Shown here in pieces: positions 1 through 64,000 of a DNA stretch of 64,000 nt. The DNA comes from Mangrovicoccus sp. HB161399 (GTDB taxonomy: Bacteria; Pseudomonadota; Alphaproteobacteria; Rhodobacterales; Rhodobacteraceae). Both the position numbers and the translations under genes were made by a program. Every line of letters begins with the position of its first letter. The first letter of the stretch is position 1. The notes below the pieces were generated by a model. The model saw nothing but the letters and a program-made list of their open reading frames with translations, was not told the DNA's origin and searched no databases. The stretch lies in NCBI RefSeq assembly GCF_013184745.1, contig NZ_JAATVU010000009.1, forward strand, positions 1 to 64,000, written 5' to 3'.

Positions 1-290
1 GCCGGCGAGGAAGCGGCAGGCACCTCGCGATCCCGGATCCTGCACCGGGTCGGCCGCACGCCCCGGAGGCCATCCCGGCCGCGCGTCCGCCGCACCGCCG
101 GGGACCGCGGTCCCATGGCGGGGCTTCCCCCGCCTCGCAGACCTCGCGGAAGGCGCCCGCCTTGCAACGCCGCAGGCGGGCACTTGTGGGTCGCTTCAAG
201 ACGGTTTGTTCCGCCTGCCTGCGTTTCGCGTGACGGCGGGAAAGACGTTCATAGCGACGTCGTTCGCGACGTGTCTTGAGTGGAGGGTGC

Positions 291-673
291 ATGCGGGGCG
301 AGATCCTTGGCGCGGAACGGCGCCGACGTTGGAGCGACGACGAGAAGCTCGCGATCGTGTCGGAGGTGGGCGTGAACGGCGCGACGCTGACGAAGGTTGC
401 GCAGCGGCATGACGTGACGCGATTGCAGATCTATGGCTGGCGGCATGTCCTCAAGAAGAAGAACCTGCGGCGGCGGGATCACGGCACTCTCTTCCTGCCC
501 GTCGATTTTCCCGCGCCTGCGGAGATGCCGCCGGAACCGCCGGCGGCCTGTTCCGTGCCCGTGGAACTCCGGCTGTGGAACTCCGGCTGGCGAACGGACG
601 GTGGCTGCGCTTCGACAGCACGCTCGACCCGGCTGCGCTGTCGCGGCTGATCCGGGCGATCGAGGCGGCATGA
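291..673 (+). pseudogene. tnpA: IS66 TnpA (small helix-turn-helix protein), frameshifted
   Basis: The start at 291 follows a GGAGGG ribosome site. The N-terminal half is a typical IS66 TnpA/IS3 OrfA helix-turn-helix: RRRWSDDEKLAIV near residue 12, then VAQRHDVTRLQIYGWR. At 562-589 a 14-base tandem duplication shifts the frame. Removing one copy restores the family C-terminus (VELRLANGRWLRF...), ending at a stop at 671-673 that overlaps the tnpB start. As it stands, translation runs on in a wrong frame to about 650. In active elements TnpA is an accessory protein needed with TnpB and TnpC for transposition. Confidence 0.9.
562..589 (+). repeat. 14-bp tandem duplication that breaks tnpA
   Basis: The unit TGGAACTCCGGCTG occurs twice back to back (562-575 and 576-589). 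Deleting one copy rejoins the two halves of tnpA in frame. Fourteen bases is not a multiple of three, so the duplication alone explains the tnpA frameshift. It looks like replication slippage or a small duplication after insertion. Confidence 0.9.
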
Positions 674-1018
674 TCGGGCCCGGCACCGGGGTCCGGGTTT
701 GCCTCGGCTGCGGAACCACCGACATGCGCAAGGGCATCGCCGGGCTTGCCGCGCTGGCGTGTGGCTGTCCTGCGTCAGCAGCCCGCCAGCGGCGCTGTCT
801 TCGCGTTCCCGGGGCGCAAGGGCGACAGGATCAAGCTCCTGTACTGGGACGGCCAGGGGTTCTGCCTCTATTGCAAGGTGCTCGAGCGCGGGAAATTCCC
901 CTGGCCTTCGGCGGGGAGCGGCGCAGCGCGGCTGACCTCCGCGCAACTGGCCATGCTATGGGAAGGCATTGACTGGCGGCGGCCGGACTGGGGTGCGCCG
1001 CCCGCCCGGGTCGGGTAA
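670..1018 (+). pseudogene. tnpB: IS66 TnpB (Orf2), frameshifted
   Basis: It starts MIGPGTGVRV at 670, overlapping the tnpA stop. The hallmark TDMRKGIAGLAALA appears in the first frame. The rest of the family signature, LRQQPASGAVFAFPGRKGD followed by IKLLYWDGQGFCLY and KVLERGKFPWP, continues in the next frame. The switch lies near 755-770 and fits one extra base. The C-terminus LTSAQLAMLWEGIDWRRP ends at the stop at 1016-1018. The usual TnpB length is about 115 residues, which matches the repaired frame. Confidence 0.9.
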
Positions 1019-1079
1019 GTTTTCTCCGATTTGGCCTTGTTTTAAAAGGATTACCGGCCGATTCATGGTAGGGCTTGGC

Positions 1080-2816
1080 ATGTCCGCCGGTGCCGAAAAC
1101 TTCCCGATGACCCTGCCTTTCTGAAGGCGATGATTGCCGCGCTCTCCGCCGGGAACGCCAGGATATCGGCCCCCTTGCACGCCCATGATCTGCTGATCCA
1201 GACACTGCGCGTGCGCATCGCCAAGCTCCAGAAGCAGAAGTTAGGCGCGTCCTCGGAAAAGGTCGAGCGGGAGATCGAGCAGCTGGAGCTGGCGCTCGAG
1301 GACCTGCAGGCCGCGCTGGTCGAGGCCGGGATTGTTCCGGCTTCCGACGAGGGGGAGGAGCCGGAAGCGGCCGTTGGGACCGCCGCTTCGCCTGAGCGGA
1401 AGCCGCGCTGCCGTCCGAAGGTGGCGCAAGGCACGCCGCGCGAGCGCCGCGAGCTCGATCCCGGCGAGCCCTGTCCTGATTGCGGCGGCGCGCTGCGGGT
1501 GGTGGGGGAGGATGTCAGCGAGATGCTCGATATGATCGCCGCGCAGCTGAAAGTCATCGAGATCGCCCGGGTGAAGAAATTCTGCTGCTGCTGCGAGCGG
1601 ATGGTCCAGGTGCCAGCACCCAGCCGTCCGATCCCGCGCGAGCCATGGCGGGCGCGGCGCCGCTGGCCTGCATCCTTGTCTCGAAATTCGACCATCACGT
1701 GCCGCTCTATCGCCTGAACGAGATCTTTGCCCGGCTCGGCGCCGAGATCCCGGACACGACCCTGATCGACCGGTGCGGCGGCGCGATGAAGGCGCTGGCG
1801 CCGCTGATCGAGCGGATCGGCAGGGATGCTCTGTCGGCCGACCTGCTGCATGCCCCTTCTCGGCGAATGCATGCATTCGCCTGCCAGGCAACGGACGACA
1901 CGCTCATCCATGTCCTTGACCGATCGCGCAAGACCGCGGGCCTCGGCAAGGGCGTGAAGCAGGGCCGGATCCGGGTCCATGTCCGCGACCAGCGGCCGTT
2001 GCACCGAAGGTGCGCCTCCGGCGCAACGGCAGGCACGGCGCCACCCGCCGCAGTCTACCGCTTCTCGGCGGACCGGAAGTCCGAACACCCGCGGGAGCAC
2101 CTCTCGGAGAGCGGCGGCATTTTGCAGGCCGACGCCTATTCCGGCTTCCGGGAGCTCTACGAGCCGCGGGCCGAGGGCACGGGCAGTTCCGAAAGGCAGC
2201 GTGCTGGGCACATTTGCGCCGGGACTTTCATGACGTGTGGACGGCCATGGGATCAGAGATCGCCTGCGAGGCGTTGGACAGCATCGGCCTTCGCCAATGT
2301 CTCTCGGACCATTGGCGAGACACTGGCTCAGTCTACGACATCGAGCGGCAGACCTCCCGGCAGCCAGCCGAGCTGAGGCTCGCCGTGCGGCGGGAGCGGA
2401 GCGCGCCCAACGTCGAGGCGTTCCGCACCTGCGCGGAGCAGCAGCCAACCCGCATCCCAGGCAAGGGCGATCTGGCGAAGGCCTTCCGCTACGGGCTGAA
2501 CCGGTGGGACTCGTTTTGCCAGTTTTTGGAGGACGGCCGCGTGGCCCTGGATAGCAACGCGGCCAAACGAGGCATGAGACCGATCGGAGTCGGGAGGCGC
2601 AACTGGCTCTTCGCGGGATCGGACACCGGCGGCGAAACGCTGGCGCGGGCGATGACCATCATCGAGACGGCAAGGATGACCGGCCTGGACCCGCAGGCCT
2701 ATCGCGCCGACGGGCTCGACCGCATCCACGACCACGAGATCAACTGGCTCGACGAGCTTCTCCCGTGGAACTGGAAGCCTCAGGCCGTCGAAACGGCCCA
2801 GAGCGACGCTGCCTGA
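1080..2816 (+). pseudogene. tnpC: IS66 TnpC transposase, multiply frameshifted and catalytically damaged
   Basis: The repaired product is the roughly 520-residue DDE transposase of IS66. Frame breaks are visible (1) near 1101, where one base is missing from the N-terminal AENLPDDPAFLKAM motif, (2) near 1645, and (3) near 2185. The leucine-zipper-like N-terminus, the zinc-finger-like CPDCGGALRVVGEDVSEMLD segment, the VSKFDHHVPLYRLNEIFARLG core and the C-terminal motif RRNWLFAGSDTGGETLARAM are all recognisable. Two further defects are present. A dozen extra residues sit in front of the first catalytic-Asp motif (TDDTLI). The expected NxAER glutamate is lysine (codon 2565-2567), so the catalytic Glu appears lost. 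This is clearly dead. Confidence 0.92.
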
Positions 2817-3080
2817 AATTGCAAGGCCGGTCCTAACCGAGCCGCTATGGAACGCATCATAGAGATGCAATGATTTCTTGCGGAGACAGCGTCACCTGAC
2901 GCAGCGCCGCTGCGGATGCGAGGGAATTCTGAACGTGATGGCATGACCGGGCGGACCGGGATCGGTCAAATCCGTTGGACGCATCGAGCTTCGAGCTCGC
3001 GACCAGTGATTGGGAACCGATCTGCGGATTTACCATCAAGGCCGGCGGTGCGGGGCGCATCGCCACGACAGGCCGGATAG

Positions 3081-3668
3081 ATGACTGCAGGCGCGGAAAA
3101 TGCCGGAGCAGGAAGAAGATCACCTTGCAAGGGCGGGGCATCCATAGATGTGTCCAGCAATCTCGACAATCTCCCGATCCTGATGGCGCTGCTGCCGGGG
3201 CTCGGCACGGTGCGCGCGCTGCTGGCCGGGGGCTTGGCCCGATCGGCGGTGCTGCTGGGCGCGATGGACCTGGCACAGGGGGCGGAGCAGGCGGTCGGCG
3301 GCGATCTCGGCTGACTCGGCCGGGCGCGGGTGGCGATCGGGCTGCATACGCTGTGGAAGCGGCGCAAAAATGAGGGCGCGCCCCTGCCGCGGCCGCCGTC
3401 GATGGCCGCCGCGGTCCTGGCCTTCCTGTCGATGTCCGGCGATACGCTGGCCGTCCTCGTCCCGCTATTCGCTGACACCCGCGAGACGCTCGAGTCCCTG
3501 GTGCTTTGCGGTGCCGTCCTGTCGATGGCGGCAATGATGGCGCTCAGCCGCCTCGCGCGCCATGGCGGGGATCGGCTCGCCCCCTGGACCGAGCGGGCCG
3601 AGGGGGCGATGCCCTTCGTGATGACCGGCCTGGGCTGCGACGCGCCGTCGGACAGCGTTACCGGCTGA
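3081..3668 (+). pseudogene. CadD-like cadmium-resistance transporter remnant with in-frame stop
   Basis: One reading frame is interrupted by TGA at 3312-3314. Before the stop, SNLDNLPILMALL followed by a hydrophobic stretch resembles the first helices of CadD-family (PF03596) membrane transporters. After it, LHTLWKRRKNE, then SGDTLAVLVPLFADTRETL and a last helix ending PFVMTGLG match the second half of the same family (the (N/S)GDxxxxxxPLF motif). The first half also looks shortened. There is no convincing start codon or ribosome site. Call: degraded gene. The alternative, two short expressed peptides, is unlikely because neither half would make a transporter. Next to it is the dead IS66. Confidence 0.65.
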
Positions 3669-3671
3669 GGC

Positions 3672-4826
3672 TCAGTGCCCGCGCCAGATCCAGCCGCCGC
3701 CCAGCACGCGGCTGCTGTCGGGCTGGTAGAGCACGCAGGCCTGGCCGGGGCTCACGCCCTCCTCGGGCGTCAGCAGCTCGACCTCGGCCTCAGTCTCGGA
3801 GATCGGGCGCAGGATCGCCGGGCGCGGCGGACGGGTGGAGCGGACCTTGGCGGCCACTTCCCATTCGGCGCGGTCGGTGACCTTGCCGTCGCCCAGCCAG
3901 TTCAGCTCGCGGATCGGCACCCGGCGGGTGGCCAGAGCCTCCTTCGGGCCGACCACGACCTGCCGCTTGTCCGGATCGAGCTTCACCACGTAGAGCGGCG
4001 TGTCGAGCCCGCCGATGCCCAGGCCCCGGCGCTGGCCGATCGTGTAGTGGATCACGCCGCGATGGGTGCCCAGCACGTTGCCTTCCGTGTCGACGATGTC
4101 GCCCGGATCGGCCGCGTTCGGCCGCAGCTTCTCGATCACGGCGGCATAGTTGCCGTCGGGCACGAAGCAGATGTCCTGGCTGTCGGGCTTGTCGGCCACG
4201 CTCAGCCCGTATTTCGTCGCCAGCGCCCGCGTCTCCGCCTTGGAGCTCAGGTGTCCGAGCGGGAAGCGCAGGTAGTCGAGCTGGTCGGGCGTGGTCGAGA
4301 ACAGGAAATAGCTCTGGTCGCGCTGCGGATCGGCCCCGGCATGCAGCTCGGCGCCGCGATCGCCCATCATCCGCTGGATGTAGTGGCCGGTCGCCATGCA
4401 GTCGGCTTCCAGATCCTTCGCGGTCTCCAGCAGGTCGCGGAACTTCACGCGCTCGTTGCAGCGGATGCAGGGAACGGGGGTCGCGCCGGCGAGATAGCTG
4501 TCGGCGAATTCGTCGATCACCGCGTCCTTGAAGATGTTCTCGTAGTCGAGGACGTAGTGCGGGAAGCCGAGATCCTCGGCCACGCGGCGCGCGTCGTGGA
4601 TGTCCCGCCCCGCGCAGCAGGCGCCCTTCTTGGCCAGGGCGGCGCCGTGGTCGTAGAGCTGCAGCGTCACGCCGATGACGTCATAGCCCTGCTCGTGCAG
4701 GAGCGCGGCGACGACGGAGCTGTCGACTCCGCCGGACATGGCGACGAGGACTCGCGTGTCTGCGGGAGCTTTCGCGAATCCCAGGGAGTTGAGCGGGTGG
4801 GTCATTGGTTCTGCCGTATTTACCAT
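3672..4826 (-). CDS. mnmA: tRNA-specific 2-thiouridylase MnmA
   Basis: MnmA activates and thiolates U34 of tRNA-Lys, -Glu and -Gln in the cytoplasm, using ATP and sulfur from a persulfide relay. The protein of about 384 residues carries the PP-loop motif [15 protein letters not shown] near residue 29, the first catalytic cysteine in [14 protein letters not shown] and the second in [13 protein letters not shown]. The C-terminal beta domain ends normally ([15 protein letters not shown]). The first ATG is at 4826; a second in-frame ATG at 4805 (MTHPLNSLG) is an equally plausible start, and neither has a strong ribosome site. It is convergent with the transporter remnant and divergent from sciP, with a TTAACC half-site at 4827-4832 just upstream. 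Confidence 0.95.
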
Positions 4827-4942
4827 TTAACCGGGAAGCCGGGCATTGTATTTAATTTCCCCGCATTTGCAAGGAGTTGTTTTACACGATCTTAGGTCCC
4901 TCCTACCGATATGGGCGGCGGTGAGTAATGAGGGGACGAACC

Positions 4943-5221
4943 ATGTATATACGCAAAGTCGAGGGGCCGCGCATCGTCAATCTGCCGGACGGAGGCACGC
5001 TCAGCCGCGCCGACCTTCCATCGAAGGACACGCGGCGATGGGTTGCAAGCCGCAAGGCAATTGTGGTGAAAGCTGTGCAGCACGGGCTTATCGGCAAGGA
5101 CGAAGCCCTGAAAATGTACGGACTTTCCGAGGAGGAACTTGATTCTTGGCAGAAGGCCGTGAAAGATCATGGGGAAGCCGCTTTGAAGACTACCTCTTTA
5201 CAAAAGTATCGACAACTTTAA
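4943..5221 (+). CDS. sciP: SciP-type CtrA inhibitor (DUF1153 family)
   Basis: This 92-residue helix-turn-helix protein is of the DUF1153 family. In Caulobacter the family member SciP binds CtrA and blocks its activation of target promoters. I see the conserved N-terminus MYIRKVEGPRIVNLPDG, the SRADLPSKDTRRWVASRKA helix and the HTH segment ending YGLSEEELDSWQKAV. The start is placed at 4943 because AGGGGA (4931-4936) lies at the right distance; an ATG at 4928 would add five residues. It lies 93 bases upstream of ctrA on the same strand. This adjacency supports the name; its regulatory role here is inferred from the family. Confidence 0.9.
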   Translation: MYIRKVEGPRIVNLPDGGTLSRADLPSKDTRRWVASRKAIVVKAVQHGLIGKDEALKMYGLSEEELDSWQKAVKDHGEAALKTTSLQKYRQL

Positions 5222-5259
5222 GTTGCTAACGGCGGAAACCTTGCCGTGGTAACGTGCGA

Positions 5260-5282
5260 TTAACCTCTATTGTTCACGTTAA
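5260..5282. promoter_or_regulatory. Possible CtrA half-sites in the ctrA promoter region
   Basis: Two TTAA-containing half-sites, TTAACC at 5260-5265 and GTTAAC at 5278-5283, sit 32-55 bases before the ctrA start in an otherwise GC-rich region. CtrA recognises TTAA-N7-TTAA and TTAACCAT-like half-sites. The spacing here is 15, not 7, so only half-site binding is suggested. Autoregulation of ctrA is known in relatives. Low confidence without footprinting. Confidence 0.35.
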
Positions 5283-5314
5283 CGTCGAGAAACGACTTCC
5301 AGCGGAGAGAAACA

Positions 5315-6028
5315 ATGCGCGTTCTGCTCGTCGAGGATGACCCGACAACATCGAAAAGCATCGAACTGATGCTGACCCATGCAAACCTGAACGTGTATTG
5401 CACCGATCTCGGCGAGGAAGGCATCGACCTCGCCAAGCTCTACGATTACGACCTCATCCTTCTGGACCTGAACCTGCCGGACATGAACGGGCTGGAAGTG
5501 CTGCGCCAGCTGCGCTTGGCCAAGATCGACACGCCGATCCTGATCCTGACCGGTGCCGACGATACCGAAAACAAGATCAAGGGGTTCGGATTCGGCGCCG
5601 ACGACTACCTGACCAAGCCCTTCCACCGCGAAGAGCTGGTCGCGCGCATCCACGCGATCATCCGCCGCTCGAAGGGCCATTCGCAGTCGGTCATCCGCAC
5701 CGGCAAGATCTCGGTCAATCTCGATGCGAAGACGGTGGAGGCGGGCGGACAGCCGGTCCATTTGACGGGCAAGGAATACCAGATGCTGGAGCTGCTCTCG
5801 CTGCGCAAGGGCACCACGCTGACCAAGGAAATGTTTCTCAACCATCTCTACGGCGGCATGGACGAGCCCGAGCTGAAGATCATCGACGTCTTCATCTGCA
5901 AGCTCCGCAAGAAGCTCAGCCAGGCCACCGGCGGCGAGAACTACATCGAAACCGTCTGGGGGCGCGGCTACGTGCTGCGCGATCCAGAACCCAAGCTGGC
6001 CGAGCCGCCGATCGCGCTCGGCGCCTGA
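5315..6028 (+). CDS. ctrA: Cell-cycle response regulator CtrA
   Basis: This is an OmpR/PhoB-type response regulator of 237 residues. The receiver domain starts [20 protein letters not shown], with the phosphoacceptor Asp in [13 protein letters not shown] (about residue 51) and the conserved Lys in [11 protein letters not shown]. The C-terminal winged helix contains [17 protein letters not shown] and ends [19 protein letters not shown]. These are near-invariant in alphaproteobacterial CtrA. The start at 5315 has GGAGAG at 5304-5309; an upstream ATG at 5270 would run through the TTAACG half-site and lacks support. CtrA controls cell-cycle genes in Caulobacter and motility or gene-transfer-agent genes in many Rhodobacterales. 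It sits between sciP and ligA. Confidence 0.97.
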
Positions 6029-6074
6029 TCGAACTGGACGGCGGCGCCCAAGGCACCTATCACCCCGGAAGTGA

Positions 6075-8512
<2,438 letters not shown>

Positions 8513-8513
<1 letters not shown>

Positions 8514-10600
8514 TGCCGCGCCCCGAGCTCCTCTTCCCGCTCTTTTCCGAGCTGACCAAGCTGCCCGGCATCGGCCCCAAGGGCGCGCAGGCCATGGCGG
8601 GGCTCGGGGTGGAGCGGCCGCGCGACCTGCTCTTCACGCTGCCGCACGGGGTGATCGACCGGCGGCTGAAACGCTCGGTCATGGAGGTCCAGGCCCCGGC
8701 AGTGGCCACGGTGGAGGTGCGCATCCTCTCGCATGACGCCCCCGCGCGGAAGGGGCGGCCCTACCGCGTGCTGGTCGAAGACGGGTCCACGCGCTTCCCG
8801 CTGGTGTTCTTCCATGCCCGCACGCCCTGGCTGGAGCGCCACCTTCCGGTCGGCGAACGGCGCATTGTTTCCGGGCGGGTGGAGCTTTTCGACGGCCATC
8901 CGCAGATGGCGCATCCCGACCATATCCTGACCCGCGCCGAGGCCGGGACGCTGCCCGCGCACGAGCCGGTCTATCCTCTTGCGGCGGGGCTCACGGCAAA
9001 GGCGATGCGCAAGGCCGCCGAGGCGGCGCTCGATCTGGCGCCCGACCTGGAGGAGTGGATCGATCCGCATCTGCTGGCGTCCAAGGGCTGGCCGTCCTGG
9101 CGCGATGCGCTCCTGCTGGCGCACCATCCGGAGGCCGCTGCCGAGCTGGGCCGGGATGCGCCGGCCCGGGCACGGCTGGCCTATGACGAGCTGCTGGCCC
9201 ACCAGCTGACCCTGGCCATCGCGCGCCAGCGCGAGCGGCGGCGGGGCGGACGGTCTTCCAAGGGCGACGGGCACCTGCGCGGCAAAGTCCTGGCCGCGCT
9301 GCCTTTCGCGCCGACCGGGGCGCAGACCCGCGCGGCGGCGGAGATTGCAGCCGACATGGCGGCGGAGACGCGGATGTCGCGGCTGCTGCAGGGCGATGTC
9401 GGCGCGGGCAAGACTCTGGTCGCCATGCTGGCGCTGCTGCAGGCGGTGGAGGCCGGCGGGCAGGGCGCGATGATGGCGCCGACCGAAATCCTCGCCCGCC
9501 AGCATCTTGCCGGGCTAGCGCCGCTGGCCGAGGCTGCCGGGGTGACCATGGAGCTGCTGACCGGGCGCGACACCGGCCAGGCCCGCGCGGCCAAGCTGGC
9601 CCGGATCGCGTCGGGCGAAGCCGGGATCGTCGTCGGCACCCATGCGCTCTTCCAGGCGGATGTCGCGTTCTCCGACCTGCGGCTCGCGGTGATCGACGAA
9701 CAGCACCGGTTCGGCGTCGCGCAGCGGCAGGAGCTGGCGCAGAAGGGCATGGCGACGGACGTTCTGGTGATGACCGCGACGCCGATCCCGCGCTCGCTTG
9801 CCCTCGCGCAATACGGCGATCTCGATGTGTCGGTGCTGGACGAGAAGCCGCCGGGCCGCAAGCCGATCCGCACTGCCGTGATGCCGACCGACCGGCTGGA
9901 CGAGGTCGTCGCCCATCTGGCGCGTGCCATCGGCGAGGGGCGGCAGGCCTATTGGGTTTGCCCGCTTGTCGAGGAAACGGAAACAATAGATCTGACTGCG
10001 GCCGAGGCGCGGGCCCGCCAGCTGCAGGCTGCGCTCGGCGCGGAGAAGGTCGGGCTGGTCCATGGCCAGATGCCCCATGCCGAGAAGGACGCGGTGATGG
10101 CGCGCTTCGCCGCCGGGGATCTGCCGGTACTGGTGGCGACCACGGTCATCGAGGTCGGCGTCGACGTGCCGAATGCGTCGATCATGGTGATCGAGCGCGC
10201 CGACAGTTTCGGCTTGGCGCAGCTTCACCAGCTGCGCGGGCGGGTCGGGCGCGGTGCGGCAGCCTCGACCTGCCTGCTGCTGTACCAAGCGCCGCTGACG
10301 CCCTCGGCGGAACGCCGGCTGACCCTGATGCGCGAGACCGAGGACGGGTTCCGCCTGGCCGAGGAAGACATGGCGATGCGCGGGATCGGCGACGTGATCG
10401 GCCGTGCGCAATCCGGGCTGCCGCGGTTCCGCGTGGCGGATCTGGAGCATCAGGCCGGGCTGATGACCCTTGCCCAGCGGGAGGCGCGGGCGGCGCTGGA
10501 AACGGAATTTGCGCCGCTCACCGACCGGGGCCGGGCGCTGACCGTGCTTCTCTGGCTGATGCAGCGCGACGAGGCCCTCCGCCTGCTCGATGTCGGCTGA
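8513..10600 (+). CDS. recG: ATP-dependent DNA helicase RecG
   Basis: RecG remodels stalled replication forks and Holliday junctions. The 695-residue protein has an N-terminal wedge/OB domain (LPGIGPKGAQAMAGLGV, then a DxxxxFPLVFF strand) and a superfamily 2 helicase core: Walker A GDVGAGKT at residues 294-301, the Walker B-type DEQH at 395-398, motif III VMTATPIPRSLAL, and C-terminal motifs VATTVIEVGVDVPNA and QLRGRVGRG. The open frame extends far upstream inside ligA, but the ATG at 8513, overlapping the ligA stop by one base, gives the normal family length. LigA and RecG are probably translationally coupled. Confidence 0.97.
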
Positions 10601-10609
10601 CAGAACGGG

Positions 10610-10632
10610 ATTGGTGCCATATTGGCGCCAAT
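10610..10632 (+). terminator. Hairpin just after recG
   Basis: ATTGGTGCC (10610-10618) pairs with GGCGCCAAT (10624-10632) with one G-T wobble and a 5-base loop. The core ATTGGCGCCAAT at 10621-10632 is itself a perfect 12-bp palindrome. There is no T-run, so it is either a weak terminator or RNA-stabilising 3' end for ligA-recG, or a protein-binding palindrome upstream of the next gene. Confidence 0.4.
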
Positions 10633-10672
10633 GTCGGTCAATTTACCCCATTCCTGCGTGTTCTATCTGCAT

Positions 10673-10698
10673 GTTCCTTAAAGGTTCTTAAAAAGTTC
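10673..10698 (+). promoter_or_regulatory. Two overlapping alphaproteobacterial SOS (LexA) boxes
   Basis: GTTC occurs at 10673, 10684 and 10695 with exactly 7 bases between each pair, giving two overlapping GTTC-N7-GTTC boxes (10673-10687 and 10684-10698). This is the LexA recognition sequence established for Rhodobacter and other alphaproteobacteria. A fourth GTTC at 10660 is out of register (N9). The boxes lie 60-85 bases before the start of a 40-residue membrane protein, in an AT-richer stretch typical of a promoter. Confidence 0.8.
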
Positions 10699-10758
10699 TT
10701 TACACGAGGACGGAATCAGAACAAAAGTGAAACACCAGCTCGAATGTGGAGGCCGAGA

Positions 10759-10881
10759 ATGCCGACTGTCCTCGAAACGCTCAAGACCCGCATCACGTCC
10801 ACCTTCTGCGCGGACCTTGCCGGAATGGCGGCGCTGTCCGTCATCGTTCTCGGCTGTCTGCATCTGCCGACCTTTCTCTGA
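10759..10881 (+). CDS. Very small SOS-linked membrane protein (40 aa)
   Basis: The ATG at 10759 follows GTGGAGG at a good distance and the frame closes at 10879-10881. It encodes 40 residues: a short amphipathic, charged N-terminus (LETLKTRI near residues 5-12) and one hydrophobic helix from about residue 18 to the C-terminus (GMAALSVIVLGCLHLP). It has overlapping SOS boxes upstream and a strong intrinsic terminator about 100 bases downstream, so it appears to be a single-gene transcription unit. By analogy with the unrelated SidA (29 aa) and DidA of Caulobacter or TisB of E. coli, an SOS-induced membrane protein could delay division or change membrane potential. That function is inference; no family is recognised with certainty. 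Confidence 0.75.
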   Translation: MPTVLETLKTRITSTFCADLAGMAALSVIVLGCLHLPTFL

Positions 10882-10977
10882 TCTGCCCTGCGAAATTCCC
10901 CATCCCGGTTCCTGCCTGTTCCGGTTTTCCGCCTGACCGCCCCCCAACGGTCGGCCGCTTGTGGGTTTCGCCATCCT

Positions 10978-11014
10978 GCCGCCGCTGCCTCTGCCGGGCG
11001 CGGCGGCTTTTTTT
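10978..11014 (+). terminator. Intrinsic terminator after the small SOS-linked gene
   Basis: GCCGCCGC (10978-10985) and GCGGCGGC (11000-11007) form a perfect 8-bp stem with a 14-base loop, followed at once by seven T (11008-11014). This is the best canonical Rho-independent terminator in the window. It ends the plus-strand transcript starting upstream of 10759. The opposite-strand chemotaxis gene ends in its T-run. Confidence 0.85.
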
Positions 11015-12432
11015 CAGAAATTGACGCCCATCCGGAAACCGCCCCAAGGGGTGCCGTCGACCGTGATCGGCGCCGAGATGTCCTTCATCATGCGGAATTC
11101 GCCGCCGCCCATGTCGCGCCGGTAGACCTGCAGCAGGAAAGGTTCGCGGTTGCGTCCGGCCTTCAGGCCCACGCGGTCGTCGAAGATCCGCCGGTTCCGG
11201 CAATTGGCGGCATTCCAGGCCGGGTCGCCGCGGCGCTGGGGCTGCGAGAATTTCCGGTTGTGCGTCGGCAGGTAGCCGTCCTTGGTGACCGCGGCGCAGA
11301 ACACGATCTTGGGGTCGAATTTCAGCGCCTCTTCCAGCACCGGCGGCAGCAGGCTGTCGGTCAGCTCCAGGAAGGGCGCGGTGAATTGCGGCGGGTCCGT
11401 GCCCTCTATGGGCCGGTAGCTGAAGTCGAAGAGGTCGCGCCGCGGGATCCGCCCCGAGGCCAGCGCGTCCCCGAAGATCTGCGAGATCCGGGCCGCGCGT
11501 TCCTTGGCGAAGCCGATCAGGGCCGCGTCGCCCGACCCGCCGCCCATCGCGACGGTCTGCTGGACCATTGCCTCGCTCTTGTCGATCAGGCCGTGCACGC
11601 GCTCCCGCGCCTGGCCGATGCCCGCCACTGTTTCCGAAACGGCAGTTTCGATCCGGTGGAAATAGGTGCCGAATTCCTGCCCGGCCCGGGCCACCTCGCG
11701 GGACTGCTTTTCCATGCCGCCCGCCTCGTCGCGCGTGGCCCGCACGTTGCCGGCGATTGCGGCCAGCGCCTCGTCGGTCTTCTGCCCGCTGTCCAGCACG
11801 CCGCTGGCCTGCTTGGCGACCTCGGCCGCCTCGCTGCGCAGCAGGTCGATCCATTGCGTCAGGCCGGTCAGGCTTTCGAGGATGGCGGCGGCGGCGTCGG
11901 AGGTCTTGCGCGACAGTTCATTCACCGCCTCCGCCACCACGGCAAAGCCGCGCCCGGCATCTCCGGCGCGGGCCGCCTCTATCTTGGCGTTGATGGCGAG
12001 AATGTTGACCTGGCCCGCGATCGAGGTGATGGCGCCGTTGTTCTTGCGCACTTCCTTCAGCGTCTCGCTGACCTCGGTCATGCGCGCGTCGAGCGCCTGC
12101 ACCCATGCCGCCACCGACTTCGTGCGGGAGCCCGCGGCCTGGACCACGCCGACCGACGTCTCCACCGCCGCGAGGCTGCGTTCCGCGGAACTGCGGATCG
12201 CGGCCAGCGCCTCCGTCACTTCGCGGTTCGCTTCGAGGATGCGCTCGGCGCCGTCGCGCGCCTGCGCGAGGATCGGCGTCTGGCCGCTGGCCTTGGCGTC
12301 GATCTGGTCGATGAAGCCCGACACCTCGACGATATCGTAGCCCAGCGAAGTCGCCGACCGTGCCAGCCGGTCCAGCAGATCCTTGCCGGGGCCGGGGCCC
12401 TCAGGGATTTCCTCGTCAGACATGTCGCGCAT
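11014..12432 (-). CDS. Soluble methyl-accepting chemotaxis-type signal transducer
   Basis: The 472-residue protein has no transmembrane segment and no HAMP. Residues ~25-320 are predicted coiled coil with the highly conserved MCP hairpin tip ([33 protein letters not shown]), which binds CheA/CheW. The C-terminal ~145 residues form a separate domain, with [20 protein letters not shown], a conserved-looking [20 protein letters not shown] stretch, [20 protein letters not shown], and the end [13 protein letters not shown]. It resembles the cytoplasmic C-terminal input domain of other alphaproteobacterial transducers. A signal sensed inside the cell is likely. The start is supported by AGGAGG upstream. 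There are no che genes in the window. It lies 55 bases downstream of the NifU-like gene on the same strand. Confidence 0.88.
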
Positions 12433-12487
12433 CCGGACCCTCCTGGGGCCTGCGTAGCGCCGACGTGTTGAGGATGGCTTAAGTCAG

Positions 12488-12940
12488 TCAGCCGGCCGAC
12501 GTCGCGGCGCGGTCCGACATCGCCGCGAGGATTGCGTCGAGGCAGAGCAGGATGGAGGCGTGGCGGTTGCGGAACTCGGTCGCCGGGCGCAGCACTTCGA
12601 GGTCCTCGAACGGCGCCGACGGGGCGGGGCCACCCTCGGTCAGCATTGCCTTCAGCTCGTCGCGGGCGCGGGCGATCTCGGCCTGGCTGCGGCCGACGGC
12701 ATGGGCGCCGACGACCGAGGCGGCGGCCTGTCCCAAGGCGCAGGCCTTCACGTCCTGGCCGAATTCGGCGATCCGCCCGCCATCGTCCAGCCGCAGGTCC
12801 ACCGTCACGGTGGAGCCGCAGAGCGGCGCGCGGACGGAAGCGGAGGCAGAGGGATCGGCAAGCCTTCCGGCATGGGGAATGTCCGCTGCCAGCCGCAGGA
12901 TGCGCTGCGAATAGAGCTTGATCAGATCGGACTCGGACAT
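12488..12940 (-). CDS. IscU/SufU/NifU-like iron-sulfur scaffold protein
   Basis: The 150-residue protein matches the NifU N-terminal (IscU-like) fold: SESDLIKLYSQRILRLA, then APLCGSTVTVDL (first Cys with Gly), VKACALGQAAASVVGAHA (second Cys) and a late cysteine in SILLCLDAI. The three cysteines would ligate a transient Fe-S cluster. The usual Asp after the first Cys is replaced (CGS rather than CGD), as in other stand-alone proteobacterial versions. Start 12940 is chosen because AGGGAAAG precedes it and the start lies back to back with hisI, 64 bases away. There are no isc or suf genes nearby, so its cluster target is unknown. Confidence 0.85.
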   Translation of the reverse strand: MSESDLIKLYSQRILRLAADIPHAGRLADPSASASVRAPLCGSTVTVDLRLDDGGRIAEFGQDVKACALGQAAASVVGAHAVGRSQAEIARARDELKAMLTEGGPAPSAPFEDLEVLRPATEFRNRHASILLCLDAILAAMSDRAATSAG

Positions 12941-13004
12941 GGCTTTCCCTTTGCGGTGCTCCCCGTTAGATAGCGGTCCGACCCGGCGATGCAAAGGAAA
13001 ACTC

Positions 13005-13364
13005 ATGAGTTTCGATCCCGAGAGCCTGACCTATGACGACCGCGGCCTGATCCCGGTGATCGCCCAGCAGGAGGGCACGGGCGAGGTGCTGATGATGGCT
13101 TGGATGAACGTCGAAGCGGTGCGGAAGACACTTGAAGATCGTCGCGTAACCTATTGGTCTCGATCGCGTCAGGCCTTCTGGGTCAAGGGCGAAACCTCGG
13201 GCCATGTGCAGGAGCTGGTCGATCTGCGGGTCGATTGCGACCGCGACTGCCTGCTTGCCGTCGTGCGCCAGACCGGACCGGCCTGCCACACAAACCGCCG
13301 CAGCTGTTTCTATACCTCCGTGGCGGGCGGCGACGAAGTCGAGCTCATGCAGCCGATCGCGTGA
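13005..13364 (+). CDS. hisI: Phosphoribosyl-AMP cyclohydrolase HisI
   Basis: HisI performs the third step of histidine biosynthesis, opening the purine ring of PR-AMP. The protein is 119 residues with the family signature MMAWMNVEAVRKTLEDRRVT, WSRSRQAFWVKGETSGH, and the zinc and magnesium ligands in VDCDRDCLLAVVRQTGPACH. This is the stand-alone form without the HisE pyrophosphohydrolase domain. The start at 13005 follows AAGGAAA. Its 3' end overlaps the 3' end of gluQ on the other strand by 20 bases (13345-13364). Confidence 0.97.
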   Translation: MSFDPESLTYDDRGLIPVIAQQEGTGEVLMMAWMNVEAVRKTLEDRRVTYWSRSRQAFWVKGETSGHVQELVDLRVDCDRDCLLAVVRQTGPACHTNRRSCFYTSVAGGDEVELMQPIA

Positions 13365-14220
13365 GGCCGATCATCGCCAGCACGTCGGCTGGCGTCGCGC
13401 CTTCGGCGCGGTAGGCGGCAATGGCCCGGGCGTCGTCACGCTTCGCCAGGCGCTTGCCCGCCTCGTCGCGGATCAGCCGATGATGATGATATCTGGGCGA
13501 GGAAAGTCCCATGAGCCTCTGGAGGAGGAGGTGAATGCCTGTTGCTTCCGCCAGATCGGCGCCGCGGGTGACCAGGGAAATGCCCTGCGCATGGTCATCC
13601 ACCACCACCGAGAGATGGTAGGACGTGCCCATTTCCTTGCGGCTCAGCACGACGTCGCCGACGTTGCTGCGCATCTCTGCGGCGGTCCATGTTGTCTGAA
13701 TGTCGTCCCGCAAGGGGCCGGTTTCATTGAATTCCAGTGACGCGCCGCCGATCCGCTCCAGCGCCAGCGCCATGTCGAGCCGCAGCGCGACATCCGCCGG
13801 CATCGGGCCGGTCCTGTCATGCCGGTGTCGGCAGGTTCCGGGATAGACCAGGCCATCCGGTCCGAGCATCGGCGCGCCTTCCTGCGGGGCGGACAGCGCA
13901 GCCTGGATGTCGCGGCGGTTGCAGGTGCAAGGGTAGAGAAGTCCTTTTTGCCAAAGGCTTGCCAGATGATCTTGATACGCGCTCAGCCGTTCGGACTGGC
14001 GCATGACCGGCTCGGGCCAGGACAGGCCCAGCCAGTGAAGGTCGTCATGGATCTGCGCTTCCCAATGCCGCCGGGCCCGGCTGCGGTCGATATCCTCGAT
14101 GCGCAGCAGGAACTCTCCGCCGGCGGCCCGCGCCAGATCGGAGGCGACCAGCGCGGCATAGGCATGGCCGAGATGCAGCGGCCCGGTGGGCGACGGCGCG
14201 AAGCGCGTTCTAGTCGTCAC
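13345..14220 (-). CDS. gluQ: Glutamyl-Q tRNA(Asp) synthetase
   Basis: GluQ is a truncated glutamyl-tRNA synthetase that attaches glutamate to queuosine at position 34 of tRNA-Asp. The 291-residue protein has the HIGH-like motif RFAPSPTGPLHLGHAYAAL, a zinc site (YPCTCNRRDI...YPGTCRHR) and a KMSKS-like GKRLAKRDDAR, and it lacks the anticodon-binding domain. This length and the zinc ligands separate it from GltX. Its start overlaps the 3' end of the small membrane gene (14210-14419) by 11 bases, so it is the last gene of a trmFO-led minus-strand group. Confidence 0.95.
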   Translation of the reverse strand: MTTRTRFAPSPTGPLHLGHAYAALVASDLARAAGGEFLLRIEDIDRSRARRHWEAQIHDDLHWLGLSWPEPVMRQSERLSAYQDHLASLWQKGLLYPCTCNRRDIQAALSAPQEGAPMLGPDGLVYPGTCRHRHDRTGPMPADVALRLDMALALERIGGASLEFNETGPLRDDIQTTWTAAEMRSNVGDVVLSRKEMGTSYHLSVVVDDHAQGISLVTRGADLAEATGIHLLLQRLMGLSSPRYHHHRLIRDEAGKRLAKRDDARAIAAYRAEGATPADVLAMIGLTRSAA

Positions 14221-14419
14221 GCGTCAGCCGGTCCATGCGCTTCTCGGCGCCGGCCTGGTAGATCAGGATCCAGGCGAGCGCGATGAACATCGGATGGGTG
14301 AGGCCGCCCGAGAATATGATCGCCGGGACCCAGATCACGAAGACCAGGATCGAGAGGAAAATCCGGCCGATCAGGAGGATCGAGAGCGGCGGCAGGAAGA
14401 GGGCGAGAACGTAATTCAT
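14210..14419 (-). CDS. Small two-helix membrane protein, YqaE/Pmp3-like
   Basis: The protein has 69 residues, with two hydrophobic helices (YVLALFLPPLSILLIGRIF and a second around residues 24-50) and a charged C-terminus (AEKRMDRLTRDD). The LPPLSILLIGR motif followed by a second helix with WVPAIIF resembles the YqaE/Pmp3 (UPF0057) family of stress-linked membrane proteolipids. The match is partial. The upstream ATG at 14473 would overlap the preceding gene, so 14419 is chosen. It sits between a cyclic-nucleotide-binding membrane protein and gluQ and overlaps the gluQ start. Confidence 0.75.
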   Translation of the reverse strand: MNYVLALFLPPLSILLIGRIFLSILVFVIWVPAIIFSGGLTHPMFIALAWILIYQAGAEKRMDRLTRDD

Positions 14420-14450
14420 GGCCCATAATTGGGGGCGCCGCGGACGTTTC

Positions 14451-15074
14451 TCAAGCGGAAACCGCGGCGGCATTGGCGGCGATCCGCCGGGTGACGGTGC
14501 GCATCACGGCCAGCCCGAAGCCAGGGTCCTGGAAATAGAGCTTGAGGAAGCCGTCCTCGTTCACGCCGTGCACGATGCAGGGCGTGGCGCAGACCGCGCC
14601 GGAAGAGCGCCGAGCCGCCTCGGTGAAGAAGGCCATCTCGCCGACGATGTCGCCCGGACCAAGCCGCAGGCCGAGCTCGGGCAGCGCCACTTCGCCCGAG
14701 GCGATCAGGTAGACCTTGTCGGGCGGGTCGCCCTTGGCAAACAGTTCCTGTCCGGGGGCGAGGCGGAGGGCCGGGGCGGTGGATTTCAGTGCCGAGAAAT
14801 CATCCCGTCCGGTGTCGCGGGCGCGCTGGAGGCGGCGGCGCAGCACCAGGATTTCGGCCAGCCGCCAGATGTTGAAGGGCAGCAGCACCGTTTCCATGAA
14901 GACCATCGGCCAGACCTGCTTGGCCAGCCCGTAGGAGAGGAACAGGAGGCTGGAAGAGATCGCCAGGATCCGCAGCGGGATCATCGTCTTCATGCCATAG
15001 GAGGCAATCGTTGCCAATGAGGCAGCCCAGCCGACAAACTCTATTGGGTCAATGCCTTGCAGATCGAAATTCAT
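14451..15074 (-). CDS. Membrane protein with C-terminal cyclic nucleotide-binding domain (Popeye-like layout)
   Basis: The protein is 207 residues. The first ~85 hold three hydrophobic segments (FVGWAASLATIASYGMK, IPLRILAISSSLLFLSYGL and VFMETVLLPFNIWRLAEIL). Residues ~95-200 are a cNMP-binding beta-roll: LRLAPGQELFAKGDPPDKVY, LIASGEVALPELG and the phosphate-binding cassette LGPGDIVGEMAFFTEAARRSSGAVC. Three membrane segments followed by a cNMP domain is the arrangement of Popeye-domain proteins. It could sense cAMP or a related nucleotide at the membrane. Function unknown. It is 58 bases downstream of trmFO and probably co-transcribed. Confidence 0.82.
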   Translation of the reverse strand: MNFDLQGIDPIEFVGWAASLATIASYGMKTMIPLRILAISSSLLFLSYGLAKQVWPMVFMETVLLPFNIWRLAEILVLRRRLQRARDTGRDDFSALKSTAPALRLAPGQELFAKGDPPDKVYLIASGEVALPELGLRLGPGDIVGEMAFFTEAARRSSGAVCATPCIVHGVNEDGFLKLYFQDPGFGLAVMRTVTRRIAANAAAVSA

Positions 15075-15132
15075 GTTGTCCTCCCGTCTGGCGGTGCCGG
15101 GTTTTCCGGCGCCGCCGCATTGCTGCGCGTGG

Positions 15133-16470
15133 TCAGCCCTGCGCGAGCCAGTCCGTCCAGGCGTCCTTCGCCCGGTCGGTATAGGCCTTGTAGCGGTCCT
15201 TGCGCCCGCGCCGTCCGCCCTTGGCGTCGATCGGCGGGAACAGCCCGAAATTGACGTTCATCGGCTGGAAGGTCTTCGCGTCCGCCCCGCCGGTGATATG
15301 CGTCACCAGCGCGCCGGTCGCGGTCACGCCGGGCGGCGGGGCGATCGGGCGGCCCAGCATCTCGGAGGCCGCGAGGCGTCCGGCCAGCAGGCCCATGCCC
15401 GCGCTTTCGACATAGCCCTCGACCCCGGTGATCTGCCCGGCGAAGCGGATGTTCGGCCGCGACTTCAGCCGCATCTGGTCGTCGAGCAGTGTCGGCGAGT
15501 TCAGGAAGGTGTTGCGGTGGATGCCGCCCAGCCGGGCGAAGCGCGCGTTTTCCAGTCCCGGGATCGTCTTGAAGACCTCGGTCTGAGCGCCGTATTTCAT
15601 CTTGGTCTGGAAGCCGACGATGTTGAACAGCGTGCCCAGCTTGTTGTCCCGGCGCAGCTGCACGATGGCATGGGCCTTGATCTCGGGCTGGTGCGGGTTG
15701 GTCAGGCCGACGGGCTTCATCGGGCCGTGGCGCAGGGTTTCCCGGCCGCGTTCCGCCATGACCTCGATCGGCAGGCAGCCGTCGAAGTATTTCGCGGTCT
15801 CGCCCTCGTGGAACTCGGTCTTGTCGGCGGCCAGCAGCGCGTCGATGAAGGCGTCGTACTGCGCCTTGTCCATCGGGCAGTTGAGATAGGCGGTGCGCTC
15901 TTCCTCGGTCTCGCCCTTGTCGTAGCGGCTCTGGAACCAGGCCTTGGACAGGTCGATCGAGTCGAAATAGACGATCGGCGCGATGGCATCGAAGAAGGCA
16001 AGGGCATCGGCGCCGGTCTCGGTGCGGATCGCCTCGGCGAGGCTGCCCGAGGTCAGCGGGCCGGTGGCGATGATCCACTGGCCCCCGGCGGGCAGTTCGG
16101 AGATCTCGCCCTCGGCCACCTCGACCAGCGGATGGCTGCGCAGCCGCTCGGTCACGGCGGCGGAAAAGGCGTCGCGGTCGACGGCCAGCGCGCCGCCCGC
16201 GGGCAGGCGGTGGCGGTCGGCCATCTCCATGATCAGGCCCTTGGCCGCGCGCATTTCCCAATGCAGGAGGCCGACGGCGTTCTGCTCGCTGTCATCCGAG
16301 CGGAAGGAGTTTGAGCAGACCATTTCGGCGAGGTCGCCGGTCTGGTGCGCGAAAGTCCCCACCTGGGGGCGCATTTCATGGATGGTCACCGGCACGCCCA
16401 TAGAGACCGCCTGCCAGGCCGCCTCGGATCCGGCCATGCCGCCGCCGATGATGTTCAACCGTTCTGTCAT
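15133..16470 (-). CDS. trmFO: Folate/FAD-dependent tRNA m5U54 methyltransferase TrmFO
   Basis: TrmFO makes 5-methyluridine at position 54 of tRNA with methylene-tetrahydrofolate and FADH2, replacing SAM-dependent TrmA in many alphaproteobacteria. The 445-residue protein begins with the FAD dinucleotide-binding motif [17 protein letters not shown]. It also shows the family motifs [54 protein letters not shown] and [20 protein letters not shown], and a C-terminal [15 protein letters not shown]. The catalytic cysteines lie in CSNS and GCLP. It is divergent from the Nudix gene with about 100 bases between them, and first in a group running to gluQ. Confidence 0.97.
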
Positions 16471-16573
16471 GCGCGCTCTCTACGCGCCGGGTCCGAATGC
16501 CGCAAGCCGCATGGCTGGACCGCGGCCGGGGCAAGGGCCACAAATCGGGACAGGCGGTGCGGGAAGGTTCGGC

Positions 16574-17665
16574 ATGGTTCAGGTGTGTTTTCAGGGGTCT
16601 CTCGCGCAGGACGGCGTGCTGCTTGCGCTGGGGGCCGGGGCGGTGCGCGACGGCGCCATGGCAGGGACGCGTCTCGCGGGGGGCGAGGTGGTCGTGCCGG
16701 GCCTTGCGGACGGTCCGGATGCGCTGCCGGTGAAGCTGGCCGACCTCGGGGCTGCAGAGCTCGGGGCGCTGCGCTACGCGGCGGCGGTTCTGGGGCTGGC
16801 CGAGACGGAGCGGCAGGTGGAAACCGGGGCAGGACCGGCGGCGGCGGTGGCCTTCCTGCCCGAGGCCTGCAGCGCGGGTCCCTGGCGGGATGCCGAGCAT
16901 CTGGGCTGGGGCGCGATCCTGAGCTTCGCGGTCCCCGAGATCCTGTCCTACCGCGGCACGCTGCCCGCGCCGGAAGCGGCCGGAAGGCTGCCGATGATCC
17001 TGTTCCGGGCGTCGTCGCGCGCGGCGGCTGCCGCGGCCCCGGCGAAGCCGCTGGAATCCGGGCTGGGGCTCGGCAACGTGACGGTGCATGAGCGGCGCAG
17101 GCCCTATTCCAACTATTTCGCCGTCGAGGAGCTGGTCTACTCGCATCGCCGCTTCGACGGCGCGGAGAGCCCGGCGGTGGAACGCGCGGTGTTCCTCGCC
17201 TCCGATGCGGTCACCGTCCTTCCCTACGATCCGGTGCGCGACCGGGTGCTGCTGGTGGAGCAGGTCCGCGCCGCGCCGATCGCCCGCGGCGATGCCACGG
17301 CGTGGATCCTCGAGCCGGTGGCGGGACGCATCGAGCCTGGCGACAGTCCCGAGACCACGGCGCGCAAGGAAGCGGCCGAGGAGGCGGGACTTGAGCTGAA
17401 GGCGCTGCACTACGTCAATGACTACTACCCGTCGACGGGATGCTTCTCGGAATACCTCTATTCGTATGTCGGCATCGCCGATCTGCCCGACGAGGCGGCG
17501 AAGCTGGGCGGGGTGGCCGCCGAGGGCGAGGACATCCGCGGCCATGTGATGTCCCGCGAGGAACTGATGCGGCGCCTGCGGGACAACGAGATTCCCGATG
17601 CGCCGCTGCTGGTCTCGGCCTATTGGCTGGAACTCAATCTGGCACGGCTTCGCGCCTCCGGTTGA
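16574..17665 (+). CDS. Nudix hydrolase (ADP-ribose pyrophosphatase type) with N-terminal gamma-glutamylcyclotransferase-like domain
   Basis: The protein is 363 residues. Residues ~1-150 form an unusual N-terminal domain (VQVCFQGSLAQDGVLLALGAG, then WGAILSFAVPEILSYRG) that looks like the gamma-glutamylcyclotransferase-type fold fused to some Nudix proteins. Residues ~165-355 are a TrgB/NudF-like ADP-ribose pyrophosphatase: YSNYFAVEELVYSHRRFDG, VLPYDPVRDRVLLVEQVRAAP, and a Nudix box GRIEPGDSPETTARKEAAEE. The first box acidic residue is Asp rather than Glu. Likely activity is ADP-ribose cleavage to AMP and ribose-5-phosphate. The start at 16574 is chosen because the frame upstream is antisense to trmFO. 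cysK follows after 52 bases. Confidence 0.85.
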   Translation: MVQVCFQGSLAQDGVLLALGAGAVRDGAMAGTRLAGGEVVVPGLADGPDALPVKLADLGAAELGALRYAAAVLGLAETERQVETGAGPAAAVAFLPEACSAGPWRDAEHLGWGAILSFAVPEILSYRGTLPAPEAAGRLPMILFRASSRAAAAAAPAKPLESGLGLGNVTVHERRRPYSNYFAVEELVYSHRRFDGAESPAVERAVFLASDAVTVLPYDPVRDRVLLVEQVRAAPIARGDATAWILEPVAGRIEPGDSPETTARKEAAEEAGLELKALHYVNDYYPSTGCFSEYLYSYVGIADLPDEAAKLGGVAAEGEDIRGHVMSREELMRRLRDNEIPDAPLLVSAYWLELNLARLRASG

Positions 17666-17717
17666 TCCTCCGCCCGGGCGCGCGTACATAGGCCGGACTT
17701 CGACGAAAGGGTGCATC

Positions 17718-18752
17718 ATGGCGATCTACAAGGACCTCGCTTCGGCCATCGGCAACACGCCGCTGATCCGGCTCAACAAGGTGAGCGAAGAGACCGGCTG
17801 CGAGATCCTCGGCAAGGCGGAATTCCTGAACCCGGGCCAGTCGGTCAAGGACCGCGCCGCGCTCTGGATCATCCGCGACGCCATCGCGAAGGGCGAGCTG
17901 AAGCCCGGCGGCACGATCGTCGAGGGCACGGCCGGGAACACCGGCATCGGCCTGGCCCTGGTCGGCGCCTCGATGGGGTTCAAGACGGTGATCGTGATCC
18001 CCGAGACCCAGAGCCAGGAAAAGAAGGACATGATCAAGCTCGCCGGTGCCGAGCTGGTCCAGGTCCCCGCCGCGCCCTACCGCAATCCGAACAACTACGT
18101 CCGCTATTCCGAGCGTCTGGCGGCGAAGCTGGCCGAGACCGAGCCGAACGGCGCGATCTGGGCGAACCAGTTCGACAACGTCGCGAACCGCCAGGCGCAT
18201 GTCGACTCGACCGGCCCCGAGATCTGGGAACAGACCGGCGGCAAGGTTGACGGCTTCATCTGCGCTGTCGGCTCCGGCGGCACGCTGGCGGGCGTCGCCA
18301 TGGCAATCCAGCCGAAGGGCGTCAAGATCGGGCTTGCCGATCCGGACGGCGCGGCGCTGCATGCGTACTACACCACCGGCGAACTGAAGGCCGAGGGCGG
18401 ATCGATCACCGAAGGGATCGGCCAGGGCCGGATCACGGCGAATCTCGAGGGATTCACCCCCGATTTCAGCTACAACATCTCCGACGCGGAGGCGCTGCCC
18501 TATGTCTTCGACCTCGCCGAGGACGAGGGGCTGGTGATGGGCGGTTCTACCGCGATCAACATCGCGGGCGCGGTGCGCATGGCGAAGGAGATGGGGCCGG
18601 GCCACACGATCGTGACCGTGCTCTGCGACTACGGCTCGCGCTACCAGTCGAAGCTGTTCAACCCGGCCTTCCTGAAGGAGAAGGGCCTGCCGGTTCCCGG
18701 CTGGCTCGAAGGGCGCGGCCGCATCCTGCCCGAAGTCTTCGAGGACGCATGA
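17718..18752 (+). CDS. cysK: Cysteine synthase A (O-acetylserine sulfhydrylase)
   Basis: CysK is a PLP enzyme that makes cysteine from O-acetylserine and sulfide. The 344-residue protein has the N-terminal substrate loop NTPLIRLNKVSEETGCEI, the PLP lysine Lys44 in GQSVKDRAALWII, the asparagine loop EGTAGNTGIGLA, the phosphate-binding GSGGTLAG and the C-terminal AGAVRMAKEMGPGHTIVTVL. It belongs to the longer subgroup with an extended C-terminal end (FLKEKGLPVPGWLEGRGR), common in Rhodobacterales. Its stop overlaps the start of the MscS gene (ATGA at 18749-18752), implying translational coupling. Confidence 0.96.
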   Translation: MAIYKDLASAIGNTPLIRLNKVSEETGCEILGKAEFLNPGQSVKDRAALWIIRDAIAKGELKPGGTIVEGTAGNTGIGLALVGASMGFKTVIVIPETQSQEKKDMIKLAGAELVQVPAAPYRNPNNYVRYSERLAAKLAETEPNGAIWANQFDNVANRQAHVDSTGPEIWEQTGGKVDGFICAVGSGGTLAGVAMAIQPKGVKIGLADPDGAALHAYYTTGELKAEGGSITEGIGQGRITANLEGFTPDFSYNISDAEALPYVFDLAEDEGLVMGGSTAINIAGAVRMAKEMGPGHTIVTVLCDYGSRYQSKLFNPAFLKEKGLPVPGWLEGRGRILPEVFEDA

Positions 18753-21232
18753 GGGCGCAGGGGCGGCACCGGGACGGCGCCGCGCAGGTCCCTGCCGGCC
18801 TGCTGCGGGCCGTCCTGCCGCTCCTGCTCGCCACGCTGCTGCTGCTTGCCGCGCCGCTGCGGGCGCAGGACAGCACCGACTACGCCGCCTGGGAACGGCT
18901 GGCGTCGCGGGTCGAGCAGACCCTCGCCGTCGATGCCGCCCCCGATGCCGCGCTGCTGGCGCTGCGCGAGCAGGTGGTCACCTGGCGCGACAAGTTCCTG
19001 GCCGACAACACTGCCAACAGCGGGCGGCTGGAGACGATCAACCGCCGCCTTTCCATGCTGCCGCCGCCGCCCGAGGATGGCGGCACCGAACCCGAGGCGG
19101 TGACTTCCGAGCGCGCCTCGCTGACCGAGCAGCGCCGCGTCCTGGAGGAACCCTCGGTCAAGGCGCAGCTGGCCTTCACCCATGCCGACGGGCTGGTGCG
19201 CGAGATCGACGAGATGCTGCGGCTGCGCCAGGCCTCGGCGATGATGCAGCGCAAGCCGACGCCGCTCAATCCGCTGAGCTGGACCGGCACGCTGCGCGAG
19301 ATGGCGGGCACGGCCGCCGCGGTGCCCAAGGAGATGGCGGAACTCTACAGCTCCGCCGATGCCCGCAAGGAGCGGCTGTCGACGCTGCCTTCGGGGCTGG
19401 TGATCATGGCGGCCGGTCTGCTGCTGCTGTGGCGCTCGGGCCGCTGGACCAACGCGCTGCTGGAATTCAGCCAGTTCCTCGGCAACCGCCTGGCCAAGCT
19501 GGCGGCCGAGACGGTCGCGGTGGGGCTGCAGCTGGTGCTGCCGGTGCTGGGGCTGGTGCTGGCGCTGACCGGCATCAGCATGTCGGGGCTGCTGGGCACG
19601 ACCGGCTCGGCGCTGCTCACCGGTGTGTCGCGCTTTGCCATGACGCTGATCCTCGGCACCTGGCTGGTGCTGCGGATCTATCCGCGCACCCGGGCCGAGC
19701 TGGCCACGGCGCACGGCATCCTGCCGCCGCGGCTGGCCGGTCCGGCGCGGCGGGTCTCGACCGGGCTGGTGCTGGTCCTGTCGCTCTATGCCGGCATGAT
19801 GCAGGCGACCGAGGATCTGGGCTATTCCGAAACCTCGCAGGCCTATCTGGGCGCGATCTTCCTGGTGCTGGCCTCGGCCGCGCTGTTCCGGCTCGGGCGG
19901 CTCTACCGGGCCAAGAACATCCTGCCCTCGGGCCCGTCCGAAGAGGAGCGGATCGCCGAGGAGAGCTTCTATGTCCGCCGGGTGATCGCGCTGCTGGCGG
20001 CCCTGGCGCGGGTGATCGCGGTGGCCGGGCCGGGGCTGGCGGCCTTCGGCTATCTCCGGGCGGCCGACGCGCTGGTCTTCCCGGCCTGCTCGACCTTTTT
20101 CGTGCTGGCGGGCCTGACCCGCGCGCAGCGGCTGGTCGCCGAGGTCTTCGTCGTGCTGAACCACGGCGATGTCCGCGCCGCGAACGGGCTGGGCGCGACG
20201 CTGGCGGGCGGCTTCCTCTATGTCGCCGCGGTGCCGCTGCTGGCGCTGCTCTGGGGCGCGCGGGTGGCGGATCTGAGCGAGGTCTGGACCTCGCTGCGCA
20301 CCGGCGTGACCATGGGCGGGGTGCAGGTCTCGCCGAACCTGGTGCTGGTCTTCATCGCGGTCTTCGTCATCGGCTACATGCTGACGCGATTCACCCAGGG
20401 GATCCTGTCGCAGACGATCCTGCCGAAGACCCGGCTCGACATCGGCGCGCAGCGGGCGATCACCTCGGGGGCGGGCTATGTCGGCTTCTTCCTCGCGGGG
20501 CTGGCCGCCTTCACCTCGACCGGGCTCGACCTGTCCAGCATCGCCATCGTCGCCGGGGCGCTGTCGGTCGGCATCGGCTTCGGCCTGCAGACCATCGTGT
20601 CGAATTTCGTCTCCGGCATCATCCTGCTGATCGAGCGGCCGATCTCGGAAGGCGACTGGATCGAGGTCGGCACGCAGATGGGCTACGTGAAGGCGATCTC
20701 GGTGCGCGCGACGCGGATCGAGACCTTCGACCGCACCGATGTCATCGTGCCGAATTCCGACCTGGTCTCGGGGGTCGTGACCAACTGGACCCGCGGCAAC
20801 CTGATCGGCCGCGCCATCGTGCCGGTCGGCGTTGCCTACGGCACCGACACCCGCAAGGTGGAGCGCATCCTGCAGGAAATCGCCGAGGCGCATCCGATGG
20901 TGACGATCTCGCCGCCGCCGCAGATCCTGTTCATGGGATTCGGGCCGTCCTCGATGGATTTCGAGGTCCGGGTGATCCTGCGCGACATCAATTTCCTGCT
21001 GAACGTCAAATCCGACCTCAACCACGAGATCGCCCGCCGCTTCATCGAGGAAGGCGTCCAGATCCCGTTCCCGCAGCAGGATGTCTGGCTGCACGAGGCG
21101 GGCGGGCCGCGCAGCCATCCGATCATGTCGGGCAGGGCCGAGGGCGCTGCCGGCCAGGCGGGTCCGCGGCCGCTGCCGACCGGCGGCCAGGCGGCGCATG
21201 CCGATGGCGACGGCGGCGCGGACGGGCGCTGA
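18749..21232 (+). CDS. Large MscS-family mechanosensitive channel (DUF3772 type)
   Basis: The protein is 827 residues. It has a cleavable signal peptide (LLRAVLPLLLATLLLLAAP), a periplasmic helical region of about 170 residues of the DUF3772 type (LREQVVTWRDKFLADNTANS), then many membrane helices from about residue 210. The MscS pore and beta domain cover ~565-690: SSIAIVAGALSVGIGFGLQT, SNFVSGIILLIERPISEGDW and DVIVPNSDLVSGVVTNWTR. The C-terminal tail is hydrophilic. The role is osmotic release of solutes across the inner membrane. It overlaps cysK by four bases, so it may be expressed with it. The tail past residue 795 is low-complexity. Confidence 0.93.
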   Translation: MRAQGRHRDGAAQVPAGLLRAVLPLLLATLLLLAAPLRAQDSTDYAAWERLASRVEQTLAVDAAPDAALLALREQVVTWRDKFLADNTANSGRLETINRRLSMLPPPPEDGGTEPEAVTSERASLTEQRRVLEEPSVKAQLAFTHADGLVREIDEMLRLRQASAMMQRKPTPLNPLSWTGTLREMAGTAAAVPKEMAELYSSADARKERLSTLPSGLVIMAAGLLLLWRSGRWTNALLEFSQFLGNRLAKLAAETVAVGLQLVLPVLGLVLALTGISMSGLLGTTGSALLTGVSRFAMTLILGTWLVLRIYPRTRAELATAHGILPPRLAGPARRVSTGLVLVLSLYAGMMQATEDLGYSETSQAYLGAIFLVLASAALFRLGRLYRAKNILPSGPSEEERIAEESFYVRRVIALLAALARVIAVAGPGLAAFGYLRAADALVFPACSTFFVLAGLTRAQRLVAEVFVVLNHGDVRAANGLGATLAGGFLYVAAVPLLALLWGARVADLSEVWTSLRTGVTMGGVQVSPNLVLVFIAVFVIGYMLTRFTQGILSQTILPKTRLDIGAQRAITSGAGYVGFFLAGLAAFTSTGLDLSSIAIVAGALSVGIGFGLQTIVSNFVSGIILLIERPISEGDWIEVGTQMGYVKAISVRATRIETFDRTDVIVPNSDLVSGVVTNWTRGNLIGRAIVPVGVAYGTDTRKVERILQEIAEAHPMVTISPPPQILFMGFGPSSMDFEVRVILRDINFLLNVKSDLNHEIARRFIEEGVQIPFPQQDVWLHEAGGPRSHPIMSGRAEGAAGQAGPRPLPTGGQAAHADGDGGADGR

Positions 21233-21269
21233 TCACCGTACGTTAACCATGGCCGCCTAGACCGGAGCA

Positions 21270-22154
21270 ATGCAGCCGAGGCCGCCTCCCAAGGTCGCGG
21301 TCCTGACCATGGTCCGCGACGACGAAGAATTCCTGAGGATCTGGGCCGGGCATTACGGGCGGCTCTTCGGGATGCGGTCGCTCTATGTCGTGTCGCATGG
21401 CGATCCGGACATGGTGCGCGACGTGGCGGCGGGGACGAATGTCCTGCCGGTGCCCTACGAGCCCGATCCGCGCTTCGACGCGCAGCGCTGGCAGCTGCTG
21501 AACCACCTGGCGCAGGGGCTGAGGCTGTACCATGACCGGGTGATCGTCGGCGATGTCGACGAGATCGTTCTGGCCGACCCCAAGCACGGCACGCTGCCTG
21601 CGGTCCTCGCGCGGCACCGGCGGGCGCGGGCGCTGACGCCATTCGGGCTGGAGCTGGTCCACCGTCCGGCGGAGGAACCCCTGGCCTTCGCGCCGCCCGT
21701 CCTGCGCGCCCGCCGCCATGTCCGCATCGCGCCGCTCTATGCGAAGCCCTGCCTGATGCGCGGCGACATCCGGCTGTCGCGCGGCGGCCATTATGCCAGC
21801 TCGCCGCGGCTGGTCATGCCCGAGGGGCTCTACCTGCTGCATCTGAAGCATGCCGACCGCGGCCTCTACCGCGCAACGGCCGACCGCCGCAACGCCACGG
21901 CAGAGGCGACCGGCGCGGCGCGGCCGCGGGACGCGATGATCGGCAGGCACTGGTTTGCGGAGGCGCGCGACGACCGGGCGGAATTCGCCGCCATCGACGG
22001 GGCGGAGGTCCGGGAGGATTTCGGCTTCGCCGCGGAACGGCAGGCCATCGCGGACAGCTGGGCGCCCCGGCCCGGGACGCCCTTCTACGAGTTCAAGCTG
22101 GCGGAGAGCCCGCTGCTCTACCGCCTGCCGGAGCGGTTCGCCGGGCTGTTATGA
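21270..22154 (+). CDS. Glycosyltransferase family 2-like protein
   Basis: This 294-residue protein resembles the Glyco_tranf_2_4 type. The N-terminal strand KVAVLTMVRDDEEFLRIWAGHY, LYVVSHGDPDMV, and the DxD-type metal site VIVGDVDEIVLAD indicate a nucleotide-sugar transferase fold. The region HVRIAPLYAKPCLMRGDIR and the LYLLHLKHADR motif are typical of the group. The acceptor is unknown; cell-surface polysaccharide is the common role. GTTAACCATGG just upstream (21242-21252) contains a TTAACCAT-like CtrA half-site. Its 3' end overlaps the convergent dipeptidase gene by six bases. Confidence 0.8.
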   Translation: MQPRPPPKVAVLTMVRDDEEFLRIWAGHYGRLFGMRSLYVVSHGDPDMVRDVAAGTNVLPVPYEPDPRFDAQRWQLLNHLAQGLRLYHDRVIVGDVDEIVLADPKHGTLPAVLARHRRARALTPFGLELVHRPAEEPLAFAPPVLRARRHVRIAPLYAKPCLMRGDIRLSRGGHYASSPRLVMPEGLYLLHLKHADRGLYRATADRRNATAEATGAARPRDAMIGRHWFAEARDDRAEFAAIDGAEVREDFGFAAERQAIADSWAPRPGTPFYEFKLAESPLLYRLPERFAGLL

Positions 22155-23522
22155 GCCCATCTCGCCGAGGATGCGCGCCCAGCTGCGCGTGCCCTTGTGG
22201 AAGCATTCGAGGTCGTATTTCTCGTTCGGCGAATGGATCTGGTCGTCGTCGCGGCCGAAGCCGATCAGCGCGGAATCCATGCCCAGATAGGTCTTGAAAT
22301 AGCCCGCGATCGGGATCGAGCCGCCGGCGCCCACGAAAGCCGCCTCGGTGCCCCATTCCTCGGTCAGCGCCTGGCGGCCCTTCTCGAAGACGGGATGCGA
22401 GATCTCCATCATGCTGGCAGGCGAATTGCCGTGGCCCTTGAACTCGATCTTGCAGTCGGCCGGGACCATTGCGGACACGTAGTCGCGGAAGCTCTCGCGC
22501 AGCTTGTGCGGGTCCTGCGTGCCGACCAGGCGGAAGCTGATCTTGGCATGGGCCTTCGACGGCAGCACGGTCTTGAAGCCCGCGCCGGTATAGCCGCCCC
22601 AGATGCCGTTCACCTCGCAGGTGGGCTGGCTCCAGAGCATCTCCAGCGGCGTGCGCCCCTTTTCGCCCGCGGGGATCGACAGCCCGACCTCGCCGAGGAA
22701 CTTGTCGGCGTCGAAGCCCAGCCCGTCCCATTGCGCCTTCAGCTCCGGCGACAGCTCCGGCACCCCGTCATAGAAGCCCGGCACGGTGACGCGGCCGTTT
22801 TCGTCGTGCAGCGAGGCGACGATCTTCGCCAGAACCCGCGCGGGGTTCATCGCGAGCCCGCCGAACATGCCCGAATGCAGGTCCTTCGACGGGCCGGTGA
22901 CGGTGATTTCCTCGCCGAGCAGCCCGCGCAGCTGGGTGGTGATCGCCGGGACCTTGTCGTCGTAGAGCCCGGTATCGCAGATCAGCGCCACGTCGGCGGT
23001 CAGCTCCTCGGCGTTCTCCTTCATGTAGGGCACCAGCGAGGGCGATCCGCTCTCTTCCTCGCCTTCGAGGAAGATGGTGACCTTGCAGGGCAGGCTGCCG
23101 GTTTCCGCGATCCAGGCGCGGCAGGCCTCGACGAAGGTCATCAGCTGGCCCTTGTCGTCGGCGGTGCCGCGGCCGCGGATCACCTTGCCCTTGGGCGTGT
23201 CCTGCAGCTCGGGATCGAACGGGTCGCGGTCCCACAGCTCCAGCGGATCGACCGGCTGCACGTCGTAATGGCCGTAGAACAGCACATGCGGACCCGGGCC
23301 TTCGTAATGCGCCACGACCATGGAATGGCCCGGAGTCGGACGCTTGGACGCCTCGAAGCCCATGGAGGCGAGATCCGCCACCAGCCAGTCCGCCGCCTTC
23401 GCGCAATCCTCCTTGTAGGCCGGATCGGTCGAGATCGACGGGATCCTCAGAAGGTCGAAGAGCCGGTCGAGGGCGGCGTCGAGATCCTGGTCGATGCGGG
23501 CGAGAACGGGGGCAACTGACAT
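22149..23522 (-). CDS. M20-family metallo-dipeptidase
   Basis: The protein is 457 residues. Metal ligands of the M20 family are in place: HVLFYGHYDVQP (His, with catalytic Asp two residues on), GRGTADDKGQL (bridging Asp), and FLEGEEESGSPSL (catalytic Glu and ligand Glu). The dimerisation lid lies around residues 190-340, and the last His ligand is near NEKYDLECFHKGTRSW. It most likely hydrolyses dipeptides or N-acyl amino acids in the cytoplasm. Start 23522 is preceded by AGGAG; the longer frame to 23603 has no ribosome site. The opgG-like gene lies upstream on the same strand, 77 bases away. Confidence 0.9.
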   Translation of the reverse strand: MSVAPVLARIDQDLDAALDRLFDLLRIPSISTDPAYKEDCAKAADWLVADLASMGFEASKRPTPGHSMVVAHYEGPGPHVLFYGHYDVQPVDPLELWDRDPFDPELQDTPKGKVIRGRGTADDKGQLMTFVEACRAWIAETGSLPCKVTIFLEGEEESGSPSLVPYMKENAEELTADVALICDTGLYDDKVPAITTQLRGLLGEEITVTGPSKDLHSGMFGGLAMNPARVLAKIVASLHDENGRVTVPGFYDGVPELSPELKAQWDGLGFDADKFLGEVGLSIPAGEKGRTPLEMLWSQPTCEVNGIWGGYTGAGFKTVLPSKAHAKISFRLVGTQDPHKLRESFRDYVSAMVPADCKIEFKGHGNSPASMMEISHPVFEKGRQALTEEWGTEAAFVGAGGSIPIAGYFKTYLGMDSALIGFGRDDDQIHSPNEKYDLECFHKGTRSWARILGEMGS

Positions 23523-23599
23523 TTTCGACTCCTGTCTTGTCGTCGCCCGGAACGTAACGCCCCTGCCGCCGGACGCAAGCCGGGGGCAGGGGCGCGCTG

Positions 23600-25192
23600 T
23601 CACATGCCGTCGAGCTGGTTCCGCATCTGCGACGGGAAGAGCTGCAGCAGCAGCGTCTCGGTCTTGGCGTCGCCCTCATGCGTCACGTAGAGCCGCACAT
23701 CGACCGGCGTGTCGTCCTCGGCGGGCAGCTGCGAGAAGTCGAGGTCGAACATCGCGCGCCAGTAGTCGGTCGAGACCACCGGGAAGACGTCCATGTTGCC
23801 GGTGCTGCCGCGCGAGGCCGAGACCTCCAGGGTGACGCCGTCGCCGCGGCCGAGCCCGTCGAGCCCCATGCCGTCGAAATCGCAGACGACCTTGGCCACG
23901 CCTTCGGGCCGCGGCTGGCCGGGGACGCCGCCCTTGCCCATGCGCACGGCGGTGAAACGGCCCGTCGATTGCGGGACGGGGCAGTCCTCCAGCCAGGTGA
24001 GCCTGTAGCCGAAATTGTATTCCTTGCCCGCAACCGCGTCGCCGCCCGGGGTCCACATGGCGACGATGTTGTCGTGGATCTCGTCATTGGTGGGGATCTC
24101 CACCAGCGTCACCGCGCCATCGCCCCAGTCCCCGGTCGGCGCGACCCAGACCGAGGCGCGCTTGTCGTAGAACACGCCGTCATCCTGGTAGCGCTCGAAC
24201 TCGCGCTCGCGCTGCATCAGGCCGAAGCCCTGCACCGAGGGCGTCCAGAAGGCGTTGGCCATGGTGCGCGGCGGGTTGTTGAGCGGCCTCCACAGGCGCT
24301 CGCCCGAGCCCGCGAGGATTTCCAGCCCGTCGCTGTCATGGATTTCCGGGCGCCAGTCGGTGCCCAGCCGTTCGTTCATCTTGCCGTACCAGAACATCGA
24401 GGTCAGCGGCGCCAGCCCCATCCGCTTGACGTCGCCGCGCAGGAAGACCGCGGCCTCGACATCCTGGATGATGCCGTTGTCCTGGCGGCTGGCGATCTTG
24501 TAGGCCCCCGTGCTGCGCGGGCTTTCCATCAGTGCGTATGCGGTCAGCGCGCCGCCTTCGCCCGGCTCCAGCCAGAAGCGGGTGAAGCGGGGGAACTCCT
24601 CGGGTCCGTCGGGGATGGCGGTGTCCATGGCGAGGCCGCGCACCGACAGGCCGAACTGCCCCGAATAGCCGGAGGTCCGCCAGTAGGCGGCGCCGAGGAA
24701 GGCCATCCAGTCGGATTTCATGTCGGGGTTCATGACCCGGAAACCCGCGAACCCCTCGGTCTGCGTCAGCTCGCGTGCCGGGTTGCCCTCGGGGATGTCG
24801 AAGAGATCGAGAGAGAACGGCACCTCGCGCGCCATCCCGGCCTCGACGGCGTAGACATGCACCGGCAGCGGGAAATAGCGGCCGGGGAAGAAGAACTGCA
24901 CCGGCGAGCGGTCCTGCAGCCCGGCCCAGAGCGTGTCCTCCTTGCGGTAGGAGATCTGGTTGTGGGCGTCGTAGTCGATCAGGTCGATGATCCCGGCATC
25001 GGCGACATTCATCGGCACGAAGGGATGCTGCGCGAGGCCGCGCGCCATGTCCCTGAGGATGTCGAAGGAGAAGGGCGTTGCCTCGCCGGTGGCCTGGGCG
25101 GGCGATTGCGCGGCGGCAAGGCGCGGCAGCAGGAAGAAGGCGCCGGCGCCGAGCGCCTTCAGGATGTCGCGTCTGGTCTGGTCTGGGTGCAT
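23600..25192 (-). CDS. Periplasmic glucan biosynthesis protein OpgG/OpgD with Tat signal
   Basis: The protein is 530 residues of the MdoG family, which acts in the periplasm on osmoregulated periplasmic glucans. A twin-arginine signal starts at TRRDILKALGAGAFFLLP, which is the feature of OpgD rather than OpgG. The mature part shows PFSFDILRDMARGLAQHPFVP, SYRKEDTLWAG, SMFWYGKMNERLGTDWRPEIHDSDGL, PRTMANAFWTPSVQGFGLMQR and the acidic loop YQDDGVFYDKR. Start 25192 gives a correct signal peptide. There is no opgH glycosyltransferase in the window. It is divergent from hemA across a 577-base gap. Confidence 0.92.
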   Translation of the reverse strand: MHPDQTRRDILKALGAGAFFLLPRLAAAQSPAQATGEATPFSFDILRDMARGLAQHPFVPMNVADAGIIDLIDYDAHNQISYRKEDTLWAGLQDRSPVQFFFPGRYFPLPVHVYAVEAGMAREVPFSLDLFDIPEGNPARELTQTEGFAGFRVMNPDMKSDWMAFLGAAYWRTSGYSGQFGLSVRGLAMDTAIPDGPEEFPRFTRFWLEPGEGGALTAYALMESPRSTGAYKIASRQDNGIIQDVEAAVFLRGDVKRMGLAPLTSMFWYGKMNERLGTDWRPEIHDSDGLEILAGSGERLWRPLNNPPRTMANAFWTPSVQGFGLMQREREFERYQDDGVFYDKRASVWVAPTGDWGDGAVTLVEIPTNDEIHDNIVAMWTPGGDAVAGKEYNFGYRLTWLEDCPVPQSTGRFTAVRMGKGGVPGQPRPEGVAKVVCDFDGMGLDGLGRGDGVTLEVSASRGSTGNMDVFPVVSTDYWRAMFDLDFSQLPAEDDTPVDVRLYVTHEGDAKTETLLLQLFPSQMRNQLDGM

Positions 25193-25769
25193 CGTCTCGA
25201 CTCGCTGGGATGCCCGGAGCGGGCGACGCCATTCAGAGCGGGCCTTCGGGGCCATGTCAAAGCTCGCGGAGGGCCGATTGGCAAAAAAGCGCCTGAATTC
25301 GGCCGGGGCGGGCGACGGGAATTGTTCAGGATTAACCTTTGGTTGCAGGGCGCGGGCGGCGGCTGCAGCGGTCATGGGGCTGCTGGACGGGCTTGACGGC
25401 AAGCCGTGCCCGCCCGCGCGGCGCCGCGGGAACGGCGCAGGGCAGAAGGGGTGTTGCCTTGCCGCCGGAAGTCATGCACATTTTGGAATGTCTTGTGCCG
25501 CCATGCTGCCCGCGGCTTCTCCGAAACGGCCCCGGACGGGCGGTGCCGGGCGTCCCGCCCGGGCTTGACCTGAATCAAGGCGGGGAGTGCCAAGCGGCTG
25601 GCAAAGGTGCAGCCGCGCTAGAACTTTGGTCTGCGATTTACGAAATTGTGCGCCGGGACGCATTGCATTTGTGCCACATATCCGGGCAAGTAACGCTTGG
25701 AACTGACCCAGGACCGAAACCAGGTCTCCGGAACGCCGGGGGCCCAGCCACGAAAAGGGCAAGACCGCA
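25193..25769. other. 577-base intergenic region between opgG-like gene and hemA
   Basis: No credible gene is seen. It holds the divergent promoters: TTAACC around 25333 on the opgG side, the FNR-type box at 25565-25578, and an AT-richer tract at 25600-25690 where the hemA promoter is expected. Short frames here have no ribosome sites. The length would allow a second hemA promoter or a small RNA. Confidence 0.6.
25565..25578 (+). promoter_or_regulatory. FNR/FnrL-type box upstream of hemA
   Basis: TTGAC-CTGA-ATCAA is a near-perfect match to the FNR consensus TTGAT-N4-ATCAA. It lies 192 bases before the hemA start codon. In Rhodobacter, FnrL acts on hemA and other tetrapyrrole genes through such sites, so oxygen-responsive control is likely. 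No transcription start can be fixed from sequence alone. Confidence 0.75.
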
Positions 25770-26993
25770 GTGGACTATTCCGCCAGCATCGACGCGGCGC
25801 TGGAGCGCCTTCACCAGGAAGGCCGGTACCGCACCTTCATCGACATCGCCCGCGAGAAGGGAAACTATCCCCATGCCGTGTGGCACCGTCCCGACGGGAC
25901 GACGAAACCGGTGACGGTCTGGTGCGGCAACGACTATCTCGGCATGGGCCAGCACCCGGAGGTCCTGGCGGCGATGCACGAGGCGCTGGACGCGACCGGC
26001 GCGGGCTCGGGCGGCACGCGCAACATTTCGGGCACCACGGTCTGGCACAAGAAGCTGGAAGCGGAACTGGCGGACCTGCACCGGAAGGAGGCCGCGCTGG
26101 TCTTCACCTCGGCCTACATCGCCAATGACGCGACGCTGTCGACGCTGCCGAAGCTGTTCCCGGGGCTGCACATCATCTCGGACGAGCTGAACCACGCCTC
26201 GATGATCGAGGGCATCCGCCACGGCAACTGCCCCAAGCACATCTTCCGCCACAACGATCTGGGCCACCTGCGCGAGATCCTCGAGTCGGTCCCGCAGGAC
26301 GTTCCGAAGCTGATCGCCTTCGAGTCGGTCTATTCGATGGATGGCGATTTCGGTCCGATCGACGCGATCTGCGATCTCGCGGATGAATTCGGCGCGCTGA
26401 CCTATATCGACGAGGTCCATGCGGTCGGCATGTACGGTCCCCGCGGCGGCGGCGTCACCGAAGCCCAGGGCAATGTCCACCGCATCGACATCGTCAATGG
26501 CACGCTGGGCAAGGCCTTCGGCGTCCATGGCGGCTATATCGCGGCCTCGGCCAAGATGTGCGACGCGATCCGCTCCTATGCGCCGGGCTTCATCTTCACC
26601 ACCTCGCTGCCCCCGGTCGTGGCTGCGGGCGCGGCGGCGTCGATCGCGCATCTGAAGACGGATGCGGCGCGGCGCGAGCGGCACCAGGCGGCGGCCCGCG
26701 TCCTGAAGGCGCGGCTCAAGGGCATGGGCCTGCCGATCATCGACCATGGCAGCCACATCGTGCCGCTGATCGTCGGCGATCCGGTGAAGTGCAAGATGAT
26801 CTCGGACCGGCTGCTCGAAGACCACGGCATCTATGTCCAGCCGATCAACTTCCCGACCGTGCCGCGCGGCACCGAACGGCTGCGGTTCACGCCTTCGCCG
26901 GTGCACGGCCCTGCCGACATGGACCGTCTGATCCGCGCGCTCGACGACCTCTGGTCGCAATGCGCGCTGGCGCGTCAGCAACTTTCCGCCTGA
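25770..26993 (+). CDS. hemA: 5-aminolevulinate synthase
   Basis: This enzyme condenses glycine with succinyl-CoA to 5-aminolevulinate, the alphaproteobacterial (Shemin) entry to haem, cobalamin and bacteriochlorophyll. The 407-residue PLP protein has [15 protein letters not shown], the glycine-rich [38 protein letters not shown], the PLP lysine in [14 protein letters not shown], and [13 protein letters not shown]. The start is GTG at 25770; there is no in-frame ATG nearby that would keep the conserved N-terminus [20 protein letters not shown]. It is preceded by an FNR box and followed by a hairpin. Some relatives carry a second copy (hemT), which cannot be judged here. Confidence 0.97.
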
Positions 26994-27009
26994 TCCGCGC
27001 AGCGGAAGG

Positions 27010-27032
27010 GGGCCTGTCTGGGAGACGGGCCC
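27010..27032 (+). terminator. Hairpin after hemA
   Basis: GGGCCTGTCT (27010-27019) pairs with AGACGGGCCC (27023-27032), ten pairs including one G-T wobble, with a three-base loop. TTAAAA follows rather than a T-run, so it is a probable but weak Rho-independent terminator 17 bases after the hemA stop. Confidence 0.6.
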
Positions 27033-27163
27033 TTAAAATGCCCCATATCTAGTCCGGCCGGGTGCCAGCTTTCTTGTAATGTGCTAAGGTCCCCTTATAA
27101 CGCACCCGCTACATCGAATCGTGGGGCATCTGGGGACACGAGCGGCAACATGGGCTGGAACCT

Positions 27164-28459
27164 ATGACGAGGCGCGACGCTGCGTCGGCTGACGGAACAT
27201 ATCAGGAGACGCCGAAAGGCTTCGACGACTACGAGCTGGTGCTTGGCGACATCCTCCGGGGTGAACGGGCCACCATGGGCAAGTCGCTCCTGGACGTGCA
27301 GCGGGACATCAAGGTCAAGGCGAGCTACATCGCCGCGATCGAGGAGGGCGACCTGTCCGCCTTCGAGACGCCCGGCTTCATCGCCGGGTACGTGCGTTCC
27401 TACGGCCGCTATCTGGGGCTCGATCCGGAACTGGTCTACCAGGCCTTCTGCGAGCAGACCGGCTTTTCCCATGTCGAGGGGCTCGATGCCCGGGTATACG
27501 CGACGCGCAAGGCCGCGAACCCGAAGGGCAGGGCGCGCCCCCGTCCGGTCGCCCATCAGGGCGGCGATGCCGTCCTCGCCCGCAACCCGCTCTACCGCGC
27601 GCCGCGCACCGCCCGCTTCGCCGAGATCCGCCCAGGTGCCGTGGCCTCGACCCTGGCCCTCGTGGCGCTGCTCGGGGGCCTCGGCTACGGGGCCTGGTCG
27701 GTGCTGCAATCGATCCAGCGCGTGACCCTCGCCCCGGTGGAAACCCCGGTCGTCGCGCTGAACATCGGCCCGGACATGGAGCCGGTCGTCGGCATCGAAG
27801 AGCCTGCCGTGACCCGCTCCACCGGCGAGGCGCTGATGAATCTCTACCGCCCGCAGGCGCTCGAGGCGCCGGTCATGGTTGCCCGCGACGGGCCGATCTC
27901 GACCCTCGATCCGCGCGCGCAGGGCATCTATGCCGGCATGGCGCCGGTCGGCGAAACCCAGCTCGCTGGGATCGCCACCGCGGTGCCGGACGTGCCGGCG
28001 TCCTACCTGCCCGAGATGCAGGGTCCGCATCCGGCCGCGGCGCCGGGGAGCGGATCGACGGCCGCCTCCGCGCCGGTGCAGATCGCCGATGTCGCGGTTG
28101 TCGCGCCGCCCTTGCCCGAAGTCGTGCTGTTCGCCGATGACGCGGTCTGGGTCCGGGTCAGCGCGGCCGACGGCACCAAGCTGCTGGAGAAGACGCTTGC
28201 CGCGGGCGAAAGCTATGTCCTGCCAAAGACCGAGACGCCGCCCGTGCTGCGCGCGGGCAATTCCGGCTCGCTGTTCTTCGCGGTGAACGGACGGACGCTG
28301 GGTCCGGCCGGTCCGGCTGGTTCGGTGACCAAGAATGTCGAGCTGTCGGTCGCGGCGCTGAGCGACCGCTATCACGCGGTCGACATGAATGCCGCCGACC
28401 CCGAGCTGCGCCGCCTTGCCGAACTTGTGTTGAAGCCGGAGACCCCGCTGGCGGAGTGA
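27164..28459 (+). CDS. RodZ-like helix-turn-helix membrane protein (DUF4115)
   Basis: The protein is 431 residues. An N-terminal Xre-type helix-turn-helix (LGDILRGERATMGKSLLDVQ, then SYIAAIEEGDLSAFETPGFIAGYVRSYGRYLG) is followed by a basic linker and one transmembrane helix around residues 162-182 (ASTLALVALLGGLGYGAWSV). A long periplasmic linker precedes a C-terminal DUF4115 beta domain (DAVWVRVSAADGTKLLEKTL, LRAGNSGSLFFAVNGRTLGP). This is the RodZ layout; RodZ links MreB to the elongation machinery. In alphaproteobacteria, RodZ-like proteins often lie next to ispG, as here (68 bases upstream). The role in cell shape is inferred from architecture. Confidence 0.85.
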   Translation: MTRRDAASADGTYQETPKGFDDYELVLGDILRGERATMGKSLLDVQRDIKVKASYIAAIEEGDLSAFETPGFIAGYVRSYGRYLGLDPELVYQAFCEQTGFSHVEGLDARVYATRKAANPKGRARPRPVAHQGGDAVLARNPLYRAPRTARFAEIRPGAVASTLALVALLGGLGYGAWSVLQSIQRVTLAPVETPVVALNIGPDMEPVVGIEEPAVTRSTGEALMNLYRPQALEAPVMVARDGPISTLDPRAQGIYAGMAPVGETQLAGIATAVPDVPASYLPEMQGPHPAAAPGSGSTAASAPVQIADVAVVAPPLPEVVLFADDAVWVRVSAADGTKLLEKTLAAGESYVLPKTETPPVLRAGNSGSLFFAVNGRTLGPAGPAGSVTKNVELSVAALSDRYHAVDMNAADPELRRLAELVLKPETPLAE

Positions 28460-28527
28460 GCCGCATTGCGGCTTGCGCCCGGCAGGCGTAAGGTCCGGCC
28501 AAGTCGAGTACCCACGCGGAGCACCCC

Positions 28528-29658
28528 ATGTCGCTCAACCATGTCCGTCCCTGGAAGAACATCTACCGCCGCGAGTCCCGCCAGATCATGGTCGGCAACG
28601 TGCCGGTGGGCGGCGGCGCGCCGATTGCCGTCCAGACCATGACCAATACCGACACGGCCGACGTGGCCGCGACGGTGGCGCAGGTCCAGGCAGCGGCGGA
28701 GGCCGGGGCGGATATCGTCCGCGTCTCCACCCCCGACGAGGCGGCGACCAGGGCGCTGAAGGACATCGTCCGCGAAAGCCCGGTGCCGATCGTCGCCGAC
28801 ATCCATTTCCACTACAAGCGCGCCATCGAGGCAGCCGAGGCGGGTGCCGCCTGCCTGCGGATCAACCCGGGCAACATCGGCGACGAGAAGCGCGTGAAGG
28901 AAGTCATCCGGGCCGCCAAGGACCATGGCTGCTCGATCCGCATCGGCGTCAACGCAGGCTCGCTGGAGCGCCATCTGCTGGAGCAGTACGGCGAGCCGTG
29001 CCCCGACGCGATGGTGGCCTCGGCGCTGGAGCATATCCGCATCCTCGAGGACAACGACTTCCGCGAATACAAGGTCTCGGTGAAGGCCTCCGACGTGTTC
29101 CTGACCGCCGCTGCCTACCAGGCGCTGGCCGAGGCGACGGATTGCCCGCTGCATCTGGGCGTGACCGAGGCGGGCGGGCTGGTGTCGGGCACGATCAAGT
29201 CGGCCATCGGGCTCGGCAACCTCTTGTGGATGGGGATCGGCGACACGATCCGCGTGTCGCTTTCGGCCGATCCGGTCGAAGAGGTCAAGGTCGGCTACGA
29301 GATCCTGAAGTCGCTGGGCCTGCGCCACCGCGGCGTCAACATCATCTCCTGCCCGAGCTGCGCGCGGCAGGGTTTCGACGTGATCAAGACCGTCGAGGTG
29401 CTGGAGAAGCGGCTGGAACACATCAAGACCCCGATGAGCCTGTCGATCATCGGCTGCGTCGTGAACGGCCCGGGCGAGGCGCTGATGACCGATGTCGGCT
29501 TCACCGGCGGCGGGGCGGGCGCGGGCATGGTCTATCTGGCCGGCAAGCAGAGCCACAAGATGTCGAACGACCAGATGATCGACCACATCGTCGAGCAGGT
29601 CGAGAAGAAGGCCGCCGAGCTCGACGCGGCGGCGGAGGCGGTCGAGGCGGCCGAATAG
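28528..29658 (+). CDS. ispG: 4-hydroxy-3-methylbut-2-enyl-diphosphate synthase IspG
   Basis: IspG is the penultimate enzyme of the MEP isoprenoid pathway, a [4Fe-4S] protein using flavodoxin or ferredoxin. The 376-residue protein has the TIM-barrel N-terminus ([48 protein letters not shown]) and the cluster ligands in [17 protein letters not shown] and [11 protein letters not shown] with the following Glu. The C-terminal extension after residue 350 is acidic and low-complexity ([12 protein letters not shown]). It is probably in an operon with the RodZ-like gene. Confidence 0.97.
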
Positions 29659-29712
29659 GCTGCTCCGCCGGGCGCGCCCGCGGGCGCATCTGCCTTTCAA
29701 CGGAGGTGAGGC

Positions 29713-30108
29713 ATGTCGGCACGCAGGTACCGGCTGGGACGGATGGCCGCGTGGCTGCTGTCGCTGCTCGGCTGGGTCGTGATGGCGGGCGGTCTGGCGA
29801 CGCTCGCGCTGGGGCTCTTCCAGGTCTTCGCGCTGGGAACGCGCGACCTGCTGACGCTCGCGCCCTATCTGGGCGGCGGCTTCGCGGTGCTCCTCAACGG
29901 GCTCTTCATGGTGGCGGGCGCCCAGCTGATGCTGGCAGTCTTCGACATCGCGCTGTCGGGCCGCGCGCTGGTTCTCAGCGTGCCGGGCCAGCCGGCCGCA
30001 CCTGCGGAGCCGCCAGCCGCGCCTCCGGCGCCTGCCCGCGACCCGCGCGGCCGCGCCGAGCCGGTGCTGCGCCGCGGCGGCCCCGGCCCGGCTCCGGAGG
30101 AGCTGTAG
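29713..30108 (+). CDS. Small membrane protein of unknown function
   Basis: The 131-residue protein has a strong ribosome site (GGAGGTGAGG) and start at 29713. It has two hydrophobic helices, about residues 10-38 (MAAWLLSLLGWVVMAGGLATL) and 55-82 (GGGFAVLLNGLFMVAGAQLML), then a Pro/Ala/Arg-rich cytoplasmic-looking tail. I do not recognise the family. It lies 54 bases after ispG on the same strand and may be its last cotranscribed gene; it is convergent with the next gene, six bases away. Confidence 0.7.
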   Translation: MSARRYRLGRMAAWLLSLLGWVVMAGGLATLALGLFQVFALGTRDLLTLAPYLGGGFAVLLNGLFMVAGAQLMLAVFDIALSGRALVLSVPGQPAAPAEPPAAPPAPARDPRGRAEPVLRRGGPGPAPEEL

Positions 30109-30114
30109 GGCGGT

Positions 30115-30486
30115 TCAGATCCTGTTCCTGTGCCTTTCCCGGATGTCCGGAAACGCCGTGATCGCCTGGGCCAGCAGCGGAAGGACGGCGTCATGGTATT
30201 TCGTCCGCATATCGCGGAGGAACACGATCGGATTGCGGCTGGGGTGCTGGTACGCGCCGTCATAGAATTCCAGGCAGACTTCCTTTCCCCTGTGAGGGCC
30301 GTTCTCCAGCCGGTAGTCGGCCTTGTCGCGCACGACGGCGCGGCCGATATTGGTCCGCAGGTCATGGACCTGCGTGATCCGCCCGAACGTCGTGCCCTTC
30401 CTGAAATAGACCGAGGGCGAGGCCGACGGCAGGCCGGTATAGCCCACGATGTTGTCGGCAATGTAGAAATCGTCGCGGTAGCCCAT
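30115..30486 (-). CDS. Hypothetical soluble protein (123 aa)
   Basis: Start 30486 follows GGAAGGGAAG at good spacing; the frame upstream to 30582 lacks one. The protein begins MGYRDDFYIADNIVGYTG and is rich in charged and aromatic residues, with one cysteine (GKEVCLEFYDGAYQHPSRNP). It has no signal peptide and no membrane segment. I do not recognise a family. It stands alone beside a 700-base region with no gene. Confidence 0.65.
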   Translation of the reverse strand: MGYRDDFYIADNIVGYTGLPSASPSVYFRKGTTFGRITQVHDLRTNIGRAVVRDKADYRLENGPHRGKEVCLEFYDGAYQHPSRNPIVFLRDMRTKYHDAVLPLLAQAITAFPDIRERHRNRI

Positions 30487-31183
30487 GACTTCCCTTCCTG
30501 TTCCGATGCAGGCCGGGGCCGGGGGGAGAGCAAAATGCCGCGGTCCCGGTTCACGGAACCATGGCGCCGGAAAGTTGTCCAACGCTTTCGTTCTCGGGCG
30601 CGGGCGTCCCTCCCGGGAGGCATGGTTCCGCCTGCGTGGAGCTGTCGGTGCGCGGCAGACGAGGCGCCGGAGGCGCGGCGCGTGCTCCGCGCGGCTCGGA
30701 CGAGGTTGGGGTCCGGGACGCGAAGGCGAGCCATCCGTTCCGCCTGTCCGGAAGCTGTTCCGGAACCGTCATGCTGCCCTGATCCCGTGCCGGCCCGGGG
30801 GCTTCTCCGTGCGGACCTCGCCCGCAACTTCCAACTCAAGCGGCAAACTGGCCAGCTGCGGGGATGTCCGCCGGGAATTCGCATGGGCACGCCCGCGTCC
30901 ACGGCCAGGCAGCGGCCCGCATATCGACCCCGTTGTCCTGTCTGCGGGGAAATGTCCGCCTGCCGGGGTGCCCTCTGCCCGGGGGAAGGGCAGCTCCCGG
31001 GGCCAGGCCCGGCGTGGCGCAGAGCAGGTCGAGATCCGCGGGCGCAGTTCCGGTGATGGTCCGGGGCCAGGCCGATCGGATCGGCTGGCCTCCGGCGGGT
31101 TCGCCACATGGCCGGCAATGCCGGTTCAGCACCCTGCCTGCCGATGGCGCGTCGCACCGGCGGGCAAGGCGCGGCGGGAAGGC
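30487..31183. other. About 700 bases with no supported gene
   Basis: All open frames here are GC-driven, overlap each other in several phases, lack ribosome sites and show no recognisable motif. The base composition is like the neighbouring coding DNA, so it may be a decayed gene or a long 3' region. No terminator with a T-run and no repeat array is seen. Confidence 0.5.
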
Positions 31184-31942
31184 TCAGCCCTCGCCGCGTT
31201 CCTGTTCTGCGACCTGGCGCATCGAGTCGAGCGGCAGGTAGCCGCGCAGGATCTCGTCGCCCATGATGAAGGTCGGCGTGCCGGAGATCGACAGCTTGCC
31301 GGCCAGCTCGTGGTTGGCCTGCAGCTCCGCCGTCACCGCCGGGTCGTCCATCTTCGCGGTCACGGCCGCGACATCGACCCCGGCATCCTTGCCGATCCGC
31401 GCCAGCGTGTCGTCGGTGACGTTGCCGCGCAGCGTCATCAGCGCGTCATGCACCTTCTCGTAGGCGGTATCGTCGGCGACCAGCTTCACCGCCACGGCGA
31501 AGCGCGCGGCCTTCACCGAGTCCTCGCCGAGGATGGGGAATTCCTTGACGATGAACTTGATGTTGCCGTCGCTCTCGACGAGCTGGTTGACCTCGTCATA
31601 GGCCTTCTTGCAGTAGCCGCAGCGGTAATCCATGAACTCGACCAGCACGAGGTCGCCGTCGGGATTGCCGCCGACCCAGCTCACGCCGTCGTCGAACAAG
31701 GCGTCCGCATTGGCGGCGACCAGGTCGTTGTCGGCCACGGCCTGGGCCTGCGCCTGGCGGCCTTCCAGCACGCTGATGGCCTCCATCAGCACCTCGGGGT
31801 TCTCCAGAAGGTAGTCGCGGATCTCGGCGCGGAACTGGGCGCGCTCGCCCTCGGACATGTCGCCGATGTCGAAAGCCATGGCGGGGGCGGCAATGGCGGC
31901 GGCAAGGCCGAGCCCCGCCAGCGTTCTGCGGATTGCGGTCAT
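31184..31942 (-). CDS. DsbA/Com1-family thiol-disulfide oxidoreductase
   Basis: The protein is 252 residues from the start at 31942. It has a signal peptide (RRTLAGLGLAAAIAAPAMA), then a helical N-terminal extension (FRAEIRDYLLENPEVLMEAI) as in Com1/DsbA-like proteins. A thioredoxin fold follows, with the active site FMDYRCGYCKKAYDEV (CGYC) and the cis-Pro loop SGTPTFIMGDEILRGYLP. The role is disulfide formation or isomerisation in periplasmic proteins. A GTG at 31954 is an alternative start that would overlap the M48 stop in a GTGA; GAGGTGAG favours the ATG. The M48 protease lies immediately upstream, so the two are an operon. Confidence 0.9.
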   Translation of the reverse strand: MTAIRRTLAGLGLAAAIAAPAMAFDIGDMSEGERAQFRAEIRDYLLENPEVLMEAISVLEGRQAQAQAVADNDLVAANADALFDDGVSWVGGNPDGDLVLVEFMDYRCGYCKKAYDEVNQLVESDGNIKFIVKEFPILGEDSVKAARFAVAVKLVADDTAYEKVHDALMTLRGNVTDDTLARIGKDAGVDVAAVTAKMDDPAVTAELQANHELAGKLSISGTPTFIMGDEILRGYLPLDSMRQVAEQERGEG

Positions 31943-31950
31943 GTCGTGTC

Positions 31951-33303
31951 TCACCTCTTCTTCCGGGTCTCGCGTTCAGCGGCCTCGATGATGTCCTGTG
32001 CCCGGGCCCAGCCCGGCGAGCCGACGGGGAGGGCCCCGGCCGCCCGGCGCGCATGCAGCAGCGCGTCCTCTCCGTCTCCTATTAGCGCGTATCTTTCGGC
32101 CGTGTGAAGAGATGCCATCGCCGGCTCCCCGGCCCGGGCATAGGCCATCGCCAGGTCGCGCAGCAGCCGCGCGTCGCGGGAATCCCGGGCGCGGGCCGCC
32201 TTGAGCACCTCCAGCGCCTCGGCATTGGAGGCCTTGCTGTTCTCGGCCAGCAGCACCCGGCCGAGCCCCGCCATGATCTGGGTTTCCCGCGGCGCAAGCT
32301 CGGCGGCGCGGCGGTAGGACGCCTCGGCCACGTCCATGCGGTTCGATTCCAGCGCGATCCAGCCCTTCAGCTCGTGCAGGTAGGCGTCGTCGGGGCGTTC
32401 CGCGATCACCGGGTCGAGCTCGGCCCAGGCCGCCTGGGCCCGGCCCAGCTTGTACTGCGCCAGCGCGCGGCCGATATGGCCCGCGTCCGAGGTGTCGGAG
32501 GCGGGGTAGCGGGAGAAGGTGTAGTCCGGTTCGCGCAGGTAGCCGCCTAGCTTGGCCTGCAGCCGCGCGAACCAGTATTCCGCGCGGGCCCGGTCGGAGG
32601 TCTGCGGACCCAGCACCTCGGCATAGTCCTCGATCGCCCGGATCCGGTCGCGCGACAGCGGGTGGGTGCGCAGGTAGGGATCCTGGCGCACCGGCGACGT
32701 GTCTTCCTGCCCGGCGAAGAGCTGCATCACCTCGGCCATCGCCTCGGGGTCGATCCCGGCGCGGGCGAGGAACCGCATGCCGGAGCGGTCGGCGGCGCTT
32801 TCCTCTTCGCGGGTATGGCCGAGGAAGACGCCGCGCGCGGCCCCGGCCGAGCCGTAGGCGATGCCCAGGCCGGCGCCGGGATTGCCGCTGAGCGCGCCGG
32901 CCGCGACGCCGAGCGCCAGGCCGATCCCCGAGCTGAGCTTGGCCGTGTCGGCATTCAGGCTGCGCCGCACCATATGGCCGTTCGTGACATGCGCCAGCTC
33001 GTGCGCGATTACCGCCTGCAGCTGCTGGGGGCTGGACAGCCGCAGGATCAGCCCGGCATGGACGAAGACCGCGCGCCCGTCGGTGACGAAGGCGTTGAGC
33101 GACATGTCGTTGACGATCAGCACCTTGATCCGCCCGCCCCAGAGATCGGCGGAGGTCATCACCGGCAGCGCGATGGAGTCGAGCGCGTATTCCAGCCCGG
33201 CATCCCGGATCAGCGACTGGGCCTGCGCGCCCGCAGCGAAGCAGGACGCCAGCGCTGCGGCAGCGATCCGCCGCATCAAGGGGGCCGTCCCGAGTTTCGC
33301 CAT
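31951..33303 (-). CDS. Periplasmic M48 metalloprotease with TPR tail (BepA-like)
   Basis: The protein is 450 residues. It has a signal peptide (MRRIAAAALASCFAAGAQAQ), then an M48 peptidase domain with the zinc motif in VIAHELAHVTNGHMVRR (HELAH) and the third ligand Glu in REEESAADRSGMRFL. TPR-like helices run from about residue 255 to the end. This is the architecture of BepA/YfgC, which degrades or helps assemble stalled outer-membrane proteins such as LptD. Coupling to a DsbA-like gene fits a shared role in envelope protein quality. The start could also be 33276 (MRRIAAA). It is divergent from the aminotransferase gene with 51 bases between. Confidence 0.92.
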   Translation of the reverse strand: MAKLGTAPLMRRIAAAALASCFAAGAQAQSLIRDAGLEYALDSIALPVMTSADLWGGRIKVLIVNDMSLNAFVTDGRAVFVHAGLILRLSSPQQLQAVIAHELAHVTNGHMVRRSLNADTAKLSSGIGLALGVAAGALSGNPGAGLGIAYGSAGAARGVFLGHTREEESAADRSGMRFLARAGIDPEAMAEVMQLFAGQEDTSPVRQDPYLRTHPLSRDRIRAIEDYAEVLGPQTSDRARAEYWFARLQAKLGGYLREPDYTFSRYPASDTSDAGHIGRALAQYKLGRAQAAWAELDPVIAERPDDAYLHELKGWIALESNRMDVAEASYRRAAELAPRETQIMAGLGRVLLAENSKASNAEALEVLKAARARDSRDARLLRDLAMAYARAGEPAMASLHTAERYALIGDGEDALLHARRAAGALPVGSPGWARAQDIIEAAERETRKKR

Positions 33304-33354
33304 TGACCCTGCCGCGTCCTCTTGCAACTTGTGCCCGAGCCTAAGGAGGATTGC

Positions 33355-34506
33355 ATGCCCACCGCAAGCCGCGCCGAAATAGATGCCTTCATCGTGATGG
33401 ACGTGTTGGAAGCCGCCCGCAAGGCCGAAGAGGCCGGGCGGCACATCATCCACATGGAGATCGGCCAGCCATCCTCCGCGGCGCCCGCAGCCGCGCGCCG
33501 CGCCGTGGCGGAGACGCTGGAGAGCGACGCGATGGGCTACACGGTGGCGCTCGGCCTGCCAGCGCTGCGGCAGGGGATCGCCGACCTCTGCAAGCGCTGG
33601 TACGGCGTCGATCTCGACCCGGCGCGGGTGGTGGTGACCTCGGGCTCTTCCGGCGCCTTCGTGCTGGCCTTCACCGCGCTCTTCGATGCCGGGGCCAAGG
33701 TCGGCGTGACCGAGCCCGGCTATCCCAGCTACCGCCAGATCCTCAAGGCGCTCGACTGCGTGCCGGTGGGCATTCCGACCCGCGACGCCGCGCGCCACGT
33801 GCTCGAGCCGGTCGACGTGCCCGAGGGTCTCGACGGCATCATGGTCGCCTCTCCGGCCAACCCGACGGGCACGATGCTGGGCCATGGCCAGCTTGCCGCG
33901 CTGATCCGCCAGGCGAAGTCGCGCGGCTGCGCTTTCATCTCCGACGAGATCTATCACGGGCTGCACTACGGAGATCGCGCGGTCTCGGCGCTGGAGATCG
34001 ACCAGGATGCCTGGGTGATCAACTCGTTCTCGAAGTATTTCTCTATGACCGGCTGGCGGGTCGGCTGGATGGTGGTTCCCGAAAGGGACGTCCGCACGGT
34101 GGAGCGGCTGGCGCAGAACCTGTTCATCTGCCCGCCCCATGTCAGCCAGGTGGCCGCGCTGGCGGCGCTGTCGGACATTGCCGGGCTGGAGCGCCACCGC
34201 GAGGGCTATGCCGCGACCCGCGCGCTGCTGCTGGAGCGCCTGCCGCAGATGGGCTTCAGCCGCTTCGCGTCGCCCGACGGCGCCTTCTACGTCTATGTCG
34301 ATGTCGGCCACCTGACGCAGGACAGCCGCGCCTTCGCCGCCGAGATCCTCGAACAGGCCGGCGTGGCGGTCACGCCCGGGCTCGATTTCGATCCGGTGCG
34401 CGGGCATCGCACCTTGCGGCTGAGCTATGCCCGCGACAGGGCCCATATCGCCGAGGGGCTGGACCGGCTGGCGGCTTTCCTGTCCGCGCGCGAGGCCGCG
34501 GCATGA
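33355..34506 (+). CDS. PLP-dependent aminotransferase, class I/II
   Basis: The 383-residue protein has an ideal ribosome site (AAGGAGGA) before 33355. Features of fold-type I aminotransferases are IIHMEIGQPSSAAPAAA, VTSGSSGAFVLAF, EPGYPSYRQIL, the Asn of SPANPTGTMLG, SDEIYHGLHYGD, the PLP lysine in NSFSKYFSMTGWRVGW, and the C-terminal Arg in LRLSYARDRAHI. The specificity cannot be read; aspartate- or aromatic-type subgroups are most likely. Its stop overlaps the amidase start (ATGA), suggesting coupling to cell-wall genes. Confidence 0.92.
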   Translation: MPTASRAEIDAFIVMDVLEAARKAEEAGRHIIHMEIGQPSSAAPAAARRAVAETLESDAMGYTVALGLPALRQGIADLCKRWYGVDLDPARVVVTSGSSGAFVLAFTALFDAGAKVGVTEPGYPSYRQILKALDCVPVGIPTRDAARHVLEPVDVPEGLDGIMVASPANPTGTMLGHGQLAALIRQAKSRGCAFISDEIYHGLHYGDRAVSALEIDQDAWVINSFSKYFSMTGWRVGWMVVPERDVRTVERLAQNLFICPPHVSQVAALAALSDIAGLERHREGYAATRALLLERLPQMGFSRFASPDGAFYVYVDVGHLTQDSRAFAAEILEQAGVAVTPGLDFDPVRGHRTLRLSYARDRAHIAEGLDRLAAFLSAREAAA

Positions 34507-35633
34507 AGCGGCTGCTCTGCGCGCTTGCGCTCTGGCCGTCGCTGGCGGCGGCGCTTCCCGGCGAGGGGCCGGTGCTGGACCTCGCCCGTTCCGACATCAG
34601 CGCGGACTGGTTCGGCGGCGGCATGACCGTCGATCTCGCGCTGTCCGAGGCGGTGCCCTACGCGGTCGGCGTCACCGATGGGCCGCCGCGGCTGGTGGTG
34701 CGCTTCCAGTCCGTGGTGGAGCTTGCCGCCCCGGAAGAGGAGGACCCGCAGCCGGTGCTGGTCCCAGCGGGCCTGACCACGGAGCTGCAGCTGCCGCTGG
34801 AGCGGCTCCGCGTGCTCGACACCGCGGAAATCGAATGGCCCGAGAATGGCGGCGCCCGGCTCAGGCTGAAGCTGGAGGCGGCCGACCAGGCGACCTTCGA
34901 GCAGGCGGCGGCGCGCTGGAAGGCGGCGCCCGAACAGGTCATGCCGGAACGTCCCGCAGCGGGCTACAAGCTGCACGTGATGATCGATCCGGGCCATGGC
35001 GGCCAGGATCCGGGCGCGGAATACGACGGCATCCGCGAGGCCGATGTCGTGCTCCTGCTGGCCAGGCAGCTGAAGGCGGATCTGGAGGCGGCGGGATTCG
35101 ACGCCAGCCTGACGCGCGAGGACGACAGCTTCGTGCCGCTGTCCGAGCGCGTCGCCAAGGCGACGCGGGACGGGGCGGACCTGTTCATCTCGCTCCATGC
35201 CGATGCGGTGCTGGTCGGCCATGCCTCCGGCGCCTCCGTGCACAGCCTGTCGGAGGAGTCGGCCGGTTCCGGCGACCGTTTCCTGCTGAACCGGCTGGGC
35301 AGGAACGCGCTGGCCAGCGCCGAGGGCAATGTCGAGGATGCGACCATGCGGGTGCTGATGGAGATGGCCCGCGAGCAGTCGCTGGAGGCCAGCAACGCGC
35401 TGGCCGCGGATCTGGTCGAGGAAATGGGCGCGGCCGGCATGGCGCTCTACAAGACGCCGCAGAAGCACTCGAATTTCGTCGTGCTGCGGGCCGCGGACGT
35501 GCCCTCGGTGCTGGTGGAGCTCGGCTACCTGTCGGAACCCGCTGACCGAGCGCTGCTGGTCGATCCGGAATGGCGGGCCTCGATGGCCGGGGCGCTGGCC
35601 AAGGGCGTGGCGGACTGGGCCGGAGCGCAGTAG
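34503..35633 (+). CDS. N-acetylmuramoyl-L-alanine amidase (AmiC-type)
   Basis: The protein is 376 residues. It has a signal peptide (MKRLLCALALWPSLAAALP), an N-terminal AMIN-like beta domain (residues ~25-150: MTVDLALSEAVPYAVGVTD), then an Amidase_3 domain with zinc ligands in VMIDPGHGGQDPGAEYDG, READVVLLLARQL and ISLHADAVLV and the catalytic Glu in SVLVELGYLSEPAD. It cleaves peptide stems from glycan strands at division. It is upstream of PBP1A, the usual partner in Rhodobacterales, and overlaps the aminotransferase by four bases. Confidence 0.94.
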   Translation: MKRLLCALALWPSLAAALPGEGPVLDLARSDISADWFGGGMTVDLALSEAVPYAVGVTDGPPRLVVRFQSVVELAAPEEEDPQPVLVPAGLTTELQLPLERLRVLDTAEIEWPENGGARLRLKLEAADQATFEQAAARWKAAPEQVMPERPAAGYKLHVMIDPGHGGQDPGAEYDGIREADVVLLLARQLKADLEAAGFDASLTREDDSFVPLSERVAKATRDGADLFISLHADAVLVGHASGASVHSLSEESAGSGDRFLLNRLGRNALASAEGNVEDATMRVLMEMAREQSLEASNALAADLVEEMGAAGMALYKTPQKHSNFVVLRAADVPSVLVELGYLSEPADRALLVDPEWRASMAGALAKGVADWAGAQ

Positions 35634-35688
35634 CCGCGATTCGGGCGGCGTTAGGCCGGCGTTAGCCTCGATCGCGGAGGCTCGGAGC

Positions 35689-35708
35689 GCTCCCGGGCGG
35701 CCGGGAGC
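35689..35708 (+). terminator. Hairpin between amidase and PBP1A genes
   Basis: GCTCCCGG (35689-35696) and CCGGGAGC (35701-35708) form a perfect 8-bp stem with a GCGG tetraloop, 56 bases after the amidase stop. There is no T-run, so it may stabilise the amidase mRNA end rather than terminate. A short direct repeat GGCGTTAG lies just before it. Confidence 0.35.
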
Positions 35709-35845
35709 CGGGGCGCGGCCGAGGACGGGCAGGGCGGCGGCGCCTTGCCGAAGGCAGGGAACCTCCGCGCTCCTGCCGGATTGTGATTTTGACCCCGGCG
35801 GGCCTTGCGACTATAAGACCGCAACCCAAGGACAAGGATATCCCG

Positions 35846-38356
35846 GTGCTGCGCGCCTTCTTCAGCTTCTTCGGAGCGATTTTCAGTTTTCTCACCATCG
35901 GGGCCGTGCTGGGCGTCCTGATCATCGGCGCCGTGTTCTGGATGTATGGCCGCGACCTGCCCAACCACGAGCAGCTGGCGCAATACGCGCCGCCGACCAT
36001 CAGCCGGGTCTATTCCTCAGAAGGCGCGCTGATCGACGAATTCGCCGAGGAGCGCCGCCTCTTCGCGCCTTCCTCGGAAATCCCGGACCTGGTGAAGGAA
36101 GCCTTCATCTCGGCCGAGGACAAGAACTTCTACTACCACAAGGGCTATGACCCGCTGGGCATGGTGAAGGCGGCCATCGACGCGGCTCATGGTGCGCGGC
36201 TGCGCGGCGCCTCGACCATCACCCAGCAGGTGATGAAGAACTTCCTGCTCAGCTCCGACCGCTCGGCAGAGCGCAAGATCAAGGAACTGATCCTCGCGGC
36301 GCGCCTCGAGCAGACGATGTCGAAGGACAAGATCCTCGAACTCTACCTCAACGAGATCTACCTGGGCCAGAACAGCTACGGCGTGGCCGCGGCGGCGCAG
36401 ACCTATTTCAACAAGAAGCTCTCGGATCTGAGCCCCGCCGAGGTCGCCTATCTCGCGGCGCTGCCGCAGCGGCCCTCGACGCTGCATCCGGTGCGCGACC
36501 ATGACGACGCGGTGGCGCGGCGCAACTACGTGCTGCGCGAAATGCACGAGAACAGCTACATCAGCGACGGGGAATACCAGGTCGCCGTGGCCGAGCCGCT
36601 GCTGACTGTGCAGGGCGGCGACATCCCGGGATTCCGCCAGTCGCTGCCGCCGCGCGGCTATTTCACCGACGAGGTGCGCCGCCAGCTCAGCCGTGATTTC
36701 GGCGAGACCCAGTTCTTCACCGGCGGCCTCTCGGTGCGCTCTACGCTCGACCCGGAAATGCAGACTGCCGCCGAGGAGGCGCTGCGCCACGGTCTCGAGA
36801 AATACGACCGCGGCTTCGGCATCTGGCGCGGCACCGAGGCGACCATCGACGCCGACAAGCTCGGCGACGAGGCCACCTGGCGCCAGGCGCTGTTCGAGGT
36901 CCCGAACGAGCAGGCGCCGCGCGACATCGAAGGCTGGAAGCCCGCGGTCGTGCTCTCCGTCTCCGGCAGCCAGGCCCGCATCGGCATCGAGGGCGAGACC
37001 GACGATCCCGAGACCCAGGTTCTGACCGCAGACGACGTGTCCTGGATCAGCAAGGCCAAGGTTCCGGGCGATGTCCTGTCCGCGGGCGATGTCGTGCTTG
37101 TCGGCAAGGAAAAGGACGGCTGGTCGCTGCGCCAGGTGCCGCTGCTGCAGGGCGCCTTCATGGCGATGGACGTGAATACCGGCCGCGTCCTGGCGATGCA
37201 GGGCGGCTTCTCCTACCAGGACTCGGTGTTCAACCGCGCTACCCAGGCGACGCGGCAGCCGGGCTCGTCCTTCAAGCCCTTCGTCTATGCCGCCGCGCTG
37301 GATTCCGGCTACACGCCCGCGACCATCGTGGTCGACGCGCCGATCGAGTTCCCGAACGGCGACGGCACGATGTGGCGTCCGCAGAACGCCTCCAACAAGT
37401 ATTACGGCCCGACGCCGCTGCGCACCGGGATCGAGCGGTCGCGGAACGTGATGACCGTCCGCCTCGCCAACGAGATCGGCATGCCGGTCGTCGCCCAGTA
37501 TGCGGAGCGCTTCGGCGTCTACGACCACATGGCGACCCACCTGGCCAATGCGCTCGGCTCGGAGGAGACGACGCTGTTCCGCATGGTCTCGGCCTATGCG
37601 ATGTTCGCCAATGGCGGCGAGCGGGTGGAGCCGAGCCTCGTCGACCGCGTGCAGGACCGCTTCGGCCGCACCACCTACCGGCATGACAACCGCGACTGTG
37701 TCGATTGCGAGGTCGCCTACGTGCCCCCGGGCACCGCCCCGCGCATCGTCAGCAACCGCGAGCAGATGATGGATCCGATCACCGCCTACCAGCTGACCTC
37801 GATGATGCGCGGCGTGGTGGAGCGCGGCACGGCCTCGCGCTATGTCGACCTGCCGGTGCCGATCGCGGGCAAGACCGGCACGACCAACGACGCCAAGGAC
37901 GTGTGGTTCATCGGCTTCTCCTCGAACATCGTGGCGGGCTGCTTCATGGGCTACGACAACCCGCGCTCGATCCCGCACGGCTCGGGCGGCGGCATGTGCG
38001 GTCCGGTCTTCAACGAGTTCATGAAGGACGCCATCAAGAAATACGGCGGCGGACCGTTCCGAGTGCCCCCGGGCGGCCATTTCATCAATATCGACCGGGT
38101 CACCGGCGCGAAGCTCTCGGCCGATGCCTCCGGGCCGGGCGTGGTGGCGGAATATTTCCGCGACGGCGTCGAGCCGATCTTCGGCATGGCGGCGGCGATC
38201 GACGGCGGCTTCGCGATGGGCTCGGGCATGCCGATGTATTCGCGCGACGAGGCCCTGTCGAAGAGCACCGACGAGGTCCTGACCTCCACCGGCGAGCGCA
38301 AGAGCATTCCGAAGCCCGCGAGTTTCGGCACGATTTCGGCCGGCGGGCTCTACTGA
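35846..38356 (+). CDS. mrcA: Penicillin-binding protein 1A
   Basis: This bifunctional peptidoglycan synthase has 836 residues from GTG at 35846. The GTG is preferred because AAGGA lies seven bases before it and it gives the family N-terminus LRAFFSFFGAIFSFLTIGAV; the frame opens earlier at 35783. It has one membrane anchor, then the glycosyltransferase (EDKNFYYHKGYDPLG, RGASTITQQVMKN, EIYLGQNSYGVAAAA). The transpeptidase shows SSFKPFVYAAAL (catalytic Ser and Lys), SRN in IERSRNVMTVRLA, and KTGTTNDAKDVWF. A strong hairpin follows. Confidence 0.96.
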   Translation: MLRAFFSFFGAIFSFLTIGAVLGVLIIGAVFWMYGRDLPNHEQLAQYAPPTISRVYSSEGALIDEFAEERRLFAPSSEIPDLVKEAFISAEDKNFYYHKGYDPLGMVKAAIDAAHGARLRGASTITQQVMKNFLLSSDRSAERKIKELILAARLEQTMSKDKILELYLNEIYLGQNSYGVAAAAQTYFNKKLSDLSPAEVAYLAALPQRPSTLHPVRDHDDAVARRNYVLREMHENSYISDGEYQVAVAEPLLTVQGGDIPGFRQSLPPRGYFTDEVRRQLSRDFGETQFFTGGLSVRSTLDPEMQTAAEEALRHGLEKYDRGFGIWRGTEATIDADKLGDEATWRQALFEVPNEQAPRDIEGWKPAVVLSVSGSQARIGIEGETDDPETQVLTADDVSWISKAKVPGDVLSAGDVVLVGKEKDGWSLRQVPLLQGAFMAMDVNTGRVLAMQGGFSYQDSVFNRATQATRQPGSSFKPFVYAAALDSGYTPATIVVDAPIEFPNGDGTMWRPQNASNKYYGPTPLRTGIERSRNVMTVRLANEIGMPVVAQYAERFGVYDHMATHLANALGSEETTLFRMVSAYAMFANGGERVEPSLVDRVQDRFGRTTYRHDNRDCVDCEVAYVPPGTAPRIVSNREQMMDPITAYQLTSMMRGVVERGTASRYVDLPVPIAGKTGTTNDAKDVWFIGFSSNIVAGCFMGYDNPRSIPHGSGGGMCGPVFNEFMKDAIKKYGGGPFRVPPGGHFINIDRVTGAKLSADASGPGVVAEYFRDGVEPIFGMAAAIDGGFAMGSGMPMYSRDEALSKSTDEVLTSTGERKSIPKPASFGTISAGGLY

Positions 38357-38402
38357 CCCGTCCGACCGGTTCGGGATGCTGAACCAAGCAAGGAAATCCA
38401 GA

Positions 38403-38436
38403 CCAGGCCCGCGGCTCGCCGAAGTCGCGGGCCTGG
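38403..38436 (+). terminator. Strong hairpin after mrcA
   Basis: CCAGGCCCGCG (38403-38413) and CGCGGGCCTGG (38426-38436) pair perfectly over 11 bases with a 12-base loop, followed by TTAATATTGG. It most likely ends the mrcA transcript and separates it from the RTX gene. GGTTAATATTGGTTAAT just after contains two TTAA motifs six bases apart, which may be part of the RTX promoter. Confidence 0.75.
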
Positions 38437-38490
38437 TTAATATTGGTTAATGTCGGCGGCATCCGAAAATCAATTTTTCAGGAATTTGCC

Positions 38491-40542
38491 ATGACCAATC
38501 TGACCGGTACCCTCTCAACGGTGGGGTCCATCTACGACGGCTACGACGCTTCGGAACTGAGCGGTCCGATCAATGTCGAACAGCTGGCCGTCAACGGCAC
38601 GACCTATCTCTATGTCAGCGCATACTACGATGACGGCGTCCAGGTGCTCAGCATCGACGGCAGCGGCACGCTGACCGGCGTGACCAGCGTGGCGCACAGC
38701 ACCTCCAGCCCGCTCAACGGAGCCGACTCGCTGAAGGTGGTGTCGGTCGGCAACCGGAAGTTCCTGGTGGTCGGCGCAGCAGATTCCGACGCGCTCAGCG
38801 TGTTCCGCATCGACACGTCGTCGGGCAGCACCGAAGGCCACCTGACCTTCGTCAGCAGCATTTCCGGCTCCGACATCGCGGGCTATGCGGGGGCGCTCGA
38901 CTACGTGCACGGCCTGACCGTCCTGCGCGAGGGGCAGGGCAGCGCGCTGTTCGCCAGCGTCGCCTATTACGGCGATGCCATCGCGACGTTCGAGCTGGAC
39001 TACGACGGCAACCTCTCCATCAAGGATGCGGTCTTCGACACCGAGGGCACGAACCTCCATCTCGACGGCGCGACCGCTCTCGACAAGATGTCCATTGCGG
39101 GAACCACGTATCTCTACGTGTCGGGCTATTCCGACAACGGCATCACGGTCATGTCGGCGAATGTCGGCAACGGCAACCTGAACGTGGTGGCAAACTTCAC
39201 CAACGGCGTGAGCTACACCAGCCTGGCGGCGGTCATCTGGAACGGCGAAAGGCTGCTGGTCGCGGCGGGCGACGGCTATATCGACGTCTTCAAGATCAAG
39301 AACAACGGCACCATCGAGCTGGAGGCCCGGACCGAGGACGGCGACGCTGACTCCTACTACCCGGCGGCTTTCGGGCTGATCACCCTCGACGGGATCGGAT
39401 ATCTGGTCGCCAAGGAGCAGAACTACGACCGCATCGGGCTCTATTCGATCGAAGACGACTATTCGCTGGCGCTGGTCCAGCGGGTCGGCGGAGATCCGGG
39501 CTACGACGCCGTGCGGGGCTGGACGCTGGTCGAGATTGCCGGCCGCAAATACCTGCTTTCCGCGGCATATTCCGACGGCGGCGTGACCGTGACCGAGATC
39601 GGCGGCGACAATGACTATCTTGTCGGCAGCGACGGGGCGGACCGGATCGCGGGGCTGCGCGGCGACGACGTCCTGGCCGGGCTCGAGGGCGGTGACAGCC
39701 TTGCCGGCGGGGCCGGGGAGGATGTCCTGGTGGGGGCGCAGGGCGCCGACACGCTGCTGGGCGGCGCCGATGACGACGTCCTGGTCGGCGGGCTGGGGAA
39801 CGACTTGATGGAAGGCGGCGCGGGCGCCGACATCCTGAAGGGGGGGCTGGGCGCCGACATGCTCAGCTATGCCGGGTCCGGCGGCAGCGTCGGGATCAAC
39901 CTGGCGTCCGGAGCCGCCTCGGGCGGCCATGCGGCGGGCGACTATTTCCGCGGCTTCGAGGACATCCGCGGATCGGATTACGGCGACACCCTGACCGGCG
40001 ACAGCGGCGCCAACAGGATCGAAGGCGAGGCCGGGTCGGACAGGATCCGCGGCGGCGCGGGCGGCGACAAGATGTTCGGCGGCAACGGGTTCGACAAGAT
40101 CTGGGGCGGCAGCGGCTGGGACCGGATCGACGGCAACAACGGCTCCGACAGCCTCTACGGCGAAGGCGGGGGGGACAAGCTCAACGGCGGCGGCGGCAAC
40201 GACCTGCTCGACGGGGGGACGGGCGACGACACGCTGAGCGGCAACGGCGGCAACGACACCCTGCTCGGCGGCACGGGCGATGACCAGCTGACCGGCAATG
40301 GCGGGGCGGATGTCTTCGTCTTCGAGGAAGGCTTCGGCGATGACGTGATCACCGATTTCGACCTGTCCCGCGACAAGCTCGACCTGTCGGCGCTCGACGG
40401 CATCAATTCGCTGGCCGAGTTCAAGGCAAGCGCGTTCAACATCGCCGGCGATGTCTTCGTGATGGGCGAGGACGGGCTGTCCTCGATCCAGATCATCGGC
40501 CTGTCGGAGAACGATTTCACCGCGTCGAACTTCATCTTCTGA
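38491..40542 (+). CDS. Secreted RTX protein with N-terminal beta-propeller
   Basis: The protein is 683 residues with no Sec signal. Residues ~1-365 are repeating blades (YLYVSAYYDDGVQVLSIDG, FASVAYYGDAIATFELDYDG, YLYVSGYSDNGITVMSANVG, YLVAKEQNYDRIGLYSIE), a beta-propeller of the lactonase-like type. Residues ~371-606 hold many calcium-binding RTX nonapeptides of the GGxGxDxLx form (GGAGADILKG, GGNDTLLGG). The tail ends with a type I secretion-type FTASNFIF. Start 38491 follows AGGAA. Type I export is expected, but no hlyB/hlyD/tolC genes are here. It sits between mrcA and prfB, flanked by hairpins on both sides, like an insertion into a core operon. Confidence 0.9.
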   Translation: MTNLTGTLSTVGSIYDGYDASELSGPINVEQLAVNGTTYLYVSAYYDDGVQVLSIDGSGTLTGVTSVAHSTSSPLNGADSLKVVSVGNRKFLVVGAADSDALSVFRIDTSSGSTEGHLTFVSSISGSDIAGYAGALDYVHGLTVLREGQGSALFASVAYYGDAIATFELDYDGNLSIKDAVFDTEGTNLHLDGATALDKMSIAGTTYLYVSGYSDNGITVMSANVGNGNLNVVANFTNGVSYTSLAAVIWNGERLLVAAGDGYIDVFKIKNNGTIELEARTEDGDADSYYPAAFGLITLDGIGYLVAKEQNYDRIGLYSIEDDYSLALVQRVGGDPGYDAVRGWTLVEIAGRKYLLSAAYSDGGVTVTEIGGDNDYLVGSDGADRIAGLRGDDVLAGLEGGDSLAGGAGEDVLVGAQGADTLLGGADDDVLVGGLGNDLMEGGAGADILKGGLGADMLSYAGSGGSVGINLASGAASGGHAAGDYFRGFEDIRGSDYGDTLTGDSGANRIEGEAGSDRIRGGAGGDKMFGGNGFDKIWGGSGWDRIDGNNGSDSLYGEGGGDKLNGGGGNDLLDGGTGDDTLSGNGGNDTLLGGTGDDQLTGNGGADVFVFEEGFGDDVITDFDLSRDKLDLSALDGINSLAEFKASAFNIAGDVFVMGEDGLSSIQIIGLSENDFTASNFIF

Positions 40543-40548
40543 TCCCTG

Positions 40549-40581
40549 CCCGCCGCGCCGGTTCCGTTCCGGCGCGGCGGG
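40549..40581. terminator. Strong 13-bp hairpin after the RTX gene
   Basis: CCCGCCGCGCCGG (40549-40561) and CCGGCGCGGCGGG (40569-40581) are perfectly complementary with a 7-base loop, starting seven bases after the RTX stop. There is no T-run, but the stem stability makes it a likely transcript end. It could also stop antisense reading. Confidence 0.65.
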
Positions 40582-40685
40582 TCCGGCGGGTCCCGGGCAA
40601 TCTGCGCTTCCTGGGCCTGCATCGGTTGCGTCCCGGCTGGGCCGGGTCTATATCCGGGCATTGCTGGAAACTGGCCGGACCTGTC

Positions 40686-41807
40686 ATGCGCGCTGAAATA
40701 CAGAACCTTGTTGCCGAAATCGAAAAGTCGCTGAAGCTCCTTGCGCAGCGGATGGACATCGACACCGCGCCGCACCGGCTGGAAGAGTTCAACGCGATGA
40801 CCGAGAATCCGGATCTGTGGAACGATCCGGACAAGGCGCAGAAGCTGATGCGCGACCGACAGATGCTGGTCGACCAGATGGGCAACTACCAGGGGCTCAA
40901 GCAGGACCTGGCCGACAATGTCGAGCTTATCGAGCTGGGCGAGATGGAGGATGACGACGAGGTCGTCACCGAGGCCGAGGATGCGATCCGCAAGATCAAG
41001 GACAAGGCCGCGCAGAAGGAGCTGGAGGCGCTGCTGAACGGCGAGGCCGACGGCAACGACACCTTCCTCGAGATCAACGCGGGCGCAGGCGGCACCGAGG
41101 CCTGCGACTGGGCGCAGATGCTGCAGCGCATGTATGTCCGCTGGGCGGAAAGCCACGGCTACGAGGTCGACCTGCAGTCGGAGGAAGCCGGCTCCGAGGC
41201 CGGGATCAAGTCGGTAGCCTACAAGATCTCGGGCACCAACGCCTATGGCTGGCTGAAATCGGAATCGGGCGTGCACCGGCTGGTGCGGATCTCGCCCTTC
41301 GGCAAGGGCACGCGCGAGACCTCCTTCGCATCGGTCTGGGTCTATCCGGTGGTCGACGACAACATCGAGATCGAGGTCAACCCGGCCGACATCCGCATCG
41401 ATACCTACCGCTCATCCGGCGCGGGCGGCCAGCACGTCAACACCACCGACTCGGCGGTGCGGATCACCCACCACCCGACCGGGATCGTCGTGACCTCGTC
41501 GGAGAAGTCGCAGCACCAGAACCGCGACATCGCCATGAAGGCGCTGAAGTCCCGGCTCTACCAGATGGAGCTGGACCGCCGGAACGCGGCGATCAACGAG
41601 GCGCACGAAGCCAAGGGCTCGGCCGGCTGGGGCAACCAGATCCGCAGCTACGTCCTGCAGCCCTACCAGATGGTCAAGGACCTGCGCACCAACGTCGAGA
41701 CCTCGGACACCCAGGGCGTGCTCGACGGCGATCTCGACAAGTTCATGGCGGCGACCCTGGCGCTCGACGTGGCGGGCAAGAGCCGTTCGGAGGCCCGCGG
41801 CGAGTGA
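40686..41807 (+). CDS. prfB: Peptide chain release factor 2
   Basis: RF2 recognises UAA and UGA stop codons. The 373-residue protein has the SPF tripeptide 'anticodon' (RISPFGKGTRETSFASVWV) and the catalytic GGQ loop (SSGAGGQHVNTTDSAVRI). The gene is one continuous frame, so the programmed +1 frameshift found near codon 26 in E. coli prfB is absent. Start 40686 gives the usual N-terminus MRAEIQNLVAEIEKSL. It is convergent with the methyltransferase gene, ten bases away. Confidence 0.97.
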   Translation: MRAEIQNLVAEIEKSLKLLAQRMDIDTAPHRLEEFNAMTENPDLWNDPDKAQKLMRDRQMLVDQMGNYQGLKQDLADNVELIELGEMEDDDEVVTEAEDAIRKIKDKAAQKELEALLNGEADGNDTFLEINAGAGGTEACDWAQMLQRMYVRWAESHGYEVDLQSEEAGSEAGIKSVAYKISGTNAYGWLKSESGVHRLVRISPFGKGTRETSFASVWVYPVVDDNIEIEVNPADIRIDTYRSSGAGGQHVNTTDSAVRITHHPTGIVVTSSEKSQHQNRDIAMKALKSRLYQMELDRRNAAINEAHEAKGSAGWGNQIRSYVLQPYQMVKDLRTNVETSDTQGVLDGDLDKFMAATLALDVAGKSRSEARGE

Positions 41808-41816
41808 GCCCCGGCC

Positions 41817-42656
41817 TCAGGGCCGTTCCATCAGCATGGTGAAGAATCCGGGGAAATAGCGGCCCTCGGCGATGCGCTCTTCCGAGAGGGCGGCATAGGC
41901 CGCCTCCTCGGCGAACAGCTCCTCCGGCTCCGCGACCGGCCCGTAGCGGTTGATGCTGGTGGAAATCAGCCGCAGCCCGGCTGCCTCCATCCAGCCCCAG
42001 ACCTCCTGCAGCTTGTGCTGGCTTTCCTGCGGATGCAGCACCTGGTCGCGGAACACCGACGCCAGGTGTTCCGGATCGGGGCTCTGCGGCATGGCGCGGC
42101 CGAAGGCGGCCAGCGCGGCCGCTTCGCCCTCGCGCTCCAGCAGCCCGCGCCAGTGGCGCAGGAAGGGCAGGCGCCCGGGCGCGTGATAGAGCCCGAGAAA
42201 GAACAGCCCGCCCGACGGCACGAAGCCCGCGACGTGGTCGAAGGCGGCGCGGCAGTCATGGGTGTGGTGCAGCACGCCGATCGACAGGGTCAGCGCGGGC
42301 GGCGTGGCGGGCCGGTAGGCGAACAGGTCGGACTGCACGAAGCGCGCGCCCGAGTCGGTGGCCTCGGCCACCCTGCGGGCCCGCTCCAGCGCCGTCGCGC
42401 TGAAATCGACGCCCTCCGCCCGCGCGCCGTAATGCAGCGCCAGCGCGTTCGACGCCCAGCCGGTGCCGCAGCCGATCTCCACCGCCGACAGGCCCGGCCC
42501 GGCCTCGGCCAGCGTCGCGTCGAGATCGGGATAGGCGGACAGCGGATTGGCGCGGGCGCGGGCAATGGCGGTCGCGGGATCGTCGAAATGGTTGTAGGGC
42601 AGCAGGTCGTAGAAGTCGCGCACCGTGCGGTCCGAAGGGGCGAGCGTCGTGGTCAC
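41817..42656 (-). CDS. SAM-dependent methyltransferase (last gene of carbamoyltransferase operon)
   Basis: The protein is 279 residues from GTG at 42656. The start overlaps the Rieske gene stop (GTGA), and GGAAGGA lies just upstream. A class I methyltransferase: FYDLLPYNHFDD near the N-terminus, motif I VEIGCGTGWASNALALHYGA, the acidic loop GVDFSATALERA, and motif IV region LTLSIGVLHHTHDCRAAF. The C-terminal part (QVLHPQESQHKLQEVWGWME, then a YGPVAEPEELF stretch) resembles methyltransferases with a C-terminal cap. Substrate unknown; position in the operon suggests O- or N-methylation of the same product that is carbamoylated and oxidised. The open frame continues upstream only as antisense of the Rieske gene. 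Confidence 0.88.
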   Translation of the reverse strand: MTTTLAPSDRTVRDFYDLLPYNHFDDPATAIARARANPLSAYPDLDATLAEAGPGLSAVEIGCGTGWASNALALHYGARAEGVDFSATALERARRVAEATDSGARFVQSDLFAYRPATPPALTLSIGVLHHTHDCRAAFDHVAGFVPSGGLFFLGLYHAPGRLPFLRHWRGLLEREGEAAALAAFGRAMPQSPDPEHLASVFRDQVLHPQESQHKLQEVWGWMEAAGLRLISTSINRYGPVAEPEELFAEEAAYAALSEERIAEGRYFPGFFTMLMERP

Positions 42657-43957
42657 CGGAATTTTCCTTCCAACATCCGGGCGCCGAGCCCGAGTCCGAT
42701 CCCGAGCAGCACCAGTGCCGCCCAGGCAATCCCGCCGCCCGCCGCCAGCCCGCCGACCAGAGCCGCGGCCACCAGCCCGGCGGCGGCCTTCTGTGCAGCC
42801 TGCAGCCGCCGCACGAGGCGCCGGCAGGTCAGGCAGTTCGGCAGGTGCAGCGCGGCGCGGCTGGTATCGGTGCCTTCCGGCGCAGGGGCGGAGGCGGCAT
42901 GGTCGTAGCCGCGGTGATGCGGCAGGTGGCGGCCGAACCTGTCGACCCAGCGGCGGTAGGCGATCACCGTCGGATCGGAGGTGTTGAGCGGCATCCACAG
43001 CTCGCGCAGCGGGCGGCCCAGCCGCTCGGTCTCGGCATGCTGGCCGATCACCAGCGCCATGTCCTGCTCGAGGATGGCGCATTGGGTCAGGTGCTCCATC
43101 CAGCGCGGCTTGCGGCGTTCGCGGGCCGGGTTGAAGTTGGAGAACTTGCGGTAGAGCAGGCGGCAGCGCCCGGGTCCCAGCGGCAGCGAGATCAGGTCGA
43201 GCCCGGCGATCTTCGCGGCGTCGCGGTATCGGGTGCGGTATTTCAGCATGCCGGGCGCGACGAAGGACACCTCCGCGCGCTCGACCGGCGAGGCGCCCGC
43301 GCGCTCCAGCCCGACCGAGCGGAAGGCGGAGGTGAAGCCTGCCGCGCCGCGGTCCTCGGTGTCGAACAGGATCGGCTTGGCCATCGAGCGGTGGCCGCCG
43401 CCCCTGAGCCCGTGATGCGCGACATGGACATGGGCGATGTCGATGGCGTTCTCGATCAGGTAGCCCTGGTCATAGGGCAGGTCGATCTGGAAGGTGACGG
43501 CATGGATGCCCGGCGCCTCCAGTTCCGGCGATCGCGGGATCGCCGCCTCGTCGGCCAGTGCCGGATCGCCCGGCCAGATCCAGATGACGCCCTGCACGAC
43601 CGCCAGCGGGAAGCCGCGGACATCGGCGCGGGGGGGATAGTTGCGGTTGGGCAGAAGCTGCGGGATCGCGCTGCAGCGGCCCGCGGGATCGAAGCACCAG
43701 CCATGGTAGAGGCATTCGAGATGGCCGTCGACGACACGCCCGTCCGACAGCCGCGCGGCGCGGTGCGGGCAGCGGTCGAGCACGCAGGCGGGCGCCCCGT
43801 CCGCTCCGCGGAACAGCGCGAAGCCCTCGCCATGGACGGTGACGCGGGTCACGGTGCCGGGTTCCAGATCGGCCAGGAAGGACACGGCCTGCCAGCCGTT
43901 GCGCCAATCCGCGACGGCCTGCTGCCCGGCGGGGCCGATTTCTTCCTGGACCGTCAT
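42653..43957 (-). CDS. Rieske oxygenase of pheophorbide-a-oxygenase-like type with C-terminal CxxC and membrane tail
   Basis: The protein is 434 residues. The N-terminal Rieske domain has the [2Fe-2S] ligands in CVLDRCPHRAARLSDG and LECLYHGWCFDPAG (CxH...CxxH). A PaO-like catalytic domain follows, with the mononuclear-iron motif region NAIDIAHVHVAHHGL and QIDLPYDQGYLIENA. Near the C-terminus is LPNCLTCRRLVRRLQ, a CxxC, then two short hydrophobic helices (about residues 388-425). C-terminal CxxC plus membrane segments are features of the PAO/Tic55/PTC52 group of plants and cyanobacteria. Likely a membrane-bound hydroxylase or demethylase of a hydrophobic or bulky substrate. Its start overlaps the SGNH stop (ATGA). 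No reductase gene is adjacent. Confidence 0.9.
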   Translation of the reverse strand: MTVQEEIGPAGQQAVADWRNGWQAVSFLADLEPGTVTRVTVHGEGFALFRGADGAPACVLDRCPHRAARLSDGRVVDGHLECLYHGWCFDPAGRCSAIPQLLPNRNYPPRADVRGFPLAVVQGVIWIWPGDPALADEAAIPRSPELEAPGIHAVTFQIDLPYDQGYLIENAIDIAHVHVAHHGLRGGGHRSMAKPILFDTEDRGAAGFTSAFRSVGLERAGASPVERAEVSFVAPGMLKYRTRYRDAAKIAGLDLISLPLGPGRCRLLYRKFSNFNPARERRKPRWMEHLTQCAILEQDMALVIGQHAETERLGRPLRELWMPLNTSDPTVIAYRRWVDRFGRHLPHHRGYDHAASAPAPEGTDTSRAALHLPNCLTCRRLVRRLQAAQKAAAGLVAAALVGGLAAGGGIAWAALVLLGIGLGLGARMLEGKFR

Positions 43958-44898
43958 TGCGGGCCGCGCTCCTTGGCCTCGCGCAGCGCGCGGCGCATCG
44001 CCTTCCAGTCCGGATCGGCCGCCTTCAGCCGCTTGCAGTGCAGGGTGATCTTCTCCACCGCTTCCTCCTCGCCGTGGCGGTCGAACTGCGCGGCGATCAG
44101 CGGCAGCATCGCCACCGCCAGCGCGCCATGGCCGATCGGCCCGCCATGGGTGCCGTCCGCCGCCCGGTCGAGCCGCATCACGAAATAGCGGTGGCGCAGG
44201 ATCCAGCGGTTGTCGAGCGCGCCGAGAAAGGGCGCCAGCCGCGGCCGGTTGCCCAGGTTGGGGCGCAGATGCTCGGTGGCGATCACGTAGGGAATGCGCG
44301 CATGTTCCAGCAGCCCCTGGGCCAGCAGGATGTTCTTGATCATCGCGATCCGGCCGAGATTGTCGTTGTAGAGCTCCAGGTAGCCCTCAAGCGGCGGCGG
44401 CAGGTTGTCCAGCCGCTCCGGCGGGATCGAAGCCAGGTTGAACCGCTCGAAGCCGTTGGCGTCGCAGTATTCCATCCGCTGCGGCGGCGGGAAGTAGAGC
44501 AGCACCAGGTCGAATTCGAGCGCGGGCACGTGCTTCAGCAGCATCCGCGTGACGTAGTCGCCCGACGCCCCGCCGACCGACAGGTTGAGCACGTTCACCT
44601 CTTCGCGCGGCACGCCGAGCGCCAGGCTGAGATGGTCGGCGACGCGGCTGCCGTAGGTCAGTTCCTCGGCCAGGCCGGTGCCGAAGGAATTGCTCTCGCC
44701 GATCACGCAGATCCGGATCCGCGCCTCGGGATCGTATTCCTCGCCGCGGAAGCCCGCGCTGTTGAACCGGTAGCTGACAGTGTCGCTGACATCCTTGCCG
44801 TAGCGCGTCGTCACCGCGCCGGGGATGTGGTCGTCCTGGCGGATGTCGCAGGGCTGGACCGTCCATTCCAGCGTCTCCGAAGGGGTCATCAAGGCCAT
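43954..44898 (-). CDS. SGNH/GDSL-type hydrolase
   Basis: The protein is 314 residues with no signal peptide. SGNH blocks are visible: block I CVIGESNSFGTGLAEE with the catalytic Ser (GES instead of GDS), block II Gly in NLSVGGASGDYVTRM, and block V DGTHGGPIGHGALAVAM with catalytic Asp and His. The N-terminal GKDVSDTVSYRFNSAGFRGEE is a motif seen in SGNH proteins near carbamoyltransferases. It may remove or transfer an acyl or carbamoyl group, or act as an O-acyltransferase partner. It is coupled to the Rieske gene (ATGA) and 21 bases after the carbamoyltransferase gene. Confidence 0.85.
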   Translation of the reverse strand: MALMTPSETLEWTVQPCDIRQDDHIPGAVTTRYGKDVSDTVSYRFNSAGFRGEEYDPEARIRICVIGESNSFGTGLAEELTYGSRVADHLSLALGVPREEVNVLNLSVGGASGDYVTRMLLKHVPALEFDLVLLYFPPPQRMEYCDANGFERFNLASIPPERLDNLPPPLEGYLELYNDNLGRIAMIKNILLAQGLLEHARIPYVIATEHLRPNLGNRPRLAPFLGALDNRWILRHRYFVMRLDRAADGTHGGPIGHGALAVAMLPLIAAQFDRHGEEEAVEKITLHCKRLKAADPDWKAMRRALREAKERGPQ

Positions 44899-44919
44899 GG
44901 GCGGCTCCGTTTCGCAGCG

Positions 44920-46746
44920 TCAGTCCGGGGCAAGGTCATCGCGGTAGTCCCTGAGCAGGCCGGCGGGCTGCGCCGCCTTGGTCATCAGGCAGTCCTCCAC
45001 CACCAGGAGGTCGATTTCGGAACCCATGAAGCAGCGGTAGGCGTCTTCGGGGCTCTCCACGATCGGCTCGCCGCGCAGGTTGAAGCTGGTATTGACCAGG
45101 ATCGGGCAGCCAGTGGCGTCGTGGAAGGCCGACAGCAGCGCGTGGAAGCGGGGCGAGACCTCCGGATCGACGGTCTGCACCCGGGCGCTGTAATCCAGGT
45201 GGGTGACCGCCGGGATGTCCGAGCGCGGCAGGGCCAGCCGCTCGGGCACCGGCGCGTCTGGGCCGGGATCGTTGACGATGTGGCGCCGCTCCTCCTTCAG
45301 CGGCACGACTTCCAGCATGTAGGGGCTGGGGCCGTTCAGCGCGAACCACCCGTCGGCATGTCCGGCCATGACCGCCGGGGCGAAGGGGCGGAAGCTCTCG
45401 CGGTACTTCACCTTGAGGTTCAGGGTCTTCTGCATCCCGGGATGGCGCGGATCGGCGAGGATCGACCGGCTGCCGAGCGCGCGCGGCCCGAATTCCATCC
45501 GCCCCTGCATCCAGCCCGCGACCTGGCCCTCGCTCAGCGCGGCGGCGACGCGGCGGTCGATCTCCTCCGGCGGATGCACCTCCAGCGCGGCCCCCAGCCT
45601 GCGCAGCCGCGCCTCGGCTTCGCGCGGGTCATGGGCCGGGCCGAGCAGGGCACCCTGCATCGCGTCGGGGCTGAGGATCTCGCGCGGCTGGCCCAGCGTT
45701 CCGTGCCAATAGGCCAGCGCCGCGCCGAGCGCCGCGCCCGCATCGCCGGCGGCGGGCTGCACCCAGAGCCGGTCGATCAGCCCCTCGGCGAGGATCTTGC
45801 CGTTGGCCACCGAGTTCAGCGCCACGCCGCCGGCCATGCAGAGATCGCGCATGCCGGTTTCGGCCACGGCATTGCGCACCATGCGGCGCAGGATTTCCTC
45901 GATCACCGCCTGCAGAGAGGCCGCCATGTCCATGTGGAACGGCAGCAGCGGGTCCTCGGCGCCGCGCCGCTTCCGGCCAAACAGCGCCTCCATCCGCGCG
46001 GTGATCATGCTCTGCCCGGCGGCGAAGCCGAAATAGTCCATGTCGAGCCGGAACGACCCGTCGCCGCGCAGGTCCAGCAGGTTGTCGAGCATCGTCCGGG
46101 CATGGACCGGCTGGCCATAGGGGGCGAGACCCATCACCTTGTATTCGCCCGACAGCACCTTGAAGCCGAGATACTGGGTGAGTGCGCTGTAGAGCAGACC
46201 CGGCGAATGTGGGAAGCGCTGTTCCTTGAGCAGCTCCACGGCGTTGCCGCTGCCCGCCGCCATCGAGGCGCAGCTCCATTCGCCGACCCCGTCCAGCGTC
46301 AGGATCGCGGCGTCCTCGAAGGGCGAAGGGTAGAAGGCCGAGGCGGCATGGCTCTGGTGATGCGCGGCGAAGGCCAGCGGCGCGGCGAAGTCCGGCGAGA
46401 TGCGGCGCAGCTCGCGGCGGATCTGCGCGCCGGTGAACAGCTTGCCGCCGATCCAGCCCGGCATGGCCGCGCGGAACGACCAGAACCCGTCGGGGGCGAG
46501 CGCCGCATGGGTCGCCACCAGGCGGCGGAACTTCTCGCCGGGCTGCTCGTGGAACACCACCTGGCCGATATCGCCGGGCTGCCATCCGGCGGTCTCCAGG
46601 CAGGCGCGGATCGCGCGGGACGGGAAGGCCGGGTCGAATTTCCTGCGGCTGAAACGCTCTTCCTGCGCCGCCGCCACGATCCGCCCGTCCTCCACCAGTG
46701 CTGCCGCGCTGTCATGGTAGTAGGCGGAAAGGCCGAGGATCTTCAT
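44920..46746 (-). CDS. O-carbamoyltransferase, NodU/CmcH family
   Basis: The protein is 608 residues. The N-terminal domain begins MKILGLSAYYHDSAAALVED, with AAQEERFSRRKFDPAFPSRA, the metal-binding histidines in FAAHHQSHAASAFYPSPFED, and LTLDGVGEWSC and GEYKVMGLAPYG. The C-terminal YrdC-like domain has GRMEFGPRALGSRSILADPR, VKYRESFRPFAPAV and NTSFNLRGEPIVESPEDA. The family transfers a carbamoyl group from carbamoyl phosphate via carbamoyl-AMP to a hydroxyl of antibiotics, Nod factors or toxins such as saxitoxin (SxtI). Start 46746 overlaps the stop of the small membrane gene (ATGA). The acceptor here is unknown. Confidence 0.94.
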   Translation of the reverse strand: MKILGLSAYYHDSAAALVEDGRIVAAAQEERFSRRKFDPAFPSRAIRACLETAGWQPGDIGQVVFHEQPGEKFRRLVATHAALAPDGFWSFRAAMPGWIGGKLFTGAQIRRELRRISPDFAAPLAFAAHHQSHAASAFYPSPFEDAAILTLDGVGEWSCASMAAGSGNAVELLKEQRFPHSPGLLYSALTQYLGFKVLSGEYKVMGLAPYGQPVHARTMLDNLLDLRGDGSFRLDMDYFGFAAGQSMITARMEALFGRKRRGAEDPLLPFHMDMAASLQAVIEEILRRMVRNAVAETGMRDLCMAGGVALNSVANGKILAEGLIDRLWVQPAAGDAGAALGAALAYWHGTLGQPREILSPDAMQGALLGPAHDPREAEARLRRLGAALEVHPPEEIDRRVAAALSEGQVAGWMQGRMEFGPRALGSRSILADPRHPGMQKTLNLKVKYRESFRPFAPAVMAGHADGWFALNGPSPYMLEVVPLKEERRHIVNDPGPDAPVPERLALPRSDIPAVTHLDYSARVQTVDPEVSPRFHALLSAFHDATGCPILVNTSFNLRGEPIVESPEDAYRCFMGSEIDLLVVEDCLMTKAAQPAGLLRDYRDDLAPD

Positions 46747-46922
46747 TGCGCCCTCCGCCCGGCCAGCCGCGGCTGGCGCGCAGGCGCGCGCCAGTAGCTC
46801 TCCGCCTCCGGCGCGCGGGCAAGCTCCAGCGGGTCCGGACGGCGCAGGCGCCAAAGCAGCGCGCAGGGCCAGAAAGCCAGATAGTACAGCCCCGCCATTG
46901 CGAGCGTCACCGCGATCCGCAT
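46743..46922 (-). CDS. Small hydrophobic protein in front of carbamoyltransferase (59 aa)
   Basis: This frame has 59 residues, starting ATG at 46922 and ending in a TGA that overlaps the carbamoyltransferase start. It begins MRIAVTLAMAGLYYLAFWPC, one transmembrane helix of about 23 residues, then a basic Arg/Pro-rich tail (LLWRLRRPDPLELARAPEAE). Small membrane proteins (SxtJ-like) commonly accompany this carbamoyltransferase family, so it may hold the enzyme at the membrane. The four-base overlap with the next gene and the seven-base spacing from the previous one support that it is real. Confidence 0.75.
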   Translation of the reverse strand: MRIAVTLAMAGLYYLAFWPCALLWRLRRPDPLELARAPEAESYWRAPARQPRLAGRRAQ

Positions 46923-46929
46923 CGCGGTC

Positions 46930-47091
46930 TCAGAACATCGGATAGATGTCGGGGTCTTCGCCCTTCAGGCGGCGCAGCTTGGCGCGCAGCCGGTCGAGCT
47001 TGGTCGGCGGCGCGGCATCCGCTTCGCGGGGGTGCGGCGCGCTGTCCTCCTGCGGCGGCTCGCTTGCCGCCTCGGGCCCGGTTCCCTCCAA
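46930..47091 (-). CDS. Small acidic/basic peptide, first gene of the operon (53 aa, TTG start)
   Basis: The frame starts at TTG (47091) with an excellent ribosome site, GGGGAGGA, five bases before, and ends at 46930. Residues ~1-30 are acidic and Pro/Ala-rich, residues ~31-43 are a basic helix (KLDRLRAKLRRLKG), and the C-terminus is GEDPDIYPMF. The IYxxF end recalls the C-terminal IYTxF-type end of DUF5989 partner proteins of carbamoyltransferases; that comparison is from memory and only suggestive. It ends seven bases before the small membrane gene. No in-frame ATG or GTG is available. Confidence 0.55.
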   Translation of the reverse strand: MEGTGPEAASEPPQEDSAPHPREADAAPPTKLDRLRAKLRRLKGEDPDIYPMF

Positions 47092-47100
47092 ATCGCGTCC

Positions 47101-47133
47101 TCCCCTTAACCAATGGCAAATTGGTACAGGGGA
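47101..47133 (-). promoter_or_regulatory. 33-bp imperfect inverted repeat in the operon leader
   Basis: The arms TCCCCTTAACCAAT (47101-47114) and ATTGGTACAGGGGA (47120-47133) match at 12 of 14 positions around a 5-base loop; the inner 17 bases, ACCAATGGCAAATTGGT, are a perfect interrupted palindrome. It lies between the serS stop and the TTG start. On the minus-strand RNA the second arm ends in AAGGGGA, the beginning of the ribosome site, so folding would hide it. Possible roles: repressor operator, translational switch, or serS transcript end. Confidence 0.6.
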
Positions 47134-47169
47134 GGCCGTATCGTGTCCAAGACTTTCCGCTGGGTCGGC

Positions 47170-48465
47170 TCAGCCGGCGAGCGTGCCCTCGGGGGTGAGG
47201 CGGGTCTTGCCTCCCAGATAGGCATGCAGCGCCTCGGGCAGATCGACGCCGCCGTCCTCGGTCTGGCCGTTTTCCAGAACCGCGATCAGCGCGCGGCCGA
47301 CCGCCAGGCCAGAGCCGTTCAGCGTGTGCAGGAACTCCGGCTTGCCGCCCTCCGAGGGACGGAAGCGGGCGTTCATCCGCCGCGCCTGGAAGTCGCCGCA
47401 ATTCGAGACGGAGCTGATCTCGCGGTAGGTGTCCTGGCCGGGCAGCCAGACCTCGAGGTCATGGGTCTTCACCGCGCCGAAGCCGATGTCGCCCGAGCAC
47501 AGCACAACCGTGCGGAAGGGCAGGCCCAGCCGCTGCAGGATGTCCTCGGCGCAGGCGGTCATGCGGTCATGCTCGGCCTTGCTCTCGTCCGGCTTGACGA
47601 TGGAGACCATCTCCACCTTCTCGAACTGGTGCTGGCGCAGCATGCCCGAGGTGTCGCGCCCCGCGCTGCCGGCCTCCGAGCGGAAGCACTGGGTATGGGC
47701 GACCATGCGGCGGGGCAGGGAGGCCTCGTCGACCATCATGCCGTTGACGGTGTTGGTCAGCGTCACCTCGGCGGTCGGCACCAGCCACCAGCCTTCGCGG
47801 GTCTGGTAGCTGTCCTCGCCGAATTTCGGCAGCTGCCCGGTGCCGTAGAGCATTTCCTCCAGCACCAGCACCGGCGTCCAGGTCTCTTCCAGGCCGTTGG
47901 CGTCGACATGGGTGTCGAGCATGAACTGCGCCAGCGCCCGGTGGATGCGCGCGACCGCGCCCTTGAGCACGACGAAGCGCGATCCCGACAGCTTGGCCGC
48001 CGTCTCGAAATCCATCCCGGCCTTCACGCCCGCGATCTCGAAATGCTCCTTCGGCTCGAAGCCGAAGGCCTTCGGCGTGCCGATCCGGCGGATTTCCACG
48101 TTGTCCGCCTCGTCGGCGCCGTCCGGGACCTCTTCGGACATGATGTTCGGCAGCGTCATCAGGAGCGTCCTCAGCTCCTCGTCCTCGGCCTTGGCCTCGG
48201 TCTCGAGCCGGGCGATCTCGTCCTTCTTGGCGGCGACCAGCGCGCGCAGCCGCTCGAACTCGGCCTCGTCGCCCGAGGCCTTGGCCTTGCCGACCTCCTT
48301 GGAGGCGGCGTTGCGCTCGGCCAGGGCGGCCTCGGCGGCGGCGATCTTGGCGCGGCGGTCGGCATCGAGGGCCAGCACCTGCTCCGAGACGCCCGAAAGC
48401 CCCCGGCGGGCCATGGCGGCGTCGAAAGCGGCGGGGTTGTCGCGGATCATGCGGATGTCGTGCAT
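47170..48465 (-). CDS. serS: Seryl-tRNA synthetase
   Basis: This class II synthetase has 431 residues. The N-terminal long coiled-coil arm runs over residues ~27-100 ([40 protein letters not shown]). The catalytic core has the class II motifs: [20 protein letters not shown], motif 2 [20 protein letters not shown] with [29 protein letters not shown], and motif 3 [17 protein letters not shown]. It charges tRNA-Ser (and tRNA-Sec if present). The carbamoyltransferase operon lies 78 bases downstream on the same strand. Confidence 0.98.
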
Positions 48466-48754
48466 TTTGGCCTCCGGGGGTGGTTTGCCGGTCTCCTAGA
48501 CGATCCCGGTTGCGGGGCCAAGGGCCTGATGGCCGCGTGCCGGACCCGCAGTTGCGGCGCCCCGCGGCGGGGCGCGCGGCGGACGGGACCAGCCGTGCCG
48601 CTGCCCACGAAATCAGCGATTGTTGCCGATGGGTAAATAAAATGTCGCATGAATGACAATTTTCTTGAAAGAGTTAACGCATCACATAGTGATTTCCGAA
48701 ATTGCCGAAGTCTGGCGCCACGGAATTTCCGGCGCACAAGCCAAGGACCACAAG
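48466..48754. promoter_or_regulatory. Divergent promoter region between serS and autotransporter
   Basis: The half near the autotransporter (about 48605-48720) is much richer in A and T than its surroundings and contains GGGTAAATAAAATG, TTGAAA at 48665 and a GTTAAC. This is the likely promoter for the giant gene. No exact -10/-35 pair of good quality can be fixed. The reading frame of the autotransporter opens at 48653, but the ribosome-site-like AAGGAC favours translation from 48755. Confidence 0.45.
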
Positions 48755-51700
48755 ATGTTAGTTCGCAGTCAGCTCCGGGCCTCCGCCCGCGGCACGGGAT
48801 CGTTTTGCTTCAAGGGCATATGTCTCACGACGGGCTCGGCGCTGGCCATTGCCGCCGCGCTGCTGCCGGGCCGGGCCCCGGCCGATTGCCTTGCCTCGGA
48901 TGGCGGGTTCGACACCGCCTGCACCGGGACGCTCGGCCCCGTCGACGTGACGCGCACCGGCACGACGGCGGACCAGACCTACAGCCTGACCTTCCGCGAC
49001 GCGGACAATGCCGGCACCGAGGGCGTGCCGGGCGACGGCCCGGTCTGGAACATGGACCTCTCGGCGTCTTCCAGCGGCACCCAGCCGGCCGGGGCGGTCC
49101 TGGAGGCCGACCTGGAAGGCGGCTTCGAGGTCATGGGCGTGGACGGGGCGGCCATTGCCGTGAGCACCGCCGGAAGCCAGGGTTTCTGGCCGTCGGAAAA
49201 CAAGGGCACGGGCAACCGGACGGGCAAGGACGGCACGGCGGGCGGAAATGGCGGCGAGACGGAGGTTTCGGTCGCCGGCGTCAGCGCGAGCGCCAGCATT
49301 TCGGGGCGCGACACCGCGGTCATGATCGAGTCGAAGGCCGGGGATGGCGGCCGGGGCGGCACCGGCAAGTCCAGCAGTTTCGGCAACGGCCATGGCGGCA
49401 CCGGCGGGACCGGCGGCACGGGCGGCACGGTCGATGCGGCTCTGACGGACACTGAAGTGGCGGGCTGGGCCTCGCTCTGGATCGAGACCGGCGGCGGCAC
49501 CGGCGGCCAGGGCGGTTCGGGCAAGGCCTGCAACGCTTCGGCCACCGGCGGCGCTGCCGGGGATGGCGGCAAAGGGGGGCAGGCGGATCTGGTCCTTGAC
49601 GGCGTCTCGGCAACCGGTGGCATCATGGTCCGGTCGCTGGGCGGCGATGGCGGCACTGGCGGCGTGGGCGAGATCACCGCCGGGCTCTGCAGCGGCGGCG
49701 GCTATGGCGGGCAGGGCGGCGCGGGCGGCGACGGCCAGGCGGTCTCGGTGACGGCGGCAGACGGCGCCGGGGCCGTGTCGATCCGGACGACCGAGGGCGC
49801 CTATGCCGGGCTGACCGCCGAAAGCATCGCCGGCGACGGAGGGACCGGCGGCGACGCCAGCGTCTCGACCGATGTCGGCAATTCAAGGGGCGGCGACGGC
49901 GGACATGGCGGCGCCGGCGGGTCGGTGCAGGTGGACCTGATGCCGTCCGGCAGCACCGCCACGGCCAGCATCGAGACGCAGGGGGACGGTGCGCCCGGCC
50001 TGCTGGCGCGCAGCTATGGCGGTGCCGGCGGCAATGGCGGCGGCTCGGGCAGCCTGATCGGCAAGGGCGGCGCGGGCGCCGGTTCGGGCCCCGGCGGCAC
50101 GGTCGGCGTCAGCTATGCCGGGTCGATCCTGACGGACGGCGACGGCGCGGATGGCATCATGGCACAGTCGGTCGGCGGCTTCTCGGGCGACGGCACGGCC
50201 TCGGGCGGACTGGTCTCCTACGGCGCAAGCAGCGAAAGCGCGGGCGGCGGCGGCGACGTCACGGTCAGCTTCGCCGGGGACGGCCCCGGCATCGGGACCC
50301 AGGGCGACGATTCCGACGGCATCTTCGCGCAGAGCCAGGGCGGCGGCGGCGGCAAGGCCTCGTCCTCGGCCGGGCTGGTGGCGCTGTCAGGCGCGGCCGA
50401 TGGGTCCTCGGGCGGCGACGGCGGCGCGGTCAGCGTCACGGCCTCGGGCAGCATCGCCACATCGGGCGACCGCAGCCGGGGCGTCGTGGCGCAATCGGTC
50501 GGCGGCACCGGCGGCGACGGCGGCAGCGCGCGCGGCCTGGTCTCGATCGGCGGCACCGGCTCCGGCGGCGGCTCGGGCGGCGCGGTCAGCCTGGCGTCGG
50601 ATGCCGATGTGTCAACCGCGGGCGCGGATGCGGCCGGGCTGCTGGCCCAGTCGGTCGGCGGCGGCGGCGGCGCGGCAGGCTCGGCCGCGGGGATCACGGC
50701 GATCGGCGGCGCGGGCGGCAGCGGCGCCACGGGCGGCGATGTCGCCGTCGATGCGGGCGGCAGCGTTGCCACGGCCGGGACCGGTGCGGACGGCATCTTC
50801 GCCCAGTCGGTCGGCGGCTCGGGCGGGCTCGGCTCCAGCAGCCTCGCGCTTTCGGCGGGCTTCGCGATGAGCATCGCGGGCGACGGGGGCAGCGGCAATG
50901 ACGGCGGCGCGGTGAGCCTTTCGACCCAAGCCGGGTCCAGCGTCTCGACCGGCGGCACCAATGCCCGCGGCATCGCGGCCGCCAGCATCGGCGGCGGCGG
51001 CGGCCATGGCGGCAACGACCTGACCGCGGCGGCAGATGCGGGTCCGGCGGTCTCCGTCGCGCTCGGCGGCTCGGGCGGCGCGGCCGGCGACGGCGGCGAT
51101 GTCTCGCTCGGCCTGCTCGGCCTGATCTCCACCGCGGGGGACAATGCCGCCGCGGTCTCGGCGCTGAGCGTGGGCGGCTCGGGCGGCTCTGCCGGGACCG
51201 CGATTGCCGCCGGAACCTCCGGTGTCGGCGCGCTGTCCCTCTCGGTGGGCGGCAGCGGCTCGGGCGGCGGCGACGGCGGCAGCGTCACCGTGTGCCGCGA
51301 CGGCGGCAGCTGTTCCGGCAGCGGCGCGGCTGCAGCGATCTCTACCGGCGGCGACGGCTCCGCCGGGATCGAGGCAATTTCGGCGGGCGGCGGCGGCGGC
51401 AGTTCGGGCATGGCCGTTTCCGCGGCCTACGGCATGGGGACCGACCTTGCAATCGGCGGCTCGGGCGGGGCCGGCGGAGCGGGCGGCGATGTCGCGGTCA
51501 CCTCGTCGGGCGGGATCGCGACCGGCGGCTCTTCCTCGGCGGCGATCCTGGCCGCCAGCGTGGGCGGATCGGGCGGTGCGGCGCATTTTGTCGGCGCTTT
51601 CGACACGCTGGGCGAGGAAGCGGTCAACCTGGCGGTCGGCGGCGCGGGCGGAGCGGCCGGGGGCTCCGGCAGCGTGGCCGTGGTCTCGACGGACAGCCTG

Positions 51701-54700
51701 TCCACCGCGGGAGTCCTTTCCCCGGGCATCCAGGCGGTCAGCCAGGCGGGCAGCGGCGGCAGCGGATCGGCCGATGTCTCGGGCTCGGGCGGCACGCTGG
51801 GGTCGGTCAACCTTGCCATCGGCGGCGAAGGCGGCGGCGGCGGCACGTCGGGCAATGTCTCGGTCGACTGGCGCGGCGATGCGCTGGAAACGGCGGCGGA
51901 CCAGGCGGCCGGCATCGTCGCGCTCAGCGGCGCGGGATCGGGCGGCATCGGCGGCTTCACCCTGGGCGGCGATGCGCTCGGCGTCGGCTCGGCCAACCTG
52001 TCGCTCGGCGCGTCAGGCGGCAGCGGCGGGGCGGCCGGCAGCGCAAGCATCACGGCGGGCGGCGCGATTTCCACCGCGGGCGCAGCCTCGGACGGCATTG
52101 CCGCGGCCAGCATCGGCGGCAATGGCGGCCGCGGCAGCGCCTCGGCGAGCAGCGGGGGCCTGTCCCAGGGAGCAGCCTCGGTTACGCTGGGCGGCGGCGG
52201 CGGCACGGCAGGACAATCGGATGCAGCCAGCGTCGAGACCCTCGCGGGGGCGTCCATCGCGACCCTGGGCGCGGACTCCGCAGGGATCCGCGTGCTGAGC
52301 CTGGCCGGCAGCGGCGGCCAGGGCGGCATGGCGATCGAGGGCAATGCCGACATCGCCATCGATGACGAGTTTCCGGAGGGCAGCGTCGCGCTGACCCTGG
52401 GCGGGTCCGGCGGCACCGGCGGCAGCTCCGCTCTGGCGCTGGCGACCAACCGCGCGGCAATCTCCACGGCGGATTTCAACAGTGCGGGCATCCAGGTGCA
52501 GTCGATTGCCGGAGACGGCGGCGCCGGGGGCATGGCCATCGCGGGCACGCTCAACGCGACCGCCGAGGAAACGCTCGACGCTGCGGCGGTGCTGGGCGGC
52601 GGGGGCGGCGGCGGCGGACAGGCAGGCATGGCGCAGGCCGCCAACAGCGGGACCATCGCGACCGCGGGGGACAATTCGGACGGCATCCTCGTCCAGTCCA
52701 TCGGCGGCTCGGGCGGCAGCGGCGGGCTGAGCTACAACCTGCTTGCGGATGTCCGGCCGGGCACCACGCTCAACTCTTCCTTCGGGACCTCCGTCGGCGG
52801 TTCGGGCGGCAATGGCGGCGTCGGCGGGGCCGCGTCGGCGACGAACAGCGCGGCGATCTCGACCGCGGGGACCAGCTCCAGCGGCATCTACGTCCAGTCC
52901 GTGGGCGGCAATGGCGGCAATGGCGGGTTCGGCGGATCCGGCCTCTTCGGCCTCGGCGCGGATTACGGTGCGTCCGGCTCCGGCGACAGCACGGTCAAGC
53001 TGACATTCGACTTCACCGTCGGCGGCTCGGGCGGCGCCGGTGCCTTGGCCGGTTCGGCGCAGGCCGAGAACGATGCCGGCGGCGCCATCGTCACGGCAGG
53101 AGACGGAGCCTACGGCATCTTCGTCCAGTCGGTGGGCGGCAATGGCGGCGATGGCGGGCTCGCCTCGAACTACGCCGCGCAGGTCGGCGGGTCCTGCGAC
53201 AACCCCGTGACCGAGCAGATCTACAACTGCACCGACGAGGACGGCAACAAGACCGAGATCTCTTCGGACATCGAAGTCACGATCGGCGGCACCGGCGCGG
53301 CGGGCGCGGATGCCGATTCCGCCACGGTGTCGAATGACGGAACGATCGCCACTGCGGGCGATGTGGCCCATGCCATCGTCGCGCAATCGGTCGGCGGCGG
53401 CGGCGGCATCGGCGGCTCCACCGCGACGGACCGTTCCTCCTTCGTGACCCGCACGGCCGGAGGCAGCGTCTCCGCCGCGGCGGAAGCGGAGGATGACGGC
53501 ACCGCCGAGATCGCGGGCTGGCTGAATGCCGATATCCGGATCGGCGGCACGGGCGGCGCGTCGGGCGACGGCGCGGCCGCGGCGGTGGACAACAGCGCGG
53601 CCATCGAGACGGCGGGCGAGGGCGCCTTCGGCATCCTCGCGCAATCGGTGGGCGGCGGCGGCGGCACCGGCGGCGTGGCAAACGACACCTCCACCCAGCG
53701 TTCCGTGCAGATCGGCGGATCGGGCGGCGGCGGCGGCGATGGCGGCGCGGTCACCGTCGCCAATTCCGGCGCGATCTCCACAGCTGGCCATGGCAGCGTG
53801 GCGCTCTTCGCCCAGTCGGTGGGCGGCGGCGGCGGGGCCAGCGGCAATGGCTGGTCCTTCCAGGGGCTCTCGGATCTGGTCCTGGTCATCGGCGGCGCGG
53901 AGGGCGCCAGCGGCGACGGCGGCGCGGTCGCCGTCACCTCGGACGGCGCGGAGCTGTCCGCGTCCGGGGCGCAATCGGCGGGCATCTTCGCCCAGTCGGT
54001 CGGCGGCGGCGGGGGCACCTATCTGGGGGCCGGCAATGCCGGCGGCGGCAGCGGCCTGATGGTCAGCGGCACGGGCGGCGCCTCGGGCGACGGCGGCGCC
54101 GTCAGCGTCACGGCAAGCTCGGACATCGCCGTGGGGACCGCCGGCGACGGCAACGTGGCCTCGATCGGCATCTTCGCCCAGTCGGTCGGCGGCGGCGGCG
54201 GCTTCGGCGGCTCGATGATTCTGGGCGACCATGACCGGATCGGCACGCGGGTGCTGCAGGCCGGGCAGGCGACCTCGGGCGACGGCGGCGCGGTCACGGT
54301 GGAGGCCACCGGCCGGATCGCCACCCGGGGCGACAACTCGGTCGGCATCTTCGCGCAATCCGTGGGCGGCGGCGGCGGCGTCCAGGGCAGCGACGACGCC
54401 ACGTCGGATGACGGCAGCTACGTGGGTTCCTTCGGCGGCAGCGGCGTTGCCGGGGCGGTCAGCGTGACCTATGGCGGCGCGCAGCTCTCCACCACGGGGG
54501 CCGGGGCGCACGGCATCTTCGCGCAATATGCCGGGGGAACCGGCTCGGCAGCCGCGGTGGCGGAGACCACCGTCGATGTCGCGGTGACCGGCAATGTCTC
54601 GGCCACCGGCGCGGGCGCGCATGCCATCCACGTGGAGAATGCCGGCAGCGGCGCGGGGCTGGGCGCGGTCACGATCGGCGCGGGAGCCGAAGTGCATGGC

Positions 54701-56440
54701 GGCGCGGCGGCGGTCTACGACAACGCGCTGAGCGGCGCGGGGATCCTGTTCCACACCGGCCGGGACGGCACGATCTCGAACGCCGGAACGGTAAGCGCGG
54801 AAAGCGGCATCGCCATCCACATATTCGGCGGCGGCCAGGTCACCGTGTCGAACACCGGCACGATCTCGGGCGAGATCCTCGGCGGGGCAGTGGCCGCCGC
54901 GGACACGGCTGCGGCGGACGAAGCCGCGTCGGAGATCCTCGTCGACAACCTGCAGGGCGGCCTGCTCGAGGCGGGCGCGCTCCTTGAGGTCGGGCGCCTG
55001 CGCAACTGGGGCGAGCTCTATGTCGGCGGCATCGGCGAGATCGGCCGCTCGGAGATCGCCGGCGACCTGCAGCACCGCGGCGGCAGCCTGCATTTCGACA
55101 TCGACCTTGCGTCCGGCACCGCCGATCTGCTCAGCATCGGCGGCCGGGCGGAGCTGGACGGCCGGCTGGAGCTGGACGTGATCGAGGTGCCGGACACCCC
55201 GGCCGGGGTTCAGACCGTCCGCGTGCTGGAGGCGGCGGAGGGCATCGCGGCGTCGGACCTGTCGCTGCGGCCCTCGGTGGTGGCGCGCTACCAGCTCGAC
55301 CCGGCCTCGGCCACCGCGCTCGACCTGACCTACGAGATCGACTACGCCAACGCGGCGCTGGTGCGTTCGCTGAATGCCAGCCAGGCCGAGCTGACCTCCT
55401 ATTTCAACCGGCTCTACGCGGCGGGCGCGCTCGACGCGGATCTGGCCGCAAGCCTGATCGATGTCGAAAGCTACGGCGGCTATGCCGAGGTGATGAACGC
55501 GCTCGGGCCGGAGCTGGCGCTGAGCAACGAGATCGCCCGGCTGGGCAGCACGCTGCGCTTCGCCGGGAGCCTGTTCAGCTGCCCGCACGCGGGCGAGGGC
55601 CGGGTCTGGAACGAGGACGGGCGCTGCGGCTACGTGACGGCCAGCGCGAACCGGCTGGTCCGCGATGCTGCGGACGGCGCCTCGGGCTTCGACCAGGACG
55701 GCGTGCGGATCGCGGCTGGCGGCCAGGTGCTGCTCGGCGGCGATGTCGCCATCGGCGGCGCGCTTGCCTATGACCGCACCTGGCTCGACACCGATGCGGG
55801 CGGATCGAGCGACGGCGGCAGCTTCTCCGGCGGGGTGTCGGCCAAGCGGTTCCTCGGCCCTTGGGAGCTGGGCGCCGCGGCCTATCTGGGCCATGGCAGC
55901 TTCGACAACGACCGCCGCGCGGGCGATGCCGTGGCCAGCGGCCGGCAGGAGCAATGGGTCTACGGCGCCGAGCTGCGCGCGGGCTACCTGATCGACCGCG
56001 GCGGCTGGTTCCTGCGGCCGCGGCTGGATCTCGGCCTGGTCCGCTTCGGCGACAGCTCCTACGCCGAGACGGGCGGCGGCGGGCTGGCGCTGGAGATCGA
56101 TGCCGGGGGCGAGACGCTGCCCTACCTGCGCCCGGCGCTGGAGATCGGCGGCCGGTTCGCGACCCCGGGAGGGACCGAGATCCGGCCGAGCGCGACGCTG
56201 TCGGTGACGCGGTTCGGCGGCGACGGCAGCTTCGGCGCGACCGCGCGCCTGGCGGAGGCGCCGTCCTCGGTGGCGCCGTTCGGCTGGGAGTCGGAGTTCG
56301 ACGCGACGCAGGTCGACCTGGCGGCGGGCCTGACCATCGCGGCGCCGGGCGGGGCCTTCCTCGATATCGGCGGCTTCGGCCACCTGTCGGAGAACGAGCG
56401 GGATTTCGGCGGGTCGCTGCGCTGGGTCATCCCGTTCTGA
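48755..56440 (+). CDS. Giant Gly-rich autotransporter (type V secretion), ~2561 aa
   Basis: The signal peptide at the N-terminus (SALAIAAALLPGRAPA-D) directs Sec export. The passenger, residues ~45-2270, is an enormous run of Gly/Ser/Ala-rich repeats with the recurring core (I/L)xAQSVGGxGG, predicted to be a beta-helix or fibre. The C-terminal ~280 residues are the outer-membrane barrel (LFSCPHAGEGRVW, AAGGQVLLGGDVAIGGALAY, RAGYLIDRGGWFLRPRLDLG) and end with the aromatic LRWVIPF expected for BAM recognition. Cysteines are few and mostly near the ends. Likely function is adhesion or surface coating. The uninterrupted 7.7-kb frame shows it is under selection. It is neighboured by a pentapeptide-repeat membrane protein. 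Confidence 0.93.
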   Translation: MLVRSQLRASARGTGSFCFKGICLTTGSALAIAAALLPGRAPADCLASDGGFDTACTGTLGPVDVTRTGTTADQTYSLTFRDADNAGTEGVPGDGPVWNMDLSASSSGTQPAGAVLEADLEGGFEVMGVDGAAIAVSTAGSQGFWPSENKGTGNRTGKDGTAGGNGGETEVSVAGVSASASISGRDTAVMIESKAGDGGRGGTGKSSSFGNGHGGTGGTGGTGGTVDAALTDTEVAGWASLWIETGGGTGGQGGSGKACNASATGGAAGDGGKGGQADLVLDGVSATGGIMVRSLGGDGGTGGVGEITAGLCSGGGYGGQGGAGGDGQAVSVTAADGAGAVSIRTTEGAYAGLTAESIAGDGGTGGDASVSTDVGNSRGGDGGHGGAGGSVQVDLMPSGSTATASIETQGDGAPGLLARSYGGAGGNGGGSGSLIGKGGAGAGSGPGGTVGVSYAGSILTDGDGADGIMAQSVGGFSGDGTASGGLVSYGASSESAGGGGDVTVSFAGDGPGIGTQGDDSDGIFAQSQGGGGGKASSSAGLVALSGAADGSSGGDGGAVSVTASGSIATSGDRSRGVVAQSVGGTGGDGGSARGLVSIGGTGSGGGSGGAVSLASDADVSTAGADAAGLLAQSVGGGGGAAGSAAGITAIGGAGGSGATGGDVAVDAGGSVATAGTGADGIFAQSVGGSGGLGSSSLALSAGFAMSIAGDGGSGNDGGAVSLSTQAGSSVSTGGTNARGIAAASIGGGGGHGGNDLTAAADAGPAVSVALGGSGGAAGDGGDVSLGLLGLISTAGDNAAAVSALSVGGSGGSAGTAIAAGTSGVGALSLSVGGSGSGGGDGGSVTVCRDGGSCSGSGAAAAISTGGDGSAGIEAISAGGGGGSSGMAVSAAYGMGTDLAIGGSGGAGGAGGDVAVTSSGGIATGGSSSAAILAASVGGSGGAAHFVGAFDTLGEEAVNLAVGGAGGAAGGSGSVAVVSTDSLSTAGVLSPGIQAVSQAGSGGSGSADVSGSGGTLGSVNLAIGGEGGGGGTSGNVSVDWRGDALETAADQAAGIVALSGAGSGGIGGFTLGGDALGVGSANLSLGASGGSGGAAGSASITAGGAISTAGAASDGIAAASIGGNGGRGSASASSGGLSQGAASVTLGGGGGTAGQSDAASVETLAGASIATLGADSAGIRVLSLAGSGGQGGMAIEGNADIAIDDEFPEGSVALTLGGSGGTGGSSALALATNRAAISTADFNSAGIQVQSIAGDGGAGGMAIAGTLNATAEETLDAAAVLGGGGGGGGQAGMAQAANSGTIATAGDNSDGILVQSIGGSGGSGGLSYNLLADVRPGTTLNSSFGTSVGGSGGNGGVGGAASATNSAAISTAGTSSSGIYVQSVGGNGGNGGFGGSGLFGLGADYGASGSGDSTVKLTFDFTVGGSGGAGALAGSAQAENDAGGAIVTAGDGAYGIFVQSVGGNGGDGGLASNYAAQVGGSCDNPVTEQIYNCTDEDGNKTEISSDIEVTIGGTGAAGADADSATVSNDGTIATAGDVAHAIVAQSVGGGGGIGGSTATDRSSFVTRTAGGSVSAAAEAEDDGTAEIAGWLNADIRIGGTGGASGDGAAAAVDNSAAIETAGEGAFGILAQSVGGGGGTGGVANDTSTQRSVQIGGSGGGGGDGGAVTVANSGAISTAGHGSVALFAQSVGGGGGASGNGWSFQGLSDLVLVIGGAEGASGDGGAVAVTSDGAELSASGAQSAGIFAQSVGGGGGTYLGAGNAGGGSGLMVSGTGGASGDGGAVSVTASSDIAVGTAGDGNVASIGIFAQSVGGGGGFGGSMILGDHDRIGTRVLQAGQATSGDGGAVTVEATGRIATRGDNSVGIFAQSVGGGGGVQGSDDATSDDGSYVGSFGGSGVAGAVSVTYGGAQLSTTGAGAHGIFAQYAGGTGSAAAVAETTVDVAVTGNVSATGAGAHAIHVENAGSGAGLGAVTIGAGAEVHGGAAAVYDNALSGAGILFHTGRDGTISNAGTVSAESGIAIHIFGGGQVTVSNTGTISGEILGGAVAAADTAAADEAASEILVDNLQGGLLEAGALLEVGRLRNWGELYVGGIGEIGRSEIAGDLQHRGGSLHFDIDLASGTADLLSIGGRAELDGRLELDVIEVPDTPAGVQTVRVLEAAEGIAASDLSLRPSVVARYQLDPASATALDLTYEIDYANAALVRSLNASQAELTSYFNRLYAAGALDADLAASLIDVESYGGYAEVMNALGPELALSNEIARLGSTLRFAGSLFSCPHAGEGRVWNEDGRCGYVTASANRLVRDAADGASGFDQDGVRIAAGGQVLLGGDVAIGGALAYDRTWLDTDAGGSSDGGSFSGGVSAKRFLGPWELGAAAYLGHGSFDNDRRAGDAVASGRQEQWVYGAELRAGYLIDRGGWFLRPRLDLGLVRFGDSSYAETGGGGLALEIDAGGETLPYLRPALEIGGRFATPGGTEIRPSATLSVTRFGGDGSFGATARLAEAPSSVAPFGWESEFDATQVDLAAGLTIAAPGGAFLDIGGFGHLSENERDFGGSLRWVIPF
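50150..54540 (+). repeat. Degenerate Gly-rich passenger repeats (AQSVGG units)
   Basis: Inside the autotransporter the pattern 'GDGADGI(M/F)AQSVGG(S/G)GG ... GGDGG(A)V' recurs many times with period about 55-100 residues (165-300 bases), for example near 50310, 50485, 50645, 50800, 52685, 52885, 53120, 53380, 53630, 53815, 53990 and 54175. The copies diverge at DNA level, so slippage is less likely than with perfect repeats. Such repeats open long antisense frames. Confidence 0.8.
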
Positions 56441-56593
56441 CCGCTGCAGGCGGCGTCCGGGCGGAGGCGGCGCAGCGGCCTCTCCGTCCCGGGCGCTTGC
56501 GGCCGGAAGGTCTGCGGCGGCGGTGGTGGGCCGTCGCCGCGGCAAGTCTTGGCGTTGATCGGGTAACGGGAGCCAACAGCCCAGTGGACGCGT

Positions 56594-58258
56594 TCAGAGA
56601 CCCAGCCTTTTGCAGTGAGCGCGCCAATGCTCCATGAAATTGGTGAAGCCCAGCGTCTCTTCCTTTTCCCATTTGTCGGGGCGAGATTTGCCCCAAAGAG
56701 GATGTGGCTTGGCAGAGCGATCGCCGAAACTGCCCCGGAACCGGCCAAGCTCGGCACCAAGGCGCAGCATGGATAGGTCTACGTCCAGAAATGCTGCTCC
56801 CTTCAGAGTTTTCGGCAGGAAGGTGGTAGCTGAGTCAAACACGGTCTTCTGAAAGAATGCTCCCTGCAAAACTGCATGTGATAAGTCCACGGCTTGCATC
56901 TGCGTTCGGGCAAATTTGGCACCGGACAAATTGGCGTTGATGAAGTCCGCGATATGTAATTTGGCCCTTGATAGTATTGCATATTGCAGTTGTGCGCCGG
57001 ACAAGTTTGCTTCTTGCATCGAGGCGGACGTGAAGTCGGATGCCTGAAGGCTTGCACCGAGCAGACACGCCAGTTGCAGATTCGCGCTTTTCAGGTCCGC
57101 TCCCGCCAAACAGGCGGCGGAAAAGTCTGCTCCTTGCAGGGAGGCTTGAGCAAGGTCCGCTCCATCCAAGTTTGCGCTCAGGAAGCTTGCGCCTTGCAGG
57201 AGGCTGCGCTCCAGCTTTGCGCGGGATAGGTTCAAGCGGCTCAGATCGGCACCGCGCAAATTGACGCCGCGCAGGTCAAGGCGGTAGGTTTCCTGTCCTC
57301 GGTGCTTGCGGGACTGCTCGAAGCGTATGCGTCGCGCGCTGCGCCGTCCGATGACGTCCATTGCGGTCTGGATGTCGGGTCGAGGGGCTTTCAACTTCGC
57401 GATGGTGTCGTGAAGCGCCCGCTTCCAGCTCTTCATTGCGTTGTCCCAAAAATCCTGGTTCGCTTCATTCAGTTCTTCAGGATAGTCCGGCCAGGGATCC
57501 AGTTCGAACGGTGGCGCTTGGTCCGCTGGCGCATTTTCGCGGATATAGGCGCAAAGGATCTCCATGATCCGGATATGGTCGCGCTCGCTGTCCTGGCTGA
57601 TCCGTTCCAGCGCGTAGATGCCGCCGATGCGGACCTCGACATTCGGCTCGCTGACCTCCTCGATCACGTAGGTTTTCCGGCCCTTCGACCATTTGTCCAC
57701 GCGCCGCTTTGCCGATTTCTCGGCCCCGAGCGCCTCCACCGCCTTGCTGATCCGGTCGGTGATGTGGCCTTGCTCCGCAGCGTGCGTCTGGCGGGCGTTG
57801 TACTGCGTCCGCAGGATCGTGAACGGGAAGGCCACCAATGCCCCGAGCGCCGCCGTCAGCGCCGTGATGCCCAGAAGGGTCAGGCGCAGGGGCAGCGGAT
57901 CGGGTGCGGTGCCAGCGTGTCGCAGGAGGTCCGGCAGCGACTGGATGAGTTCGTAGAGTCCCCAGATGATCGAGGCGAATAGCGGGAGCCAGATCACGGC
58001 CGCCGCCATCTTGATCAGCCAGAGCAGCGGCCGCCTGACAATGGCACTGTGGGTCAGGGGATGGAGAAGCGAATATCGCAGGCTGCGGTCGGGCTTGGCG
58101 TAGCGCTCGCGCAGGCTGCGGTAGTATCGCATCTGCCGCGCTTCCCAGCGGCGGCGGAAATGGGCGGCGATGTCCCCGCGTTTCGTCGCCAGCACCGCTA
58201 GGACGCAGAGCGCCAGAAGGACGGCAATCAGCTGGAGCGGTGTCGTCTCGAATGCCAT
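56594..58258 (-). CDS. Membrane-anchored pentapeptide-repeat protein
   Basis: The protein is 554 residues. N-terminal membrane helices lie at about 8-25 (LQLIAVLLALCVLAVLA), 80-105 and 125-150 (LTLLGITALTAALGALVAFP). A cytoplasmic region follows with SEPNVEVRIGGIYALERISQDSERDH, a motif typical of this class. About 30 pentapeptide repeats of the A(D/N)LXX type run from ~335 to 500 (GVNLRGADLSRLNLSRAKL). The tail is charged (KWEKEETLGFTNFMEHWRAH). The function of these proteins is unknown; the repeat helix may bind protein partners. The repeat half (56.6-57.3 kb) is visibly less GC-rich than its neighbours. It is convergent with the autotransporter. Confidence 0.88.
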   Translation of the reverse strand: MAFETTPLQLIAVLLALCVLAVLATKRGDIAAHFRRRWEARQMRYYRSLRERYAKPDRSLRYSLLHPLTHSAIVRRPLLWLIKMAAAVIWLPLFASIIWGLYELIQSLPDLLRHAGTAPDPLPLRLTLLGITALTAALGALVAFPFTILRTQYNARQTHAAEQGHITDRISKAVEALGAEKSAKRRVDKWSKGRKTYVIEEVSEPNVEVRIGGIYALERISQDSERDHIRIMEILCAYIRENAPADQAPPFELDPWPDYPEELNEANQDFWDNAMKSWKRALHDTIAKLKAPRPDIQTAMDVIGRRSARRIRFEQSRKHRGQETYRLDLRGVNLRGADLSRLNLSRAKLERSLLQGASFLSANLDGADLAQASLQGADFSAACLAGADLKSANLQLACLLGASLQASDFTSASMQEANLSGAQLQYAILSRAKLHIADFINANLSGAKFARTQMQAVDLSHAVLQGAFFQKTVFDSATTFLPKTLKGAAFLDVDLSMLRLGAELGRFRGSFGDRSAKPHPLWGKSRPDKWEKEETLGFTNFMEHWRAHCKRLGL

Positions 58259-58418
58259 CCGGAGCCTGCATTAACCAATATCTCCGACGCTAGCGCCGCG
58301 TCTTCGCCGGGGCAAGCGCCCTGCGCCCTGCGTATTTCGCCGCCCCGCCTTGCCATTCCCGCCGCCCGTGCATAGGTTCCGCCCGACTTTGCACCTGCCC
58401 CGAGGAGGGACCCCCAGA

Positions 58419-58748
58419 ATGTTCGCGACACCTGCCTTTGCCCAAGCCGCTGGAGCCGGCGGTCCGATGGCTGCCATCCAGGGCTTCGTGCCGCTGATCC
58501 TGATCTTCGCCATCATGTATTTCCTGCTGATCCGGCCGCAGCAGAAGAAGGTCAAGGAACACAAGGCGATGATCGAAGCGGTCCGCCGCGGCGACCAGAT
58601 CGTCACCCAGGGCGGCGTCATCGGCAAGGTGACCAAGGTCAAGGAAGACGGCGAAGTCGAAGTGGAGATCGCCCCCGAGGTGCGCGTCCGCGTCGTCAAG
58701 TCCACCATCGCCCAGGTGGTGTCGAAGACCGAGCCGGCAGCCTCCTGA
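58419..58748 (+). CDS. yajC: Sec translocase accessory subunit YajC
   Basis: The 109-residue inner-membrane protein has one transmembrane helix (FVPLILIFAIMYFLLIRPQQKK) and the C-terminal region VRRGDQIVTQGGVIGKVTKV. It associates with SecD and SecF in protein export. Start 58419 is preceded by CGAGGAGGGA. Its stop overlaps the secD start by one base (TGATG), so yajC-secD-secF form a coupled operon. Confidence 0.96.
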   Translation: MFATPAFAQAAGAGGPMAAIQGFVPLILIFAIMYFLLIRPQQKKVKEHKAMIEAVRRGDQIVTQGGVIGKVTKVKEDGEVEVEIAPEVRVRVVKSTIAQVVSKTEPAAS

Positions 58749-60412
58749 TGCTGGACTTCCCGGTCTGGAAGCGGGTCCTGATCTGGGGCCTGTGCGTGGC
58801 GGGGCTGCTATTCGCAGCCCCGAACCTGTTCTACTCGCGCGTGGAGAGCCATAACGACGCGGTCCAGGCCATCGAACGGACCGGGACGGCGACGCCCGAG
58901 CTGGAGGCGGATGCGGGCAAATGGCCCTCCTTCCTGCCCTCCGGGCTGGTCAATCTGGGCCTCGACCTGCGCGGCGGCGCCCATCTCCTTGCCGAGGTGC
59001 ACACCTCGGACGTCTATGCCGACCGCATGGACAATCTCTGGCCCGAAGTGCGCAACGCGCTCAGGGCCGAACGCGACGCCATCGGCACGATCCGCCGCCA
59101 GGACGGCCCGGCCGACGAGCTGCGCATCCGCGTCAGCAAGCCCGAGAACATCCAGGCCGCGGTGCAGGCGGTGCAGGACCTGTCCTCGCCCATCGTCTCG
59201 CTGACCGGCGTCGGCGCGCGCGATTTCGAGGTCTCGGCCGAAGGCGCCGACATCGTCGTCCGCCTTTCCGAGGCCGAGCGCGCCGCCACCGACGACCGGA
59301 CCATGCGCCAGTCGCTGGAAATCATCCGCCGCCGGGTCGACGAGGCCGGGACGCGCGAACCGACCATCCAGCGCCAGGGCGAGGACCGCATCCTGATCCA
59401 GGTGCCGGGCATCGGCTCGGCGCAGGAGCTCAAGGACCTGATCGGCACCACCGCGCGGCTGACCTTCAACCAGGTGACCGGACGCACCACCGACGAGCAC
59501 CAGCCGGTGCAGCCGGGCGAGGCGCTGCTGCCGTCGATGAACGAGCAGGGCACCTACTATGTCGTCGACACCGCACCGGTGGTCTCCGGCGAGGACCTGA
59601 CCGACGCGCAGCCGAGCTTCGACCAGAACGGCCGCCCGGCGGTCAGCTTCCGCTTCAACCCCGGCGGGGCGCGGCGCTTCGGTGACTACACCGCCGAGCA
59701 TATCGGCGAGCCCTTCGCCATCGTGCTGGACGACGAGGTGATCTCGGCCCCGGTGATCCAGAGCCACATCGCCGGCGGGTCGGGGATCATCACCGGCAAC
59801 TTCAACGTCGAGGACTCGACCCAGCTCGCGGTGCTGCTGCGCGCGGGCGCGCTTCCGGCGCAGATGACCTTCCTGGAGGAACGCACCATCGGCCCCGAGC
59901 TCGGCGCGGATTCGATCCGGGCGGGAACGCTGGCCTGCGCGGTCGCCTTCGTCGCGGTGCTGATCTTCATGTGGGGCGCCTACGGGATGTTCGGCATTTT
60001 CGCCAACATCGCGCTGGTCATCAACATCGGGCTGATCTTCGGATTGCTGTCGCTGATCGGCGCGACCCTGACCCTGCCGGGCATCGCGGGCATCGTTCTG
60101 ACCATCGGCATGGCGGTGGACGCCAACGTGCTGATCTTCGAGCGGATCCGCGAGGAGCTGAAGACCGCGCGCGGACCGGCGCGGGCGATCGAGCTTGGCT
60201 ATGAAAAGGCGTTCAGCGCCATCGCGGATGCCAACATTACCACGCTGATCACGGCGGCGATCCTCTATTTCATGGGCTCCGGCCCGGTGAAGGGCTTCGC
60301 CATCACGCTGGGCATCGGCATCATCACCTCGGTCTTCGCGGCGATCTACGTCACGCGGCTGATCGTGGTCGCCTGGTTCGCCCGGGCCCGCCCGAAGACG
60401 CTGGAGGTCTGA
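58748..60412 (+). CDS. secD: Protein translocase subunit SecD
   Basis: SecD uses the proton gradient to pull proteins through SecYEG. The 554-residue protein has a first membrane helix (VLIWGLCVAGLLFAAPNLFY), the motif VNLGLDLRGGAHLLAEV, a large periplasmic part with RRRVDEAGTREPTIQRQGED and the AVSFRFNPGGARRFGDYT region, then five membrane helices with LVINIGLIFGLLSLIGATLT and GMAVDANVLIFERIREEL. The stop is followed one base later by the secF start. Confidence 0.97.
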   Translation: MLDFPVWKRVLIWGLCVAGLLFAAPNLFYSRVESHNDAVQAIERTGTATPELEADAGKWPSFLPSGLVNLGLDLRGGAHLLAEVHTSDVYADRMDNLWPEVRNALRAERDAIGTIRRQDGPADELRIRVSKPENIQAAVQAVQDLSSPIVSLTGVGARDFEVSAEGADIVVRLSEAERAATDDRTMRQSLEIIRRRVDEAGTREPTIQRQGEDRILIQVPGIGSAQELKDLIGTTARLTFNQVTGRTTDEHQPVQPGEALLPSMNEQGTYYVVDTAPVVSGEDLTDAQPSFDQNGRPAVSFRFNPGGARRFGDYTAEHIGEPFAIVLDDEVISAPVIQSHIAGGSGIITGNFNVEDSTQLAVLLRAGALPAQMTFLEERTIGPELGADSIRAGTLACAVAFVAVLIFMWGAYGMFGIFANIALVINIGLIFGLLSLIGATLTLPGIAGIVLTIGMAVDANVLIFERIREELKTARGPARAIELGYEKAFSAIADANITTLITAAILYFMGSGPVKGFAITLGIGIITSVFAAIYVTRLIVVAWFARARPKTLEV

Positions 60413-60413
60413 C

Positions 60414-61391
60414 ATGAGACGGCTGAGACTCGTTCCCGAAACGACCAACTGGGACTTCTTCCGCCTCACGAAGGTCTTCTTCGCGGCCTCCGGCGCGGCG
60501 ATGATCGCCTCGGTGGTGCTGTTCTTCGCGATGGGGCTGAATTTCGGCATCGACTTCCGCGGCGGCACCACGATCCGCACGGAAAGCGCCCAGCCGGTCG
60601 ATGTCGGCGGCTACCGCGCGGCGATGGCGCCGCTCGGCCTCGGCGACGTGGCGATCACCGAGGTGTTCGATCCGAGCTTCGCCTCGGACCAGCATGTCGC
60701 GCAGATCCGCATCGAGGCGCAGGGCGACGGCGATGCCTCGGTGGCGCAGCAGGTCATTGCCGACGTGGAAACGGCGCTGAAGACGGTCGATCCCTCGATC
60801 ACCTTCCCGTCGGTGGAAAGCGTCGGCCCAAAGGTCTCCGGCGAGTTGGTGACCGAGGCGGTCATCGCTGTCTCGCTCGCGATCGCTGCGGTGCTGGTCT
60901 ACATCTGGCTGCGCTTCGAATGGCAGTTCGCGGCCGGCGCGGTGCTGTCCCTGGTGCATGACGTGACGCTGACCATCGGCATCTTCGCGCTGCTGCAGAT
61001 CAAGTTCGACCTCGCCATCATCGCGGCGCTGCTGACCATCGTCGGCTATTCGCTGAACGATACGGTGGTGGTCTTCGACCGGGTCCGCGAGAACCTGCAG
61101 AAGTACAAGAAGCGGCCGCTGAAGGAGGTGCTGAACCTCTCGATCAACGAGACGCTGAGCCGGACGACCATGACCTCCTTCACGACGCTGATCGCGCTCT
61201 TCGCGCTTTTCGCGCTCGGCGGCGACGTGATCCGCGGCTTCGTCTTCGCGATGATCTGGGGCATCGTGGTCGGGACCTACTCCTCGATCTACGTCGCCTC
61301 CGCCATCCTGCTGAAGCTCGGGGTCAAGCGCGACTGGTCGAAGAAGAACGACGGCAAGGGCGGCACGCAATTCGCCAATATCGACGCCTGA
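60414..61391 (+). CDS. secF: Protein translocase subunit SecF
   Basis: The 325-residue partner of SecD. It has an N-terminal helix (FFAASGAAMIASVVLFFAMG), GLNFGIDFRGGTTIRTESAQ, a short periplasmic domain (PSVESVGPKVSGELVTEAV), then five helices including GYSLNDTVVVFDRVRENLQ and NETLSRTTMTSFTTLIALFA. It ends the yajC-secD-secF operon, followed by an intrinsic-type hairpin. Confidence 0.97.
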   Translation: MRRLRLVPETTNWDFFRLTKVFFAASGAAMIASVVLFFAMGLNFGIDFRGGTTIRTESAQPVDVGGYRAAMAPLGLGDVAITEVFDPSFASDQHVAQIRIEAQGDGDASVAQQVIADVETALKTVDPSITFPSVESVGPKVSGELVTEAVIAVSLAIAAVLVYIWLRFEWQFAAGAVLSLVHDVTLTIGIFALLQIKFDLAIIAALLTIVGYSLNDTVVVFDRVRENLQKYKKRPLKEVLNLSINETLSRTTMTSFTTLIALFALFALGGDVIRGFVFAMIWGIVVGTYSSIYVASAILLKLGVKRDWSKKNDGKGGTQFANIDA

Positions 61392-61417
61392 TCCGGCAGG
61401 ATCGCGCGCACGGCCAG

Positions 61418-61442
61418 GGGCCGCCCTCCGGGGCGGCCCTTT
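61418..61442 (+). terminator. Intrinsic-type terminator after secF
   Basis: GGGCCGCC (61418-61425) and GGCGGCCC (61432-61439) form an 8-bp perfect stem with a 6-base loop, then three T. It lies 27 bases after the secF stop. Confidence 0.7.
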
Positions 61443-61509
61443 GCGTTGCGGCGCGTGGCCGGGGGATGCCACGTCAGCCACGCGGAGGACATTATTGCGA
61501 AATTCAAGT

Positions 61510-61527
61510 TTGACAGATTTGTGACAG
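61510..61527 (-). promoter_or_regulatory. Pho-box-like PhoB site
   Basis: Read on the minus strand, the site is CTGTCAC-AAAT-CTGTCAA, two 7-base direct repeats separated by an AT-rich 4-base spacer. That is the classical PhoB box layout. It lies 57-75 bases before the acid phosphatase start. Its orientation is reversed with respect to the gene. A third TGACAG is found at 61564-61569. Confidence 0.65.
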
Positions 61528-61584
61528 AAGGGGCAGGCTCGGGACGGCATCCTTCCGGATCACTGACAGTCAAAGGAAATTTAC

Positions 61585-62451
61585 ATGTCCCTGTGCGCCT
61601 GCCGTTCCGTCTCCGCTCTTGCCCTTGCCGCCGCGCTTGCCCTGCCTGCCGCCGCGCCGGTCCTCGCGCAGGAGGCGGTGCCGCAGAACGACCTGATGAA
61701 TGCCACCGTCTGGATGGAGACTTCGGTCGAATACAAGGCGACGGTGATGCAGCTCTACAAGATGGCGCAGGCGCAGCTCGATGCCGCGCTGGCGGACAGC
61801 TCCTGGACGGCGGTGCCGGACAAGCAGGGCGAGGGCTACGAGGACCTGCCGGTCGCGATCATCTCCGATCTCGACGAGACCATGCTCGACAACGGCAACT
61901 ACGAGGCCTCGCTGATCACCCGCGGCACCAGCTACAGCTCCTCCGAATGGGCGGACTACGTCGAGAGCAAGACCTCGGACGCGGTGCCCGGCGCGGTCGA
62001 TTTCGCCAATTACGCCGACAGCAAGGGCGTGAAGGTGTTCTACGTCTCGAACCGCAAGGAGCCGGGCAAGGAGGCGACCATCGCCAACATGGAGGCGCTC
62101 GGCTTCCCGATGGGCGGCAATGTCGACACGGTGCTCCTGCGCGGCGGCATGGAGGAATGGGGCTCCGCCAAGGAGAACCGCATCGCCTATGTGGCCGAGA
62201 ACTACCGCGTGCTGCTGCTGATGGGCGACAACCTGGGCGATTTCACCGACAAGGCCGAGGGCAGCCTGGAAGAGCGCGACGCCTTCCTGTCGGAGGCGGC
62301 GGACCATTTCGGCCATGACTGGATCATGTTCCCGAACCCGGAATACGGTTCCTGGGAATCGGCCACCTTCGGCGGGGACTGGTCGCTGTCGGGGGACCAG
62401 CGGCGCCAGATGAAGATCGACTCGATGGACGCCTGGGCTCCGGCACAGTAA
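61585..62451 (+). CDS. Exported acid phosphatase / 5'-nucleotidase, lipoprotein e(P4)-like HAD family
   Basis: The protein is 288 residues. A signal peptide (SVSALALAAALALPAAAPVLA) is cleaved before QEAV; no lipobox is present at that site, so it is likely periplasmic rather than a lipoprotein. The HAD class C motif is AIISDLDETMLDNGNYEA (DxDxT), with FYVSNRKEPGKEATIANMEA (motif II) and LLMGDNLGDFTDK (motif IV). The N-terminal NATVWMETSVEYKATVMQLY matches e(P4)-type enzymes. It releases phosphate from nucleotides or sugar phosphates outside the cytoplasm. The Pho-box-like site upstream suggests induction when phosphate is scarce. RBS: AAAGGAAA. Confidence 0.92.
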   Translation: MSLCACRSVSALALAAALALPAAAPVLAQEAVPQNDLMNATVWMETSVEYKATVMQLYKMAQAQLDAALADSSWTAVPDKQGEGYEDLPVAIISDLDETMLDNGNYEASLITRGTSYSSSEWADYVESKTSDAVPGAVDFANYADSKGVKVFYVSNRKEPGKEATIANMEALGFPMGGNVDTVLLRGGMEEWGSAKENRIAYVAENYRVLLLMGDNLGDFTDKAEGSLEERDAFLSEAADHFGHDWIMFPNPEYGSWESATFGGDWSLSGDQRRQMKIDSMDAWAPAQ

Positions 62452-62500
62452 GCTAGGGACAACGGAACCGGTCCGGCGCGGGGAGGCGCCGTGGACCGCA

Positions 62501-62527
62501 GCGCCCTCCTGCCATGCGGGAGGGCGC
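62501..62527. terminator. Strong hairpin between convergent genes
   Basis: GCGCCCTCC (62501-62509) pairs with GGAGGGCGC (62519-62527); three more inner pairs are possible around a 3-base loop. It lies between the phosphatase stop and the stop of the minus-strand gene at 62553, so it may end both transcripts. There is no T-run. Confidence 0.55.
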
Positions 62528-62552
62528 AGTCGTGGCGGGCCCTGGCCTGCGC

Positions 62553-62912
62553 TCAATGCGGGATCGGCAGCCCCGGCAGGCCGGCACCGGAGAGCGCGGC
62601 GTTCATCGCCGTCCAGACGATGCCAACCATGGCGTTCCAGGCTTTCTCCAGCGTCAGGACCGTCATGGCGGCCACGGTCTGGGCGAGATGGCGGACCTGC
62701 ACCTTGAGCTGGTCGGCGAAGAATTCGTCCAGCACGCTGCCGGTGCCCGCGGCAGCGCTTTCGATGCGCGACTGGACGAGCAGCTCGGCCTGTGCGGCGA
62801 TGCTGGCGGCATGGGTGCCGACGATCTGGCGGATGCGCTGGAAGTCTGCGCCGGCCTGCACGCGCAGGGTTCCGGCGATTTCGGCTGTGACGGATTCTGG
62901 GTCGAAGGCCAT
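62553..62912 (-). CDS. Hypothetical protein (119 aa)
   Basis: The protein has a predicted helical N-terminal part (DPESVTAEIAGTLRVQAGAD) and a C-terminal amphipathic/hydrophobic region (LEKAWNAMVGIVWTAMNAAL). It has no cysteine and no signal peptide. Not recognised. It starts at ATG 62912, six bases after the lipoprotein gene on the same strand, so the two are probably one unit; both are small and may act together at the envelope. Confidence 0.65.
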   Translation of the reverse strand: MAFDPESVTAEIAGTLRVQAGADFQRIRQIVGTHAASIAAQAELLVQSRIESAAAGTGSVLDEFFADQLKVQVRHLAQTVAAMTVLTLEKAWNAMVGIVWTAMNAALSGAGLPGLPIPH

Positions 62913-62918
62913 GGGACT

Positions 62919-63437
62919 CTACCTTTCCAATGCGGTTTCGAAGGCGACCGCCAGGGAGAGCTCGTTCTCCAGCAGGGCGGCGAATTGCAGGATGCGCGTG
63001 TCGGTCAGGCCGCCGGCGCGATGCGTGTCCCGCATCGTCTCCAGCACCTTGGCGACATTGTCGAGGATGCCCGGCGTCGGCGCGATGCAGGCACCGGGGG
63101 TGTCGTCGCAGACCGGCGGCAGCAGCCCGCGGGCGCGGAGCGTCTCCTGTCCGCGCGCCGACAGCTGCGGCACCGGGCGCACCCGGACCAGCAGGGCCGT
63201 CGCCCGGACCTTGCCGATCGCCGCGGCATAGGTCCCTGCGGTGCCGGGATAGCCGGCGGCCGAGGGGGCGGCGGCGGCGGTTTCGAGGAGGACATGGACC
63301 TGTTCGTTGGCGGCGCCGAGGTCATCGGCAATGCGCTGGTCGAAATCCGGAGACAGCTGCACCGTGCAGCCGGCCAGCGCGGCGATCAGGATCAGGGGAA
63401 GCGCCAGGCAGCGCCCGGCGCGGCGGATGAAGTGCAT
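62919..63437 (-). CDS. Predicted lipoprotein of unknown function (172 aa)
   Basis: Start 63437 gives a clear lipoprotein signal: basic RRAGR, hydrophobic LALPLILIAALAGC with the lipobox LAGC at residues ~21-24. The mature part is mostly helical (DFDQRIADDLGAANEQVHVL, ILQFAALLENELSLAVAFET) with two central cysteines in PPVCDDTPGACIAP that could form a disulfide. The frame extends further upstream but that part lacks any signal. Family not recognised. It precedes the 119-aa gene in a probable operon. Confidence 0.78.
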   Translation of the reverse strand: MHFIRRAGRCLALPLILIAALAGCTVQLSPDFDQRIADDLGAANEQVHVLLETAAAAPSAAGYPGTAGTYAAAIGKVRATALLVRVRPVPQLSARGQETLRARGLLPPVCDDTPGACIAPTPGILDNVAKVLETMRDTHRAGGLTDTRILQFAALLENELSLAVAFETALER

Positions 63438-63623
63438 TCGGAACCTCGTGAAATGGCTTTCTTCAATGGATGGCAGCGTTCCGGAGCGTTCCGGCGCTGT
63501 CAACGGAAACATGACCTGAGGGCATGGCGCAGACGACGGCGCATGCCGTCGCGACACCGCCGAAGGGCTGGGTTGCGGCGGCCGATGGCGGGCCCTAAGG
63601 GACGGAAAACCAACGGAGGGTCC

Positions 63624-64000
63624 ATGAGCACCAAGGCCATCATCACCGCCTATTTCGAGGCATTCAATGCAGGCGACACCCAGACCATGCTGGACCTGCT
63701 GGCCGGCGACGTGGAGCATCACGTCAACCAGGGCGGCATCCGCGAGGGCAAGGAGGCCTTTGCGGAGTTCTGCGCCCATATGGACCGCTGCTATTCGGAA
63801 AACCTGACCGATATCGTGATCTTCGCCGAGGGCGACCGCGCGGCGGCGGAATTCGTCGTCAACGGCACCTACAAGGCCGATGACGAGGGGCTGCCGCCCG
63901 CCAAGGGCCAGGCCTACCGGCTGCCCGCGGGCACGTTCTTCGCGCTGCGCGACGGCAAGATCACGCGGGTGACGACCTACTACAATCTAGAGGACTGGAT
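63624..64000 (+). CDS. SnoaL-like / ketosteroid isomerase-related protein (cut by window end)
   Basis: GGAGGG precedes the ATG at 63624. The translated part begins MSTKAIITAYFEAFNAGDTQ, then LLAGDVEHHVNQGGIREGKE, IVIFAEGDRAAAEFVVNGTY and FFALRDGKITRVTTYYN, the cystatin-like alpha+beta fold of the SnoaL/NTF2 superfamily. About 125 residues are present and the stop lies beyond the window. The substrate is unknown for most members. It is divergent from the lipoprotein gene. Confidence 0.85.
   Translation, partial: MSTKAIITAYFEAFNAGDTQTMLDLLAGDVEHHVNQGGIREGKEAFAEFCAHMDRCYSENLTDIVIFAEGDRAAAEFVVNGTYKADDEGLPPAKGQAYRLPAGTFFALRDGKITRVTTYYNLEDW

Follow-up and report, generated by a model that had tools for sequence, protein, structure and literature searches.

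A compact six-gene operon in Mangrovicoccus sp. HB161399 is probably an unusual variant of a bacterial carbamoylation module

Which molecule is modified by a group of tailoring enzymes when no scaffold-making gene lies among them? This question is raised by a locus of Mangrovicoccus sp. HB161399. In the window, the 64,000-nucleotide stretch of DNA analysed here, six open reading frames (ORFs) occupy positions 41817-47091, every one on the minus strand, and encode two small proteins (SM1 and SM2), an O-carbamoyltransferase, an SGNH-like protein, a PaO-like Rieske oxygenase, and a methyltransferase. The SM1 and SM2 genes are separated by 7 bases and the carbamoyltransferase and SGNH genes by 21 bases; ATGA overlaps join SM2 to the carbamoyltransferase gene and the SGNH gene to the Rieske gene, and a GTGA overlap joins the Rieske gene to the methyltransferase gene. 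A preliminary description had read the locus as a single-strand tailoring operon of this layout that lacks a scaffold-making gene; the coordinates, overlaps, and gaps all hold, and none of the six genes makes a scaffold. A promoter and terminator scan gave no candidates.

All six genes were found in identical order in another genus of the same family (genome G047), with enzymes that are 43-59% identical, and two further genera (G008 and G1171) carry the order SM1-SGNH-SGNH-Rieske-methyltransferase, without an intact carbamoyltransferase in the operon. Because the full order recurs in G047 and the five-part order in G008 and G1171, the arrangement goes beyond chance, and the comparison of gene order across genomes that had been proposed as a check returned a co-conserved unit in other genera. 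When the class was searched for the Rieske protein, the window was the sole match (1 of 385), and in a plasmid collection the Rieske relatives were at most 33% identical and the SGNH-like protein had no match at E 1e-4. The operon is a genuine, rare, and compact enzyme set.

The carbamoyltransferase (44920-46746; 608 aa) was assigned to the SxtI/TobZ/GdmN type by Pfam, motifs, PDB relatives, and a tree. It matched PF02543 (E 2.3e-86, 290.8 bits) and PF16861 (E 9.5e-70, 234 bits), both above the cut-off, and its PDB relatives are the novobiocin carbamoyltransferase, GdmN, and TobZ. HHxxH at position 129, presumably the metal site, and FGPRALG at position 419 align with the solved novobiocin enzyme, and in a quick tree of carbamoyltransferases the window sequence lies on a long branch. 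The TobZ family converts carbamoyl phosphate and ATP to carbamoyl-adenylate. Of 398 proteobacterial genomes, 58 have a related carbamoyltransferase; among 40 loci examined, 30 have an SxtJ-type neighbour and 34 a DUF5989-type ORF, which lies upstream of the carbamoyltransferase in 33 of those 34. Rieske linkage in these ordinary loci amounted to one weak match, 7 kb away, in 1 of the 40. The ordinary proteobacterial SxtJ-DUF5989-carbamoyltransferase module, for example on Methylosinus plasmid pMSC49c, resembles the operon in its related carbamoyltransferase, SxtJ, and SGNH partners, but has a full-length SxtJ, a true DUF5989, and no linked Rieske gene.

SM2 (46743-46922; 59 aa) has one hydrophobic, transmembrane-like stretch and no Pfam match at E up to 5. 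A comparison by hhalign of four SM2-type with 23 SxtJ proteins (PF19588) gave a probability of 98.3 (E 1.2e-14), which identifies SM2 as the putative C-terminal half of SxtJ. The SM2 homologue of locus L002 matched PF19588 weakly, at model positions 67-98 only, scoring 18 bits where the cut-off is 24.4. SM1 (46930-47091; 53 aa, TTG start) belongs to no named family, likewise has no Pfam match at E up to 5, and shows no transmembrane stretch by hydropathy; it consists of an N-terminus that looks disordered by eye, an amphipathic basic helix, and a conserved tail, DPDIYPM[FW]. We rejected SM1 as a plain member of DUF5989 (PF19451), given no family match, no hydrophobic stretch, and an hhalign probability of 0.8. 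Among 56,516 stop codons, the tail pattern, which was formulated after inspection of both the SM1 and DUF5989 families, is present at 47, namely those of 41 DUF5989-like proteins, 6 SM1 proteins, and no others. Judged by sequence, SM1 ends like DUF5989/SxtK, and the C-terminal tail appears to be the sole part shared; because the profile comparison shows no homology, the case for a functional replacement of DUF5989 by SM1 is made by the tail and by nothing else. No solved relative was found for SxtJ or SxtK/DUF5989, and our literature search returned nothing on DUF5989.

The Rieske oxygenase (42653-43957; 434 aa) matched PF00355 (E 8.6e-22), PF08417 PaO (E 3.9e-16), and, also above the cut-off, PF19112 VanA_C (E 7.1e-8). 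Its CxH...CxxH motif and D..H....H iron site are present and invariant in four members. All four full-length Rieske proteins have an invariant C375-x-x-C378 and a hydrophobic C-terminal tail, which hydropathy places at 391-429 in the window protein. A C-terminal CxxC and a membrane anchor are traits of PaO, and the operon enzyme resembles the PaO/ACD1-like oxygenases in its Rieske and PaO domains, CxxC, and hydrophobic C-terminus. The best NCBIfam match was the 4beta-methylsterol monooxygenase SdmA, at 107.8 bits far under its cut-off of 600 bits. By profile the enzyme is nearer to DdmC (E 4e-34) than to SxtDIOX (E 6.7e-24, aligned over positions 20-344). A hopanoid or sterol substrate is unlikely, since none of seven genomes, of which five carry the Rieske gene, has a match to the triterpene cyclase model SQHop_cyclase_C (control: 2 of 14 known genomes match). 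It is also unlikely that the enzyme degrades the cell's own chlorophyll, since the same seven genomes have no photosynthetic reaction-centre match (control: matches in 1 of 14 known genomes); external chlorophyll may be a substrate.

The SGNH-like protein (43954-44898; 314 aa, alternative start at 44889) contains Block I (G67-S69, with the GES Ser) and Block V (D248-H251, with the DGTH His). The Block III Asn (GxND) is absent from all nine members, with PPPQRME in its place in the window protein; R141 and E143 are invariant where the Asn is expected, and two of the nine members lack the catalytic Ser. The SGNH profile matched six SGNH/GDSL proteins with a probability of 97.1 over 93 columns, and Pfam gave no match at E up to 5. 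The earlier name of SGNH hydrolase therefore stands on motifs and this profile-profile match, but not on a family model. Its relatives (SGNH/GDSL, SxtL-like) adjoin ordinary SxtJ modules. SGNH profile matches were also seen in genomes G814 and G820, where they are solitary: the stretches read there, one reaching a contig end, hold none of the other five genes. The methyltransferase (41817-42656; 279 aa, GTG start) is a class I SAM-dependent enzyme (PF13649, E 4.5e-12), and relatives of it adjoin ordinary carbamoyltransferase modules in loci L053, L111, and L112. Pfam agrees with the families first proposed for this enzyme, the carbamoyltransferase, and the PaO-like Rieske protein.

We consider it likely, at a probability of roughly 0.6, that the operon is a reduced module of the SxtI-SxtJ-SxtK-SxtL type combined with a PaO-like Rieske oxygenase, and that it works at the inner membrane, where it would modify a lipophilic acceptor of other origin. 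It probably oxidises, methylates, and carbamoylates a membrane-associated molecule; the membrane-associated proteins described earlier are supported by the hydrophobic stretches in SM2 and the Rieske protein. The observed gene content, the conserved gene order, the family assignments, the preserved active-site motifs, and the hydrophobic stretches lead us to infer the following enzymatic steps. The Rieske oxygenase, anchored to the inner membrane by its C-terminal stretch, would hydroxylate or O-demethylate the acceptor, which would be synthesised by genes outside the operon, and the methyltransferase would supply a methyl group to it. The carbamoyltransferase would form carbamoyl-adenylate from carbamoyl phosphate and ATP and then cap a hydroxyl group, kept at the membrane by SM2, the putative remaining half of SxtJ. 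SM1 would stand in for DUF5989/SxtK, docking by its C-terminal tail, and the SGNH-like protein may transfer or remove an acyl or carbamoyl group. We would expect as product a lipid or small metabolite that is carbamoylated, methylated, and oxidised.

Alternatively, the operon could decorate surface glycans, with the sugars of capsule, exopolysaccharide, or lipopolysaccharide being carbamoylated, methylated, and acylated, as related carbamoyltransferases may do. To our knowledge, there is no precedent for a PaO-like Rieske enzyme acting on sugars, which speaks against this explanation. In its favour, a related carbamoyltransferase (57% identical) on a Leisingera plasmid is followed by SGNH, a second carbamoyltransferase-type gene, YjbH, YjbF, a glycosyltransferase, and sulfotransferases, in a record that begins at the carbamoyltransferase gene and displays only its downstream side; SGNH proteins are also reported to act on carbohydrates (PMC9487903). 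However, the operon has no glycosyltransferase, flippase, or polymerase gene, and four loci (the window, L010, L011, and L094, with 41, 11, 9, and 12 called genes outside the operon, respectively) have no called flanking gene in common. The operon SGNH protein, moreover, shows no membrane stretch and lacks the N-terminal hydrophobic anchor of that of L058, the sole ordinary example tested. We therefore regard glycan decoration as rather unlikely.

The genes might also be loosely grouped, with the Rieske protein and methyltransferase belonging to one pathway (catabolic O-demethylation, for instance) and the carbamoyltransferase to a different one. Dicamba and methylxanthine demethylases are among the best solved Rieske relatives, and an intact carbamoyltransferase is absent from the operon in two of four readable loci (G008 and G1171). 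Both genomes encode a carbamoyltransferase elsewhere, in an SxtJ-DUF5989-carbamoyltransferase locus. Against loose grouping, start and stop codons overlap in the operon and the order is retained in G047. G008 keeps a decayed C-terminal remnant of a carbamoyltransferase adjoining the operon, directly after the methyltransferase gene rather than at the position of the window's carbamoyltransferase; G1171 showed no remnant there. An SxtI-type carbamoyltransferase is present in all five genomes that carry the Rieske gene (G000; G008; G047; G1171; and, in pieces, G001), which are the only positive ones known, and in neither of two same-genus genomes without it, set against a 398-genome background sample whose same-family share is not specified. 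Loose grouping thus appears improbable. Under the reduced-module explanation, the ordinary locus would provide the carbamoyl step in trans in G008 and G1171, the two genomes on which this proposal is based. Against this proposal, the unlinked carbamoyltransferases of the two genomes are 95% identical to each other, compared with 76% for the Rieske proteins, so the unlinked and operon loci do not share one history, and the unlinked enzyme may serve a different product.

The available part of PMC2679770 places an O-carbamoyltransferase, SxtJ (405 bp), SxtK (165 bp), the GDSL-lipase-like SxtL, and Rieske-type oxygenases together in the saxitoxin cluster and proposes that, in the cyanobacterial pathway, SxtI works together with SxtJ and SxtK, giving SxtJ and SxtK no role beyond 'unknown'. 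The operon is like sxtI-sxtJ-sxtK-sxtL with sxtH/sxtT in its carbamoyltransferase, SxtJ-like protein, small protein, SGNH/GDSL protein, and Rieske enzyme, but SxtJ appears halved, the place of SxtK is taken by an unrelated protein that ends in the same tail, a methyltransferase is added, and the gene order differs from the table seen in that source. The parallel drawn in the preliminary description is real, with the remainder of the pathway missing from the operon, but it is broader than a carbamoyltransferase and a Rieske enzyme, as it extends to the putative SxtJ half, the SxtL-like SGNH protein, and the SxtK-like tail. Since SxtJ- and DUF5989-type neighbours are common, this likeness says little about an alkaloid product; what it appears to mark is a module that is widespread, rather than the production of saxitoxin. 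A saxitoxin-like alkaloid pathway or its remnant, although its carbamoyltransferase, SxtJ-like, SGNH, and SxtDIOX-aligned Rieske components all have sxt counterparts (PMC2679770), is extremely improbable, given that the six genes include no sxtA-type polyketide synthase or sxtG amidinotransferase, the flanks of the four loci hold no conserved gene, the Rieske enzyme is closer to DdmC and carries CxxC and a hydrophobic tail, and the carbamoyltransferase-SxtJ-DUF5989 module is widespread. Our literature search found no report joining carbamoyltransferase, Rieske, and SGNH in one operon, or carbamoyltransferase, Rieske, and methyltransferase in Rhodobacteraceae, and, in the portions available, none of the literature on carbamoyltransferase with pheophorbide a oxygenase appears related.

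In bacteria this carbamoylation module serves several pathways, and the operon probably represents an unusual variant of it. More tentatively, it is possible that, in a few proteobacteria, the operon makes a carbamoylated and oxidised membrane lipid or lipophilic metabolite of a class not described before, and that SM1 is a new adaptor family which, by convergence or extreme divergence, shares the DUF5989/SxtK docking tail P-x-I-Y-x-(L/M/V)-(F/W) and brings the oxygenase and methyltransferase to a carbamoyltransferase encoded within the operon or at another place in the genome. O-carbamoyltransferases often have SxtJ and SxtK/DUF5989 as partners, and a minimal version that occurs naturally, in which half of SxtJ remains and a substitute retains just the SxtK tail, points to the parts that matter and makes their role testable in six genes. 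The operon further signals what may be a new carbamoylated compound, together with a role for PaO-type Rieske enzymes in bacteria in which sterols or the cell's own chlorophyll are unlikely substrates.

The six-gene operon of Mangrovicoccus sp. HB161399 is real, rare, and conserved. All of its ORFs lie on the minus strand (41817-47091) between two genes that, by their sequences, appear to be prfB (plus strand, ending at 41807) and serS (47170-48465, minus strand). The coordinates bear out the junctions given in the preliminary description, namely 7 bases, ATGA, 21 bases, ATGA, and GTGA, in the order SM1 (53 aa), SM2 (59 aa), carbamoyltransferase, SGNH-like protein, PaO-like Rieske protein, and methyltransferase. 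The carbamoyltransferase, Rieske/PaO protein, and methyltransferase scored above the Pfam cut-offs, and no Pfam family match was found for the SGNH protein, SM1, or SM2; the carbamoyltransferase, Rieske, and SGNH proteins each carry their active-site motifs. Adjoining serS is a glycine-rich ORF of 2595 residues (48653-56440, plus strand), whose C-terminus resembles an autotransporter barrel by eye. A repeat-rich ORF (38443-40542, plus strand), by eye probably a calcium-binding RTX-type protein, is matched in the same-genus genome G002 by a homologue of 61% identity, lying between PBP1A and prfB; G003, also of the genus, has no match there.

Searches for the Rieske protein were positive in 4 of 101 relatives (the window's own genome included). 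Among 394 genomes of the family there were again 4 positives, of which three had already been found among the relatives, and among 385 genomes of the class the window's own alone was positive. The five distinct positives are this genome, G001 of the same genus, and G008, G047, and G1171 from other genera of the family. The preliminary description had asked whether the six-gene order is conserved, and it is kept in full in G047, with identities of 43-59% for the enzymes, 35% for SM1, and 22% for SM2. G008 and G1171 share the arrangement SM1-SGNH-SGNH-Rieske-methyltransferase, with both SGNH parts fused in G1171 into one protein of ~640 residues (L094 7219-9156). Outside the operon, 41 genes were called in the window, 11 in G008, 9 in G047, and 12 in G1171; at E 1e-6, none of them matched any of the other three loci. 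An SM1 profile search of 164 family genomes found three positives, every one of them Rieske-positive.

A carbamoyltransferase of the type of SxtI, the enzyme of saxitoxin (sxt) clusters, occurs in all five Rieske-positive genomes; G002 and G003, which belong to the same genus as the window and lack the operon, have no match at E 1e-5. It is a single copy inside the operon in the window's genome and G047, and a single copy away from it in G008 and G1171, in an SxtJ-DUF5989-carbamoyltransferase locus ~137 kb from the operon on the same contig in G008 and ~10 kb from it in G1171. SGNH-type genes follow the unlinked carbamoyltransferase in both, those of G008 below the Pfam cut-offs. A single history shared by the unlinked carbamoyltransferase and the Rieske operon is disfavoured, because between G008 and G1171 the carbamoyltransferases are 95% identical and the Rieske proteins 76%. 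Directly after the methyltransferase gene of G008 (L010 6556-6928) lies a decayed carbamoyltransferase C-terminal domain, interrupted by stops and frame changes and aligning to positions about 430-598 (best E about 2e-17), so a carbamoyltransferase formerly adjoined this operon too, though at the opposite end; G1171 shows no such remnant at the equivalent place. A quick tree with 49 rows pairs the carbamoyltransferase of G047 with that of the window (SH-aLRT 95), the latter on a long branch, and puts those of G008 and G1171 together in a separate pair (100).

At the serS-prfB site, G002 (L095 2547-6463) carries a 67% identical SGNH gene followed by what are presumably IS66-type transposase remains, and G003 (L096 6506-7456) a 61% identical one in which the catalytic Ser and the DxxH are gone; these lone genes look like decaying operon remnants. 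In G001, SM1 and SM2 sit at serS, and the carbamoyltransferase and Rieske genes are fragments at four places on three contigs (L009, L097, L121, and L122) with breaks within genes, reflecting either a rearranged genome or a faulty assembly.

Judged from sequence, the operon appears to be a variant of a known carbamoylation module, to which a PaO-type oxygenase and a small-protein family without a Pfam or NCBIfam name have been added. A sample of 398 genomes of the phylum yielded carbamoyltransferase matches (E 1e-150 or better) in 58; within the window's family these were its own genome and G049 only, with at least 20 negatives. Of the 61 carbamoyltransferase places outside the window's own genome, 40 were read, and two further ones besides. 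Of these 40, 30 had a match of the SM2/SxtJ kind (at E 1e-3 or better) and 34 a DUF5989-type ORF, upstream in 33 and after the carbamoyltransferase in one (L075), both counts being lower bounds because some loci stop at contig ends. SxtJ and DUF5989 identities were confirmed by Pfam in example loci. An annotated Methylosinus plasmid illustrates this ordinary module, which is without the Rieske enzyme: AMP-binding protein, hypothetical protein, SGNH/GDSL, SxtJ, DUF5989, and carbamoyltransferase. Methyltransferases related to the window's adjoin the carbamoyltransferase in three loci (L053, L111, and L112; hhalign 99.9%). A Rieske match was near the carbamoyltransferase in one of the 40, weak and 7 kb off. 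Two proteobacterial loci (L002 8924-11212 and L077 14376-16613) carry a long iron-containing Haem_oxygenas_2 protein, not a Rieske protein, near an SxtI-type carbamoyltransferase, perhaps another oxygenase in the same role; L002 further contains genes like SM1 and SM2 and a relative of the SGNH protein.

The four SM2-type proteins match the C-terminal half of SxtJ in a profile alignment to 23 SxtJ proteins. SM1 gave no profile alignment with DUF5989, the SxtK-type family, and the two share the C-terminal tail P-x-I-Y-x-(L/M/V/I)-(F/W/Y). In 60 sequences, whose six frames hold 56,516 stop codons, this pattern, composed after both families had been seen, occurs 47 times: 41 times in DUF5989-like proteins (the assignment follows a motif rule), 6 times in SM1 proteins, and in no unrelated ORF; many DUF5989 matches were expected, since the sequences had mostly been picked for carbamoyltransferases. 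Sequence searches for solved relatives gave nothing for DUF5989 at E 1 and a single, meaningless match for SxtJ (E 0.21). In profile comparison, the Block I-II region of the SGNH protein aligns with SGNH/GDSL proteins that accompany carbamoyltransferases at other loci. The protein keeps Ser and DxxH and misses the Block III Asn; it has no hydrophobic anchor, which is present in an example from L058. Catalysis is not certain for every SGNH copy, because Asp replaces the catalytic Ser in the second half of the G1171 protein.

In sxt clusters, SxtI is proposed to work with SxtJ and SxtK, and the GDSL-like SxtL to cleave off the carbamoyl group (PMC2679770; PMC2684587); sxtJ-, K-, L-, and O-like genes are also described in the suomilide cluster (PMC10157211), and sxtL is described as lost alongside a truncated sxtI in Lyngbya wollei (PMC3037375). 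Triterpenes and the cell's own chlorophyll are both unlikely substrates of the operon. We infer the order of steps and the substrate of its enzymes; the acceptor would be membrane-bound, given the hydrophobic stretches that the Rieske protein and SM2 both carry. As far as its chemistry goes, the function predicted from these genes is probable.
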